A stretch of 46,080 nt of DNA from positions 1-46,080 of IMG/VR virus record IMGVR_UViG_3300030061_001316; one strand, 5' to 3'. Shown in pieces: positions 1 through 46,080 of this stretch. The DNA comes from a virus. Position 1 is the stretch's first letter. Each line of letters opens with the position of its first letter. Below the pieces are notes generated by a model. It was not told the origin of the DNA. It saw only the letters and a program-made list of their open reading frames with translations, and did no database searches. The translations under genes were made by a program, and so were the position numbers.

Positions 1-2
1 GA

Positions 3-3000
3 TACGACTTAACACATATACATCCTAAGATGCATACGCCTACTATCGGATTCGGTATCACTATGGCGGCAGATACAGTATGGCACATGGATGGTGGTTT
101 CCATCCGGGCGGCTCATGGCTAGACAATCAAATTACATTTAATCCACCACACGCGGGTAAATCTGCTGCTAGAGTATTGAGTAGCAATTGGGAACGTGCA
201 AACCAAATACATCCTACTGCGTTTAGAACTTCGGGTGTGCTTACAGGACGCATTCTAGATTACATAGGAAATGGTAGCGAGGCCGTAGCAACAGCAGATG
301 CAAAGATGGAATACATCGTAGTAGATGCGACACGTTGTCAGAACGGTGAAGAACTCGCTACTGTACTAGGCGCTGCAATAAACGCATTCCCCGGCGCTGG
401 GGCACTCAAGTCTCTTGGTGGCACACACATGCCGTCTATGGGTAATGCGATGCGTCAAGATAGATACGGGTGGATACCGCTTGCTGGCACATCCACTTAC
501 GTAAATAATAGTGCTACTGGCAATTACATAGATAGCCCATCGAGCGGTTCACAAACAACATTAGAACAATTACCCACATCGGGTTGGATTAGATTACATC
601 AAGGGACTAACACTAGATTCGCTTGCTATCACTCTAGGGAAGTATTAGCAGATAGTAGCGATTGGAAAGTCAGGTTCTATCTCGCACCTAATAGATTAAA
701 CGGCCTAAATAAACTAGAAGCGCCTGAAACGTGGGAAGTACTCAAAGATGGGAGTGGGTCTTTCAGTGAGGCCATTTCTAGTTCTTATACCCTTTATGTA
801 TGGAGCAAAGCGGGTACAATGCGTTTCAATAACGAGAATGTATCAGCACGTGACCACATGACGCAAGTTCACTTCTCAGGTATTGTAGACGCTGTTGATA
901 GAACAAAACCAATAGGTGCAGTTGGTTGGCATGGTGAAAGATATTCTTATCTGAATAGTTTGAAAATAAGTACTACTATAACAAAGAATACCAGTTCTAC
1001 AACAACTAGCGGATATGCTGCTGGGTTAGGTGCATACCATGAGATGCTTAACTTCTCACCATATGGAACTGCTGGTACAGTAATGAATGTGCATAGCAAC
1101 ATACCTGTTGTAGCACCTATGCAGGGTAGTCCCGAAAGTACACCTACAATTGACGGTATAGGAAACGCATTAGGTACACATTTAGTTAAATCGGGTTTTT
1201 ATTCTAAATTAGATTTAACGAGCGGTAGTAGTGCTGGTTTAGGTTGGGATACTTACACTTACAACTTCAATGATACAGATGAAGCGGGTAATGCTAATCA
1301 ATGGGTTGCACCTACTAACTACACCACTACATTACCTAAGGAACTAACAACACCACAGGGGTTGTACAGTAGCGCATTCCTAGTTATCAGTTACGAGTGC
1401 GAGAGTTCATTAATTGCAAAGTTCGACAGAGATGCAATAACTGCAAACGGTGACTGGTTACAAGTCATAGGACAAGGTACTAACCCAATCACATACGCCG
1501 GTACTACACAATGGGATGAAAGATTTCACGGTCAAGATAGATTTATCGCACCCGCAAACGCTGGACCGAATGTAGAGGCTCTAATCGTTGAAGGTACAAC
1601 TGTACCTGTCGGTACACCGTCTAATGGGGACTGGGCTGATACTTTATTCTCAGGCGGCTCAGGCTCATACTTTTACAGTACCACACCTACTGATTTGAAG
1701 TTGCAAAACGCTACACCGGGTCTAAACAAGACAGGCGATTTACTGTTCGACCTAGACCATTCTGTTGGTTCTGCATTACTACATACAGACGATGCATACC
1801 GAAACGTATCTACTGACAAATACTCAGGTACAGACCACAGCGATGGGTGGCCTAACAAATATTGGATGGGGGATGTGAACGCATTACAAATGTATAGAGA
1901 TTCAGCCGCAAAGAACTTTTCAGTAGAGAATATAGTGTGGAAGAGAATGGATGGTGGTAACCTCAGTATGCCAGCAATCAACGCTCGCGGTCTTGGCGCA
2001 GTGCCATGGATGACACGTGTGAAGAGTAACACCGCATACCAAACAGGTGAGAAGATATACGGTAACGTAAGGTTCTCTTTCGAGACCACAAATAGTGCTA
2101 TGATGCCTATACTACAAGCACAAGAGTTAGCGCACCCCGAACTTATGCGTAAGCACCCATACAAGATTGGTAACGTGTTAAACATACCAAATGAAGAGAT
2201 ACAGTTCCAAAGCATCACCGTAAGAGATGAGACAGGGCAAGTACACAAGATAGAGGGCGGTAGTCCACTGGGGACTATCATACGTGGATTCCGTATACCT
2301 GAGAACAGAGGTGTGAAAGGTAACGCACCTGCACTTGCTAACAGTGGTAAGATACCTAACTTGAAGGTACAGTTACCTGACCCTAACAGTATACCGGGCA
2401 ACATAGTTGTACGTTCAGGATTCGACCCAATACAAGCATACCAACATGAAACAATCGGTACAGGCGGTATGATACACCCTGATATGGGCGAGAGCCACAT
2501 CGGACATCTATTCGACAATAGTGTAGCAGGTCCACGTCAAGCACCTACATATGAGAACCACAATTGGGAACGTATCAATCCAGTAACCTTTGATTCAGAA
2601 CTAGGTGCATGGAATGACAACTCTCCATTGCAGACTAGTTATGAGTTACATGACCGCACATTATTCTTCCATGTCACAAAGATGGGGCACACACATACAC
2701 ACAGGTATCCAACTGTCTATACACATACAAGTGGTATAGAGAACGACGTAGTATCTGTAACAGCGTGGGATAGTAGCACAAGCATACTTACTATCGATAC
2801 AACACACGGAAGCGATATACTCAATGCAAACGTCTTTGATGCTGGATTCGGCACTAAAGAAGATACTCGCAAGTTCCTACGTGTGTACAACCCGACAACT
2901 GATGAAGGTGCTGTATGCACATACATTGCGCAAAGTGATAATACATTAGATGTTGTTGGAGATGTCAACTTCGCCACATTCATGGCAGGTCAAACTGTTA

Positions 3001-6000
3001 CAAATCTAAAGGTAGTACCTTCGTATTACATACCTGCTGGAAGCAACAGGTTCTTCGCAGCACGTCGATTACGTGACCATGCAGAGGTTAGTGGTAACTC
3101 ACCTGATATGGCTAATACATTGTATCATGTATCGGGACAAACGGTAGGATACGACGCATATAGCAAGCCGGTATTGACACCTATGCCATTCCCAAGAATG
3201 GGCCATCACTTCGTCACACCAACAATGCCGATGTTGCCCGGACACTGGGCACACCCTGCTTACCAAAGCCTATACAGGAGACATTTGATTGATTACCAAA
3301 TGACAAATGGTTTTGTTGATTCTAGTAACTTTGCTAGTTATGCAACTGCTACAAATAATAAAAGCGACATTAACTCTTCATTCAATTTAGATAATAATTT
3401 ACACGCTATGGACGCGGAGATTAACTTTAGTGGGATAAATGCAGCCCCCAGTGGTCCCAGCGACATACACGGAGGGGCATTCACCCTTATGTTCGAGAGC
3501 GGTGTGAAATATGACGGTTACGGTGTGTTAGCGTCATCTGACGGTACGAGTACATCATTAGCAGCAACAGTGAACAAAGCGGGAGGGCATAGTATTGTTC
3601 TTGAGGCTGCTAGTGAGTACACACAAGGTAGACACTTCCCTGACCCTGCTGAAGTAGGTGCTTACCAAATAGTCATACAACCTAATGTATTCCATAATCA
3701 GTTAGTCGGTTACCATAATAATTCAGGTGCTGCATTAACCAGTCAACAGATAAACACCGTTATTGGCATAAAAATGGATAGTGATGGTAATGTCGATGGT
3801 GCTAAGGGTGGTATGACATTAGTGTTAGCAAAAGCAACACAAGCAGATGTGCGTGGTTGTGAGGTATTCATCAACGAAGCGATATTAGATATCAGTAATG
3901 ACCAAGGTAGTCAGTTTACAAATATACCACCGTTGATGTTGTATAACCATATAGGAGTACAATTAACAGAAAGCCCTGCATTTACTAGAAAGGGTTTCCC
4001 ATATAGCAAAATGTTTAGCGATGCGACCCCTGCACATACTCTACATGTACCGTGGTGGAGTATATTACACAAGAATGCAATCAAACATAACGGGTCAGCA
4101 GTTTCAGATGCAACAAATTACAGAAAATTATCTCAATATAGCCCCGAAGATTACTACATGTTTATGAGAAGTACCTTTGGAAGTATAGGAAGTCAGTTAA
4201 CAATTAACGGATATACCTCAATGTATTTTGATATATACGATAAATACAATAAAAGTATAAGTCTAAATCCAAAATGTACTGTTGTATCTTTCAATACTAG
4301 TGGAACAATAGTCGTAGATAACGCAAATACATTCCCAATGTATCCTTATTATAAACAAGAAGTGCAGTATACAGGTAAAAATGGAACAATTTATTCTAAA
4401 GAACTAACAAGTGTTAGTGGAGATACGGCTGCGACAATAAATATACCCAAAACATTGACATTAGGTGCTAAATCAGGTGATGATGGATTTTGGGATAACA
4501 TATATGATGGTGCAATACTTACTTTAACACATAGTTACAATACATTACCAGCAGGTGAAATACTTACAAATAAACGTAAGAGTGTATTTGCGAATATATT
4601 ACCTGATATAATTAATGGTAATCAAGATACACATAGTAATCATGTACCTGATGCATTCCTATGTATGTGGCATCCTAACCTTGGTAGACCTAATACATAC
4701 TTCTCAGATAATACATCTCGTAGTTGGAAAGGTAATGCAGTTAACAAAGCAGCATATAATTCATTACCTGAACATTTTGAAACTATACATTATCATGATT
4801 TCACACATGCAATGAGTACAGGTCCATTTGATTTCTTAATTAAAAGACCCGATGTAAATAAAACAGGTGTAGTGACAGTAGGTAATAGTACACACGATGC
4901 TGGTGGAACTAATTTAATGCTTAGTGGATATTGGCCTTGTGGTAGTCGTGGTGGTCCACATGCAAGTAAACTAGACTTGTATGGTATGGCATCTATGCCA
5001 TGGAATGTGCATGAAACGTCCACAAGTGCTGATTTTGCCTCTAATAGCAACTTCCAATGGATAGATGCCGATGATGACGGTAGTTATGCAGTATCTTCGG
5101 GTATTACAACTGGGGCTATGGACCAGTATAGAAGAAGACCGTATGGTTACCGTAACGCTGTACGTCAAGCCTATAACAGACCAAGATACGACATTAATAG
5201 TGTGCGTGCAATATACGAAGCAGATGCTTCAAGCGCTGCTGGTACTAACACTTTGAACTACGATGCAGGTCCACTTGTACAAACAGAATCATACAGTAGT
5301 GCATGGGCATACGGTGGAGGTAGTGGTCTTAGTTCTGCAACTAAACCTATTACATACGTTGGTGTGATGGAGAGGCAGACGAACTTCACAGGTATGCTCA
5401 ACCAAGACCAAGAGGGTTGGCAAGTCAGATACAGCGATGGTCGAAGGATGACTAGACCATTTGGTACACCAGTGCGTACGATACGAAACCCAACGCGTGT
5501 AGAAAGAGACTGGTGGGGTGATGAAGAGGGCAAGGGCGAAACAAGCCTATCTGTGGCCTCTCAGTACTATCTGATAGATTGGTGGGGTAATGAGCGTGGA
5601 GAGGACGTAAGGCGTGCTCCAGTGCGTGGATTCGGTATCAGACCATCATGGGACTGTGGTGACGCGTATGACAACGGTAGCAATACCGCACATGCACGTA
5701 TTTGGAACAGTGGTAAACCTCTATTCAACCTAAAGGGTATAGCAGATTTAACCAATGGAAATATATCGGTAACTGACGGATACACAATACCTAGATTCGG
5801 TGGTGTGTTGAATAACATCAACAACAATAATTCTAATGAATTGGTAGATGTGTTTGCACCTGTGCATTCACTGCGTGTGGGTGATATGGGTAACGGAAGA
5901 GGTGTGAGATACCCAACTGCGTTCAATGAAGAAATACTCACAGAACTATCAGCACCAGTGCATAAGACTGGTGTGGTTCTCAGCCATAATACTGCTGAAC

Positions 6001-7142
6001 CATTGTTCGGTGATGGGTTGTTACGTCCCCGTAACGCTATACTGCAAGCCGATGAAGTCAAGAGGGGCATCAGTTCTAAACTCGGTATAGACGACAATGG
6101 GTTGTTAAAATCAGAAGCAACTGTCAGTGATAGAATAGAAGAGATAGTTGGTACAAGCGTACACAAAGATGTCATTTCACGCACTAGCCCAAGAATAGGG
6201 ATAGACGCACAAGTCGTAGAAGGTGTAGAACAAAACCACGTGGTCATCAACACAGAAGCACATAGTTTACACACTGACAGAAACATAGGTCAGAGAGTTA
6301 TATTAGAAGGTGGGTTACAAATTGAAGGTAGTCTTACAGATTTAGATTATACAGATATAAGTTTTACAAGACAAGGTGCTGGCTCTACAATTTCTGCTGT
6401 ACATAGATACTCACACACTAACGTGTTTAGACCATATGGTGGTTCATACATAATAGAGACAAAGAGTTATGCTGGTTTGTTCGATGATACTGGTTGGGGT
6501 GTAGCGTCGTTAACTGGAAGTGGTGATACTAGCAACCCTTACCAAGATGCTGATGAACACAATACAGATACTGTACCGAATAACGAATATGATAATATCG
6601 TAAAGTTCCTAGTCAGACCTGTAAGAGTTTTAGATTCCAAACACACAGAAGTATATCGTATACACAATTCACTTCACACGGGTTCTCCACAGTACACCCA
6701 AAATTATCTACACGCAACATCCGGCGGTAAATATGGTATATTCACATATGAAGTGGAGAATGGTAGAACAGCCACTGATAATATACCAACCGGCAGGGGG
6801 CTACCTGATGGTAACGGACCATACATACCGATATTCGTATTCGACCATACTGGTGCATTTACGTCAGCGTCTAGTTTTGGTCCAAAGATACCCGGTGCTG
6901 GTGTAACAGGGTTTGATAGCGCTACTTTGAAATCTAGTGTATCTAGAGTTATTGTAAGTGAGAACACATTACAACATCACCGTTCAGATGCTCCTAGAAG
7001 AAGGCAAGAGGAGGATACAGACGATGAACTCAAGAGAAGTGATTACACAGTAAAACCTAGATTTAGCCAGTCTTTACACAATAAAGGACACAAAGGTGAT
7101 GTGGACTTCAATGTCACAGACCATAGCGGAGATGGTGCGTAA
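3..7142 (+). CDS. Giant virion structural protein, 5' end outside window
   Basis: The reading frame is open to the left edge. The first ATG is at 30, but in-frame sense codons precede it and no SD is visible, so the gene probably starts upstream. From that ATG it is 2370 residues. No enzymatic motif was recognised. The protein is rich in Gly, Ser, Thr, Asn and Tyr, with many short beta-type segments, as expected for a large extended tail or surface protein. Base composition is mosaic: about 3290-4950 is much more AT-rich than the flanks, suggesting an exchangeable module. Its stop overlaps the next ATG (TAATG), tying it to the tail-hub-like gene. Likely a tail or adsorption-apparatus protein (inference from size, composition and position); the exact role is unknown. 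Confidence 0.75.
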   Translation, partial: YDLTHIHPKMHTPTIGFGITMAADTVWHMDGGFHPGGSWLDNQITFNPPHAGKSAARVLSSNWERANQIHPTAFRTSGVLTGRILDYIGNGSEAVATADAKMEYIVVDATRCQNGEELATVLGAAINAFPGAGALKSLGGTHMPSMGNAMRQDRYGWIPLAGTSTYVNNSATGNYIDSPSSGSQTTLEQLPTSGWIRLHQGTNTRFACYHSREVLADSSDWKVRFYLAPNRLNGLNKLEAPETWEVLKDGSGSFSEAISSSYTLYVWSKAGTMRFNNENVSARDHMTQVHFSGIVDAVDRTKPIGAVGWHGERYSYLNSLKISTTITKNTSSTTTSGYAAGLGAYHEMLNFSPYGTAGTVMNVHSNIPVVAPMQGSPESTPTIDGIGNALGTHLVKSGFYSKLDLTSGSSAGLGWDTYTYNFNDTDEAGNANQWVAPTNYTTTLPKELTTPQGLYSSAFLVISYECESSLIAKFDRDAITANGDWLQVIGQGTNPITYAGTTQWDERFHGQDRFIAPANAGPNVEALIVEGTTVPVGTPSNGDWADTLFSGGSGSYFYSTTPTDLKLQNATPGLNKTGDLLFDLDHSVGSALLHTDDAYRNVSTDKYSGTDHSDGWPNKYWMGDVNALQMYRDSAAKNFSVENIVWKRMDGGNLSMPAINARGLGAVPWMTRVKSNTAYQTGEKIYGNVRFSFETTNSAMMPILQAQELAHPELMRKHPYKIGNVLNIPNEEIQFQSITVRDETGQVHKIEGGSPLGTIIRGFRIPENRGVKGNAPALANSGKIPNLKVQLPDPNSIPGNIVVRSGFDPIQAYQHETIGTGGMIHPDMGESHIGHLFDNSVAGPRQAPTYENHNWERINPVTFDSELGAWNDNSPLQTSYELHDRTLFFHVTKMGHTHTHRYPTVYTHTSGIENDVVSVTAWDSSTSILTIDTTHGSDILNANVFDAGFGTKEDTRKFLRVYNPTTDEGAVCTYIAQSDNTLDVVGDVNFATFMAGQTVTNLKVVPSYYIPAGSNRFFAARRLRDHAEVSGNSPDMANTLYHVSGQTVGYDAYSKPVLTPMPFPRMGHHFVTPTMPMLPGHWAHPAYQSLYRRHLIDYQMTNGFVDSSNFASYATATNNKSDINSSFNLDNNLHAMDAEINFSGINAAPSGPSDIHGGAFTLMFESGVKYDGYGVLASSDGTSTSLAATVNKAGGHSIVLEAASEYTQGRHFPDPAEVGAYQIVIQPNVFHNQLVGYHNNSGAALTSQQINTVIGIKMDSDGNVDGAKGGMTLVLAKATQADVRGCEVFINEAILDISNDQGSQFTNIPPLMLYNHIGVQLTESPAFTRKGFPYSKMFSDATPAHTLHVPWWSILHKNAIKHNGSAVSDATNYRKLSQYSPEDYYMFMRSTFGSIGSQLTINGYTSMYFDIYDKYNKSISLNPKCTVVSFNTSGTIVVDNANTFPMYPYYKQEVQYTGKNGTIYSKELTSVSGDTAATINIPKTLTLGAKSGDDGFWDNIYDGAILTLTHSYNTLPAGEILTNKRKSVFANILPDIINGNQDTHSNHVPDAFLCMWHPNLGRPNTYFSDNTSRSWKGNAVNKAAYNSLPEHFETIHYHDFTHAMSTGPFDFLIKRPDVNKTGVVTVGNSTHDAGGTNLMLSGYWPCGSRGGPHASKLDLYGMASMPWNVHETSTSADFASNSNFQWIDADDDGSYAVSSGITTGAMDQYRRRPYGYRNAVRQAYNRPRYDINSVRAIYEADASSAAGTNTLNYDAGPLVQTESYSSAWAYGGGSGLSSATKPITYVGVMERQTNFTGMLNQDQEGWQVRYSDGRRMTRPFGTPVRTIRNPTRVERDWWGDEEGKGETSLSVASQYYLIDWWGNERGEDVRRAPVRGFGIRPSWDCGDAYDNGSNTAHARIWNSGKPLFNLKGIADLTNGNISVTDGYTIPRFGGVLNNINNNNSNELVDVFAPVHSLRVGDMGNGRGVRYPTAFNEEILTELSAPVHKTGVVLSHNTAEPLFGDGLLRPRNAILQADEVKRGISSKLGIDDNGLLKSEATVSDRIEEIVGTSVHKDVISRTSPRIGIDAQVVEGVEQNHVVINTEAHSLHTDRNIGQRVILEGGLQIEGSLTDLDYTDISFTRQGAGSTISAVHRYSHTNVFRPYGGSYIIETKSYAGLFDDTGWGVASLTGSGDTSNPYQDADEHNTDTVPNNEYDNIVKFLVRPVRVLDSKHTEVYRIHNSLHTGSPQYTQNYLHATSGGKYGIFTYEVENGRTATDNIPTGRGLPDGNGPYIPIFVFDHTGAFTSASSFGPKIPGAGVTGFDSATLKSSVSRVIVSENTLQHHRSDAPRRRQEEDTDDELKRSDYTVKPRFSQSLHNKGHKGDVDFNVTDHSGDGA

Positions 7143-8554
7143 TGGGGTTAATTCAATCATCTAAAGGACGTTTTAGTGAAACCCTGACAACTATAATGCA
7201 TGATATTAGGCAACCAGTGTTTGTGGATAACGCAGTACACTATGCAAAAATAGAGCCTAGAAGCACAGGCAAATCTAGAGTTACTATCGAAGCAGTAAAT
7301 GCTGACAATTATGACTTAGCCAGTGAACGTACATACTCATTAGTCGAATCGGAATCTAGCGTTATCATAACACATACCGAAACTGATGGTCATTCACTGA
7401 AAAGCGATGTGTGGTCTAGTAAAGGCAAAAACACAGTTACAGATTTGTTGTATAGTGAAGACAACCCGGTAGACCGGATTATGAAGAGTACAGTTACATC
7501 CACAAATAACGGTTTACAATTAGATTTGCGCAATATGAAAGGTCGGACTTTGAAAGATATAGGTTTCAGAGATGAAAGAGTACACCTTGCACAAAGTATA
7601 GATATTGGATTTAGGACTACTGATTTAGCAGTTAGGTTATCACAAAACGTACCGAATGCAATTACTGCGGTAACAACAGGTTCGCACATTACAACGACTA
7701 AAGGTAGTAATAACAGACGTAAAGAAAGTAATACATTCCTAGCATCTGATTTTTATGGTGTGAATCTAATTACAGCCTTACGCTTTGTTTCAAGGCACGA
7801 TAATCGTGTTACTATGGTTAACAGATACGGTGTATTGAATTACGTACCCTTCAATTATGCAGATATTAGTAGAAGAATAGACAGCAGTATACGATTCGGA
7901 AGGAAAAACACTAACCCTGTTGATAACATAGAAAACCGTGTAACAGTGCAAGGCAAACAAATAGCGCTAAATGAAGACTTGATTCTCACAATGGATGATA
8001 GGAGTAGACAACAGAGTAAATACAATACTGATGTATTAGAAAGTCTAACTCCTATCTTTGATGAATCTATTACAAGCATATCACGTGCAAAAACAGTAGC
8101 AAGGCAGATATTGAAAGCAAACGCATCTACAACAGGCTCTTTACAATCTAGAGGTCATCCTAATCTATGGGACGCAAGACCCGGTGATATAGTAGAATAT
8201 GAAGGTAAAAGATTAACCATATTAGAAGCACAACATAGGGCGGCTAGTGCTTTGAGTGATTTTGTCTTCCTTAGTGTTGAATCGGGGCTAGAAGGTGTAT
8301 TACAGGGTATAGAAAGTGGAAGCATAGCATCTTCATCTGTGAGAAGGCCGGATAAAACAAATCAGATTACAGATGAGAACTTTTCATTCTTTGACAGTCT
8401 AGAAATAGTGGTTACACCTACTATTACAGTTACTGAATTATCACATGCTGGTTTCCTAATTGGCCGAAATAGCGATAGAGGGGTGCTAGGTGGGAACAAC
8501 GAGACTATCGGACTCATCGAAAAAGAAATTACAATAATAGAAGGGGAATCATAA
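7142..8554 (+). CDS. Putative tail hub / baseplate protein (gpD or gp27-like)
   Basis: 470 residues, starting in a TAATG overlap with the giant gene. Around residues 260-380 the arrangement resembles the hub-type baseplate proteins of contractile and siphovirus tails: a segment with 'ENRVTVQGKQ', a helical stretch that includes 'AKTVARQILKA', then 'LWDARPGDIVEYEGKRLTI', where W-x-x-RPGD-x-V is typical of late-control-D/gp44-like proteins. The resemblance is by eye and the N-terminal half is not recognisable. Position between the giant structural gene and the fibre genes fits a baseplate or hub role. It could instead be another minor tail protein. Confidence 0.55.
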   Translation: MGLIQSSKGRFSETLTTIMHDIRQPVFVDNAVHYAKIEPRSTGKSRVTIEAVNADNYDLASERTYSLVESESSVIITHTETDGHSLKSDVWSSKGKNTVTDLLYSEDNPVDRIMKSTVTSTNNGLQLDLRNMKGRTLKDIGFRDERVHLAQSIDIGFRTTDLAVRLSQNVPNAITAVTTGSHITTTKGSNNRRKESNTFLASDFYGVNLITALRFVSRHDNRVTMVNRYGVLNYVPFNYADISRRIDSSIRFGRKNTNPVDNIENRVTVQGKQIALNEDLILTMDDRSRQQSKYNTDVLESLTPIFDESITSISRAKTVARQILKANASTTGSLQSRGHPNLWDARPGDIVEYEGKRLTILEAQHRAASALSDFVFLSVESGLEGVLQGIESGSIASSSVRRPDKTNQITDENFSFFDSLEIVVTPTITVTELSHAGFLIGRNSDRGVLGGNNETIGLIEKEITIIEGES

Positions 8555-8898
8555 TGCCAGCAAACGACCATTTGAAACGATTAGTGATAGAAACAATAGC
8601 CGATAACATCAATGAAATGGTTATTGGGTTTGATGGTACTCCCGCTACAAGCAGTGATGGTAGTGCCGGTAGACCAGCGATAACAATAACACCTACTGTA
8701 CGTATCATGGATAATTCAACATTACTTGTAGAGGGTAATTTAACAACAGCAAATACATTCGACGAAACACTCAAAGAAGTATTCGTGCAATTAAGGGGTA
8801 CAAGCGGATTCACCCCGATTACAAGACATGTTTTCAATCCGATAAAGAAAACATCGACAAACGAAGTAGTAATCCAATTAATGATAGAGGTAAAGTGA
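8554..8898 (+). CDS. Small conserved-looking tail-region protein
   Basis: 114 residues. The ATG overlaps the previous stop (TAATG), so translation is probably coupled. The N-terminus is helical ('HLKRLVIETIADNINEMVIG'). The rest alternates strands and Gly/Thr-rich turns and contains 'VFVQLRGTSGFTPITRHVF'. No family was recognised. Placement directly before the first fibre gene suggests a baseplate wedge or fibre-attachment protein; this is inference from position only. Confidence 0.7.
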   Translation: MPANDHLKRLVIETIADNINEMVIGFDGTPATSSDGSAGRPAITITPTVRIMDNSTLLVEGNLTTANTFDETLKEVFVQLRGTSGFTPITRHVFNPIKKTSTNEVVIQLMIEVK

Positions 8899-8902
8899 TA
8901 TT

Positions 8903-11341
8903 ATGGTAGAAAACGTCATTTCAGGACACACAACAACATTGACTGATGGGGATTATATTCTCTCTCCATCTTTAACTAATTTATTTGAAGGTATACACGG
9001 TAATGGAATCCTGATGTATGAAGACACAGCAACAGGGGACAGTAATAGAAACGCTAAGGCTACAAGCCCCGGATACGTTTCGGATAATGGTACTAACTCA
9101 ATCATAGTAAGGGGTGGGTATGCTGTATTAGACGGGTTAATCATACCTTTTGGTAACATAGCCTCAGGTGCAACGCATACCATTACACTACAACAGAGTA
9201 CTATTGAAGGTAGTACGTCTGCGCTAACTAGCGGTCAATCTTGTCTGTTAGTCGTTTATGTGTGTAGTGATACAGAATCTCCAAGGTATGGTGTCCACAT
9301 AGAACAAGGTTCTCCTGTATCTACCGGATTTCCAGTAACGCCTGAAAGTTTCTTGAGTGATACAAGTGGACTAAACGGTAGCCTAAACCTTGCATCTAAA
9401 CAAAGCACAGTGCTTGCAGTTGTGAAGTGCATCTACAATTCTGGTGCTGGAGATTTAGATATGGAGGTAGATACTGTATATGATGCACGTACTTTCATAA
9501 AACCTAGTCCTATTTATTTCAGCCCAATGACTACTGGTTCTCTTGGTAACCAAACAGGCAGAATAGACTCAACAGCAGACCTTGACGGTATGCATGGTGG
9601 TGGAGATGAAGTTGGGGGATTATCCTCATCCAACTTTGGTGGTATGTGGATGTCATACAGTTACGGTACAGATGGCTCAGATGGAGACCACGTGTTGTAC
9701 TTTAGCGGTAAACAAGGTGGTACGAGAAGGACACACAGAATCGGCCCGAATAAAATTAGTGTATTGAATACAGCACAATCAGTTAGATTCGATGGTCCAA
9801 ACATATTCAACGCAACACCAGCAAGCGGAGACATCAACCTCACACCTACTGGTACATTCCCTCCAAGCCACATGGTTATAGTGAATAACGCACAGACTAG
9901 TACACACAAAGTTATCTTCGACCCTAGTGGATTGAGTCTTAATGCTGCTACTGTCGGTGACGTAAACCCTTCATCCTCTGCTATATTCGTTTACAATGGT
10001 TCAGCGTGGGTGAAAGTATTCGCAACATCATCAGCAGTAGGTGCGAGTGGTTCAGCGGGTGCTATACAGATAAGCGACGGTAGTTCATTCTCCAACGACG
10101 CGCAACTCACATTCACCACAGCGAGTAACACACTCAACGTGGGCGGTCCGATAATTATGGCAGGTTCATTGCTAAAAGCCCCAACTGGTTTAGAGTTTAC
10201 AAAAGTAGACGATAATCCGGGCGGTACAGCGTTTACTCTATGGGTGGATGAAGATGATAGTGACCAACTCAAGTTCGGCACATCAACAGTTCAATTGACT
10301 GATACTGCCGGATTGATGGATATAAACGGGCTTACAGAAGTGGCAATAGCATCGGGCGACTATATTGCCTTCTCCGACGAAGGGACTAGTAATGACCCGA
10401 CAAGAAGAGAATCGATAGATGATGTGGCAACGTTGTTTGCAGGTACAGGTTTAACCGCATCTAGCGCGGTAATCAATATCGACGCTAACCAAGCGGGTAT
10501 CACTAGCATAGGTCCAGCAGGTACATTAACTGTAAACCAAGACTTGACCGTAACAGGTAATTTGATTGTAAGTGGTTCATCTACAACATTGAATGTTGCT
10601 ACGCTAGAAATTGAAGATTTACACGTTCTCATAGCAAAAGGTGGTAATGACTCTGCTACTGACGGTGCGGGCATCATCATAGACTCATCCGACGGAGACA
10701 AAACGATACTTTTCAGCAACAATGCAGATGCGACCCTAGAGGGATTGAAAGTCAACCAACACTGGTTACCTAGTAGTGACAGTGCACTAAATCTAGGAGC
10801 AACTGATGCATCTAACCCTCTCAGATGGGCTAATGTGTATGCTGATAATTTAGATACTACTGACTTAGTGGTCGATACAAGTTTAATCAAGACTGACTCT
10901 GCAACTAATCGAGTTGGTATTAACCAAGCATCGCCTGATGCAGCGTTTCAAGTAGATGAGTTAGGGTTTGGTTATGCTACTGGTAGTCGTACGGGTAGTG
11001 GTACATCCGCTGTTACAGTAAACCTGTATCAGAGAACTAAGTTCAAGGCTGCTAAATTATTAGTCTCACTTGAAAACACAACTAATGGTGCAGAAGTCTA
11101 TGAAACGGCAGAAATGGTTGTTACACATACGGGCACTACAAACACAGGAACTGACATTGCTACGGAAAACGTATTCCTCTCTGTATATGGTGTAGTAACA
11201 ACCACTGGAACACGGCAAGGGGCGTATCAAACAGGCGTTACGGGTAGTGGCGACAGCCAATACATTCAATTGGTGGTTACCCCTACGGTGGCTAACCAAG
11301 ACGTTACGGTACGCGTATCATGGCAAGCGTTAACAATATAA
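8903..11341 (+). CDS. Tail fibre protein A
   Basis: 812 residues, starting 4 bases after the previous stop. The N-terminal third may be the attachment part. The middle is a low-complexity beta-rich shaft with 'LTVNQDLTVTGNLIVSG' and 'LNLGATDASNPLRWANVYA', phrases I associate with tail fibres of marine cyanophages and pelagiphages. The last ~115 residues (from about 'NLYQRTKFKAAKLLVSLEN') form a compact module whose pattern recurs at the end of the next protein: an AAK motif, an E-x-x-E-MVVTHTGTTN-like strand, then 'YIQLVVTPT'. Such a module probably trimerises or caps the fibre (inference). Role: host receptor binding. Confidence 0.8.
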   Translation: MVENVISGHTTTLTDGDYILSPSLTNLFEGIHGNGILMYEDTATGDSNRNAKATSPGYVSDNGTNSIIVRGGYAVLDGLIIPFGNIASGATHTITLQQSTIEGSTSALTSGQSCLLVVYVCSDTESPRYGVHIEQGSPVSTGFPVTPESFLSDTSGLNGSLNLASKQSTVLAVVKCIYNSGAGDLDMEVDTVYDARTFIKPSPIYFSPMTTGSLGNQTGRIDSTADLDGMHGGGDEVGGLSSSNFGGMWMSYSYGTDGSDGDHVLYFSGKQGGTRRTHRIGPNKISVLNTAQSVRFDGPNIFNATPASGDINLTPTGTFPPSHMVIVNNAQTSTHKVIFDPSGLSLNAATVGDVNPSSSAIFVYNGSAWVKVFATSSAVGASGSAGAIQISDGSSFSNDAQLTFTTASNTLNVGGPIIMAGSLLKAPTGLEFTKVDDNPGGTAFTLWVDEDDSDQLKFGTSTVQLTDTAGLMDINGLTEVAIASGDYIAFSDEGTSNDPTRRESIDDVATLFAGTGLTASSAVINIDANQAGITSIGPAGTLTVNQDLTVTGNLIVSGSSTTLNVATLEIEDLHVLIAKGGNDSATDGAGIIIDSSDGDKTILFSNNADATLEGLKVNQHWLPSSDSALNLGATDASNPLRWANVYADNLDTTDLVVDTSLIKTDSATNRVGINQASPDAAFQVDELGFGYATGSRTGSGTSAVTVNLYQRTKFKAAKLLVSLENTTNGAEVYETAEMVVTHTGTTNTGTDIATENVFLSVYGVVTTTGTRQGAYQTGVTGSGDSQYIQLVVTPTVANQDVTVRVSWQALTI

Positions 11342-11342
11342 T

Positions 11343-11350
11343 GGAGGTGA
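11343..11350 (+). promoter_or_regulatory. Strong Shine-Dalgarno site for fibre gene B
   Basis: GGAGGTGA lies immediately after the TAA of fibre gene A and before the ATG at 11357. It is one of the best SD matches in the structural block and fixes that start. Confidence 0.75.
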
Positions 11351-11356
11351 AAAAAC

Positions 11357-14300
11357 ATGGGTACAGCAAGAAACTTTAGCGTAAAAACAGGATTAGATGT
11401 CGATAGTGGAGACTTAACCATTGTCAGTGGAAATCTATTAGTTAATGCAGGTTACATTGATATCGATAACATCAAGATTGATGGTCAGACGATTTCTACC
11501 GTAGCAAACAATGATGCGATTAACATCACACCTAACGGTACTGGTTCAGTAGTTATCAGTAAAGTAGACATAAATGCTGGTACAATTGACGGGGCTACTA
11601 TCGCTACATCTGATGTTACAGTAGGTAGCAGTAAGACCCTTGATGTGTCGGCTGGAACTCTAACGACATCAGCAGCACAAAAGAAAGCAATAGTTGAAGG
11701 GGTGGGGGCTGACACCGATATAGGTGCTTTTGAATTAAGAGCACAGACATTTGAAGCAGATGTAGCAACTGGTACTGCTCCTTTTACCATAGCGTCAACA
11801 ACTAAGGTCGCTAATCTGAACGTAGATAAATTAGACGGGTCGGATTGGTCAGCAGCACCTGCTACCGCTTTTGGTAGTGACGGTGCAGGTGTGGATGTTA
11901 CATTTCATTCTCTAACAGCGGGCGACAATATGCTATGGGATGCTAGTGAGGAGCAACTAGTTATCACAGGTACTAACGGAGCCACTGCTCTGAATGTAGC
12001 AGATGGTAACGTCACTGTCGCTGATACACTCACTGCCACTAACATAGGGGCTTTCACCGCAACGGGTGCTATCGACTTTGGCAGTCAAAATATGACAAAT
12101 GTTGACATCGACAGTGGTACTATTAACGGTACTACAATAGCGGGTGCTTCAGGTTCTTTCACTACTTTACAAGCATCTAGCAGTACTACTTTAGTAACAC
12201 TTGAAACGAGTTCAACGGCTAAAATTAATGGCTCTGCTTTAGAAGGTACTACTAATCTTCAAGTTAATGGTACTCCAAAGGTTGGTGGTGCGAGTGGTAG
12301 TACACTTACAGCAACAGAAGTAAGGTTATTCACAGACATATCCAATGATGACATTGCTGGTTCTTGGAACGCATATACGGGTATGTCTAACGTAGTAATT
12401 TTAGAAAACGCAGAGGATGTAAAAGCGGGCGGTCAAGGAGTTGTTCACACAGTTGGTACTGGTGCTGATACAGGTAGCACTTGGGCTATTGGTAGAATGT
12501 CAGGAACTAGTGACATTTTCACATTGGGTTACTTTGCGGATAATTGGGACCAAATAGGATATGCAAATGCTAGTAATAATGGACAAGACTCAGAAAATCC
12601 GTTCTTATCTGCTAATTCTAGACTTAGCCTAAATGCTTCAGGTGATATGTTCCTTAATGCAAACGGTGCATCATTCAACTTCACAGGTGCTACTAGTAGT
12701 GCTGCTGCAAGAAAGATAGGCTTCAAAGCATCAAGTAACGGTGTTACCGCATCGGGCGACGAAGTGTATGTGTTACCTGTAAGTTTCCCCAGTGGAAATA
12801 AAATATTACAATCATCTTCTAGCGGTGCTCTTTCTTGGGTAGCCGCAGGTTCAGGTGAGTCAAATCAAACTCTAACAACTGGTAACGGTATTAGCGGTGC
12901 TAATAGTGGTTCGACAGGTGACTTCACAATCGCAGTAGAGGCTGCTCAAACCACAATTACATCTTTACTAGCAACAGATATTAAAATCGGTGAAGACGAC
13001 CAAACCAAGATTGATTTCGAGACTGCCGACGAAATACATTTCTACGCTGCAAACGCAGAGCAAGTATATGTTGCAGATGGTATATTTGGTCCACAAACAG
13101 ATAGCGATGTTGATTTAGGCTCTACTTCAGTTAGATGGAAAGATACTTTTGTTGATACATTAACAGTCACAGGCGATGTTGCTGTTGGTGATGACTTAAC
13201 GCTGCTTTCTGACGATGCAATTCTTGGTTTCGGTACTAACACCGATGTCACACTCACACATATACACAACACAGGACTGCGACTTAATGCTGCAATGGCT
13301 CTACAATTTAGAGATAGTGGATTATCAATATCCTCTACTTCAAACGGTCAGTTGGACATAGACGCTGATGCTGTTGTTGACATAGCCTCACAAGTCGTTG
13401 CTCTCACAGGGACAACAGGAGTAGCAGTAGTTTCCCCATCCGTAGTCTTCTCTGACCCCGCCTCAGGCAAACCAGTAGTCGAGATTAAGAACACCACCAA
13501 CGATACATCCTCAGCAGAGTTGAAGTTCGTAAAGGACAAGGGTGCGGCTGGTGCTGATGCTGATGATGTCGGTAAGATTACCTTCGTAGGAGACGACGCG
13601 ACACAGGCTCAGACTAACTTCGCTCAGATTCTCGTTGAGATATCAGAGGCAGACGACTCAGATGAAGCAGGGAAGATGTCTTTCCTTGTTGCAGAGAGTA
13701 ATGGTACAGACACAGCGCTCACAGCAGGTTTGGTTCTTGAAGGGCAACACGCTACTGATGGTGTAGTAGATGTTACCATTGGTGCTGGTACAGGCTCAGT
13801 CACCACTATTGCTGGTGATTTAACAGTCAACGGCACAACGACCACAGTTAATTCAACAACCATACAACTTGATGACAAGAATATAGAATTGGCTAATGGA
13901 TTAGGAAACGATGCTGCTATTGACGGTGGCGGTATAACTCTCATATCCAGCGGTGACAATAAGACATTTAACTATGTAAACGCAAATACCGCTTGGACTA
14001 GTTCTGAGAACTTTGACATAGTATCAGGTAAAAAATACAAACTTGGTGGTGCGGATATATTCACCAATGCTACAACACTAGCATCCGGTGTAGTGACATC
14101 TAGCCTTACACAAGTTGGCGCTTTAAACGCAGGTAGTATCACATCTGGCTTCACTTCGATAGATGTGGGTAGTGGGGCGATTACCACTACTGGTCTAATT
14201 TCAGGAGGCTCATTGGACATAGACGATGTGTTAATCAACGGCACTACCATTGGTCACACAGATGATACCGACCTAATCACACTGGCAAACGGCGTAGTCA

Positions 14301-14848
14301 CCGTTGCTGGTGAAATATCAGTAACCACGCTCGACATTGGTGGCACTAACGTAACATCGACAGCCGCAGAACTGAATCTAGTTGACGGTATCACAGCAGG
14401 TACAGTATCAGCCAGTAAAGCAGTTATTGTGGACAGTGATAAAGATGTAACAGGATTTAGAAACGTTACAGGCACAGGTGCTTTACAAGGCGCTACACTC
14501 AGCGTTGATGCAGTAGCAGTGCTGGATACAGGACGTGGCGACAGTCAAAACATATCAGGAGCAACTAGTTTATTCAATATACCTAAGGCTACATACAGAG
14601 CCGCTAAAATAATTTATCATATTAAGAAAGATGGGGCTGATGATACTGATGCAGGTGAGATTCTCATCACATACGATGGTGGTGATGATACCGCTTATCT
14701 TACTCACTATGCGGAAATTAGCACAGGTTCTTCGACAGTTGGAACTTGGGATGCTACGGTCAATAGCGGTAACATTGAAGTGAGATTTACACCGGCAAGT
14801 AATGGTGCTCACACGTATAGTATGCATGTAACTCAACTTATAACATGA
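11357..14848 (+). CDS. Tail fibre protein B, long
   Basis: 1163 residues with a strong SD (11343-11350). The N-terminus 'MGTARNFSVKTGLDV' matches the start of the third fibre protein ('MGTQKDFVVKKGLVV'), pointing to a shared attachment peptide. The shaft is a long run of beta-rich repeats such as 'DLTVNGTTTTVNSTTIQLDD', a phrase very typical of marine phage fibres. The C-terminal ~110 residues, from 'ATYRAAKIIYHIKKDG' through 'EILITYDGGDDTAYLTHYAE' to 'NIEVRFTPAS', match the tip module of fibre A in layout. Likely a trimeric receptor-binding fibre. The gene has the repetitive composition expected of fast-evolving adhesins. Confidence 0.8.
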   Translation: MGTARNFSVKTGLDVDSGDLTIVSGNLLVNAGYIDIDNIKIDGQTISTVANNDAINITPNGTGSVVISKVDINAGTIDGATIATSDVTVGSSKTLDVSAGTLTTSAAQKKAIVEGVGADTDIGAFELRAQTFEADVATGTAPFTIASTTKVANLNVDKLDGSDWSAAPATAFGSDGAGVDVTFHSLTAGDNMLWDASEEQLVITGTNGATALNVADGNVTVADTLTATNIGAFTATGAIDFGSQNMTNVDIDSGTINGTTIAGASGSFTTLQASSSTTLVTLETSSTAKINGSALEGTTNLQVNGTPKVGGASGSTLTATEVRLFTDISNDDIAGSWNAYTGMSNVVILENAEDVKAGGQGVVHTVGTGADTGSTWAIGRMSGTSDIFTLGYFADNWDQIGYANASNNGQDSENPFLSANSRLSLNASGDMFLNANGASFNFTGATSSAAARKIGFKASSNGVTASGDEVYVLPVSFPSGNKILQSSSSGALSWVAAGSGESNQTLTTGNGISGANSGSTGDFTIAVEAAQTTITSLLATDIKIGEDDQTKIDFETADEIHFYAANAEQVYVADGIFGPQTDSDVDLGSTSVRWKDTFVDTLTVTGDVAVGDDLTLLSDDAILGFGTNTDVTLTHIHNTGLRLNAAMALQFRDSGLSISSTSNGQLDIDADAVVDIASQVVALTGTTGVAVVSPSVVFSDPASGKPVVEIKNTTNDTSSAELKFVKDKGAAGADADDVGKITFVGDDATQAQTNFAQILVEISEADDSDEAGKMSFLVAESNGTDTALTAGLVLEGQHATDGVVDVTIGAGTGSVTTIAGDLTVNGTTTTVNSTTIQLDDKNIELANGLGNDAAIDGGGITLISSGDNKTFNYVNANTAWTSSENFDIVSGKKYKLGGADIFTNATTLASGVVTSSLTQVGALNAGSITSGFTSIDVGSGAITTTGLISGGSLDIDDVLINGTTIGHTDDTDLITLANGVVTVAGEISVTTLDIGGTNVTSTAAELNLVDGITAGTVSASKAVIVDSDKDVTGFRNVTGTGALQGATLSVDAVAVLDTGRGDSQNISGATSLFNIPKATYRAAKIIYHIKKDGADDTDAGEILITYDGGDDTAYLTHYAEISTGSSTVGTWDATVNSGNIEVRFTPASNGAHTYSMHVTQLIT

Positions 14849-14876
14849 TGGACAGTGAAATTATGGTGATGGATAA

Positions 14877-16487
14877 ATGGGAACACAGAAAGATTTTGTA
14901 GTAAAGAAAGGATTAGTAGTAACTGAGGACATAGAACTCGGACACGCAACTGATACAACGATAGCGAGAGCATCTAGTGGGGTCGTTTCCATTGAAGGTA
15001 ATAACGTCATAATGGCATCGAACAATGTGAGTGCACTAACTGATTCTACATCCGCAGCAATTGGTATTGGAACAATCGAATTAGGTCATGCTAGTGATAC
15101 AACGATAGCGAGAGCGAGTGCCGGAGCGATAACCGTCGAAGGTACAGCAGTACTGTTAGGAGGCGCACAAACAGGGATTACTACTGATTTTAACACAGGA
15201 AGAAAAGTTGGTAGAGATGCACATAATCACATAGATTTCAGTACGGATAATGAAATCCATTTCAAAACTAATAACGAAACTCCCGTCATAAAAATGAAAG
15301 CAAGTGGAGAAATAGAAGCAACGAGCCTAGATATCTCAGGTGATGTTGATGTTGATGGTACATTAGAAACTGATAACCTAACCGTTGGTGGGCAACAAGG
15401 CACTAACGGTCAAGTTCTGACTTCAACAGGTAGCGGTGTGCAATGGGACGACGCAGGTGGTGGTGCTTCTACTCTCAATGATTTAACAGATGTAATCAGC
15501 AACACCACCAATTTTACAGACAGTATTCTAATTTCGCCGGATGGTGCGGCCCCGCCTCAAGGCGGCACACTAAGTAGTGCAACAAATAACGTAGGTATAG
15601 GAAAAGATGTATTTGGTGATGCTATGACCTCAGGGCATAGTAACGTAGCCTTAGGAACAGAAGCAGGTAAGGCGGTTACTAGCATGCACGAAGCGGTATT
15701 AATAGGCCACCATGCAGGTAAAGGACTTACTTATGGTTCGGACAATGTTGCTATTGGTGCTTATACCTTAGACGCAGCCTCCTCTGCATCTGCTAACGTA
15801 GCCGTTGGATGGAGTGCCCTTAGTGGTATCACAGGTGGAGGTTCTAACGTAGCAATCGGGTATGGTGCTGGTCAAACAGTAAGTAATAATACTAACAACG
15901 TCTTTGTTGGAAGGGGTGCAGGTAATAGTCTTAATTCTTCTAATAACGTAATTGTAGGTTATCTCGCAGGTGATGGTATTTCAAATGGGGGTAATAATAC
16001 TTTAATCGGTTATCAAGCAGGTGGTGGAATGTCCGGTAATGCGGATTCAAACATTTGTTTGGGGTACAATGCGGGGGATAATATCACTACGGGAGATAAT
16101 AACCTTGTTATTGGTGCGGCTGATGTTGATAGTGCAACAGGTGACGACCAAATATCCATCTCATCGGGTGACGGGGGAGTAACTTGGATAAAGGGAGATG
16201 CAAACGGAATCAAGGCTCTCAAGATTAAGGTAGTACCCATAAACGGAACAACACAATTGACAGATGCACAATCTGGTTCCTATGTATATGTCTACGGTAG
16301 CGGAGTACCAGAACTTCCAGATGGTGCTGAATCAGGACAACAATACACCATAGTAAATAACAAAGGTTCAACGGTAACAGTTGGTGCTGGTAATAGTAAC
16401 AGTTTCATAGGTACTGCGACTGTGGATGACGACAAGGCCAAGACCTTCGTAGCAGTAGAGACTAATTTATGGTTTGCCATAGGGTGA
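14877..16487 (+). CDS. Tail fibre / adhesin with YadA-like head repeats
   Basis: 536 residues. It starts 'MGTQKDFVVKKGLVV', like fibre B. Residues ~19-45 and ~67-93 are a direct repeat of 'ELGHA(T/S)DTTIARAS'. A linker region follows, then residues ~237-415 contain about eight units of the type N-V-x-x-G-x-x-A-G, for example 'SNVAIGYGAG', 'NNVFVGRGAG' and 'NNTLIGYQAG'. This is the consensus of the left-handed beta-roll head of trimeric autotransporter adhesins (YadA/Hia). The C-terminus ('YTIVNNKGSTVTVGAG', 'VETNLWFAIG') is a small beta domain common in phage fibres. Role: receptor binding (inference from architecture). Confidence 0.8.
   Translation: MGTQKDFVVKKGLVVTEDIELGHATDTTIARASSGVVSIEGNNVIMASNNVSALTDSTSAAIGIGTIELGHASDTTIARASAGAITVEGTAVLLGGAQTGITTDFNTGRKVGRDAHNHIDFSTDNEIHFKTNNETPVIKMKASGEIEATSLDISGDVDVDGTLETDNLTVGGQQGTNGQVLTSTGSGVQWDDAGGGASTLNDLTDVISNTTNFTDSILISPDGAAPPQGGTLSSATNNVGIGKDVFGDAMTSGHSNVALGTEAGKAVTSMHEAVLIGHHAGKGLTYGSDNVAIGAYTLDAASSASANVAVGWSALSGITGGGSNVAIGYGAGQTVSNNTNNVFVGRGAGNSLNSSNNVIVGYLAGDGISNGGNNTLIGYQAGGGMSGNADSNICLGYNAGDNITTGDNNLVIGAADVDSATGDDQISISSGDGGVTWIKGDANGIKALKIKVVPINGTTQLTDAQSGSYVYVYGSGVPELPDGAESGQQYTIVNNKGSTVTVGAGNSNSFIGTATVDDDKAKTFVAVETNLWFAIG
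14951..15115 (+). repeat. Direct repeat of 48 codons inside fibre gene C
   Basis: A 21-base block at 14951-14971 is identical to 15095-15115, 144 bases (48 codons) away. The encoded peptide DTTIARAS recurs in frame. The surrounding codons are only similar, so this is an old or diversified tandem duplication of a fibre-shaft unit. Confidence 0.85.
15585..16121 (+). repeat. Coding repeats for N-V-x-x-G-x-x-A-G units
   Basis: Roughly eight protein-level repeat units of about 20-25 residues, degenerate at DNA level. They encode the YadA-like head of fibre protein C. The alignment was done by eye. Confidence 0.6.
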
Positions 16488-16491
16488 TTGA

Positions 16492-17064
16492 ATGGCTTCG
16501 ATAATGGTAGGTGTTGCTGGTTGCGCTCAACAGGGTGCAGCAACAGCGTCAGCACCAACTAATGTTAGTATCGCTACCTCATCGAGTGGTAACTACAATA
16601 ATGCGGTAATAATACACGACAAATCGGGTGTAGGAGCACTTTTCGATGACGACGGGAGTAATTTTAGTGGTGGTGCAATTTCGATTAGTGTACCTGTCAA
16701 TCAGTTACCGGGTGCTTATGGTGGTAACGCAGTTGAAGAAACTCTTGCGATTGGTGCTTACTTAAGAGCAACTGGTGCTACTTCGTTTTCTTGGGATGTA
16801 GAATTATTAGAAGTAACATTATCGGGAGGCAACTCTGCAACCACATCGGGTACTGCATCTACTAGTCAAGATGTAACGGACGCTACTAGCGGTGAAAGAG
16901 GTGAAATGGGTGAGGCTATTGTAATTACGTTTGGTGGTAGTAAGTCTGGAGTCGTTTATCCGTCACAAGGTGATGCAATAGAAGCAAGAATTACTGCTAG
17001 TGCTACTAATGCTAATGGAACGACAAACGCTGCGGCTGTTGGTATCAGTATCGGTTTCACATGA
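16492..17064 (+). CDS. Small Gly/Ser/Thr-rich virion-associated protein
   Basis: 190 residues, the last gene of the plus-strand structural block, starting 4 bases after fibre C. It consists of beta-type strands rich in Gly, Ala, Ser and Thr ('GGAISISVPVNQLPG', 'EAIVITFGGSKSGVVYPSQG'), with no Cys after the N-terminus and no catalytic motif. The N-terminal 'MVGVAGCAQQGAATA' is mildly hydrophobic but not a convincing signal peptide. A fibre-tip, decoration or neck role is possible from position. It ends 6 bases before the stop of a convergent minus-strand gene. Confidence 0.65.
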   Translation: MASIMVGVAGCAQQGAATASAPTNVSIATSSSGNYNNAVIIHDKSGVGALFDDDGSNFSGGAISISVPVNQLPGAYGGNAVEETLAIGAYLRATGATSFSWDVELLEVTLSGGNSATTSGTASTSQDVTDATSGERGEMGEAIVITFGGSKSGVVYPSQGDAIEARITASATNANGTTNAAAVGISIGFT

Positions 17065-17070
17065 TACGTT

Positions 17071-17151
17071 TTAATCCCAATCTTCAAATGATTCTGTCAT
17101 AAACGCTTGCCACATTTTACAAGCACCGTTGTGATGTTTTCTATCTTTCAT
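17071..17151 (-). CDS. 26-residue micro-ORF, last of the minus block
   Basis: Starts with ATG at 17151 behind a G-rich run (AAAAAAGGGGGG) that could act as SD, and overlaps the end of the preceding membrane ORF by 11 bases. Sequence 'MKDRKHHNGACKMWQAFMTE' continues into an acidic tail. No family recognised. Very short, so coding status rests on the overlap pattern seen throughout this strand and is uncertain. Confidence 0.35.
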   Translation of the reverse strand: MKDRKHHNGACKMWQAFMTESFEDWD

Positions 17152-17293
17152 TTAATACCCCCCTTTTTTCTTCATATAGAGTGTAAAAAAGATGTCCTAT
17201 TTGTATACTAACAATTACAAAAAATGTATTGACATAAAACATAGCCAATTCTATATCATATGGTTGAGAAAGAATATGTTCTAACGTTACCAT
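17141..17293 (-). CDS. 50-residue single-pass membrane protein
   Basis: ATG at 17293, preceded by GAGTGA a few bases upstream, which is also the end of the previous gene. Residues ~16-42 form one hydrophobic, aromatic-rich helix (includes 'AMFYVNTFFVIVSIQIG'), flanked by an acidic N-terminal part and a charged tail 'EEKRGVLNER'. A small membrane protein at the end of an operon could affect host membranes, for example in lysis or exclusion; this is speculation. No sequence family recognised. Confidence 0.5.
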   Translation of the reverse strand: MVTLEHILSQPYDIELAMFYVNTFFVIVSIQIGHLFYTLYEEKRGVLNER

Positions 17294-17297
17294 AGTA

Positions 17298-17573
17298 TCA
17301 CTCGGTTTTCTTTAGGTTTCTCGCTTGCTGTGTTGCGAATCGTATTTTTTGTGTGCTTTGCAAACTCCAAAAAGAGTCTTTCTCTAATCCAAAAGTCTCT
17401 TCTACTCTACGACACAAATCATATCTTGAACTTGTTTGTAAGTCATCATCAATAGGTAACCCAAGAACTATTTTTACCTCTTCTTCAGTATATTTTACTC
17501 TCCTATCGAGCCAAACATATACCTCACCCATAACGTTCATCAATTTACGTGCAAACCATGTGAATAACGACAT
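17298..17573 (-). CDS. 91-residue protein of unknown function
   Basis: Start ATG at 17573 has no SD; a weak TATA-like stretch lies about 24 bases upstream (17594-17601), so leaderless initiation is possible. The N-terminus 'MSLFTWFARKLMNVMG' is amphipathic and could associate with membrane. The rest is charged and helical ('YTEEEVKIVLGLPIDDDLQ', 'RRVEETFGL'). No family recognised. It is followed 4 bases later by the membrane micro-protein. Confidence 0.6.
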   Translation of the reverse strand: MSLFTWFARKLMNVMGEVYVWLDRRVKYTEEEVKIVLGLPIDDDLQTSSRYDLCRRVEETFGLEKDSFWSLQSTQKIRFATQQARNLKKTE

Positions 17574-17608
17574 AGTGTAGAAAGTAAAGCGCCTCTATAT
17601 TGATGTTC

Positions 17609-17779
17609 CTACTTGAAGACCGAATCTTTCCATATATGACCGCAATTCTTACATTCCCATAATTGTATTCTTTGTTTTTTTACAGACTCATCGTGATACT
17701 TAGCAGACAACCTAATAGGTATATGTCTATGATTACAACTTCGACATTCTACCATCAGCCTATCCATCAACCGACCCAT
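17609..17779 (-). CDS. 56-residue zinc-ribbon protein
   Basis: Starts immediately after the thermosome stop (TAG then ATG at 17779). It has two CxxC knuckles, 'ECRSCNHR' at residues ~11-18 and 'ECKNCGHIW' at ~42-50, separated by a basic stretch: a classic zinc ribbon. The second knuckle plus 'W' resembles rubredoxin-like or ribosomal-type ribbons. Probably binds Zn2+ and nucleic acid or a protein partner. It belongs to the large set of tiny Cys-pair proteins in this window. Confidence 0.7.
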   Translation of the reverse strand: MGRLMDRLMVECRSCNHRHIPIRLSAKYHDESVKKQRIQLWECKNCGHIWKDSVFK

Positions 17780-19282
17780 CTAATTAGCACCGCGCATAGC
17801 AATCATATCATCAATCTTCAATATTGATGTCGTGACTTCGGTAGCACTCAATACCGCTTGTCTTACTAATGAAGATGGTTCTACAACACCTAGTTCCTTC
17901 ATATCAATAGTATCTTCACCATTCAAATTAGGACCGTGGTGTAAATTACCATTCTGTATTTGATGTCTTAGACTTAAGATACAGTCTAACGGGTCTTGAC
18001 CTCCGTTCTCTGCTATTGTAGCAGGTAGTATTTCTAAAGAATCAGCAAAGGCTTCTATCGCCATTTGTGCTCTACCTTCAACAGTAGCGGCTCTTGAACG
18101 TAGATATGATGCCATAGCAGCGTATGTACTACCCCCACCATATACGCACTTATCTCCATTCATGATTAAAGAAACAACACCTAGAGCGTCATCAAACCCT
18201 CTTTCTATCTCATCTAATGTTGTAGTGGTCGCACCACGTAGCACCAACGTAGATTGGTCTGATTCTATCATACCTTGTACAAACAGATATTCTACATCAT
18301 AGTGTTTTTCTTTGTGTATTTGACCACGTGCTGAACATTCTATATCCGAGGGTGTTTGAGCAATAGGTAGCCCTAGTGTAGCAGAGAGAGCGCGCATTGA
18401 ACTCTCAGGTAGTCTCCTTACTACGTTAACATTATTCTTATGTAAGTAAGCACATACTTGGTCTACAACTCCATCTCTAACAAACACAGTACCACCTTCG
18501 GGTAAGTGTTGGAGAATCAGGTTTGCTTGTGATAACATATCATCTGTGTGCGATGATTTGAATTGTGTATATCCTTGCATATCTAATTGTACAGTTACAT
18601 TTTCATCTGTTTTTTGCTTTTCTAATCCACTGTTAATAAGAATTATATGTTGGTCTTTATCAATCTCATTTTCAATAGTTAAGGTTTTATTTATTATAGC
18701 ACCACTAAACAAGTAAGAATCTCTCAGGTTACCACCGGGTAAACACAATACTCTCACTTTATCAGCACTGCCCGCTTTCTTGACTGCTTGTACACATAGA
18801 GATGCTACATCGTCTAACGCTGCATCTAACGTCTTACCCGTAATTGCAGTCCTTGCGATAGCCTCTAGCATACTATCTGAAACAGCCTCATCAACACTTA
18901 ATTCGTTGAGTAGATACTCTGTTGCCATAGTTGCAGCCTCATTGTATCCTTTGCATACTAAATTAGGATGTAACCCCCTATTCAGTAGGTTTTCACTGTT
19001 ACTCAACAGTTCTCCAGCCAGTACTACTGTCGATGTGGTTCCATCATAGCATAGAGACTCTTGTGTTTGAGCACACTCTATTACCATCTTTCCAGCAGGG
19101 TGTGATACGTCTAGTTCTCTCAATATAGTAGCACCATCGTTAGTTACGATAGCGTTACCACCTGCATCTACCATCATTTTATCTCGACCCAGTGGACCAA
19201 GGGTAGATTTTACAGTTCTCACAATAGTGCGTATGGCATCTATGTTTTGCCTTAGTGCGCTTTCGCCTTCTGTATCACTCAT
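17780..19282 (-). CDS. Group II chaperonin (thermosome subunit)
   Basis: 500 residues, slightly shorter than cellular thermosome subunits (about 540). Recognisable in order: 'TVKSTLGPLGRDKMMVD' (~24-39), 'TNDGATILRELDVSHPAGK' (~47-65), the ATP-site DGTT at 80-83, and near the end 'AENGGQDPLD', the conserved Asp region for ATP hydrolysis, followed by 'ILKIDDMIAMRGAN'. The family motif GDGTT reads YDGTT here. The Gly/Met-rich C-terminal tail of many cellular thermosomes is absent. The family forms double-ring ATP-driven folding chambers in archaeal cytosol. Virus-encoded versions are a known magrovirus trait and may fold virion or replication proteins. The start overlaps the upstream gene by ATGA. 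Confidence 0.95.
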   Translation of the reverse strand: MSDTEGESALRQNIDAIRTIVRTVKSTLGPLGRDKMMVDAGGNAIVTNDGATILRELDVSHPAGKMVIECAQTQESLCYDGTTSTVVLAGELLSNSENLLNRGLHPNLVCKGYNEAATMATEYLLNELSVDEAVSDSMLEAIARTAITGKTLDAALDDVASLCVQAVKKAGSADKVRVLCLPGGNLRDSYLFSGAIINKTLTIENEIDKDQHIILINSGLEKQKTDENVTVQLDMQGYTQFKSSHTDDMLSQANLILQHLPEGGTVFVRDGVVDQVCAYLHKNNVNVVRRLPESSMRALSATLGLPIAQTPSDIECSARGQIHKEKHYDVEYLFVQGMIESDQSTLVLRGATTTTLDEIERGFDDALGVVSLIMNGDKCVYGGGSTYAAMASYLRSRAATVEGRAQMAIEAFADSLEILPATIAENGGQDPLDCILSLRHQIQNGNLHHGPNLNGEDTIDMKELGVVEPSSLVRQAVLSATEVTTSILKIDDMIAMRGAN

Positions 19283-19488
19283 TCTTCTTCACCTTCCATA
19301 CCAACTGTACCTGCTTCTGCATCTGAATCAATTGTTAATTCATCTGTGTAAGGCCAACCTACTCTCTCTGCTATTCTAGCAGACGCTCTCTGTATATCAG
19401 AAAGGCTTTGCCCTCTAGTTAACATCGACAATATCTGATGTAATCCTAATTTCAATTTCGTGTTTTCTTCTTCAATTTCATTTACCAT
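19279..19488 (-). CDS. 69-residue coiled-coil protein upstream of thermosome
   Basis: N-terminal helix 'EIEEENTKLKLGLHQIL' is coiled-coil-like; the C-terminus is acidic, ending GEEE. It overlaps the exonuclease gene by 7 bases and the thermosome by 4 (ATGA). The codons for the terminal EEE carry GGTGA/GAAGAA that can serve as SD for the thermosome. No family recognised. Tight coupling with the chaperonin suggests coordinated expression; a cofactor role is only a guess. Confidence 0.65.
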   Translation of the reverse strand: MVNEIEEENTKLKLGLHQILSMLTRGQSLSDIQRASARIAERVGWPYTDELTIDSDAEAGTVGMEGEEE

Positions 19489-20090
19489 TCTACTTCAACC
19501 TCTATTATTTCGCCAGTCTCAAAAGACCTCGACTTTAGTATACCATGCTCTTTACCATGCTGGTATATATCATATGTCAATTGTGCATCTTTCACACAAT
19601 AGTCACACACCTCTGTGTATTTGCTTTCTGCCCATGCTTTAGGTGCATCTACACTCTTCATACTCTTACTTTTACCTAATGTATAATTTACTAGTGATTG
19701 CAACGATGTCTCAATATTTCCATGTGACAAAGATGCTTTCTTAAACATCCTTTTCGTATCTAAGATATTATCAGACTTCTGCATTATATCACCAACAGCC
19801 CAACAATCTAATGATTGTTTCAATACAGGGAAATCAAAATTAATTATGTTATGACCTAGTATTTTACCACCTTTTTCTATGTGTGCTGTGATATGGTCTC
19901 CTAATACACGTGGGTGCAAGTCATGTGTTTCTACACCATCTATAAGCACATCTTGCTTAGTGAATATATGTGCATCTTTACCATCCCAAGTGGCCACTAC
20001 GGATACATCAAATAATGATTTATTCTCCCATCCGCCAATTTCCCATGAGTAGTTACTCGTCTCTATATCTAATGCCATTATGTCAGTCAT
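19482..20090 (-). CDS. DnaQ/RNase H-fold 3'-5' exonuclease
   Basis: 202 residues. All three exonuclease motifs of the DEDDy class are visible: Exo I 'ALDIETSN' near the N-terminus, Exo II 'ILGHNIINFDFPVL' (~75-90) and Exo III 'YCVKDAQLTYDIY' near residue 165. The family uses two metal ions to remove 3' nucleotides from DNA or RNA. The motifs resemble the exonuclease domain of family B polymerases, but the protein stands alone and lacks a polymerase domain. It directly follows the putative replicative helicase, whose last codons overlap its start and carry GGAGG. Likely proofreading, repair or degradation of host nucleic acid. Confidence 0.85.
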   Translation of the reverse strand: MTDIMALDIETSNYSWEIGGWENKSLFDVSVVATWDGKDAHIFTKQDVLIDGVETHDLHPRVLGDHITAHIEKGGKILGHNIINFDFPVLKQSLDCWAVGDIMQKSDNILDTKRMFKKASLSHGNIETSLQSLVNYTLGKSKSMKSVDAPKAWAESKYTEVCDYCVKDAQLTYDIYQHGKEHGILKSRSFETGEIIEVEVEW

Positions 20091-21483
20091 TGGATAACTC
20101 CTCCTTAAGTCTCAGATATACAACTTTCCCATCTTTTGCTGTGTCAAACATACTATTTGCCCATTTTGAGAAGTGATTGAATGCAGTTCCACGTGTCACT
20201 CCGTTCTGTGTCATGTATGTAGACATAAGGTTGCCCTTCTTTCTCCATCCATCTCCCTTGTTACCTAGTTCCACTGGTTCTACTTGCTGGAATGCTACAA
20301 TCCACTTATTCCTTTGCGTTGCTCTCTCAGCGACTTTCGGCCCTATTTCAACCTCACCTTCAAGCCACTGTATCAGATTCTTGAATAAGTCATACAATAT
20401 TTCTTTTGACATGTCTACATATTCACCCTTAACGACCCACGACTCATCCATCATAGCCATGTGTGTGCTGAATATTACTGTATAATTTTCCATAGCAGGT
20501 ATGAAAGATGATACAACTTCACTGATACCCGGTCCTAGACCTGTTAACAACTCATAATAATCTTCTATCGCATCATACATAGCGGGGTAAAACGAATCAT
20601 CTGCTGTAAACACATTAGTCATAGAATCTTGCAATAATTCTTCTTGTTCTAATCTAGTCATACTATCCCATTCTACAAAACTAGTTTCTGTAACATCTAA
20701 TATTTTGTCTCTTAGCCTTTTTTCCAAGTCGGTAAAGTATGATGTTATTTCTTCATAAGTGACTTTCATTTTCTCTTGCTTCTTGAACGCTGACTGTGCA
20801 CGTATTTGACTTACATTCATTCTTCTTTCCATGCTCCAGTTAGACCAGTATAGCAAAACTCTCTGAAAGATACCTTTTGTCAAAACATATTCCTTTACAC
20901 CCGACGGTGGATATGTAGTAATCCACAGTGACACAAGCGATTCAGTTTCAATTCTACCCGCTTTAGTGTGTTTTACTAGTACGTTATTGTTACTTCCCAC
21001 AGGGTTACAAGCAGATTGAAGATACAATACAGTTTCTTGACTGTGTTTATTTGGATTCAATATGATAGAACCTTCATCGAAGTTGAGTGCCTTACGTCCA
21101 TTTAGAAAGCCTTCCTTGAGCACGTTCTCTACATTACCTTCGCTATCTTTCGATTCCTCGAATCCACCTATTAGCCCTGCATCAGTACCAGTTGTATACA
21201 AGTCCGTTGGTACGTTGATATCATTCAGTATATCACCAATAAACTCCCATGCTATTGATTTACCAGTTCTACTAGATTGAATCCAAAACGCATGAACTCT
21301 AGGGTCTAGGTGACTAGCACCCCAAGGTATGCGAACATAAGGTACTGCTAATTGACCCTGAATAAAGAAGAATGAAAGCATACCCGGAATATCATTGTCT
21401 ATCGACGTTTTTCCAAAGTGTTCTATGTATCCTTTGAATATTGGATATTTCTTCATTGCTGTATAATTCTCTATGGCTCTCAT
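20083..21483 (-). CDS. P-loop ATPase, putative replicative helicase
   Basis: 466 residues. Walker A 'QSSRTGKS' at 69-76, Walker B 'ALNFDEGS' at ~132-139, a sensor-like 'LWITTYPP' at ~186-193 and a probable arginine finger in 'KGIFQRVLLYW' near 208. This order fits AAA+ ATPases of the MCM/SF3/DUF3987 type. The C-terminal ~65 residues ('KKGNLMSTYMTQNGVTRGTAFNHFSKW') look like a winged helix. No zinc finger or N-terminal MCM domain is evident. Being near primase and polymerase genes, it is the best candidate for the DNA-unwinding helicase, but subfamily is uncertain. It is first after a promoter-like gap of 112 bases. Confidence 0.7.
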   Translation of the reverse strand: MRAIENYTAMKKYPIFKGYIEHFGKTSIDNDIPGMLSFFFIQGQLAVPYVRIPWGASHLDPRVHAFWIQSSRTGKSIAWEFIGDILNDINVPTDLYTTGTDAGLIGGFEESKDSEGNVENVLKEGFLNGRKALNFDEGSIILNPNKHSQETVLYLQSACNPVGSNNNVLVKHTKAGRIETESLVSLWITTYPPSGVKEYVLTKGIFQRVLLYWSNWSMERRMNVSQIRAQSAFKKQEKMKVTYEEITSYFTDLEKRLRDKILDVTETSFVEWDSMTRLEQEELLQDSMTNVFTADDSFYPAMYDAIEDYYELLTGLGPGISEVVSSFIPAMENYTVIFSTHMAMMDESWVVKGEYVDMSKEILYDLFKNLIQWLEGEVEIGPKVAERATQRNKWIVAFQQVEPVELGNKGDGWRKKGNLMSTYMTQNGVTRGTAFNHFSKWANSMFDTAKDGKVVYLRLKEELSND

Positions 21484-21498
21484 AATTTGACCCCAGCA

Positions 21499-21573
21499 AA
21501 GGTCACCTTATTATATTTACTAAGGACAGAACATTAGACACATAAGATTATTCAATGTTGATTTATATATAAA
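21499..21573 (-). promoter_or_regulatory. Promoter region of the helicase-thermosome operon
   Basis: The gap 21484-21595 holds two TATA-like elements: a palindromic TTTATATATAAA at 21562-21573 and TAAATATAATAA (minus reading) at about 21508-21519, the latter about 32 bases upstream of the helicase ATG. Between the nearer TATA and the start lies a dyad, AAGGT-C-ACCTT at 21499-21509, that could be an operator. The gap lacks the longer 20-base element found at other block starts. Confidence 0.5.
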
Positions 21574-21595
21574 TTAGAAAAAGATAAAATACTTC

Positions 21596-22294
21596 TTACC
21601 GTTTTAAACGCCTTTCTATATGTACAACATCTTCACTAGTCAAGACTTCAATTACTCTATTTGCTAGGTTGTGACCCATGCCTTTGACTTTCTTAAGAGA
21701 CTCAATATGTAACATTTCTTCGATAGAGCCACATTCCTGTAACATTTTATCAGCCATTTGAGAGCCTATACCCGGTATTGTGAGGAGAAGGTCTTTTCTT
21801 ACATCGTTAGTACTAACTCTACGAATTGCTTTTGCTCCATGTGCAGATGCTGGTTTGTGTAGTTTATTGTGTAATTTAACAACGAAAGACGCAGCCTCGC
21901 TAACGTTAGGGGTAAAGAATACTTGACAATCGAAATCAGCCATAATCCTAGCGATAGTGCCTATCAGTTCATTCTGAGCACGACTGTATGTTACTTTCTT
22001 ACCATTGTTTTTTGCCATTGCTATATATTTAGTGACTGACCCATGTATCAATAAAAAGAACCTTTCATAATTAGCATCCATATTATCTAATTGTCTCCAT
22101 AGATGACCACTATGACTAGACATGAATAAATCACTTACTGATTTGGCTTCAACACATGCGTTACCTAATAGATAATCTCCTACTACTAGTGTTTCTCTTT
22201 CTACACTAAGACCGGCTGATGCTGCTTTTCTGATAATCGAGTCGCAAAGAGTGCCCCTTTCGTTACTATCTATTTTCAAATCAATCTTTACCAT
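21596..22294 (-). CDS. XPF/Mus81/Hef-type ERCC4 nuclease with HhH domain
   Basis: 232 residues. The ERCC4 nuclease signature is present: 'KIDSNERG' (D9, E12), 'VVGDYLLGN' (GDY 39-41) and 'CVEAKSVSDL' (E49-x-K51), the V/ERKxxxD-type active site in slightly diverged form. Residues ~170-225 form a tandem helix-hairpin-helix DNA-binding region ('TIPGIGSQMADKML', 'VKGMGHNLANRVI'). The helicase part of archaeal Hef is missing, as in short archaeal XPF. The family cuts branched DNA near ss/ds junctions. With primase, polymerase and RecA-like genes in the same block, a role in fork repair or recombination resolution is likely. Confidence 0.9.
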   Translation of the reverse strand: MVKIDLKIDSNERGTLCDSIIRKAASAGLSVERETLVVGDYLLGNACVEAKSVSDLFMSSHSGHLWRQLDNMDANYERFFLLIHGSVTKYIAMAKNNGKKVTYSRAQNELIGTIARIMADFDCQVFFTPNVSEAASFVVKLHNKLHKPASAHGAKAIRRVSTNDVRKDLLLTIPGIGSQMADKMLQECGSIEEMLHIESLKKVKGMGHNLANRVIEVLTSEDVVHIERRLKR

Positions 22295-22436
22295 TTTTTC
22301 TCCTCTCCTCTTTTTTCCATTTTAGATAACATTTACCACATCTTCTGATTGTTGCACTGTTTGAACCCCCACCCATACCTACTCCTTTTGTATTTACTGA
22401 ATTGATTGAAACATTACACATTGTGCATCTACTCAT
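22281..22436 (-). CDS. 51-residue zinc-ribbon protein
   Basis: Overlaps the primase stop by ATGA at its start and the ERCC4 nuclease start by 14 bases at its end. It has 'RCTMCNVS' near the N-terminus and 'RCGKCYLKW' near residue 35, giving two CxxC knuckles, joined by a loop with 'GVGMGGGSN'. The C-terminus is strongly basic ('KKEERRKNGK'). Likely a zinc-stabilised nucleic-acid-binding microprotein. Its tight position between primase and nuclease suggests co-translation. Confidence 0.65.
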   Translation of the reverse strand: MSRCTMCNVSINSVNTKGVGMGGGSNSATIRRCGKCYLKWKKEERRKNGKD

Positions 22437-23530
22437 ATAACTCCCTCAGCCGTTCCATCATAGTATCTGCATTTACCAATACAGATGCCCTCTTGTATCA
22501 GGGTATTACATGTGGCATGGCTATAACCTTTGAATACTATGCTCTCTACTTGTGTTTTTGTAACATTTTCATTATAATCTACCCATCCTTGTTCAGAACA
22601 TATCTGAACTATATCTTCTACATGTTTGTTCTTCTCTTCCTCTGTCAGTGTATCTGCTGGAAAAAACCATCGTAATCTATCAGCCAAAAACGATGCTAGA
22701 TGATATCTAGCCCTGTGAATAGGATTACCCTCACCTAACGCTGCTTGTGCTAAACAGGGTAACATGACCATTTTATTTAGGGATATGGTAGGTAAATCGG
22801 TGTTACGTTTTTTCTTTATGCTGTTGAAAGGATTTCTTTTCTTTGGTAATTTTAGTGTCAATGGGGTATTGCCTAATTCTATATATCCTGAACGTGGTGT
22901 TTGTGATAATTCTATCAAATCATCATGAGATAATGTCATAACTTCTTCACTACTAAGCGGGATAGACCAACAACCCCTCTTACTGTTATATGAGTTAGGT
23001 AATCGTATCATACCTGCTAAATCGAATGCCACGGTAGGGTCATTACAAGGTAAATCTAATTCATTATGCCAATTAGAAATAAGTGTTCTACCAGCGCTTT
23101 TTATTCTAGTTACCTCTAACCCATCTGTTGGGAGAAAAGGCTCTGAGAACGGAACCCATATGTGATACCCACCACCACTAAACCAAATGAAGTGATGATA
23201 GTCATTGAGTAGTAAATGTTCATGCAACCTCCTAACTTGTTGTTGCATTACTGAAAACTCCACTTCTGCTCCTCTGTTGCGAAAATCCTTACAATCGAAA
23301 TCCATAACAAAGTGTCTTACTATCGCAGTGTTATACTCAGCCCTATGGTGTTTAGGTGCTTGGGTACGCCTATAACCATAAGCAGTAAAGTAAGCATTAC
23401 CACTACCGTTCTTACCCTTCCAGTATCTTTCTAGTTCTCCCCAATTTTTAACAAGATACCTTCCACCGTGTTTTCCACCTGAACTTATCTCCAATACTTC
23501 TCTTGGAAAATCAAGTTCTATAAACGGCAT
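22433..23530 (-). CDS. Archaeo-eukaryotic primase, PriS domain fused to PriL-type Fe-S domain
   Basis: 365 residues. PriS-type catalytic motifs: 'FVMDFDCKD' with D77 and D79, 'FSGGGYHIWVPF' (~117-128) with the conserved His, and 'MIRLPNSYNSKRG' (~174-186) with the catalytic basic residues. From ~250 the sequence switches to the PriL C-terminal pattern: 'MLPCLAQAALGEG', 'HRARYHLASFLADRL', then Cys341, Cys350 and Cys354. With Cys259 these give the four ligands expected for a [4Fe-4S] cluster. Cellular archaea make PriS and PriL as two proteins; a single-chain fusion is reported in some archaeal mobile elements. Synthesises primers for the viral PolB. It lies two genes from the Cas4-like nuclease. 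Confidence 0.85.
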   Translation of the reverse strand: MPFIELDFPREVLEISSGGKHGGRYLVKNWGELERYWKGKNGSGNAYFTAYGYRRTQAPKHHRAEYNTAIVRHFVMDFDCKDFRNRGAEVEFSVMQQQVRRLHEHLLLNDYHHFIWFSGGGYHIWVPFSEPFLPTDGLEVTRIKSAGRTLISNWHNELDLPCNDPTVAFDLAGMIRLPNSYNSKRGCWSIPLSSEEVMTLSHDDLIELSQTPRSGYIELGNTPLTLKLPKKRNPFNSIKKKRNTDLPTISLNKMVMLPCLAQAALGEGNPIHRARYHLASFLADRLRWFFPADTLTEEEKNKHVEDIVQICSEQGWVDYNENVTKTQVESIVFKGYSHATCNTLIQEGICIGKCRYYDGTAEGVI

Positions 23531-23534
23531 AAAA

Positions 23535-23846
23535 TCACTTGAAGTATTTTTCTTTCTTGTGTTGATATTCTTTAATTAATTCAGACACCACTTGTTTCTC
23601 ATCGTACTCGATAAACACTCTAGGGTTCAATACTACATCCAATACATAGAAGTAATCTTCAACTCCATCTGTGTAACTATCTAGCGTCATTTGCTTGGAT
23701 AGGGTTACTCTATGGTCATACCTATATCCAAGTAAACCACTTTCTAAATTAACAACTAAAGTGTCATCAATTTCTTTCATTCTTTCTTTAAGCATTCTTT
23801 CAGTTTGTTCCATCATTTTTCTCACCTTTATTTCTTCTTTATTCAT
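23535..23846 (-). CDS. 103-residue unknown protein between Cas4-like nuclease and primase
   Basis: I place the start at the ATG at 23846, overlapping the nuclease stop by 8 bases and preceded by a G-rich SD-like run; a longer frame to 23933 would overlap the nuclease by 95 bases. Helical N-terminus 'EEIKVRKMMEQTERMLKERM', then a beta-rich part with 'ESGLLGYRYDHRVTLSKQM', and a basic helical C-terminus. No family recognised. Position suggests a role in replication. Confidence 0.65.
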   Translation of the reverse strand: MNKEEIKVRKMMEQTERMLKERMKEIDDTLVVNLESGLLGYRYDHRVTLSKQMTLDSYTDGVEDYFYVLDVVLNPRVFIEYDEKQVVSELIKEYQHKKEKYFK

Positions 23847-24792
23847 TTTCAATACCCCCACCCCATGCTGGACATAATTCCATGAAATCGCACCATTCGC
23901 ATTTTGAAGCAAATGGTTTTGGTTCAAAGTCATCTTCTATATGTGACCTGACTAGTTTTTTGATATTGTTCATTACGGTTCGTGGCGCGTAACTAGTTTT
24001 ACGTGTACCTATCTCTTCTATCTCCCACTCTGCCTTGACACCGTTATTTGTATGACCGTTAGGAAACTCCCATGCCCAATGTGAGACAGGTAAATACTTA
24101 CTGAACTGTCCTTGTTCCAATGCTAGTCTATAAAATTGCATTTCTTCTCTCATGTATTTGGCTTTCTTAAGATTCCACTTTCCGGTCTTTAATTCCATCA
24201 ATACGAAACCACCCTCACCATCAGAAAATATACTATCGATAAACCCACGTAGATGCACTGGTACTGGTGTATCGTCTATGTCTATGTCCATCCTAGCGTG
24301 GAATGATACCTCATTACCAACCGCTTTCCAGTTGACACCTTCTGTAATAACTAGTCTGTTGTATTGCCACTCTAACCATTTGTCTATTACTTCTTCTTCT
24401 CCAAGTCTATATGGTTCAGGGGGTGCTGGTATGACCGACTTTAATTTTGCTTTAGCCTGTAAATCTTTATTCTCTTCTATAAGTATCAAAACTTCATCTA
24501 ACACTTCGTCTACATTATCCCAAAAATATTCTACTATTGCATGAATATTAGTTCCCTTGACCATAGCCTCTGTCTCTATACTAGGCATACGATGTATGTA
24601 ACTCAATTTGTATTGATAAGGGCAAAACGTGTACGTACCTAAGGAAGACTTGCTTATTCTCAAGACTTTATCTGTACCCGGTTGCCAAGCATACGTGCTG
24701 TTGTTGTATGATTTTAACAAATCACTATCGTGATATTCAGCATTTTCAAAGAATGCTGTTTCATTTGGATTGAACTTCATGAACTTACTCAT
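23839..24792 (-). CDS. Cas4/AddB-like PD-(D/E)XK nuclease with Fe-S cysteines
   Basis: 317 residues. N-terminal 'TFCPYQYKL' gives Cys57; 'GTNIHAIVEYFW' (His84) matches the conserved His motif of RecB-type nucleases; the catalytic core is 'GFIDSIF' (Asp186) and 'LMELKTGK' (E200-x-K202); 'QFYRLAL' (~219-225) is the Q-x-x-x-Y-type motif; and the C-terminus 'SKCEWCDFMELCPAW' supplies Cys298, Cys301 and Cys307. Four Cys plus the core match Cas4/AddB exonucleases with a [4Fe-4S] cluster. No cas1 or CRISPR array is nearby, so this is probably a recombination or end-processing nuclease of the virus. Confidence 0.88.
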   Translation of the reverse strand: MSKFMKFNPNETAFFENAEYHDSDLLKSYNNSTYAWQPGTDKVLRISKSSLGTYTFCPYQYKLSYIHRMPSIETEAMVKGTNIHAIVEYFWDNVDEVLDEVLILIEENKDLQAKAKLKSVIPAPPEPYRLGEEEVIDKWLEWQYNRLVITEGVNWKAVGNEVSFHARMDIDIDDTPVPVHLRGFIDSIFSDGEGGFVLMELKTGKWNLKKAKYMREEMQFYRLALEQGQFSKYLPVSHWAWEFPNGHTNNGVKAEWEIEEIGTRKTSYAPRTVMNNIKKLVRSHIEDDFEPKPFASKCEWCDFMELCPAWGGGIENE

Positions 24793-24926
24793 TCACCACA
24801 CCCCTCACATTTCAATGTTGAAAGTGCTCTTTGGCAGTTAGGGCAAGTAGGTATACCTTTCATCATATAGACACCCTTCTCGCCTTGCCATCCACAAAAG
24901 CATTTTACTATCTGAAACCTAGTCAT
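24789..24926 (-). CDS. 45-residue multi-knuckle zinc protein
   Basis: Starts directly after the TAG of the next upstream gene and ends in an ATGA overlap with the Cas4-like gene. Cys pairs: 'CFCGWQG' (~9-15), 'TCPNCQRA' (~28-35) and 'KCEGCGE' at the very end, so three pairs in 45 residues. Likely binds one or two zinc ions. Its coupling to the nuclease suggests co-expression; function unknown. Confidence 0.65.
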   Translation of the reverse strand: MTRFQIVKCFCGWQGEKGVYMMKGIPTCPNCQRALSTLKCEGCGE

Positions 24927-25112
24927 CTATTCTTCCTCCTGTGAAATATACTCAACTGATGCGTTGCATTCTGAACATTGTAAGTATGTCACTAAACCCT
25001 TGCCTTCACCATAGACATCTTCCTTGTCGAAGTCACTCTGCCAAATTAATTTACCACCGCACCACCAACAGATATCTCTTCTAGGATGAGTAGCAATTCT
25101 TTGACCTCGCAT
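24927..25112 (-). CDS. 61-residue zinc-ribbon protein
   Basis: I choose ATG at 25112, which shares a base with the TAA of the upstream gene (TAATG) and has GGAGGAAG as SD; a longer frame would overlap that gene by 79 bases. 'ICWWCGGKLIW' (~14-24) and 'LQCSECNASVEY' (~45-56) form a zinc ribbon like those of many phage C4-type proteins. The C-terminus ends EEE, whose codons hold the SD for the following gene. Confidence 0.7.
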   Translation of the reverse strand: MRGQRIATHPRRDICWWCGGKLIWQSDFDKEDVYGEGKGLVTYLQCSECNASVEYISQEEE

Positions 25113-25297
25113 TATTCTTCCTCCAACATTATACATTTTTGTAAATAAATTGCTAGGTCCAAAGCCTCTTCCTGTGCATGGATTAACCACGCCTTTCGAG
25201 TCAAGTCTTTTCTTTCCATAGTAGTGTTATATTTTCTCTTACCTACTTTGGCCCTTGCAGTTATTTTTTCTATCACTATATCTTCTATCTTACTCAT
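25112..25297 (-). CDS. 61-residue MazG-like small phage protein
   Basis: Start ATG at 25297 with GGTGA upstream is preferred over the TTG at 25309. The segment 'WLIHAQEEALDLAIYLQKCI' (~37-56) matches a pattern I recall from small tailed-phage proteins, W-L-x-H-A-x-E-E-x-x-D-x-x-x-Y-L, sometimes annotated as MazG-like nucleotide pyrophosphohydrolases; the E-E-x-x-D spacing is reminiscent of the MazG metal site. At 61 residues it would be a minimal helical version that must oligomerise to act. Lies directly behind DNA polymerase, fitting nucleotide metabolism, but activity is not certain. Confidence 0.6.
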   Translation of the reverse strand: MSKIEDIVIEKITARAKVGKRKYNTTMERKDLTRKAWLIHAQEEALDLAIYLQKCIMLEEE

Positions 25298-25302
25298 TTT
25301 AA

Positions 25303-27663
25303 TCACCAATGTTTCTTCGGTCTTTTAGCCCCCGATGCTTCATCTAGATTCCATTCTAGTACATCGTATAATCTCTTTATTTTTGCACGTATAAACTTCT
25401 CAACACAGAGAGAATAGTCTACTAAAAACCCATCAATCTCTTCCGGCCTTCTAAAACCTATAACATTTGTATTAGGTAAACCATCGGGTGTACCGGCAAC
25501 ATATACCCATCTTACGCTATCTCCCGTTCTAAACGGGTCTATTGGGTCTAGATGGTCATTGTAGTAGTATGCACCCCTTACTGACATAGGTGGGACGTTG
25601 GCATACTTTTCTTTGCCTATTCTACCATAAGGTGCTACTTCATCTATTGATAGTTCACCTTTCAATGTCTTGAGGGAGATTGGTCTGATAGCAGCGTTTA
25701 CTTCATCTTCTTCTGCACCTGTACCTACTAAGTTGAATATAGTTCCATGTACTAATTTAGTCAACGGAGATGCATTAGATGATTTGTATCCAAAACCAGT
25801 CACCTTGAGTGTACCTTTCTTAGATTCAGGCCATGTGATAATGCCAAAGTTTCTATTCTTTACATCAGCAGTAGTCCAGTAATCAAAGTAAGCCTCAAAC
25901 TCAACGTCCATATTGGGTAAGTCTAGTTTCTTACGTATTGTATTGTTTAGATGTTCAACGAGTGCATCTGTTTCATCAAATGGTACTTGTATGTAACCCG
26001 AATCTGTGTGCCCAGCAAGTGCTCTGTATCCTTGTTTCTCACTTTCTAACAATAAAGTATCAATACATTGTCTACCATAATATGTGATTGTAGAGCCTAT
26101 ATCAGCATCAATCCAACCACCACCAACTTTTCTTTGCGATACATACCCATACATTGCGTTAGTTGCGACTTTCACAGCAGTCTGTAACATGTCATACTGA
26201 AATGCTTCTTCTTCTGTCTCAGCGTTTTTCATTTTCTTTTTGTATTCCTTTCTTAAGTCCATCATATCCTCTACGATAGATGGGAGTATACCCTTACGCT
26301 CTCTTGCCCAGTGAGTACCGTTACCCACCGTTCTGACATTATCACCAGCGTGTCTTTCTTTAGTGGTTACACAAAGGTTAGCACCTGTTATGATAGCAGG
26401 GTACATAGAGGCAAAATCTAGACAGGCTACGCCTCTATGCCTACCTGCTATTGTCGGGGCTACCGTAGCAGCCGTTAGGTCTTCTCTTTGTCTGTTAAAC
26501 AAAGTCACACCCTTTAGTGGAGTACGTCTGTTAAATTGTCCTCTTAGATAATTAGTAACATTGTGCGTACTCTTGAATTGTACACCATGCGCTTTCTGCA
26601 TGGCTATGTGAAAAGGAATAGCACTTACTTTTTCTGTACATTTCCTCAACAGTGTTGTATCTCGCACACAGTAATCAACAAACTCATCAAAGTTCTCTAC
26701 CCACCACGTGCGTACATCAGCATCCATCTTAGCACCTTGCTCACCATGTTCATCTGTGAGATTCAGTTCTTCTGCGATGCTTGCTAGTTTCCTACTTCTA
26801 AATTGTCCTTTACCACTCTTCTGCCAAACTGATTCTAATCCACTACCTGTTTTCCATGGTAGTGCAGTATCAAAACATAGACGGCCTAGTATGGGTTGCT
26901 GTGTATCTCTGTAACCCACGTTCTTTCTAGGTTTGATAACTTGGTTAATTGGACTTAATCTGTTAGGGTTCTTTATTCTCCTCATAAACTGAGGAAGGTC
27001 AGCCCACATCATAGCGTGAGCGATAAGCATGTCAGGGTCACACACTTCTAGATGATTTATGAAACCGCTATGCATGTCGTCCTCATTTTCATACATGTAT
27101 AACATGTAGCCGCCTTCTCTGTCGATGAAATCAATTGAATGACCAACTTGTCCTTCCTTCCATGCAAATATTACTGGGAGTTCAGCATGAGTATCATCAA
27201 CTGAAATCATAGTGGTAGCACCTTCATGCGGTTCATTGGGTTGCCATTCTGCATCAAAGTACCATATTCTAGGCGCAAAAGCAGGTATCTTGTCTACGTC
27301 AGGAAACATATGAAACATAATTTGGTCTTCATAAGGTGTATCAGCCTCGTATGTGCGTAGTTCATTCTTTATGTCATACAACACCTGTGGATTAGGTGTA
27401 TCTAATCTCATAAGTGGCATACCATCATTACCCTCAGCAGTAATAGTATCACGTATCACTACACCCGGATACCTAGCAACTATCCGACTCAGTTTCATAG
27501 GATGCGTATTACTTGCTACCCAACAGTGTGGAGGAATATACCCCTCATCATTAGGTGCGATTATCTTCGTATACAGACCACCTTCTTCTGTCCTAGTTCT
27601 TACGTAGATACTTGGATACCCTACATCGTCCCAACCATGAGGATAAAAATAATCAATAATCAT
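25303..27663 (-). CDS. polB: Family B DNA polymerase
   Basis: 786 residues. Exonuclease motifs: Exo I 'YFDAEW' (D137, E139), a diverged Exo II 'AHAMMWADLPQF' (D222) and Exo III 'DYCVRDTTLL' (Y331, D335). Polymerase motifs: A 'CLDFASMYPAII' (D416), B 'KVATNAMYGYVS' (K498), and C 'ALAGHTDSGYI', where the usual DTD is HTD with D554 kept. Exonuclease and polymerase domains are therefore both present. No intein or frameshift is seen. PCNA lies 2 bases upstream, so polymerase and clamp are co-expressed. This is the viral replicase. The PolB group cannot be assigned by eye; a magrovirus PolB is expected. Confidence 0.95.
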   Translation of the reverse strand: MIIDYFYPHGWDDVGYPSIYVRTRTEEGGLYTKIIAPNDEGYIPPHCWVASNTHPMKLSRIVARYPGVVIRDTITAEGNDGMPLMRLDTPNPQVLYDIKNELRTYEADTPYEDQIMFHMFPDVDKIPAFAPRIWYFDAEWQPNEPHEGATTMISVDDTHAELPVIFAWKEGQVGHSIDFIDREGGYMLYMYENEDDMHSGFINHLEVCDPDMLIAHAMMWADLPQFMRRIKNPNRLSPINQVIKPRKNVGYRDTQQPILGRLCFDTALPWKTGSGLESVWQKSGKGQFRSRKLASIAEELNLTDEHGEQGAKMDADVRTWWVENFDEFVDYCVRDTTLLRKCTEKVSAIPFHIAMQKAHGVQFKSTHNVTNYLRGQFNRRTPLKGVTLFNRQREDLTAATVAPTIAGRHRGVACLDFASMYPAIITGANLCVTTKERHAGDNVRTVGNGTHWARERKGILPSIVEDMMDLRKEYKKKMKNAETEEEAFQYDMLQTAVKVATNAMYGYVSQRKVGGGWIDADIGSTITYYGRQCIDTLLLESEKQGYRALAGHTDSGYIQVPFDETDALVEHLNNTIRKKLDLPNMDVEFEAYFDYWTTADVKNRNFGIITWPESKKGTLKVTGFGYKSSNASPLTKLVHGTIFNLVGTGAEEDEVNAAIRPISLKTLKGELSIDEVAPYGRIGKEKYANVPPMSVRGAYYYNDHLDPIDPFRTGDSVRWVYVAGTPDGLPNTNVIGFRRPEEIDGFLVDYSLCVEKFIRAKIKRLYDVLEWNLDEASGAKRPKKHW

Positions 27664-27665
27664 GA

Positions 27666-28427
27666 TTATTCCTCTTGGTCAATAATTATCAATAATCTTT
27701 CACATGCATCAGTCGATTGCTGTACAACTAACCCAGTAGCCATACCAAAGTGTATTGTAGATTCTAATGTGTTATCCACTAGAGACAGGCAAGGTAGTAA
27801 CCATGGGCCATAGTTAGACGTTAGTGAATGCTTTGGCCCTTCTACATCTATCAACTTACTACTAGCAAACAGTTTTACTGTATGTTGTTTACCTGCTGAT
27901 ACCGATAACTCTTCACTATCTGCATTGGCTACTATAACAAAGTCAGCATTCTTATCCATCAAACGCTTCAACGATGCTAACTTGAGTATTTCCTTCATCT
28001 CCACTTTACCATGTAATGTGTAATCATCTTGACCAAATGACTCCCACATACTCTTCTCTGCTTTCTTTACTAGCCTCTCGTATGTGGGAATCATCTGTGT
28101 GCTTTTACAATCGGTTACAGGTAATTGCATTTTGAAATTACCACTACTGATGTAAAGTGTCTTTCCGTTAACCATTTGTTTCAATGTCACAAGCCCCTCA
28201 CATTTCTTCAAGAATGCACACACCTTGTCTAGACTAGATATGTATATATCACCAGCCTTTTTGACAGACTGTGGATAAGTTTGTGTAACAGACAGATAGT
28301 GTGTCTGAAATCCCACTGAGTATGACAACTTAGATTCTGTAAGTATCAACTTCAAATCATTTACAGATTCTCCGAACTGTCCTAAGTGTTTCAACCATTC
28401 TTTCTTGTCTAACGTGATGGAAGCCAT
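27666..28427 (-). CDS. pcn: PCNA sliding clamp
   Basis: 253 residues from the ATG at 28427; a GTG at 28436 is possible but less likely. Length and layout fit the archaeal/eukaryotic clamp: an N-terminal 'KEWLKHLGQFGESVNDLKL' helix region, a linker, and a second similar domain with 'LHGKVEMKEILKLASLKRL'. The C-terminal part contains 'SNYGPWLLPCLSLVD' and 'LVVQQSTDACERLLIIIDQ'. Homotrimeric ring that encircles DNA and tethers PolB, nucleases and ligase. Motif conservation is low, so the call relies on length, domain duplication and position between PolB and RecA-like/RFC genes. Confidence 0.75.
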   Translation of the reverse strand: MASITLDKKEWLKHLGQFGESVNDLKLILTESKLSYSVGFQTHYLSVTQTYPQSVKKAGDIYISSLDKVCAFLKKCEGLVTLKQMVNGKTLYISSGNFKMQLPVTDCKSTQMIPTYERLVKKAEKSMWESFGQDDYTLHGKVEMKEILKLASLKRLMDKNADFVIVANADSEELSVSAGKQHTVKLFASSKLIDVEGPKHSLTSNYGPWLLPCLSLVDNTLESTIHFGMATGLVVQQSTDACERLLIIIDQEE

Positions 28428-28432
28428 ATGTA

Positions 28433-29392
28433 TCACAGTTTATCCATTTCAGGTAACCCAATCCAGTTAGGGTTTCTACCCTGTTCCGTGATTAGTATTG
28501 TACTTCTCTGACCTTGTAGGGCAGCGTTAGTCTTAGACTTCTCAAATGTGGCTGTGAAATCAGAGCGTATGACTTCTCCGTTTTCACCCAGTGTATCGTT
28601 TCTTTCACAAAGAACGATTTGGAACATGTAGTTGTTACTTGCCTTTTCCCATGCTGGTTTCCATGTAGCGTTAGCCTCATTACCACCCATAGCATAGTTA
28701 GTTACCTTTAGATGAGTCTCCCAAAAGACGCGTACACCCTTCTTTACTAAGGCACGTGACATAGCAGTCAACTGATGAAACCTAGTAGTTCGTATAGCCC
28801 AGTCAAACTGCATCTGTACACGTTGACCTGAACCTGCTCCACGGTTGTCTGCTGCTTCAATACCGTCTTTCGCTAATCCCAAATCGACAATTCTCATATT
28901 ATTAGTACATACGCTATCCCATAAATCGATGCCCGTTATGTGAACACCCCATATTGTCTCGTTTTCGCTAAGTAAGAACTGCATGATAGACATCACACGG
29001 TCATGTGTAGAAGGATAATCATAAGCAGTACGGTCACCCTTGCCCATTACCCAAGGCTCCCAGCATCTGATTTGTTCATTCTCTGCATAGAAGGCTGACT
29101 TACTAGCAGCACCTCCACCATCGAAATCGATTACTGCTAGTATTTTATCCCCACCAGTATTACAGTACTTTTGAAAAGCATCGAATACTATACCTGTCTT
29201 ACCTGTATTCTCATGGCCTACTAGAGCCATGAAAATGTGTGTCTTTGGGCCATGCTTGTTTAGTTGCTCAAACTCAGCCCTTAGGTTAGAGTAAGGGTCA
29301 GAATCAACCCTTTTGGTAGCAGGGGTAGAGGCTTTCTCTGCCTCTGCCTCCGCTGCCAACTCTTTCTCTTTTGTTGCTCCAAATCCAGCCAT
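28433..29392 (-). CDS. RecA/RadA-like (Sak4-type) recombination ATPase
   Basis: 319 residues. N-terminal ~45 residues are Ala/Glu-rich and probably flexible. Walker A 'ALVGHENTGKTGIVFDAF' with the P-loop at 59-66; 'KILAVIDFDGGG' (~83-94) resembles the strand after the P-loop helix; Walker B 'HITGIDLWDS' (~151-160); then 'GVRVFWETHLKVTNY'. This fits phage AAA_24/Sak4 proteins, single RecA-core ATPases that aid single-strand annealing and strand exchange; RadA-like genes are reported in magroviruses. No N-terminal HhH domain of cellular RadA is seen. Probably works with the neighbouring putative ssDNA-binding protein. Confidence 0.8.
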   Translation of the reverse strand: MAGFGATKEKELAAEAEAEKASTPATKRVDSDPYSNLRAEFEQLNKHGPKTHIFMALVGHENTGKTGIVFDAFQKYCNTGGDKILAVIDFDGGGAASKSAFYAENEQIRCWEPWVMGKGDRTAYDYPSTHDRVMSIMQFLLSENETIWGVHITGIDLWDSVCTNNMRIVDLGLAKDGIEAADNRGAGSGQRVQMQFDWAIRTTRFHQLTAMSRALVKKGVRVFWETHLKVTNYAMGGNEANATWKPAWEKASNNYMFQIVLCERNDTLGENGEVIRSDFTATFEKSKTNAALQGQRSTILITEQGRNPNWIGLPEMDKL

Positions 29393-29396
29393 AGTT

Positions 29397-29663
29397 TCAC
29401 TTTTCCTCTTCCACCGATTCTGCTTCTGTGTTAGCCCTGTTAACTTCTGCTATGTCGTTACGTAGTTTGTTAAACGATGCATTAACTTCATTTGCAAATG
29501 CTTCTAACAGTCTAAGATTAACTAATCTATCACCTGCGATTTTTTGTACCTGCATAGCCTCTGTATAGAGCGTATTGTATTGCTCTACCAGAATAGCATT
29601 ATTCGATACTGCTGTCTCTAGTTCTTCTTCCAATTCTTTCTTTGTTCTTTTCTTTTCTGTCAT
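29397..29663 (-). CDS. 88-residue coiled-coil protein
   Basis: Preceded by GAGGTGA (SD) overlapping the end of the upstream gene. Mostly helical and charged, with heptad-like segments 'KKELEEELETAVSNNAILV' and 'NEVNASFNKLRNDIAEVN'; the C-terminus is acidic. No enzymatic motif. Sits between the putative ssDNA-binding protein and the RecA-like ATPase, so it may be a mediator or scaffold; this is inference. Confidence 0.65.
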   Translation of the reverse strand: MTEKKRTKKELEEELETAVSNNAILVEQYNTLYTEAMQVQKIAGDRLVNLRLLEAFANEVNASFNKLRNDIAEVNRANTEAESVEEEK

Positions 29664-29672
29664 ATTTTCACC

Positions 29673-31001
29673 TCACTCAAACTGATTTGACCCCGTGTCT
29701 CCACCGCCAACTCTCCTTCGTGAACGTCTGTTGTTTGCAAACACACCCATTACTTTCAGGTTGGGTAATGCTTCCCCATCTCTTACGGATAATCCTATGC
29801 GTCCAAACACTAACACAGTGCTCTTTTCTGCATATCCCCATTTTTCACCATCTACATCCGTGAATGTGAATGGGCTTGTTAGGTCATTACATGCACTACC
29901 TACCCAACACATAACTTCGCTACCGTTACCGTTACCATGTTGTGCTTCTAGTGCTAATGATGTAAGAGATAATGAATATCCTCTCTTATCCTCATCATAT
30001 TCATTTTCACGTGCTTCTGTGCTCAATCGAGAAACAGAACCCTTAGTGATAATCAGTGGCCCTGCTGAACCTGAGTTGCCATCTCTACCTGTGAATGTTC
30101 TTTTTCTTGATTCAAAGGCTTCGTGTAGTTCGTCTAAAGGTACATACAAATCATCTACAACTTCACTGTCAGTCCAATATTTGAATGGTTTTAGTAGTGG
30201 TTTTAGTTTTGGAGATAACCAGTCATCTGTGTATGTTATGGTGTCTGAGAAACTAAAATTAGTACCCAGTACGTCCATGTATTCTTCATTGGTTGACGTG
30301 TTAGGTCTAACTTGTATGGTGCATGGTACACCTATCTTAACTGATAGATTTCTATTGTCGTCTGTTAAATCAACTCTCCATAGCCTAATATCTCCGTTGT
30401 TTATGAATAGCGCTTTCTCGTTACCCAAGAAGTAGTAGTATCTTCCCATGCTTGTATGTGGGTAAGGTTTACCTGCTCTACTCAGTAGACATAGCCAATC
30501 ATTACCTACGCGGAAACCTAATGACGGTGCTTCTTCGATAGACTCTTCTGTACTTACAACTCCATTGGCTGTATTTATTTGCCAAAAAGAGCCTTCTTTC
30601 ATGTAATGTCCTACAACACCATCAGATAAGGCTGCGTTAGCATTCTCTTGCCATTTCTGTGTAGCATTTCTGACAAACCAACCTCTACGGTCTGCTTGTT
30701 TCATATCAACACCAACAAACTCACCTACGAATGTAGATAGGTTGCTACCGCTACCGCTTACTGTTGTACGCCTGTCTTGGATAAAGAAACTCTCACTCCA
30801 ATCTACGAGTAAATCAGCGTCTTCTGCTGACCAATCGTCACAGTTGTATACCTCTGCTACGTGCTTGATGAAAGATTCTGTTACTTTCTCAAGACTTTCT
30901 CCGGTACGCTCGGCTTGCATTTGCAAGCGCTTGAGCACTTCTTCCGGCCATTCATCGTTCTTTTTCTCCTGTTTAAAGGGGTTCTTTTCGTCTTCACTCA
31001 T
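29673..31001 (-). CDS. Putative ssDNA-binding (RPA-like) protein
   Basis: 442 residues starting in an ATGA overlap with the RFC gene. Residues 1-80 are helical and acidic. The rest is beta-rich with recurrent strand-turn patterns typical of OB folds: 'STFVGEFVGVDMKQADRRG', 'SVKIGVPCTIQVRPN', 'STVLVFGRIGLSVRDG'. The C-terminus has a basic, Gly-rich stretch ('NNRRSRRRVGGGDTG'). No zinc motif is apparent. An archaeal replication module is otherwise complete here except for an ssDNA-binding protein, and this gene lies between RFC and RecA-like genes. The call is inference from fold pattern and context; it could be another structural or regulatory protein. Confidence 0.4.
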   Translation of the reverse strand: MSEDEKNPFKQEKKNDEWPEEVLKRLQMQAERTGESLEKVTESFIKHVAEVYNCDDWSAEDADLLVDWSESFFIQDRRTTVSGSGSNLSTFVGEFVGVDMKQADRRGWFVRNATQKWQENANAALSDGVVGHYMKEGSFWQINTANGVVSTEESIEEAPSLGFRVGNDWLCLLSRAGKPYPHTSMGRYYYFLGNEKALFINNGDIRLWRVDLTDDNRNLSVKIGVPCTIQVRPNTSTNEEYMDVLGTNFSFSDTITYTDDWLSPKLKPLLKPFKYWTDSEVVDDLYVPLDELHEAFESRKRTFTGRDGNSGSAGPLIITKGSVSRLSTEARENEYDEDKRGYSLSLTSLALEAQHGNGNGSEVMCWVGSACNDLTSPFTFTDVDGEKWGYAEKSTVLVFGRIGLSVRDGEALPNLKVMGVFANNRRSRRRVGGGDTGSNQFE

Positions 31002-31951
31002 TTATTTTTCACTTCCGTTTTTACTTCTTTTTTCATTTTTGCTACCATGTAATCTAGGTAGGAGTAGTCATCGCCAGCCCATGTGTGCTTGTGTATCATA
31101 ATGTCACCGTATACAGCCATTATGTCCCATATGTTATCTAAAGAATCATCTTCCTCAAAGTGGGAGTATATATTTTTGTAGAAGCCATACAGTACTGACG
31201 GTAGGCTTTGTCCGGTGTCAAGAAGACCATGAAGGTTTCTTCGTAATTTATACCAGTCACCTTCTAAGGCTAACTGTGCTGAGTTGTCTTCAGTCAACGC
31301 TTCTAACATGTCTACGCGGTCTACTATATCATCAATGTCTATCGAGTCAAGAAACATTATACAGGCACGTAAATCACCATTCATAAGTTCTACAAGTTTG
31401 TATAAAGAATAAGATACAACATCACGCTGGTGCATTGGTGGCAACAATGTGTACAACCGCTGTGCTCCCTGTGCGGGTGACAAGGGTTTGAATCTGTATA
31501 TCTTACATCGTGAGCGTATTGCAGGTCGTATCTTCTCTATTTCATTACACGTCATGATGATTAATGCATTCTTACTATACTTCTCAATCAACTGACGCAT
31601 AGCATCTTGTGCAGCAGGTGTTAGACCATCTGCCTCATCAAGTAGAATCACCTTACGTGATACACCTAGACCTTTGCTTCTCATCGCTGTTTTCAAACCA
31701 TTTCTTATGAAATCGATACCTCTGTCATCACTAGCATTAGATTCAATGAAATTAATCGCATCATAATTTTCACCTAACATATGCTTGGCTATTACATAGG
31801 ATGCACTTGTTTTACCTGTACCAGCAGGTCCAGCAAACAGTAAAGCCTGAGGGTAACCCTTGTTCTTCCATAACTCAGCATCCCTGACTAAAGTGTCTAA
31901 ACCTGCTAAGTCAGACAATAATTCGGGGCGAGACGCTTCCAGTAATTTCAT
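30998..31951 (-). CDS. rfcS: Replication factor C small subunit (clamp loader)
   Basis: 317 residues. AAA+ motifs in order: Walker A 'LLFAGPAGTGKTSASY' (P-loop 41-48), RFC-specific 'ESNASDDRGIDFIR' (~70-83), Walker B 'VILLDEADGLT' (~101-111), sensor 1 'LIIMTCNE' and the SRC motif 'IRSRCKIYRFKPLS' (~145-158). The C-terminal third is the collar region. Loads PCNA onto primed DNA. The translation start is right at the distance expected for leaderless transcription from the TATA element at 31961-31980 and no SD precedes it. No RFC large subunit is visible in the window. Confidence 0.93.
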   Translation of the reverse strand: MKLLEASRPELLSDLAGLDTLVRDAELWKNKGYPQALLFAGPAGTGKTSASYVIAKHMLGENYDAINFIESNASDDRGIDFIRNGLKTAMRSKGLGVSRKVILLDEADGLTPAAQDAMRQLIEKYSKNALIIMTCNEIEKIRPAIRSRCKIYRFKPLSPAQGAQRLYTLLPPMHQRDVVSYSLYKLVELMNGDLRACIMFLDSIDIDDIVDRVDMLEALTEDNSAQLALEGDWYKLRRNLHGLLDTGQSLPSVLYGFYKNIYSHFEEDDSLDNIWDIMAVYGDIMIHKHTWAGDDYSYLDYMVAKMKKEVKTEVKNK

Positions 31952-31960
31952 GGTTTGGAA

Positions 31961-31980
31961 TACTTAATTTATTTATATAG
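31961..31980 (-). promoter_or_regulatory. Archaeal TATA promoter of the RFC block
   Basis: Exact 20-base copy of CTATATAAATAAATTAAGTA (minus reading). The TATA centre is about 23 bases from the RFC ATG, predicting transcription starting at or beside the ATG. The element overlaps the last codons (GLYK-stop) of the upstream gene. Confidence 0.75.
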
Positions 31981-32400
31981 TCCTTCAACCATCTCACTCT
32001 CATTGTCATACGACTCTACCCAAACTAAGAACTCGTCCCAAGATTTAGGAACAGGGTTATCCACAACCCATCGTAACATATGCCATCCGCTTTGGTCAGA
32101 TAATCCTGAACGTATATTGTATAATATCTCTAACCTATCTAATAGAAACAACCATTTGTTTATGCTATCTTTATCATAATAGTATTCTTTTAATTCCATA
32201 TCGAATGTGTTGAGGAACACACTTACACATTGTTGTTGCATGAATGTGCCAGTGGTAAATAAGGTACGCCAACCTATTCTACGTTGTACTCTCATACCTA
32301 ATTTGCTATCGTTTCTATTTTCTACCCATACCTTCATTCTTAATTCAGTAAGTATGATACCTAAACCCATCCACTCTTCTCTTCTATCTATCCTATTCAT
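31969..32400 (-). CDS. 143-residue unknown protein
   Basis: Start at ATG 32400 is supported by AGGTG six bases upstream; a GTG at 32409 also exists. Aromatic- and charge-rich, with 'NRIDRREEWMGLGIILTE' at the N-terminus and several Trp ('WMGLG', 'WRTLF', 'WLFLLDRLE', 'WHMLRWV'). No motif recognised. The final codons contain the TATA element for RFC, so the two are probably separate transcription units. Overlaps the ligase-like gene by 8 bases. Confidence 0.65.
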   Translation of the reverse strand: MNRIDRREEWMGLGIILTELRMKVWVENRNDSKLGMRVQRRIGWRTLFTTGTFMQQQCVSVFLNTFDMELKEYYYDKDSINKWLFLLDRLEILYNIRSGLSDQSGWHMLRWVVDNPVPKSWDEFLVWVESYDNESEMVEGLYK

Positions 32401-33682
32401 TTTGTACACCTACTAAGTCAACGTACTGTGTTATGTCTCTAACTCCTAAGTCTTGTTCTATACCTAAGAAAACAGGGTCAGATAACATTCCTGTTCTTCT
32501 ATCCATAAACGGTGAAGATACCGATGCTACTATACAAATATCCTCAGATATATCTATCCATTTTGTTTTGTCTTCATTTATAGAACCAAGAATCCTTTCA
32601 AGTTCAAAGAGCACTGACCCTCGTTCTGACAATATATAAACTCCGCAATTTGCTACTTCTACAAAATCATCTAACCCGTCTATTGCTTCCAACTTAATTT
32701 GCAGTGCCTCGTCATTTTGATAACCACTTATTCTCAAGTTATGCTTATGGGTGCTCTTTACTAGCACATATCCATTGTACTCAACAGGGTTGAATGCTCC
32801 TGTGTTTGGGAATCTTATTGTGCTATCTGATTTAACAAGAGTACTCCATGAAGGAATAGGGTTAGGCCAAGCGATATCATCATCATGTTCATTAGCATAT
32901 TTAGTTAGACGTTCTCTTAATCCCAGTTCAGGATGATTGACGTAGGCTATGTCTGTAATTATATCACCTGCTCTTTCGATGACTATCATAGATTCTTCAT
33001 CGTAACTGACTGTACAGACACCGTTGTTTGGAATCTCTTGGTAAACAGCCCCGTTGAAATCATCTAGCCCAATCGATTTGTATTTACTCCAACCCTTGTA
33101 TTTTCTTTTTCTCAACGCTGCGTTAGGTTTCTTGTACCATTCTTTCGGGTTGTGTAATCTATTAGAGTCTTGAAACATAGCCATAATTATTTCTTTATCT
33201 GTTAAAAAACTTCTACTCATATTCACAACGTCAGCAGGTATATCTTTTCTATTACCTATACATCTTAAGAAAAACAGTGTACTGAAAGGTTGTTTGTAAC
33301 CCATTACGGAATACCAAAACATTCTAGCCTCTACTTCATTCATGTTTTTTGACAGTGATAGAAACTTACTGTGTCCGTTTACGTAACTATCTCTGATAGA
33401 TAGTGCATCTTCAATAGTCCATTCAGATGCATTCGACCCACTGCTCTCTGAGGCTAACAACATAGGTGCTGTCGTATTCATAATCTCTCTAAGTATCTCT
33501 ATCGGTGTATTTAATTCATCAGCCACTTTTAGAAGTGTGATTCTTTCTGTTAAGGTTTCTTTCGGAAAAAGAAAATCGTACAATAACAAGTACTGTTCTG
33601 GTGTAGCATAGTCTATTGTGTACAACTGGTTCTTGTCACCCAAGCGACAACGTTCCCATACTAATGCGATATCAGAGTACAT
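32393..33682 (-). CDS. Possible degenerate ATP-dependent DNA ligase-like protein
   Basis: 429 residues. By-eye comparison with archaeal/eukaryotic ligases gives several matches in the right order. Residues ~106-140 ('FLSLSKNMNEVEARMFWYSV') resemble the DNA-binding domain; ~225-241 ('VSYDEESMIVIERAGDI') sits where E-x-K-Y-D-G-x-R is expected; 'YNGYVLVKS' (~302-310) resembles motif E-G-x-V-x-K; 'ALQIKLEAIDGLDDFVEV' resembles W-x-K-x-K plus the start of the OB domain; and 'SPFMDRRTGMLSDPVFLGI' (~390-408) matches the C-terminal S-P-x-Y-x-S-G-x-x-L-R-x-P-x-F stretch. The nucleotide-accepting Lys is not present (Ser/Val instead) and the core is short. If real, it is an inactive or repurposed relative. 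Otherwise function unknown. Confidence 0.4.
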   Translation of the reverse strand: MYSDIALVWERCRLGDKNQLYTIDYATPEQYLLLYDFLFPKETLTERITLLKVADELNTPIEILREIMNTTAPMLLASESSGSNASEWTIEDALSIRDSYVNGHSKFLSLSKNMNEVEARMFWYSVMGYKQPFSTLFFLRCIGNRKDIPADVVNMSRSFLTDKEIIMAMFQDSNRLHNPKEWYKKPNAALRKRKYKGWSKYKSIGLDDFNGAVYQEIPNNGVCTVSYDEESMIVIERAGDIITDIAYVNHPELGLRERLTKYANEHDDDIAWPNPIPSWSTLVKSDSTIRFPNTGAFNPVEYNGYVLVKSTHKHNLRISGYQNDEALQIKLEAIDGLDDFVEVANCGVYILSERGSVLFELERILGSINEDKTKWIDISEDICIVASVSSPFMDRRTGMLSDPVFLGIEQDLGVRDITQYVDLVGVQNE

Positions 33683-33978
33683 TACTCAAACATCTCCTTG
33701 TATTGGTTTTGCCATTTATGTGGCATGGGTTGTGTACCATAACCTCTCTGTTGTTTAGTAATGTCTACAACTTTTAATGCAGTAATACCTGTTTTGTACT
33801 TCTTACCTAATAGGTACAGGCAATCAACCATGAGTGCGTAATTATTTCTTTTATTAGTCCAGTGAGCATCTAAACGAATCGTCTCGTAAATCTGTATGGC
33901 ACGTTTAGCCTGTGCAGGTGTCAGACCAAAGAGAAGACCTAATTGGTATCCTTCTAAGATATCAGGGAATTGTTTCAC
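33682..33978 (-). CDS. 98-residue helical protein, GTG start
   Basis: The codon before the GTG at 33978 is an in-frame stop, so GTG is the only upstream start; GAGG lies about 9 bases before it. Sequence is helical and basic ('GLTPAQAKRAIQIYETIRL', 'YALMVDCLYLLGKKYKTGI'). Could be a small DNA-binding protein, but no helix-turn-helix is certain. TAATG overlap with the ligase-like gene. Confidence 0.65.
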   Translation of the reverse strand: MKQFPDILEGYQLGLLFGLTPAQAKRAIQIYETIRLDAHWTNKRNNYALMVDCLYLLGKKYKTGITALKVVDITKQQRGYGTQPMPHKWQNQYKEMFE

Positions 33979-34008
33979 TCAGTACGCCTCTATGCTTGCG
34001 CCACAATG

Positions 34009-34022
34009 CCTATTTATATATC
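34009..34022 (-). promoter_or_regulatory. TATA-box promoter for the 33978 gene block
   Basis: Minus reading contains TATATAAATA, the core of the recurrent element without its ATTAAGTA extension. It lies about 35 bases upstream of the GTG at 33978 and overlaps the last codons (RDI-stop) of the upstream gene. Confidence 0.55.
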
Positions 34023-34445
34023 CCTTGCTTTTTTCATATTGTGAATTAGTTTTCTCATAGATTCTATTTTCTTTTCATTGACTTTATTTTGTCTTTTTAG
34101 TTTTTCAATATCTTTCTCAAGTTTCAGATTCACCGCTATTTCAGTATTAGTCTCCAAGTGTACCAATCTATTACCTAGTGATTCTATTCCTTTGATTAAA
34201 TCAGTGATAATTTTTTTGTCATTTTCATGTGTAGTCATCAAATTAATTACGAAATCTCTTATTTTCTTATCATTACCAGCCTTAGCATACTTGTTAGTGC
34301 TTCTTACTAAACCTGCATTAGTCCCACGTGTACATTCTTCGCATAGGCGTATATCCACTCTTGTACTTGAGTGAAAGATTTTACCACATCTATAACCATC
34401 TTCCATTATTTTTGTACATCTTCTTTCGTATCTTACTCCTTTCAT
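34014..34445 (-). CDS. Zinc-finger plus coiled-coil protein
   Basis: 143 residues. N-terminal zinc-binding region with 'RRCTKIMEDGYRCGKIFH' and 'IRLCEECTRG' (four Cys plus His). From ~75 a long charged helix with heptads ('VNLKLEKDIEKLKRQNKVNE') probably forms a coiled coil. Such an arrangement fits a dimeric nucleic-acid- or protein-binding factor. It follows the four-finger protein by 6 bases and its last codons carry a TATA box for the next block. Confidence 0.65.
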   Translation of the reverse strand: MKGVRYERRCTKIMEDGYRCGKIFHSSTRVDIRLCEECTRGTNAGLVRSTNKYAKAGNDKKIRDFVINLMTTHENDKKIITDLIKGIESLGNRLVHLETNTEIAVNLKLEKDIEKLKRQNKVNEKKIESMRKLIHNMKKARDI

Positions 34446-34451
34446 CTTAAC

Positions 34452-35042
34452 TCACTCCAACGCATTCCATAGTTTCTTTGCTTCTTCACTCATAACAACT
34501 TCAGGTTGTACAGTAGTTGCTAAACAAGTAGGGCATTTCTTTCTCAATTTACCCTTACCCTGTTGTTCAAATGTTTTATTACAGTCAAAACACTTGTATG
34601 TTCTTACTTTATTTGTGTAACACCTCTTTGCTGAATCACGTGCTTGCTTTCTTCTTCTAATCTTTTGACATTCAGTGCATCTCTTCTTAGGATTGCCTCT
34701 ACCTGTCTTGACACCTAAGTCGCATCCACAGTCTATGCACTTTCCTTGCTTTCTTACTACTGTTTTGTAATTCGCATCTCTGTATCGCTTATTCTGTTTC
34801 TTGGCTATTTCTTTCCTACAAGGCTCGCACCATTTGATTTGCCCCCTACCATGTTTGACTATGATTGTGTCACATCCAGCACATTTCTTCCGCCTCACTA
34901 TTGGCGTGGCTGGCTTACGTACAGTCTTTCTGTGTATACTTCTACATTCTTTAGATGCACACAACTTAGGTTGTCTACCACGTTTCACTTCGTAGGTAAA
35001 CGCTTCTTTACAAACAATACAGATGCCTTGTTTCTCTGTCAT
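34452..35042 (-). CDS. Protein with four tandem zinc-ribbon units
   Basis: 196 residues, basic throughout. Four Cys4 units: C8/C11-C28/C33, C54/C57-C72/C75, C102/C105-C122/C125 and C151/C154-C170/C173. Each has a CxxC knuckle, a strand, a Gly/Lys/Arg loop of the type (K/R)-x-G-(R/K)-G-x-x-(K/R), and a second Cys pair. Linkers are Lys/Arg-rich ('KKQNKRYRDANYKTVV', 'RRRKQARDSAKR'). Probably binds nucleic acid through several ribbons; transcriptional control of host or virus is possible. No named family recognised. It starts directly after the TGA of the upstream coiled-coil gene. Confidence 0.75.
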   Translation of the reverse strand: MTEKQGICIVCKEAFTYEVKRGRQPKLCASKECRSIHRKTVRKPATPIVRRKKCAGCDTIIVKHGRGQIKWCEPCRKEIAKKQNKRYRDANYKTVVRKQGKCIDCGCDLGVKTGRGNPKKRCTECQKIRRRKQARDSAKRCYTNKVRTYKCFDCNKTFEQQGKGKLRKKCPTCLATTVQPEVVMSEEAKKLWNALE

Positions 35043-35207
35043 TCAACTATTCTCCAAGCGTTGTAATTCCTCTTCAAGCATCTGTATATCTTCTTCAAAA
35101 CCTGATATTGCATCTAATAGAAGAACAATGTTCTTTCTCTTTTCGTCTATCAATCGCAAAATGTTTTTCTTTTCATATCCTTCATATCTATTCATTTTTT
35201 CACTCAT
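35043..35207 (-). CDS. 54-residue coiled-coil protein
   Basis: ATG at 35207 lies in an ATGA overlap with the upstream gene and follows GGTGG; a longer frame to 35288 would overlap it by 85 bases. Helical, with 'EKRKNIVLLLDAISGFEEDI' and 'LEEELQRLE' heptads. Probably forms a short dimeric helix. Function unknown. Confidence 0.6.
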   Translation of the reverse strand: MSEKMNRYEGYEKKNILRLIDEKRKNIVLLLDAISGFEEDIQMLEEELQRLENS

Positions 35208-35785
35208 TCCACCACTACTCTCTCTGCCATTTCCTTGACTGCTTCTGTATCCATCACAACGAACGGTGCAGGTATAGCCTCTATACATGTGATAGAATCA
35301 CCTGCTCTATCAGTCCACGTATGACCTAGTATGTCTGATACTGCTGCCGTAACTGCGCTACCATACTTATCATCAGATGCTTCCCACTTACTGTCGTCTG
35401 CTATCTCTGCTGCTATGTCCTCTATCGCCTTCTGTACAACTACACTGTATTGTTCTGACGGAGCATCCTTAGGTACGAATGAACGTATAGCCATTCTAAC
35501 CAGTCTCGCTATTATCTTCTTCGTAGGTAACTTAGCGGTTATACGTTGCCTGACAGAAGAACATCTTCTGTATCCGTACCCCTTGGTCTTACCACCCTCT
35601 TCGTACTTTGTCCTAATGACAAACGATGAGCCTGTATCCAAATCCATGACTAGGATACGTGGGTTAGAGAAATAATCCTCATTCGCATCATGCCTCTCCT
35701 TCTCAGCCTTTTTCAGTATACCTCCTACCTTTTGTAGAGATGCACCTGTGCCGTCTGTCCAATCCATTTCGCTAATTTTTTTCAT
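35204..35785 (-). CDS. 193-residue unknown protein, first of its block
   Basis: Start at 35785 is about 23 bases from the TATA centre at 35795-35814, suggesting leaderless or very short-leader translation. Sequence shows a helical N-terminus, then 'ILVMDLDTGSSFVIRTKYEE' and a helical region ('AIEDIAAEIADDSKWEASDD'), and ends with an acidic/Val helix. No domain recognised. The composition is less AT-rich than neighbours. As a promoter-proximal gene it may be strongly expressed. Confidence 0.7.
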   Translation of the reverse strand: MKKISEMDWTDGTGASLQKVGGILKKAEKERHDANEDYFSNPRILVMDLDTGSSFVIRTKYEEGGKTKGYGYRRCSSVRQRITAKLPTKKIIARLVRMAIRSFVPKDAPSEQYSVVVQKAIEDIAAEIADDSKWEASDDKYGSAVTAAVSDILGHTWTDRAGDSITCIEAIPAPFVVMDTEAVKEMAERVVVE

Positions 35786-35794
35786 AACATCACT

Positions 35795-35814
35795 TACTTA
35801 ATTTATTTAAATAG
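35795..35814 (-). promoter_or_regulatory. TATA promoter, one-mismatch copy
   Basis: Minus reading CTATTTAAATAAATTAAGTA, one base different from the exact 20-mer. Positioned 10 bases from the ATG of the 35785 gene. Confidence 0.65.
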
Positions 35815-35822
35815 TCAAGGTT

Positions 35823-35930
35823 TCATTTACCCATATACTTTCTTAATTCAAATACCAACAAAACACCAACAAAGAAAAGAAATGATGTAAGTATAGCACA
35901 TGCACCACATAATATCTCAAACCAATCCAT
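35823..35930 (-). CDS. 35-residue single-pass membrane protein
   Basis: ATG at 35930 shares a base with the upstream TAA (TAATG). Residues ~3-27 are one continuous hydrophobic helix ('CAILTSFLFFVGVLLVF'), followed by a short basic tail 'ELRKYMGK'. Resembles viral membrane microproteins such as small holin- or exclusion-type proteins in size and topology only; no family recognised. Confidence 0.55.
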   Translation of the reverse strand: MDWFEILCGACAILTSFLFFVGVLLVFELRKYMGK

Positions 35931-36478
35931 TATGCTGTCGCCCCCATCCACCAGTTAGGAGGACTTGTGTGTCTGTAATGCACACCGCCTTTACTGTCTG
36001 CTTTGCTGTGGTAGTAGGCTCGGTATGCTTCTACTGCGAACTTTGGGTAGGCGTGATATACAATCTCACCATCAATAGGTTCAGGTCTATACTCATCAGG
36101 CATAGCCAATGCGAACTGTGTCAATCCACCTTCGGGGATGATGTAGTCTTTACAGGACATAATATGGATTGGCCCACTACAAGCATGTATTTTGTCAAAA
36201 CGATTTGTGTATTCGGTGAGTAATGCCTGTGCGTGACGAGCCAACCAATTAAAGTTGGCACGACTATCTCCCGCCCAAATCGTGCATGGGTGATGTTTGT
36301 AACCACCACGATACGGCTTACCTGATTTAGTAAGAGGCATCTGCTCATCAGTAGCACCATGTCTACGCAAGGCTGATGCCATCATCTGTGCTGACTCAGT
36401 GACCATTTTCGGCACTCTCACACAGTCCATCGCTTGTGCTGCCTTTACAGGGTCATTATCTAATACAAATATATTCAT
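35930..36478 (-). CDS. Conserved phage protein of the 'NIFVLDxDP' type
   Basis: 182 residues. The N-terminus 'MNIFVLDNDPVKAAQAMDC' followed by 'VPKMVTESAQMMASALRRH' matches a pattern I have seen in many tailed-phage hypothetical proteins (N-I-x-V-L-D-x-D-P ... K-M-x-x-E-x-A-Q-M). The C-terminus 'HTSPPNWWMGA' with its P-x-W-W is also typical. Several His/Trp/Cys residues ('KHHPCTIW', 'HACSGPIHIM') suggest metal or nucleotide binding, but no activity is known to me. Starts in an ATGA overlap. Confidence 0.65.
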   Translation of the reverse strand: MNIFVLDNDPVKAAQAMDCVRVPKMVTESAQMMASALRRHGATDEQMPLTKSGKPYRGGYKHHPCTIWAGDSRANFNWLARHAQALLTEYTNRFDKIHACSGPIHIMSCKDYIIPEGGLTQFALAMPDEYRPEPIDGEIVYHAYPKFAVEAYRAYYHSKADSKGGVHYRHTSPPNWWMGATA

Positions 36479-36669
36479 TCACTCATCTCCTTTTCTGCTT
36501 GCTTGAATAGTTTGTCTGTACATTGTCCATAAACTACATCCATACCAAAACCCATCTCATGTAGCACATCCACAGCCATAGCCATTCTGTCAGTTATGTG
36601 TGGTGGTGGACTGCAAGGTTCACCTGAGTCTGTTGTGTATCTCAACATAATAGTGTAATAACTACTCAT
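36475..36669 (-). CDS. 64-residue unknown protein
   Basis: ATG at 36669 directly after the upstream TGA. Alpha/beta with 'YYTIMLRYTTDSG' and 'DRMAMAVDVLHEMGFGMD'. Overlaps the 36478 gene by ATGA. No family recognised. Confidence 0.6.
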   Translation of the reverse strand: MSSYYTIMLRYTTDSGEPCSPPPHITDRMAMAVDVLHEMGFGMDVVYGQCTDKLFKQAEKEMSE

Positions 36670-36873
36670 TCATTCAACCCCTAACACATCATTGCTAATG
36701 TATGCTGTATAGTAATGATTGACTAGATACGCATTCAAATCTCGTATTCTATTTTTGCTAAACTTATTTTCAAAGTCAATAGACACATCACCATTTTGTA
36801 ACATGTCTATCATACTAGCATACAGTTCTATTTCTCTCTCTACTTCATCTCTTATTTGTTCGTCATAATTCAT
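36670..36873 (-). CDS. 67-residue unknown helical protein
   Basis: Starts in an ATGA overlap with the zinc micro-gene. Acidic helix 'DEQIRDEVEREIELYASMI' then 'NKFSKNRIRDLNAYLVNHY'. No family recognised. Confidence 0.6.
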   Translation of the reverse strand: MNYDEQIRDEVEREIELYASMIDMLQNGDVSIDFENKFSKNRIRDLNAYLVNHYYTAYISNDVLGVE

Positions 36874-36956
36874 TTACATTCCTCGCATTTCTTTTTTCTG
36901 TCATGCCCCCAGTGTACTTTAGCACCACACCAACGGCATAATAATCTGTTCCTCAT
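36870..36956 (-). CDS. 28-residue zinc-ribbon microprotein, first of its block
   Basis: Minus-strand ATG at 36956. Residues give 'LLCRWCGAKVHWGHDRKKK' followed by 'CEECK': two CxxC knuckles and a His in 28 residues, the smallest zinc ribbon in the window. Its ATG is ~31 bases from the TATA centre at 36974-36993 and its stop overlaps the next ATG (ATGA), so it is placed as the leader gene of the operon. Confidence 0.55.
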   Translation of the reverse strand: MRNRLLCRWCGAKVHWGHDRKKKCEECK

Positions 36957-36973
36957 TTTTTATCAGCCTTGTT

Positions 36974-36993
36974 TACTTAATTTATTTATATAG
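36974..36993 (-). promoter_or_regulatory. TATA promoter between divergent genes
   Basis: Exact minus-strand copy of the 20-mer. On the plus strand the same bases include TTTATATA, the archaeal TATA consensus, so the site could also serve the kinase-like gene starting 62 bases away at 37055. Confidence 0.7.
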
Positions 36994-37000
36994 TCCAAGT

Positions 37001-37026
37001 TTATTCCGTTATGTATTAAGGAATAA
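37001..37026. promoter_or_regulatory. Dyad TTATTCC-N12-GGAATAA, candidate operator
   Basis: Perfect 7-base inverted repeats (37001-37007 and 37020-37026) with 12-base spacer, arm centres 19 bases apart (about two helical turns). It lies in the only divergent gap of the right half, between the TATA element and the kinase-like gene. Suited to a dimeric regulator; no regulator identified. Confidence 0.4.
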
Positions 37027-37054
37027 CTAAATCATAACACACTTACCGTATACC

Positions 37055-37852
37055 ATGAGTGAAGCGTTTGAGATTGCTTGGGCGTTACTCAAGGCTATGA
37101 AACCATTTGTACCTAAAGACATGGAGGAACAGATAGGAGCAGGTACTTACAGAACCGCATACGAAAGCCCTGATGTTCCTCATGTGTCCAAGTTCGGAAG
37201 CGGTGAGGGGATAGCAAATGCGATGCTCTTAGACAGGCTTGCTGAGATGTACCCTGAGTATTTCGAGAGGGAGGAACTACATGCTGCCCCGAAGGGTCTA
37301 CCTGATTTTCTTATGCAAGACAGAGAAACGGGTGAGCGACTACAATGGAACGACACACCTAGCATGAGAGAGCAAGATGTTCAGAATAGAAACGCTGTTG
37401 CATTCACACAGAGAAGAGGCGACCCACTTGAGGCTAATGTAGATTGGGATGACATTGGATTACACAGGGATATAAGAAGTAGAATGTATCAAGAAATGCC
37501 TATCACACAGGGATTGAGGATGTGGGATGTTAAGCCTCAGAACTGGGCTGAGTTCCCAAATGAAGGAGTGGAGATACCTGAGTATGATAATCGAAAGGTG
37601 AAGGTGATTGACCCTCAGTTCAACATGAGAGGCGGAGAAACTCGCCACATGCCTAAGCCATATTATACAGATGAGTTTTTAGATGCCTCTAGGGAGTTTC
37701 AAAGTAACCTACCTACGCTTGAAGAATATGCTAAACCCATTGTAGACGCTGCTTACAATACAGGTGACCCAAGGGTGATAGCACCTATGAAAGATTTAAT
37801 GTCAAACGAACAAAGGCAACTAAACGAATCGCTTGATTGGTTGAATCCTTAG
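37055..37852 (+). CDS. Protein-kinase-fold protein, lone plus-strand gene
   Basis: 265 residues. Kinase landmarks in order: a Gly-rich loop 'QIGAGTYRTAYES' (27-38), an ATP-binding Lys in 'VSKFGSGEGIAN' (K46), a catalytic loop 'WDVKPQNWAEF' with D158-x-K160-P-x-N163, and an Asp in 'VKVIDPQFN' (D186) in the DFG position. A long insert of ~100 residues separates Lys and catalytic loop. The pattern fits the diverged eukaryotic-like/RIO-like kinase family found in some phages. It is the only plus-strand gene right of 17 kb and ends in a 4-base convergent overlap with the next gene. Could phosphorylate host proteins; ATP binding and activity are inferred, not shown. Confidence 0.6.
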   Translation: MSEAFEIAWALLKAMKPFVPKDMEEQIGAGTYRTAYESPDVPHVSKFGSGEGIANAMLLDRLAEMYPEYFEREELHAAPKGLPDFLMQDRETGERLQWNDTPSMREQDVQNRNAVAFTQRRGDPLEANVDWDDIGLHRDIRSRMYQEMPITQGLRMWDVKPQNWAEFPNEGVEIPEYDNRKVKVIDPQFNMRGGETRHMPKPYYTDEFLDASREFQSNLPTLEEYAKPIVDAAYNTGDPRVIAPMKDLMSNEQRQLNESLDWLNP

Positions 37853-38214
37853 TATTCAGCAAACTTCTTTTCAGTTTTCTTGTTGTAGTTCTTCAACTGC
37901 CACATTAGATGTGTGATGTCAGGTCTACCTACTCTTGTAGGAAACAGACCTGCTTGCCCTTTCTGTGGTGATTCATCATCTATTGTATCTACATCTAGGT
38001 TAGCATGGACTATGCTCCATATCAATCTCAATGCATCTTTCTCAAATGCATCCTTGTTGTTAGTCAGATGCTCTATTGATTTGTCAGCAGGTGGCCCTGA
38101 ATGCCTCCTGATTATCAAGTCCAAGTCCACTATGACGCTGTATAAGTCGGCATGGACTTTATCTGATGTAAAAACAAAAGTATCCATCGTGTCAATATTA
38201 TTCTTCTTAGTCAT
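37849..38214 (-). CDS. 121-residue unknown protein
   Basis: A GTG at 38226 would lie too close to the TATA element (38230-38249); the ATG at 38214 is ~29 bases from its centre, so I place the start there. Sequence has 'DKVHADLYSVIVDLDLIIRR' and a helical C-terminal region ('DITHLMWQLKNYNKKTEKKF'). No family recognised. Single-gene transcription unit: it converges with the kinase-like gene, and the next upstream gene ends inside its promoter. Confidence 0.6.
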   Translation of the reverse strand: MTKKNNIDTMDTFVFTSDKVHADLYSVIVDLDLIIRRHSGPPADKSIEHLTNNKDAFEKDALRLIWSIVHANLDVDTIDDESPQKGQAGLFPTRVGRPDITHLMWQLKNYNKKTEKKFAEY

Positions 38215-38218
38215 ATTA

Positions 38219-38548
38219 TCAACCACTCTTACTTAATTTATTTATATAGTCTACTAGATACAGAGGTGAGTTAGATTCTTCTTCCCTTTTTCTCTCTAAT
38301 CTGATTTGCTTTTGCTTCTCTGTATTGATGTGGGCTTGTTCTCTATGTGATACAATTAACAGTTTACGTCTACTTAGTTCTTCTAAGCAAGCAGGGCATT
38401 TAGGTAGTGTACGTGCTACACTATCTTTCATGAAGTTGTCAGGCCATGTTCTATTTTTTGCACGACAATATGTATTACCATCACCATTCGATAGATGTAT
38501 CACTGTTGGTTGCCAACCACGTTGTCTAAGTCTATGGTCAGCCCTCAT
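38219..38548 (-). CDS. 109-residue protein with CxxC
   Basis: Has 'YCRAKNRTW' and 'PKCPACLEEL', possibly one zinc site, then a long basic helix ('EKQKQIRLERKREEE'). The last residues 'YLVDYINKLSKSG' are encoded by the TATA element that drives the next gene, so the 3' end doubles as a promoter. Starts in an ATGA overlap. Confidence 0.6.
   Translation of the reverse strand: MRADHRLRQRGWQPTVIHLSNGDGNTYCRAKNRTWPDNFMKDSVARTLPKCPACLEELSRRKLLIVSHREQAHINTEKQKQIRLERKREEESNSPLYLVDYINKLSKSG
38230..38249 (-). promoter_or_regulatory. TATA promoter of the 38214 gene
   Basis: Exact 20-base copy of the recurrent element, embedded in the 3' end of the upstream gene. It decides the start of the downstream gene, favouring ATG 38214 over GTG 38226. 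Confidence 0.7.
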
Positions 38549-38775
38549 TTCTTCGCCTCATATCTAACATGTGTCTTAGGTAGTTTGTGTGTACGTCTAC
38601 TCATCATGTTCTGTATAAGCCCTACTACATTGGCTGCGCCCTTGTCAAACCTATCCTCCGTTACCTTATCCGTAGCCATAACGCTACGTAAATCACGAAG
38701 ATTAATCTTTTCAGTAACGTGTTTTAGTATCTCGTATTCAACGTGTGTTACGCTCGCTGCTCTCTTTCCGTTCAT
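38545..38775 (-). CDS. 76-residue basic helical protein
   Basis: Overlaps the PC4-like gene by 38 bases, with GAGG before its ATG. Contains 'YEILKHVTEKINLRDLRSV' and a basic tail 'RRTHKLPKTHVRYEAKK'. May bind nucleic acid; no family recognised. Confidence 0.6.
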   Translation of the reverse strand: MNGKRAASVTHVEYEILKHVTEKINLRDLRSVMATDKVTEDRFDKGAANVVGLIQNMMSRRTHKLPKTHVRYEAKK

Positions 38776-39022
38776 TCATTTCCCTCTCATCTTTCATCTT
38801 TGATACCAGTTCTCTTAGTATCGGTATTAACTCTTCTACTTGTTGTTCAGTCAACCTAACCCCATGTCTTGTGAAGTTAGGTGGTGTATTACTCATGTTC
38901 ATTATACGTAGGTCAACCCATTGTTTACCGTAGTAGTCTATACCTCTTAGGTACAAGACACCCTTGTTGTCTTTCCACTTGCCTTCCATACTGGGTGATT
39001 GCCATTTGATATCATCACTCAT
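38738..39022 (-). CDS. PC4/Sub1-like ssDNA-binding protein
   Basis: 94 residues. Central part 'VLYLRGIDYYGKQWVDLRI' followed by 'RHGVRLTEQQVEELIPILR' matches the PC4 fold pattern: beta-strands, a D-(I/L)-R strand, then (K/R)-x-G-(I/V)-x-L-T plus helix. PC4-type proteins are small ssDNA binders in transcription or replication and occur in tailed phages. The C-terminal ~25 residues are a charged helix. The family match is by eye and should be read as likely rather than certain. Confidence 0.5.
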   Translation of the reverse strand: MSDDIKWQSPSMEGKWKDNKGVLYLRGIDYYGKQWVDLRIMNMSNTPPNFTRHGVRLTEQQVEELIPILRELVSKMKDEREMNERKESSERNTR

Positions 39023-39102
39023 TCTTCATCACCGTATATTTCTAAGACGTATTCCTCTGTCTCAATTATGGCTATTGGCTTGCGTGTATCTTTCTCGCTC
39101 AT
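39019..39102 (-). CDS. 27-residue micro-ORF
   Basis: ATG at 39102 in an ATGA overlap with the upstream gene, stop in an ATGA overlap with the PC4-like gene. Sequence is charged: 'MSEKDTRKPIAIIETEEYV' then a short acidic tail ending DEE. Whether it is a functional peptide or mainly a coupling device for translation is unclear. Confidence 0.45.
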   Translation of the reverse strand: MSEKDTRKPIAIIETEEYVLEIYGDEE

Positions 39103-39833
39103 TCCTCTTCACCGCTATCAGATAAACAATATGTACCCCACATCCAAGGTGGTATTTTGGCTTGTCCTACACCTTCGATGAAGTTACTACCAACCCCGTG
39201 GACAACACCACTCTGTGAATCTATATGTTCTATCATCTTTTCACGTGTTAATGCACTAAACCACCAATATTTCTTCATACCATCTATATGGTAATCTTCG
39301 TCAAGTATTCTAAATCGCATGAAGTATTCGTCACCCATAAGTAAATGGTAATCGTCAGGGTCTATACTCAAATGCTCACCCGTATTAGGATTAAGCGGTC
39401 TGTATGCCCATATCTGTAACGTAGTTGTCTCACCATTGTCCAAGAGTATCTCTTTGTCTTCGATGTACTCAGGCCATGTGTTCTCTAAATCCATATCAAC
39501 TAAACGTGTACCGTCTGTATCAGCCCATTGTTGTGCCATCTCACGCTTCATGTGCAATTCTTGAGCGTGTGCTTCATGCACACTAGTAGGTGCTGGACGC
39601 ATGATTGCCTCATCGTCTATCATAGTAATCCCAATATCCCACAACAAAGTTTTCATTCGTGTGTGATTACTCTCTACTGATTCATCATCAATCATGTGTG
39701 TTAAACGCCATGTTTTCTCATCTTCTTTGATGTAGGTAAGGCCACTGCCCTCAGGCATCCACATGCCTCCTACGCTCACGTCTGCTGTATGTTGTTTTAG
39801 CCATTCTACCAATTGTTTGTCTTGTTCATTCAT
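39099..39833 (-). CDS. 244-residue unknown protein
   Basis: I place the start at ATG 39833 because AGGTGA sits ~5 bases before it, rather than the GTG at 39842. Rich in Trp, Asp, His and Met: 'VGGMWMPEGSGLTYI', 'TTTLQIWAYRPLNPN', 'KKYWWFSALTREKMIEHID', 'IPPWMWGTYC'. Acidic end GEEE. No family recognised; the many aromatics suggest a folded globular domain. Confidence 0.65.
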   Translation of the reverse strand: MNEQDKQLVEWLKQHTADVSVGGMWMPEGSGLTYIKEDEKTWRLTHMIDDESVESNHTRMKTLLWDIGITMIDDEAIMRPAPTSVHEAHAQELHMKREMAQQWADTDGTRLVDMDLENTWPEYIEDKEILLDNGETTTLQIWAYRPLNPNTGEHLSIDPDDYHLLMGDEYFMRFRILDEDYHIDGMKKYWWFSALTREKMIEHIDSQSGVVHGVGSNFIEGVGQAKIPPWMWGTYCLSDSGEEE

Positions 39834-39834
39834 T

Positions 39835-39948
39835 TTATTCACCTACACATTTTTTGCACAGAGTACGCATCCCGTCATCTGTATCTATTGTTTTCCACAA
39901 CCTTCCGTACTTAAAGCAAGCGTCACACCTGCCTATCTCTCTACTCAT
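39835..39948 (-). CDS. 37-residue zinc-ribbon microprotein
   Basis: ATG at 39948 in an ATGA overlap with the upstream gene. 'GRCDACFKYGRLW' and 'TLCKKCVGE' give a two-knuckle zinc ribbon. The stop lies 2 bases before the next start. Part of the series of tiny Cys-pair proteins. Confidence 0.55.
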   Translation of the reverse strand: MSREIGRCDACFKYGRLWKTIDTDDGMRTLCKKCVGE

Positions 39949-40205
39949 TCTTCCCACCCGTCCTCATCTATCTCTAGGCCACCAGAATGCTCAAACTCAT
40001 CTCTTAGTAGTTTTAGTATCTTAGTCCATTTTACTCGACCATAGTTTTCTCTACCACAACTGTCACATTTGATTTGTATAACGGCTTTTGCTTTTTTCAC
40101 TTGTTCCCCACCTCTAATTTCTGCGAGGACACCCGTAACGTAACCTCCTTCTACATCTATTATGCCAGCATTTGTTATGCTCCATTCTTCGTGCTTACAA
40201 CTCAT
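39945..40205 (-). CDS. 86-residue C-x-H / CxxC zinc protein
   Basis: ATG at 40205 (ATGA overlap, GGTGGGAAG as SD) preferred over GTG at 40214. 'MSCKHEEWSITNAGIID' gives C-x-H and 'VIQIKCDSCGRENYG' gives CxxC, four ligands for one zinc. The C-terminus ends GWEE. Shares layout with the next upstream protein, so probably a tandem duplicate. Confidence 0.6.
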   Translation of the reverse strand: MSCKHEEWSITNAGIIDVEGGYVTGVLAEIRGGEQVKKAKAVIQIKCDSCGRENYGRVKWTKILKLLRDEFEHSGGLEIDEDGWEE

Positions 40206-40411
40206 TCTTCCCACCCCAAGTTTAAGTCATATATCATATTCTCAATACACAAAGTATGGTCTTGTGTTTCTCCACAATTTTGACAACGTATGGTAATGAG
40301 CACATCTTCACTACTATTGATAACCTCAAAGTTGTCAATGTAAACATTATCATGTGTACAAAAGTTTTCGTCTAGATATTCTTGCCCTCTTCCATCTTCA
40401 CTCATTTTCAT
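40202..40411 (-). CDS. C-x-H / CxxC zinc protein, paralogue of neighbour
   Basis: 69 residues from ATG 40411 or 67 from ATG 40405; the second has better SD spacing (GGAGG). 'ENFCTHDNVYIDNFEVI' and 'ITIRCQNCGETQDH' repeat the C-x-H ... C-x-x-C-G layout of the following protein, and both end GWEE. Likely one zinc each. Confidence 0.6.
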   Translation of the reverse strand: MKMSEDGRGQEYLDENFCTHDNVYIDNFEVINSSEDVLITIRCQNCGETQDHTLCIENMIYDLNLGWEE

Positions 40412-40659
40412 TCCTCCTCATGTAAGTTGTAGTGTTCTATTAAACCAATGGCATGTTTATCTATCTCTATTGCTTGTTTGTTGAAGTATTCTTGGTCTAT
40501 TATGTCAAGGCATCCGCATCCAATCTGTTCAGCCTTATCACTACTGAAAAGGTATGTTGTTTTATACACAATTTGTCTTGATAGTTCAGCAATCTGAAGA
40601 AGTAACTCCTTTCTCTCTTGCTTGAGTAATAGTGGACGTACCATTCGTCTCTTGTTCAT
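40408..40659 (-). CDS. 83-residue helical protein
   Basis: Basic N-terminus ('NKRRMVRPLLLKQERKELLL') followed by 'GCGCLDIIDQEYFNKQAIEI'. Acidic end HEEE overlapping the SD of the next gene. No family recognised. Confidence 0.6.
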   Translation of the reverse strand: MNKRRMVRPLLLKQERKELLLQIAELSRQIVYKTTYLFSSDKAEQIGCGCLDIIDQEYFNKQAIEIDKHAIGLIEHYNLHEEE

Positions 40660-41018
40660 TCTTCCTCACCTTCTATGTCGTCAGCGAACTTCCAAATCCT
40701 ACACATAATATCCAAGTCACGTATCATGGCTCGCCTGAAGTCCTCTCTAGTGACGTAGTTGTGGTAGTCAATATCAGACCACTCACCTCTTGAGTCCTCT
40801 TCCAGTTGCCGTAGAACGTGGATGGAACATGTCTCAATTTCCTCGTCATCATCGTCATACTCGTACCGTGTATCGTATTCCAACGAGCGTATCTCTTGGT
40901 AAAGAGTCTCTTTCCACCCTTCTATCATGTGCTTGTGGTATTGGATACACGCCTCAGTGATTGCCACATCTCTGAACTCTGACCATCTCTCTATGAGAAT
41001 CTTGGTCTGCATACTCAT
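40656..41018 (-). CDS. 120-residue acidic unknown protein
   Basis: Starts in an ATGA overlap with the DUF932 gene. Has a run of acidic residues in 'YEYDDDDEEIETCS' and ends GEEE. Mostly helical ('RRAMIRDLDIMCRIWKFAD'). Acidic character could mean a DNA-mimic or a charged partner protein, but no evidence beyond composition. Confidence 0.6.
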   Translation of the reverse strand: MSMQTKILIERWSEFRDVAITEACIQYHKHMIEGWKETLYQEIRSLEYDTRYEYDDDDEEIETCSIHVLRQLEEDSRGEWSDIDYHNYVTREDFRRAMIRDLDIMCRIWKFADDIEGEEE

Positions 41019-42223
41019 TGTACCACAATTCCCATCGCTTCTTGTGGAGTAACGTAGTCTGCTAGGTCAATTGTACCGTCTACAACATCTCTCATCAATG
41101 AGTGAACTGCTTGTAGCCTTGTATCTAATGCACCCATAGCCAAAGCACTACCCTCTAGGATAGCAGTACCAGTACCGCTTAGTTTAGATGGGCCTCTCCA
41201 TGTAGGTTTGTGTGTTAGTACACCAGTAAGTACATTGTAAGCATGGAACGCTGTACCAACAGACTCACCTTCAACCTTAACGAAGTCTGCCTCAGGTTGT
41301 GACCAACCCATCATAGCGGCTCTGAATCCATATCCGCTTGTTATGTTGTAGTCTTGAATCACTTTGCTACCCTTACCAAACACAGGTTTAGCGTTAGGTA
41401 GTGTGAGTATCTTTCTGTCTTTAGCGGCTACTAGTAGTCTCTCAAACATTTCATTGTCCATAGCAAAGTCGCTCATCAGTTCGACTTGTTCTAGTTCAGT
41501 CTCCACTTCTTTGAGCATACTTGTAATAGCGTTGCTTAGTAGTCTGAAATCAATCTTACCTACACCGCCTTTTGTGTGTCTAAGTGTCATTAGATTCTTT
41601 GACCTTGTAGTCACCATACCATTTGTACAAGCAAGCCTTTCCGCTACACCACTGATTTTGAATGAGCCACTACCATCTAGGCTAGTGTGTATAGTAACTC
41701 CGTAGTTGTATAAATCACCTACTTGTCTCTGTCTTGTTGGGTCGTTCTTGTCAACAGTTGTTTTGATGTTGATGTCCATACGTGCTTTCTTACCAAAATC
41801 ATAACATGTGATTTTAGCATCCCATCCCTGATTGTTAGCATGTTCTAACATAGGTAGGAACACATCTGTATAAGATGCAATAGCATAACGGCTTGATACA
41901 GCCCCAAGTATTGCACCTGCTGGTTGTTGTTCTGTTCTTACGTTAGGATTCAATATCATAAACAGGTTAGGCTCACCTCTGTAAGCATCTGTTACTACAT
42001 ATCCCCCGTCTTCTATACCCTCAGGGTGGTCTACTATGTTCATCACAGCAGGTAGTACGTAAGGCTCAAAGTCCCAATCACACGTAGTTTTGGTTCTTCC
42101 TCCTTTCTCTAAGAAGGCATAGCCTTCACCCTCTGCATGTTGCATAGCGGCAGTCTCTATTTGGTGGGTTGTCCACACTGGCATCTCATCATTTATTTCA
42201 TTCATATTATCACTCATACTCAT
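41015..42223 (-). CDS. DUF932 family phage/plasmid protein
   Basis: 402 residues. The characteristic segment 'FKISGVAERLACTNGMVTT' (R-L-x-C-T-N-G-M) is that of DUF932, a family frequent in phages and plasmids, function unknown, sometimes near recombination genes. Other typical parts: 'ISSYGFRAAMMGW'-like C-terminal region and 'GAVSSRYAIASYTDVF'. Two or three close ATGs exist (42223, 42217); GAGG spacing slightly favours the second. First gene behind a 20-mer promoter, so likely expressed strongly. Confidence 0.75.
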   Translation of the reverse strand: MSMSDNMNEINDEMPVWTTHQIETAAMQHAEGEGYAFLEKGGRTKTTCDWDFEPYVLPAVMNIVDHPEGIEDGGYVVTDAYRGEPNLFMILNPNVRTEQQPAGAILGAVSSRYAIASYTDVFLPMLEHANNQGWDAKITCYDFGKKARMDINIKTTVDKNDPTRQRQVGDLYNYGVTIHTSLDGSGSFKISGVAERLACTNGMVTTRSKNLMTLRHTKGGVGKIDFRLLSNAITSMLKEVETELEQVELMSDFAMDNEMFERLLVAAKDRKILTLPNAKPVFGKGSKVIQDYNITSGYGFRAAMMGWSQPEADFVKVEGESVGTAFHAYNVLTGVLTHKPTWRGPSKLSGTGTAILEGSALAMGALDTRLQAVHSLMRDVVDGTIDLADYVTPQEAMGIVVQ

Positions 42224-42246
42224 TCCTCTTTTTTGTTATTGTTGTT

Positions 42247-42266
42247 TACTTAATTTATTTATATAG
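42247..42266 (-). promoter_or_regulatory. TATA promoter of the DUF932 block
   Basis: Exact 20-base copy of the recurrent element in the 53-base gap upstream of the DUF932 gene. Leader of ~15-20 bases containing GAGG is predicted. Confidence 0.75.
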
Positions 42267-42276
42267 TCCAAACTTT

Positions 42277-42807
42277 CTACGCAAAGGTGATGTCAGGTTC
42301 ATCAAAGTAGTCTGTTACATCTACGTCTGACATCAGTTCCTTTGGTATTGCTACTAAGGGCGGAGGCAATTGGTACAACTCCTCCATCTCCCATAGGCCG
42401 TGATTAGCACCTTCATACGCTACACGGCATAGCGCAGGTGTTGATTTACTCTCTATTATAAGCGGTAACATACCCTTACATTGTACGTAAAATCTAGCAG
42501 GTTCATCACCTATGTGTAGTTTCAACGCACTGATGAAAGATACAGGTACATTCCATTTAGTTGCTAACTCCATACACATTAGATGATATGTAATCATGTC
42601 AATGACGTTCTCTAAGTCACAAGGTACTGCTAATTCAGCCCAACCTGTGTGCTGATAGCCATACTTAGAGTGCATATCCTCAGTGTTTAGTTTAGCCATT
42701 CTTCTGTGGGCTATTACTTGTGCTGTCATAGGTGGCACTTCAAAAGGCTCATCACCTATTCTAACACTTAGATTATTTAATGCGTTAGTTATCTTGTTTA
42801 AAATCAT
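42277..42807 (-). CDS. 176-residue unknown protein
   Basis: Starts in an ATGA overlap with the zinc micro-gene. Segment 'WNVPVSFISALKLHIGDEPA' followed by 'MLPLIIESKSTPALC' is vaguely like phage single-strand annealing (RecT-like) proteins, but this is weak and by eye. No firm family. It is the last gene before the promoter of the DUF932 block. Confidence 0.6.
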   Translation of the reverse strand: MILNKITNALNNLSVRIGDEPFEVPPMTAQVIAHRRMAKLNTEDMHSKYGYQHTGWAELAVPCDLENVIDMITYHLMCMELATKWNVPVSFISALKLHIGDEPARFYVQCKGMLPLIIESKSTPALCRVAYEGANHGLWEMEELYQLPPPLVAIPKELMSDVDVTDYFDEPDITFA

Positions 42808-42917
42808 TTAACCACCTTCACATGCCCACATCTTTTACAAACTAAATTACCTCTTCTTGTGTAGACGTGGGGTAAAATGTGTAAACACGAACCACATACA
42901 TAATTTGCAACGCTCAT
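42804..42917 (-). CDS. 37-residue zinc-ribbon microprotein
   Basis: ATG at 42917, ATGA overlaps at both ends. 'YVCGSCLHILP' and 'LVCKRCGHVKVVK' form a zinc ribbon with basic tail. Similar in size to the 39948 microprotein. Confidence 0.55.
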   Translation of the reverse strand: MSVANYVCGSCLHILPHVYTRRGNLVCKRCGHVKVVK

Positions 42918-43216
42918 TGGTCATCACTCCAATCCATTGTGCTGAAAACAGTGAATGTTTCAGGTACAGAATCTTTTGAATACCCACTTGGATACCATCT
43001 TTCATTAATTCTATTCAATATCCATAGATGAAACATTTGTGTAAGACGTAAAATGCTTTCGTGAGAGAAAGTTTGTGTTGCTTGCTCTTCGGTCACCGCT
43101 ATTCTGTTTAACCGCATCGCAAATATCCCTTCTCCCTTAACATATTCCACTTCTTCCTTCGTCAATTCCATCTCATCAATTAATTCTCTAATTAACGTAT
43201 TTATCTCGTTGCTCAT
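42914..43216 (-). CDS. 100-residue unknown helical protein
   Basis: Helical and acidic N-terminus ('NTLIRELIDEMELTKEEVEY'), then 'FSHESILRLTQMFHLWILN'. ATGA overlaps at both ends. No family recognised. Confidence 0.6.
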   Translation of the reverse strand: MSNEINTLIRELIDEMELTKEEVEYVKGEGIFAMRLNRIAVTEEQATQTFSHESILRLTQMFHLWILNRINERWYPSGYSKDSVPETFTVFSTMDWSDDQ

Positions 43217-43434
43217 TCTTCCTCACCTACATTCCAAACTGTATCGCCCCTTCTTTCAACTTCTTTACGAACTGCTTTCATCGTCCCTAGCGATGGCCTT
43301 CGACCTATTCTCTCAAAGTAATGGTATGCTTCCTTCATACCAATATCTTTGTCACGCATATATTCTAACACTTCTGCTTTCAATGCTCTTTTGTACATAA
43401 CGTAATCTGAGTTAGCCCAATCATACCTATTCAT
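43213..43434 (-). CDS. 73-residue helical, possibly DNA-binding protein
   Basis: GGAGG lies 7 bases before the ATG, formed by the last codons of the upstream gene. 'YMRDKDIGMKEAYHYFERIG' and 'SLGTMKAVRKEVERRGD' could be a helix-turn-helix, but not certain. Ends GEEE. Confidence 0.55.
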   Translation of the reverse strand: MNRYDWANSDYVMYKRALKAEVLEYMRDKDIGMKEAYHYFERIGRRPSLGTMKAVRKEVERRGDTVWNVGEEE

Positions 43435-43436
43435 TC

Positions 43437-43574
43437 TTACTCCTCCAGTGGATATTTTTCGTTCTCGTAGTTACGCTCTTCCTCACAACAAGAGCAGTAG
43501 CCCCACTCATTGAGTATAGTTGGGTGACTTTGCTCGCAAGCGATGCCGTCATCACATATCCCTATGATAATCAT
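43437..43574 (-). CDS. 45-residue Cys-rich microprotein
   Basis: ATG at 43574 in an ATGA overlap. Cys in 'GICDDGIACEQSHP' and 'YCSCCEEER': five Cys and one His, a possible zinc site. Ends PLEE; those codons contain the SD of the next gene. Confidence 0.5.
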   Translation of the reverse strand: MIIIGICDDGIACEQSHPTILNEWGYCSCCEEERNYENEKYPLEE

Positions 43575-43900
43575 TCTTTCTTGCCTCCATTAACAAGAGC
43601 ATCGTAATCAATAGGGTGCATTCTTACAGAAAGTTCACCCTTCCAATTCTCAACTTCGTATTCTAAGTCCTTGACTTGCTCACGCAACCGCTTGACTTCT
43701 TCAAGGAGAAGTGGTGCGTCTGCCATAAGCCACATGTTAATCCAACCCACATCATTTTCACCTATTCCTTCAACCAAAGCGATAGTCTGACCCCAAGTTT
43801 CTTCCGGCCCATCAATTATCCATTTCTTTCCAGTAGTGGCACACACTAAACTGTCCCACGGTGCGGGTGTATGTCCTTCGTATTTGTCTGTATCAATCAT
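43571..43900 (-). CDS. Phage protein of the 'HTPAPW...APLLLEEVKRLRE' type
   Basis: 109 residues. 'YEGHTPAPWDSL' near the N-terminus and 'ADAPLLLEEVKRLREQVKDL' later match a common, uncharacterised tailed-phage family (H-T-P-x-P-W ... A-P-x-L-L). C-terminal coiled coil and 'PIDYDALVNGG'. Shares its N-terminal 'MIDTDxYE' and 'EVKRLRE' with the following gene, so they are probable paralogues. Confidence 0.6.
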   Translation of the reverse strand: MIDTDKYEGHTPAPWDSLVCATTGKKWIIDGPEETWGQTIALVEGIGENDVGWINMWLMADAPLLLEEVKRLREQVKDLEYEVENWKGELSVRMHPIDYDALVNGGKKE

Positions 43901-44040
43901 TTCAATCCTCTCCGTAGTACTTGTTTACTAATTCATCCCAATCATCTGGAGTTACATTCAATTTCGTACCTATCATTGTATCTACTTCTGTAATTAGTGC
44001 GATTCTCATATCAAACTCTTCACGCAACCGCTTGACTTCT
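43681..44040. repeat. 20-base direct repeat in paralogous genes
   Basis: Plus-strand bases 43681-43700 and 44021-44040 are identical (CACGCAACCGCTTGACTTCT), encoding EVKRLRE in both genes, 340 bases apart. Suggests a recent partial duplication or gene conversion. Confidence 0.8.
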
Positions 44041-44123
44041 GCGAGCAGGTTCTCTACTGCATCTGCTAACTCATCTGACGGGGTTTCCCAAGTCATGTCC
44101 TCGTATGCATCTGTGTCAATCAT
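43902..44123 (-). CDS. 73-residue paralogue of the 43900 protein
   Basis: Begins 'MIDTDAYEDMTWETP' and carries 'NLLAEVKRLREEFDMRIALI' and 'WDELVN', paralleling the 109-residue neighbour without its central part. ATGA overlap with the upstream micro-gene; GGAGAGG precedes the next start. Confidence 0.6.
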   Translation of the reverse strand: MIDTDAYEDMTWETPSDELADAVENLLAEVKRLREEFDMRIALITEVDTMIGTKLNVTPDDWDELVNKYYGED

Positions 44124-44281
44124 TCTTCTTCCCCCTGTGCATCCATGCGACCTAGCACATACTGAAGTGCCTCAATCCAACCTTCACAGTTGCATCTACC
44201 ATACTCGCCGTACTTTTCTAGATTAACTATCTCATCGTTCAGTGTTGCTTGTATTTCGTTTCTAAGTTTGTTCATTGTCAT
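44120..44281 (-). CDS. 53-residue protein with CxC
   Basis: ATG at 44281 (or 44275), with GGAGAGGAG upstream. 'MTMNKLRNEIQATLNDEI', then 'YGRCNCEGWIEALQYVLG' and terminal EEE in an ATGA overlap. A weak TATA-like stretch (44303-44312) lies ~27 bases before the start, so an internal promoter is possible. Confidence 0.5.
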   Translation of the reverse strand: MTMNKLRNEIQATLNDEIVNLEKYGEYGRCNCEGWIEALQYVLGRMDAQGEEE

Positions 44282-44296
44282 TATCTCCTCTCCATT

Positions 44297-44434
44297 CTAT
44301 TCGTTTAAATACTTCAAAGGCAATCCAAGCGAACCCCTGCTTCTATCAACCTCTTTCTCCAAGGCCTCTATCCTCGTCTTCAGTATCTCAATCTCCTGCT
44401 TTGCTTTCCTGTATGCTATCCATCCATTCTTCAT
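44297..44434 (-). CDS. 45-residue coiled-coil microprotein
   Basis: ATG at 44434 overlaps the SNF2 gene stop (ATGA) and is preceded by AAGGAGG embedded in that gene's terminal EEEE codons. Helical: 'YRKAKQEIEILKTRIEALEK', then a short tail. Translationally coupled to the helicase. Confidence 0.55.
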   Translation of the reverse strand: MKNGWIAYRKAKQEIEILKTRIEALEKEVDRSRGSLGLPLKYLNE

Positions 44435-46071
44435 TCCTCTTCCTCCTTGAAGTGTGACTTAGCCACACCTATGTGTTGCAACATGTCAGCAGGTAACTCA
44501 CCTGCCTCAATCATCTCTCTGAGCAGGGCTACTGCAAGACCCTGCCTCTGTTCCATATCTCCACCGTCAAGCACGGCGGACACAACCTCTCTCTTCTGCT
44601 CGACTATCCTATCGAACCTCTCGTCAATCGTACCAGCAACAGACAGGTAGGTTGCCCACACTGTTTCACTGTCCTGTCCTAACCTGCACACTCTGTCCTC
44701 GGCTTGCTCCTCCCATCCGGGCACCCACTCACGCTCGATGAACACAACTGTGTCAGCTTGAGTCAGTGTAAGTCCTACGTTAGTGGCAAGTGTGGAACAT
44801 ACCAAACCGTCCAGTGCCCCCGACTGGAACTGCTCCACTATCTGGAACCTCTTCTCTGCATCCACGCTACCATCTATCTTACCCCACTCAGTACCAGCGA
44901 ATCTCTTGTCATCACTTAGTCCCTCCATGAGGGATGCACCAACGTCCTTGTGGTGGGTGAAGATGATGATGGGTTTGTTGTCTGTGATGTCCCTGTAATC
45001 AGCAACCCAATCTAGGGTAGCGCTAACCTTGAGAAGTCCACACTTGTGCCTCAAGTCAGTGAGCATATTGAGAACGAACCCAGCAGGCATGGAGTTGTTC
45101 GCCTTGTGTTGCTCGTACTCCCTAAGCCATCGTGCTGATTCTCTCTTGTAGTCAGCCATCTCTTTGGTAGTAGGTTGCACTGGAACGAACTGTCGTATCT
45201 TGTCCGGTAGTTCAGCGAGTACCTCCTTCTTCAGCCTGCGAATCATAACGTCCCTCAGTTTGAAGTGTAACTCGTCTACGTTGGTAGCACCACTGAAGTC
45301 CCAGTGCCCCCATGAGTTCTGATGCGCACCGCAATACCTGCTGGCATACTGGAAGAAGTTGGAGTACTCACTGGGCCTGACCATGTTCAGTGTGTTGAAC
45401 AACTCGACTGGCCTGTTGGTGATTGCAGTACCACTGAGAGCAAGCACGCTCTCGCATCCCTGTGCCACTGCGACCGTGGCCTGTGTCCTCTTGGCCTTCT
45501 GATTCTTCAAGTAGTGGCACTCGTCTATGATGATGGTCTTGTATCCCATGCTGATTAGTTCGTCCTGCTTCTTGGACATCAAGTCGTAGTTGATAACGGT
45601 GAAGTCGGAGTCCACAATCTCATGCTTCCCATTCTTCACGACTTGGCTTGGGTGTTGTGGTAGCCATGTCCTCAACTCCTTGAGCCAGTTGTACTTGACA
45701 ATGGCAGGACATACTACCAACACAGGCCAGTGTTCTTGATGCAGGGCACAGTAAGCGATGGCCTGCATTGTCTTACCAATCCCCATGTCATCTCCAATCA
45801 GAGCCTTGCCACCTGCCAACTCAGCGAAGCGAACACCTGTGTACTGGAAGGGGAATAACTCACGGCCTTCTGGAAACTCAGCACTCAATCTCTTCTCCAT
45901 GTCAGTCACGACCTCAGTATCGCTCAGTGACGATGCACCGCTGATACTGATGCGCTCCACCCTGTCCTTGTTCGCCTCGGCTATCTCTGGTATGTTCTCC
46001 ATCAGTTCAGTAAGCGGGTGGTCTGGTCCGAGCCTGTTCATCAGATGGATAGTTTCAGACATCGGAACCAT
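44431..46071 (-). CDS. SNF2-family (SMARCAL1-like) DNA translocase
   Basis: 546 residues; ATG at 46071 with GGAG a few bases upstream, so the gene may be complete, but only 9 bases remain to the window edge. Superfamily 2 motifs: I 'GDDMGIGKTMQAI', II 'IIIDECHYLKN' (DECH), III 'ALSGTAITNRP', IV 'PIIIFTHHKD', V 'GLVCSTLATNVGLTL' and VI 'EEQAEDRVCRLGQ'. This is the short SNF2 helicase-like type that reanneals or remodels DNA at forks, common in phages. No nuclease domain is fused. Base composition is clearly richer in G+C than the rest of the minus-strand block (for example 37 G+C of 60 at 45421-45480), suggesting recent acquisition. Confidence 0.9.
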   Translation of the reverse strand: MVPMSETIHLMNRLGPDHPLTELMENIPEIAEANKDRVERISISGASSLSDTEVVTDMEKRLSAEFPEGRELFPFQYTGVRFAELAGGKALIGDDMGIGKTMQAIAYCALHQEHWPVLVVCPAIVKYNWLKELRTWLPQHPSQVVKNGKHEIVDSDFTVINYDLMSKKQDELISMGYKTIIIDECHYLKNQKAKRTQATVAVAQGCESVLALSGTAITNRPVELFNTLNMVRPSEYSNFFQYASRYCGAHQNSWGHWDFSGATNVDELHFKLRDVMIRRLKKEVLAELPDKIRQFVPVQPTTKEMADYKRESARWLREYEQHKANNSMPAGFVLNMLTDLRHKCGLLKVSATLDWVADYRDITDNKPIIIFTHHKDVGASLMEGLSDDKRFAGTEWGKIDGSVDAEKRFQIVEQFQSGALDGLVCSTLATNVGLTLTQADTVVFIEREWVPGWEEQAEDRVCRLGQDSETVWATYLSVAGTIDERFDRIVEQKREVVSAVLDGGDMEQRQGLAVALLREMIEAGELPADMLQHIGVAKSHFKEEEE

Positions 46072-46080
46072 CCACTCCTT

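What the first reader, a model, noticed from the sequence alone, without database searches (positions are those of the whole stretch)
8903..14848. Two fibres share a C-terminal tip module of marine-phage type
Fibre A and B end with the same layout: an AAK strand, E-(I/M)-L/V-x-(T/V)-x-x-G, and a TP-containing last strand. Phrases such as 'LTVNGTTTTVNSTTIQLDD' are familiar from cyanophage and pelagiphage fibres. This suggests exchange of receptor-binding modules between viruses of bacteria and of archaea in the same water.
Basis: partly seen in the sequence, partly recalled or inferred. Interest (0 to 1): 0.5.

Follow-up and report, generated by a model that had tools for sequence, protein, structure and literature searches.

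The report
Archaeal virus fibres built from cassettes
Two tail-fibre proteins of an uncultured marine virus, probably of archaea, end in the same folded domain that ends fibres of viruses of marine cyanobacteria, and one of them also carries a fibre segment much like one in viruses of SAR11 bacteria, so fibre parts are shared across the archaea-bacteria divide, though the end domain itself shows no sign of recent swapping across it.

Summary
Fibre A (812 aa) and fibre B (1163 aa) end in homologous domains: weak by sequence (BLASTP E 0.002; profile-profile 84%), clear by predicted fold (eight strands in the same order, both best matched by the C-terminal domain of T4 gp9, Z 13-14). B's tip occurs in cultured cyanophages, so the stated refutation ("no hits outside archaeal viruses") fails. 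One correction: the 'LTVNGTTTTVNSTT' phrase lies in the shaft, not the tip. On the tip tree the 21 distinct magrovirus B tips form one clade apart from 35 phage-type tips: no sign of recent interdomain exchange of the tip. Exchange is plain elsewhere. Within magroviruses, B-tip class and gene layout switch on a backbone tree (one clade rejected, p 1e-11), and a 108-residue shaft cassette is 93% DNA-identical between distantly related viruses. Across domains, a 69-residue shaft cassette is 79% identical in protein to cultured pelagiphage HTVC033P and up to 95% to contigs without the window's other genes, but synonymous codons agree little more than by chance, so that sharing is not fresh. Receptor binding by the tip is unproven; the gp9 domain is described as a trimerising and fibre-docking part.

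The parts
8903..11341 (+). fibre A, 812 aa; residues 1-385 conserved with the neighbouring tail genes, more variable from about residue 386
10940..11338 (+). C-terminal tip of fibre A (residues 680-812), predicted eight-strand domain of T4 gp9 C-terminal type
10547..10720 (+). S1-like shaft stretch of fibre A (residues 549-606), 42% identical to S1 of fibre B; residues 541-648 match 3 Synechococcus phage records at 33.6%
10056..10057 (.). point in fibre A where contig 3300030202_001476 (L028/L271) changes from 100% DNA identity (4946-10056) to 87% (10057-11398); recombination or assembly chimera
11357..14848 (+). fibre B, 1163 aa, a mosaic of stretches shared with different relatives
12908..13189 (+). 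shaft stretch of fibre B (residues 518-611), 74% identical to the fibre gene of contig L112; residues 508-611 42% to L113
13805..14127 (+). S1 shaft cassette (the LTVNGTTTTVNSTTIQLDD phrase); 93.2% DNA identity to a distant magrovirus (L047/L192), up to 56.5% protein identity to records in the phage collection
14060..14566 (+). stretch matched by a pelagiphage-like fibre gene (residues 902-1070; 69% over 170 aa to L113)
14204..14410 (+). S2 core cassette (69 aa): 95% protein identity to L112, 79% over 62 aa to pelagiphage HTVC033P gp66
14489..14845 (+). C-terminal tip of fibre B (residues 1045-1163), cyanophage-type predicted eight-strand domain, class B1

Best explanation
The window is part of a magrovirus-type head-tailed virus, very probably of marine archaea. 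Fibres A and B are tail fibres (trimer state inferred), each closed by a C-terminal eight-strand domain with the fold of the T4 gp9 C-terminal domain and of several tailspike ends (modelled). That domain is a family shared by archaeal and bacterial tailed viruses (shown by profile and fold for B, by fold mainly for A). I think it most likely folds and registers the trimer and forms the end surface of the fibre, so that the shaft before it can be rebuilt (inferred). Fibre B's shaft is put together from cassettes that recombine: among magroviruses (shown from contigs), and at some earlier time between magroviruses and phages of cyanobacteria and SAR11 (sharing shown; transfer, direction and date inferred). 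The tip shows no recent swap between domains.
For: Tip homology and fold. Phage tips in cultured cyanophages. Magrovirus gene set and synteny; layout as in the ICTV profile. Tip tree: B tips one clade. Within-magrovirus exchange: B1/B2 class needs 3 changes on the backbone tree (2 forced by well-supported branches), one B2 clade rejected p-AU 1.2e-11; S1 93.2% DNA identity over 324 nt to a virus whose p470 and p114 are 39% and 61% identical in protein. Cross-domain cassette: S2 79% in HTVC033P, up to 95% in contigs with no match to the window's non-fibre genes in their flanks. gp9 C-terminal domain described as fibre attachment site and as responsible for proper folding and trimerisation (PMC10253068, passages).
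Against: A's tip has no tblastn hit in the phage collection, and its profile score is modest (14.4 bits, E 0.14 at a database of 100,000). Tips of fibre A are not clearly more conserved than its shaft (median 52.6% against 49-53% over 253 pairs), so a constant cap is not shown. PMC8825819 (passages) calls a gp9-like domain, XD1, a spacer; the passages do not say which gp9 domain is meant. On the S2 tree one magrovirus clade is not rejected (p-AU 0.31), so one old sharing event suffices. BLAST borders of the cassettes are not all in register. Host is inferred from gene content only.
Confidence: 0.6

Rival explanations
1. The tips are receptor-binding domains passed back and forth between viruses of bacteria and archaea in surface water.
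For: The tip family is found on both sides; fibre genes are mosaic; similar C-terminal domains end tailspikes.
Against: Magrovirus B tips are one clade apart from phage-type tips, which are 24-33% identical to the window's B tip over the alignment; no synonymous trace of recent transfer in the best cross-domain cassette. Receptor binding was not tested.
Confidence: 0.15
2. The tip is a docking end: as on T4 gp9, its C-terminal domain holds another fibre, so A could carry B or another protein rather than touch the host.
For: The best fold match for both tips is T4 gp9 residues 168/170-284, described as the attachment site of the long tail fibres (PMC10253068, passages); A and B genes are adjacent in the related contigs long enough to show both.
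Against: Other good matches are tailspikes and a tail fibre (6e1r, 6c72, 7xy1); no partner domain was identified; a shared fold shows no function.
Confidence: 0.25
3. The shared tips and shafts are vertical inheritance from an ancient tailed-virus ancestor, with no transfer between domains.
For: One clade for the B tips; synonymous codons in S2 near random agreement with HTVC033P; one magrovirus clade not rejected for S2.
Against: S2 in the window is closer in protein to phage-type copies (up to 95%) than to those of farther magroviruses L041 and L044 (74% and 67%), and the best match in near kin L060-L063 is 31-33%; PolB stays near 22%.
Confidence: 0.15

Closest known systems
C-terminal domain of the tail-fibre-like protein of Synechococcus phage S-SM2 (ADO97449) and other cyanophages
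   Same: Same tip family as fibre B: 30% identity by tblastn, TM-score 0.86 over the query.
   Different: Its host is a cyanobacterium; the 10 kb stretch around it has no match to the window genes tested at E 1e-5.
C-terminal domain of T4 gp9 (PDB 1qex)
   Same: Eight-strand sandwich, Z 13.4 (rmsd 2.3, 111 aligned) for B and Z 14.0 (1.9, 109) for A.
   Different: 13-20% identity; gp9 is a 288-residue baseplate protein, not a long fibre; no gp9-type Pfam family found in the fibres.
Tail fibre gp66 of Pelagibacter phage HTVC033P (HMO-2011 type)
   Same: Carries the S2 cassette, 79% over 62 aa, at three places in the record.
   Different: Does not end in the tip domain by eye; a phage of SAR11 strain HTCC1062 (PMC9038755, passages).
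Tail adhesins of haloarchaeal hafunaviruses
   Different: There a glycine-rich T-even-like adhesin; here a gp9-type sandwich and cassette shafts. Not compared by sequence.

Membership tests
Marine-phage tail-fibre tip family (defined here from 35 distinct phage-type tips) | Match to a profile that contains no magrovirus sequence | tested here: met
   fibB tip 57.1 bits, E 7.8e-15 at Z 100,000; best of 4000 shuffles 10.6. The profile's rows were collected by likeness to B or to a profile holding it.
Marine-phage tail-fibre tip family (defined here from 35 distinct phage-type tips) | Same for fibre A | tested here: inconclusive
   14.4 bits, E 0.14, above all 4000 shuffles and in register; no tblastn hit in phages
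T4 gp9 C-terminal domain fold | Eight-strand sandwich that superposes over nearly the whole domain | tested here: met
   Predicted models: B Z 13.4, 111 of 113; A Z 14.0, 109 of 125
T4 gp9 C-terminal domain fold | Sequence match to a Pfam family of gp9 type | tested here: not met
   Pfam scan of the whole fibres at E<=1 lists no such family
T4 gp9 C-terminal domain fold | Trimer, and binding of another fibre | not testable with these tools
   Only monomers were modelled
Magrovirales | PolB, clamp loader, chaperonin, structural and replication genes in opposite directions | tested here: met
   ICTV description of Aoguangviridae
Magrovirales | Placement in a tree with named Magrovirales genomes | not tested
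   No named magrovirus was among the records shown for PolB (25 of 502)
Receptor-binding protein | Binds a host surface structure | not testable with these tools
   No experiment

The most novel reading that the evidence does not exclude
Viruses of marine archaea and phages of SAR11 and cyanobacteria draw on one pool of fibre cassettes: the magrovirus gets shaft pieces from phages across the domain border, while a gp9-type end domain acts as the common closing part that lets foreign shafts fold.
Probability: 0.4. Interest if true: 0.6.

Novelty: new member of a known kind. Interest (0 to 1): 0.42.

Why it matters
Tail fibres often decide which cells a virus can reach. If fibre segments cross between viruses of bacteria and of archaea, the host border is more porous for virion parts than for replication genes, and magroviruses (the family Aoguangviridae has no cultured member) get a testable handle on host recognition. 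Fibre mosaicism is a known kind of evolution (recalled), and adhesin likeness across domains has been stated for haloarchaeal viruses; I saw no statement of the magrovirus-pelagiphage cassette or the B1/B2 switch in the listings and passages.

Tried and rejected
Tip exchange between domains as recent events: not shown. Chance likeness of fibre sequence: set aside by shuffles and by fold. Pfam: no family for A or C, and for B only a plant-virus coat protein at E 0.048, under its cut-off, taken as chance; no PHROG family for A or B at E<=0.1; no chain of the Protein Data Bank at E<=1 with the tip profile. Host by chaperonin in cellular genomes: 32 stretches matched a pattern, none confirmed; as chaperonins are in nearly all cells this scan says little. 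Literature: PMC10160649 (a magrovirus paper) holds no 'tail fib'; PMC12451623 holds no 'fiber' or 'fibre'; the original magrovirus paper is not held; 'Poseidoniales' with 'tail fiber' gives one paper, by its title on another element (listing only).

Rows and labels: of the 75 tip loci, 31 match non-fibre window genes; L041 matches fibB and fibC only and was counted with them as magrovirus (32); 43 match no non-fibre window gene tested in their flanks at E 1e-5 and are called phage-type; in those 43 records chaperonin was found in 0 and PolB in 1. Their hosts are not known one by one, and most are short fragments. Tips: 62 distinct of 70. In the first S2 tree L235, a magrovirus contig (that of L050), was labelled phage; corrected. 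L222, also a magrovirus contig, stood among the phage-type rows kept but not among those used. The S2 trees used the first 70 of 92 and the first 66 of 91 phage-type rows by order of the BLAST list; copies of the window, minus-strand hits and matches under 55% identity or 50 columns were dropped; HTVC033P itself is not among the rows of the second tree.

The L028 junction at 10,056/10,057 was sought in other contigs by an exact 37-base pattern taken from L028 right of the junction: only the same contig came back, so an assembly chimera is not excluded and I do not lean on it.
Full report
What the window is. Large ORFs lie on the + strand in the first 17 kb and mainly on the - strand after that. 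Pfam finds family B DNA polymerase, an AAA ATPase of clamp-loader type, an ERCC4 nuclease, a PD-(D/E)XK nuclease, a TCP-1/cpn60 chaperonin and a SNF2 helicase, all on the - strand. This fits the gene set and two-way layout that ICTV describes for Aoguangviridae, magroviruses assigned to marine archaea and not yet cultured (PMC10768690, whole text). PolB matches 502 phage-collection records; the 25 shown are haloarchaeal viruses and cyanophages at 22-23% identity. The host is inferred, not shown; a chaperonin scan of cellular genomes gave no confirmed relative.

The observation. Fibre A and fibre B are at the stated places, and their last 115-130 residues are alike: 24% over 85 aa, E 0.002, and 84% probability, E 7.5e-6, by profile-profile comparison. 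The B tip finds Synechococcus phage S-SM2 (two records), phage C48C1 and marine virus AG-341-P01 by tblastn at 30-33%. S-SM2's own tip finds 17 records, 13 of them named Synechococcus phage, Cyanophage or Prochlorococcus phage, S-SM2 itself twice. A profile of 35 phage-type tips scores fibB 57.1 bits and fibA 14.4, with 10.6 for the best of 4000 shuffled tips; its rows were found by likeness to B, so it is not an independent test. The A tip alone finds nothing in the phage collection. AlphaFold2 models have mean pLDDT 93.0 (B) and 89.0 (A) and show eight strands each in the same order. Both are best matched by T4 gp9: Z 13.4, rmsd 2.3, 111 aligned for B; Z 14.0, rmsd 1.9, 109 aligned for A; next come a Klebsiella phage baseplate protein (9f4a), tailspikes (6e1r, 6c72) and a tail fibre (7xy1). 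Among predicted viral structures B's tip has 122 matches at E<=1e-3, with S-SM2, S-CAM7, S-TIM5 and P-SSM2 proteins among the 50 shown.

The phrase LTVNGTTTTVNSTTIQLDD is in the shaft of fibre B, in a cassette (S1) about 210 residues before the tip; fibre A has a 42% counterpart.

Is the tip exchanged between domains? A scan with a mixed profile gave 75 loci: 32 magrovirus-like and 43 with no non-fibre window gene in their flanks. The tree of 62 distinct tips puts the 21 magrovirus B tips on one branch (100/97); class B1 (14; 95/76), class B2 (7; 100/99) and A (6; 100/99) are each one side of a branch; A with B as one clade is not rejected (p-AU 0.48). The tree has only 117 columns and warns of long branches, and sampling was by likeness to B. 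Within these limits there is no interleaving with phage-type tips.

Is anything exchanged? Yes. (i) Within magroviruses, B1 sits on one gene (728-1198 aa among complete ones), while in the 15 B2 rows two shorter genes hold that place. On a backbone tree of 36 rows (25 distinct) from p470, p114 and fibA residues 1-385, the class changes at least 3 times (2 forced by well-supported branches), and B2 as one clade is rejected, p-AU 1.2e-11. (ii) S1 is 93.2% identical in DNA over 324 nt to contig 3300025769_000299, whose p470 and p114 are only 39% and 61% identical in protein to the window's; two more contigs (L046, L193) match it at 85% with the same left border, 13,805. Other matches stop at 13,788-13,789 (L029, L043, L061) and start at 14,114-14,117 (L029, L050), which looks like recurrent cassette borders, but L050 also runs to 13,836 and L043 starts at 14,180. 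(iii) Contig L028/L271 is 99.1% identical to the window over 1092-4945, 100% over 4946-10,056 and 87.4% over 10,057-11,398; no second contig confirms the junction, so it may be an assembly chimera.

Across domains. Of the 80 best, 1 is a magrovirus contig and 79 have no match to the window's non-fibre genes or fibA N-terminus in flanks of up to 4 kb; 57 of the 79 match at least one non-fibre gene of pelagiphage HTVC033P, and 22 match neither set. Protein identity to the window reaches 95% (L112, with 78% DNA identity). In cultured HTVC033P the cassette is 79% identical over 62 aa, and the fibre of L113, whose neighbouring genes are 71-88% identical to HTVC033P's, matches fibre B residues 902-1070 at 69%. 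Yet identical residues use identical codons in 18 of 48 cases against each of two HTVC033P copies, where random codon choice gives about 16 (maximum 23-25 in 2000 draws), and in 35-53% against the 12 closest IMG/VR copies; phage-type copies among themselves have a median of 47%, magrovirus copies against the window 44-82%. So the protein seems held by selection and the sharing is not recent. In magroviruses the cassette is patchy: 66-100% in some, best matches of 30-51% in others, including near kin L060-L063 at 31-33%. The S2 tree needs 5 label changes but does not reject one magrovirus clade (p-AU 0.31).

How it likely works. For T4 gp9 the C-terminal domain (167-288) is described as the attachment site of the long tail fibres and as responsible for proper folding and trimerisation (PMC10253068, passages). 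PMC8825819 (passages) describes jelly-roll modules of CBA120 TSP4 and T4 gp10 as assembly motifs, but a gp9-like domain, XD1, as a spacer, without saying in what I saw which gp9 domain is meant. I hold a folding and registering end domain to be the likeliest role, with docking as the chief rival and receptor binding not excluded. Against a constant cap: fibA tips are no more conserved than shafts over 253 pairs (52.6% median against 49-53%, N-terminal part 60%), and in near kin the tip is 63-87% identical to the window's.

Known or new. Likeness of tail adhesins between archaeal tailed viruses and phages has been stated for haloarchaeal viruses (PMC8651126, passages), and fibre mosaicism is a known kind of evolution (recalled). 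The magrovirus case did not come up in the listings and passages, which cover open-licence papers only.

Noticed in passing
window 14877-16487: Third fibre-like gene (536 aa) after A and B, with repeats of the NVAIGYGAG type; it matches four PHROG families, among them virion structural and tail spike proteins, and does not end in the tip domain by eye.
   Followed up: no
L027/L055 and L050-L063, downstream of fibre A: In 15 of 36 backbone rows the fibre B place is held by two genes, an N-terminal one (538-695 aa) without the tip and a C-terminal one (744-805 aa) with a B2 tip.
   Followed up: partly
window 4946-10057 against L028/L271: 5,111 bases of 100% DNA identity to another contig end inside fibre A, with 87% identity beyond; only one contig shows it.
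   Followed up: partly
window 41015-42223: DUF932 protein (Pfam E 3.6e-12) among the - strand genes of the magrovirus contig.
   Followed up: no
window 30-7142: A 2370-aa ORF without a Pfam match at E<=0.01, with relatives in many of the magrovirus contigs.
   Followed up: no
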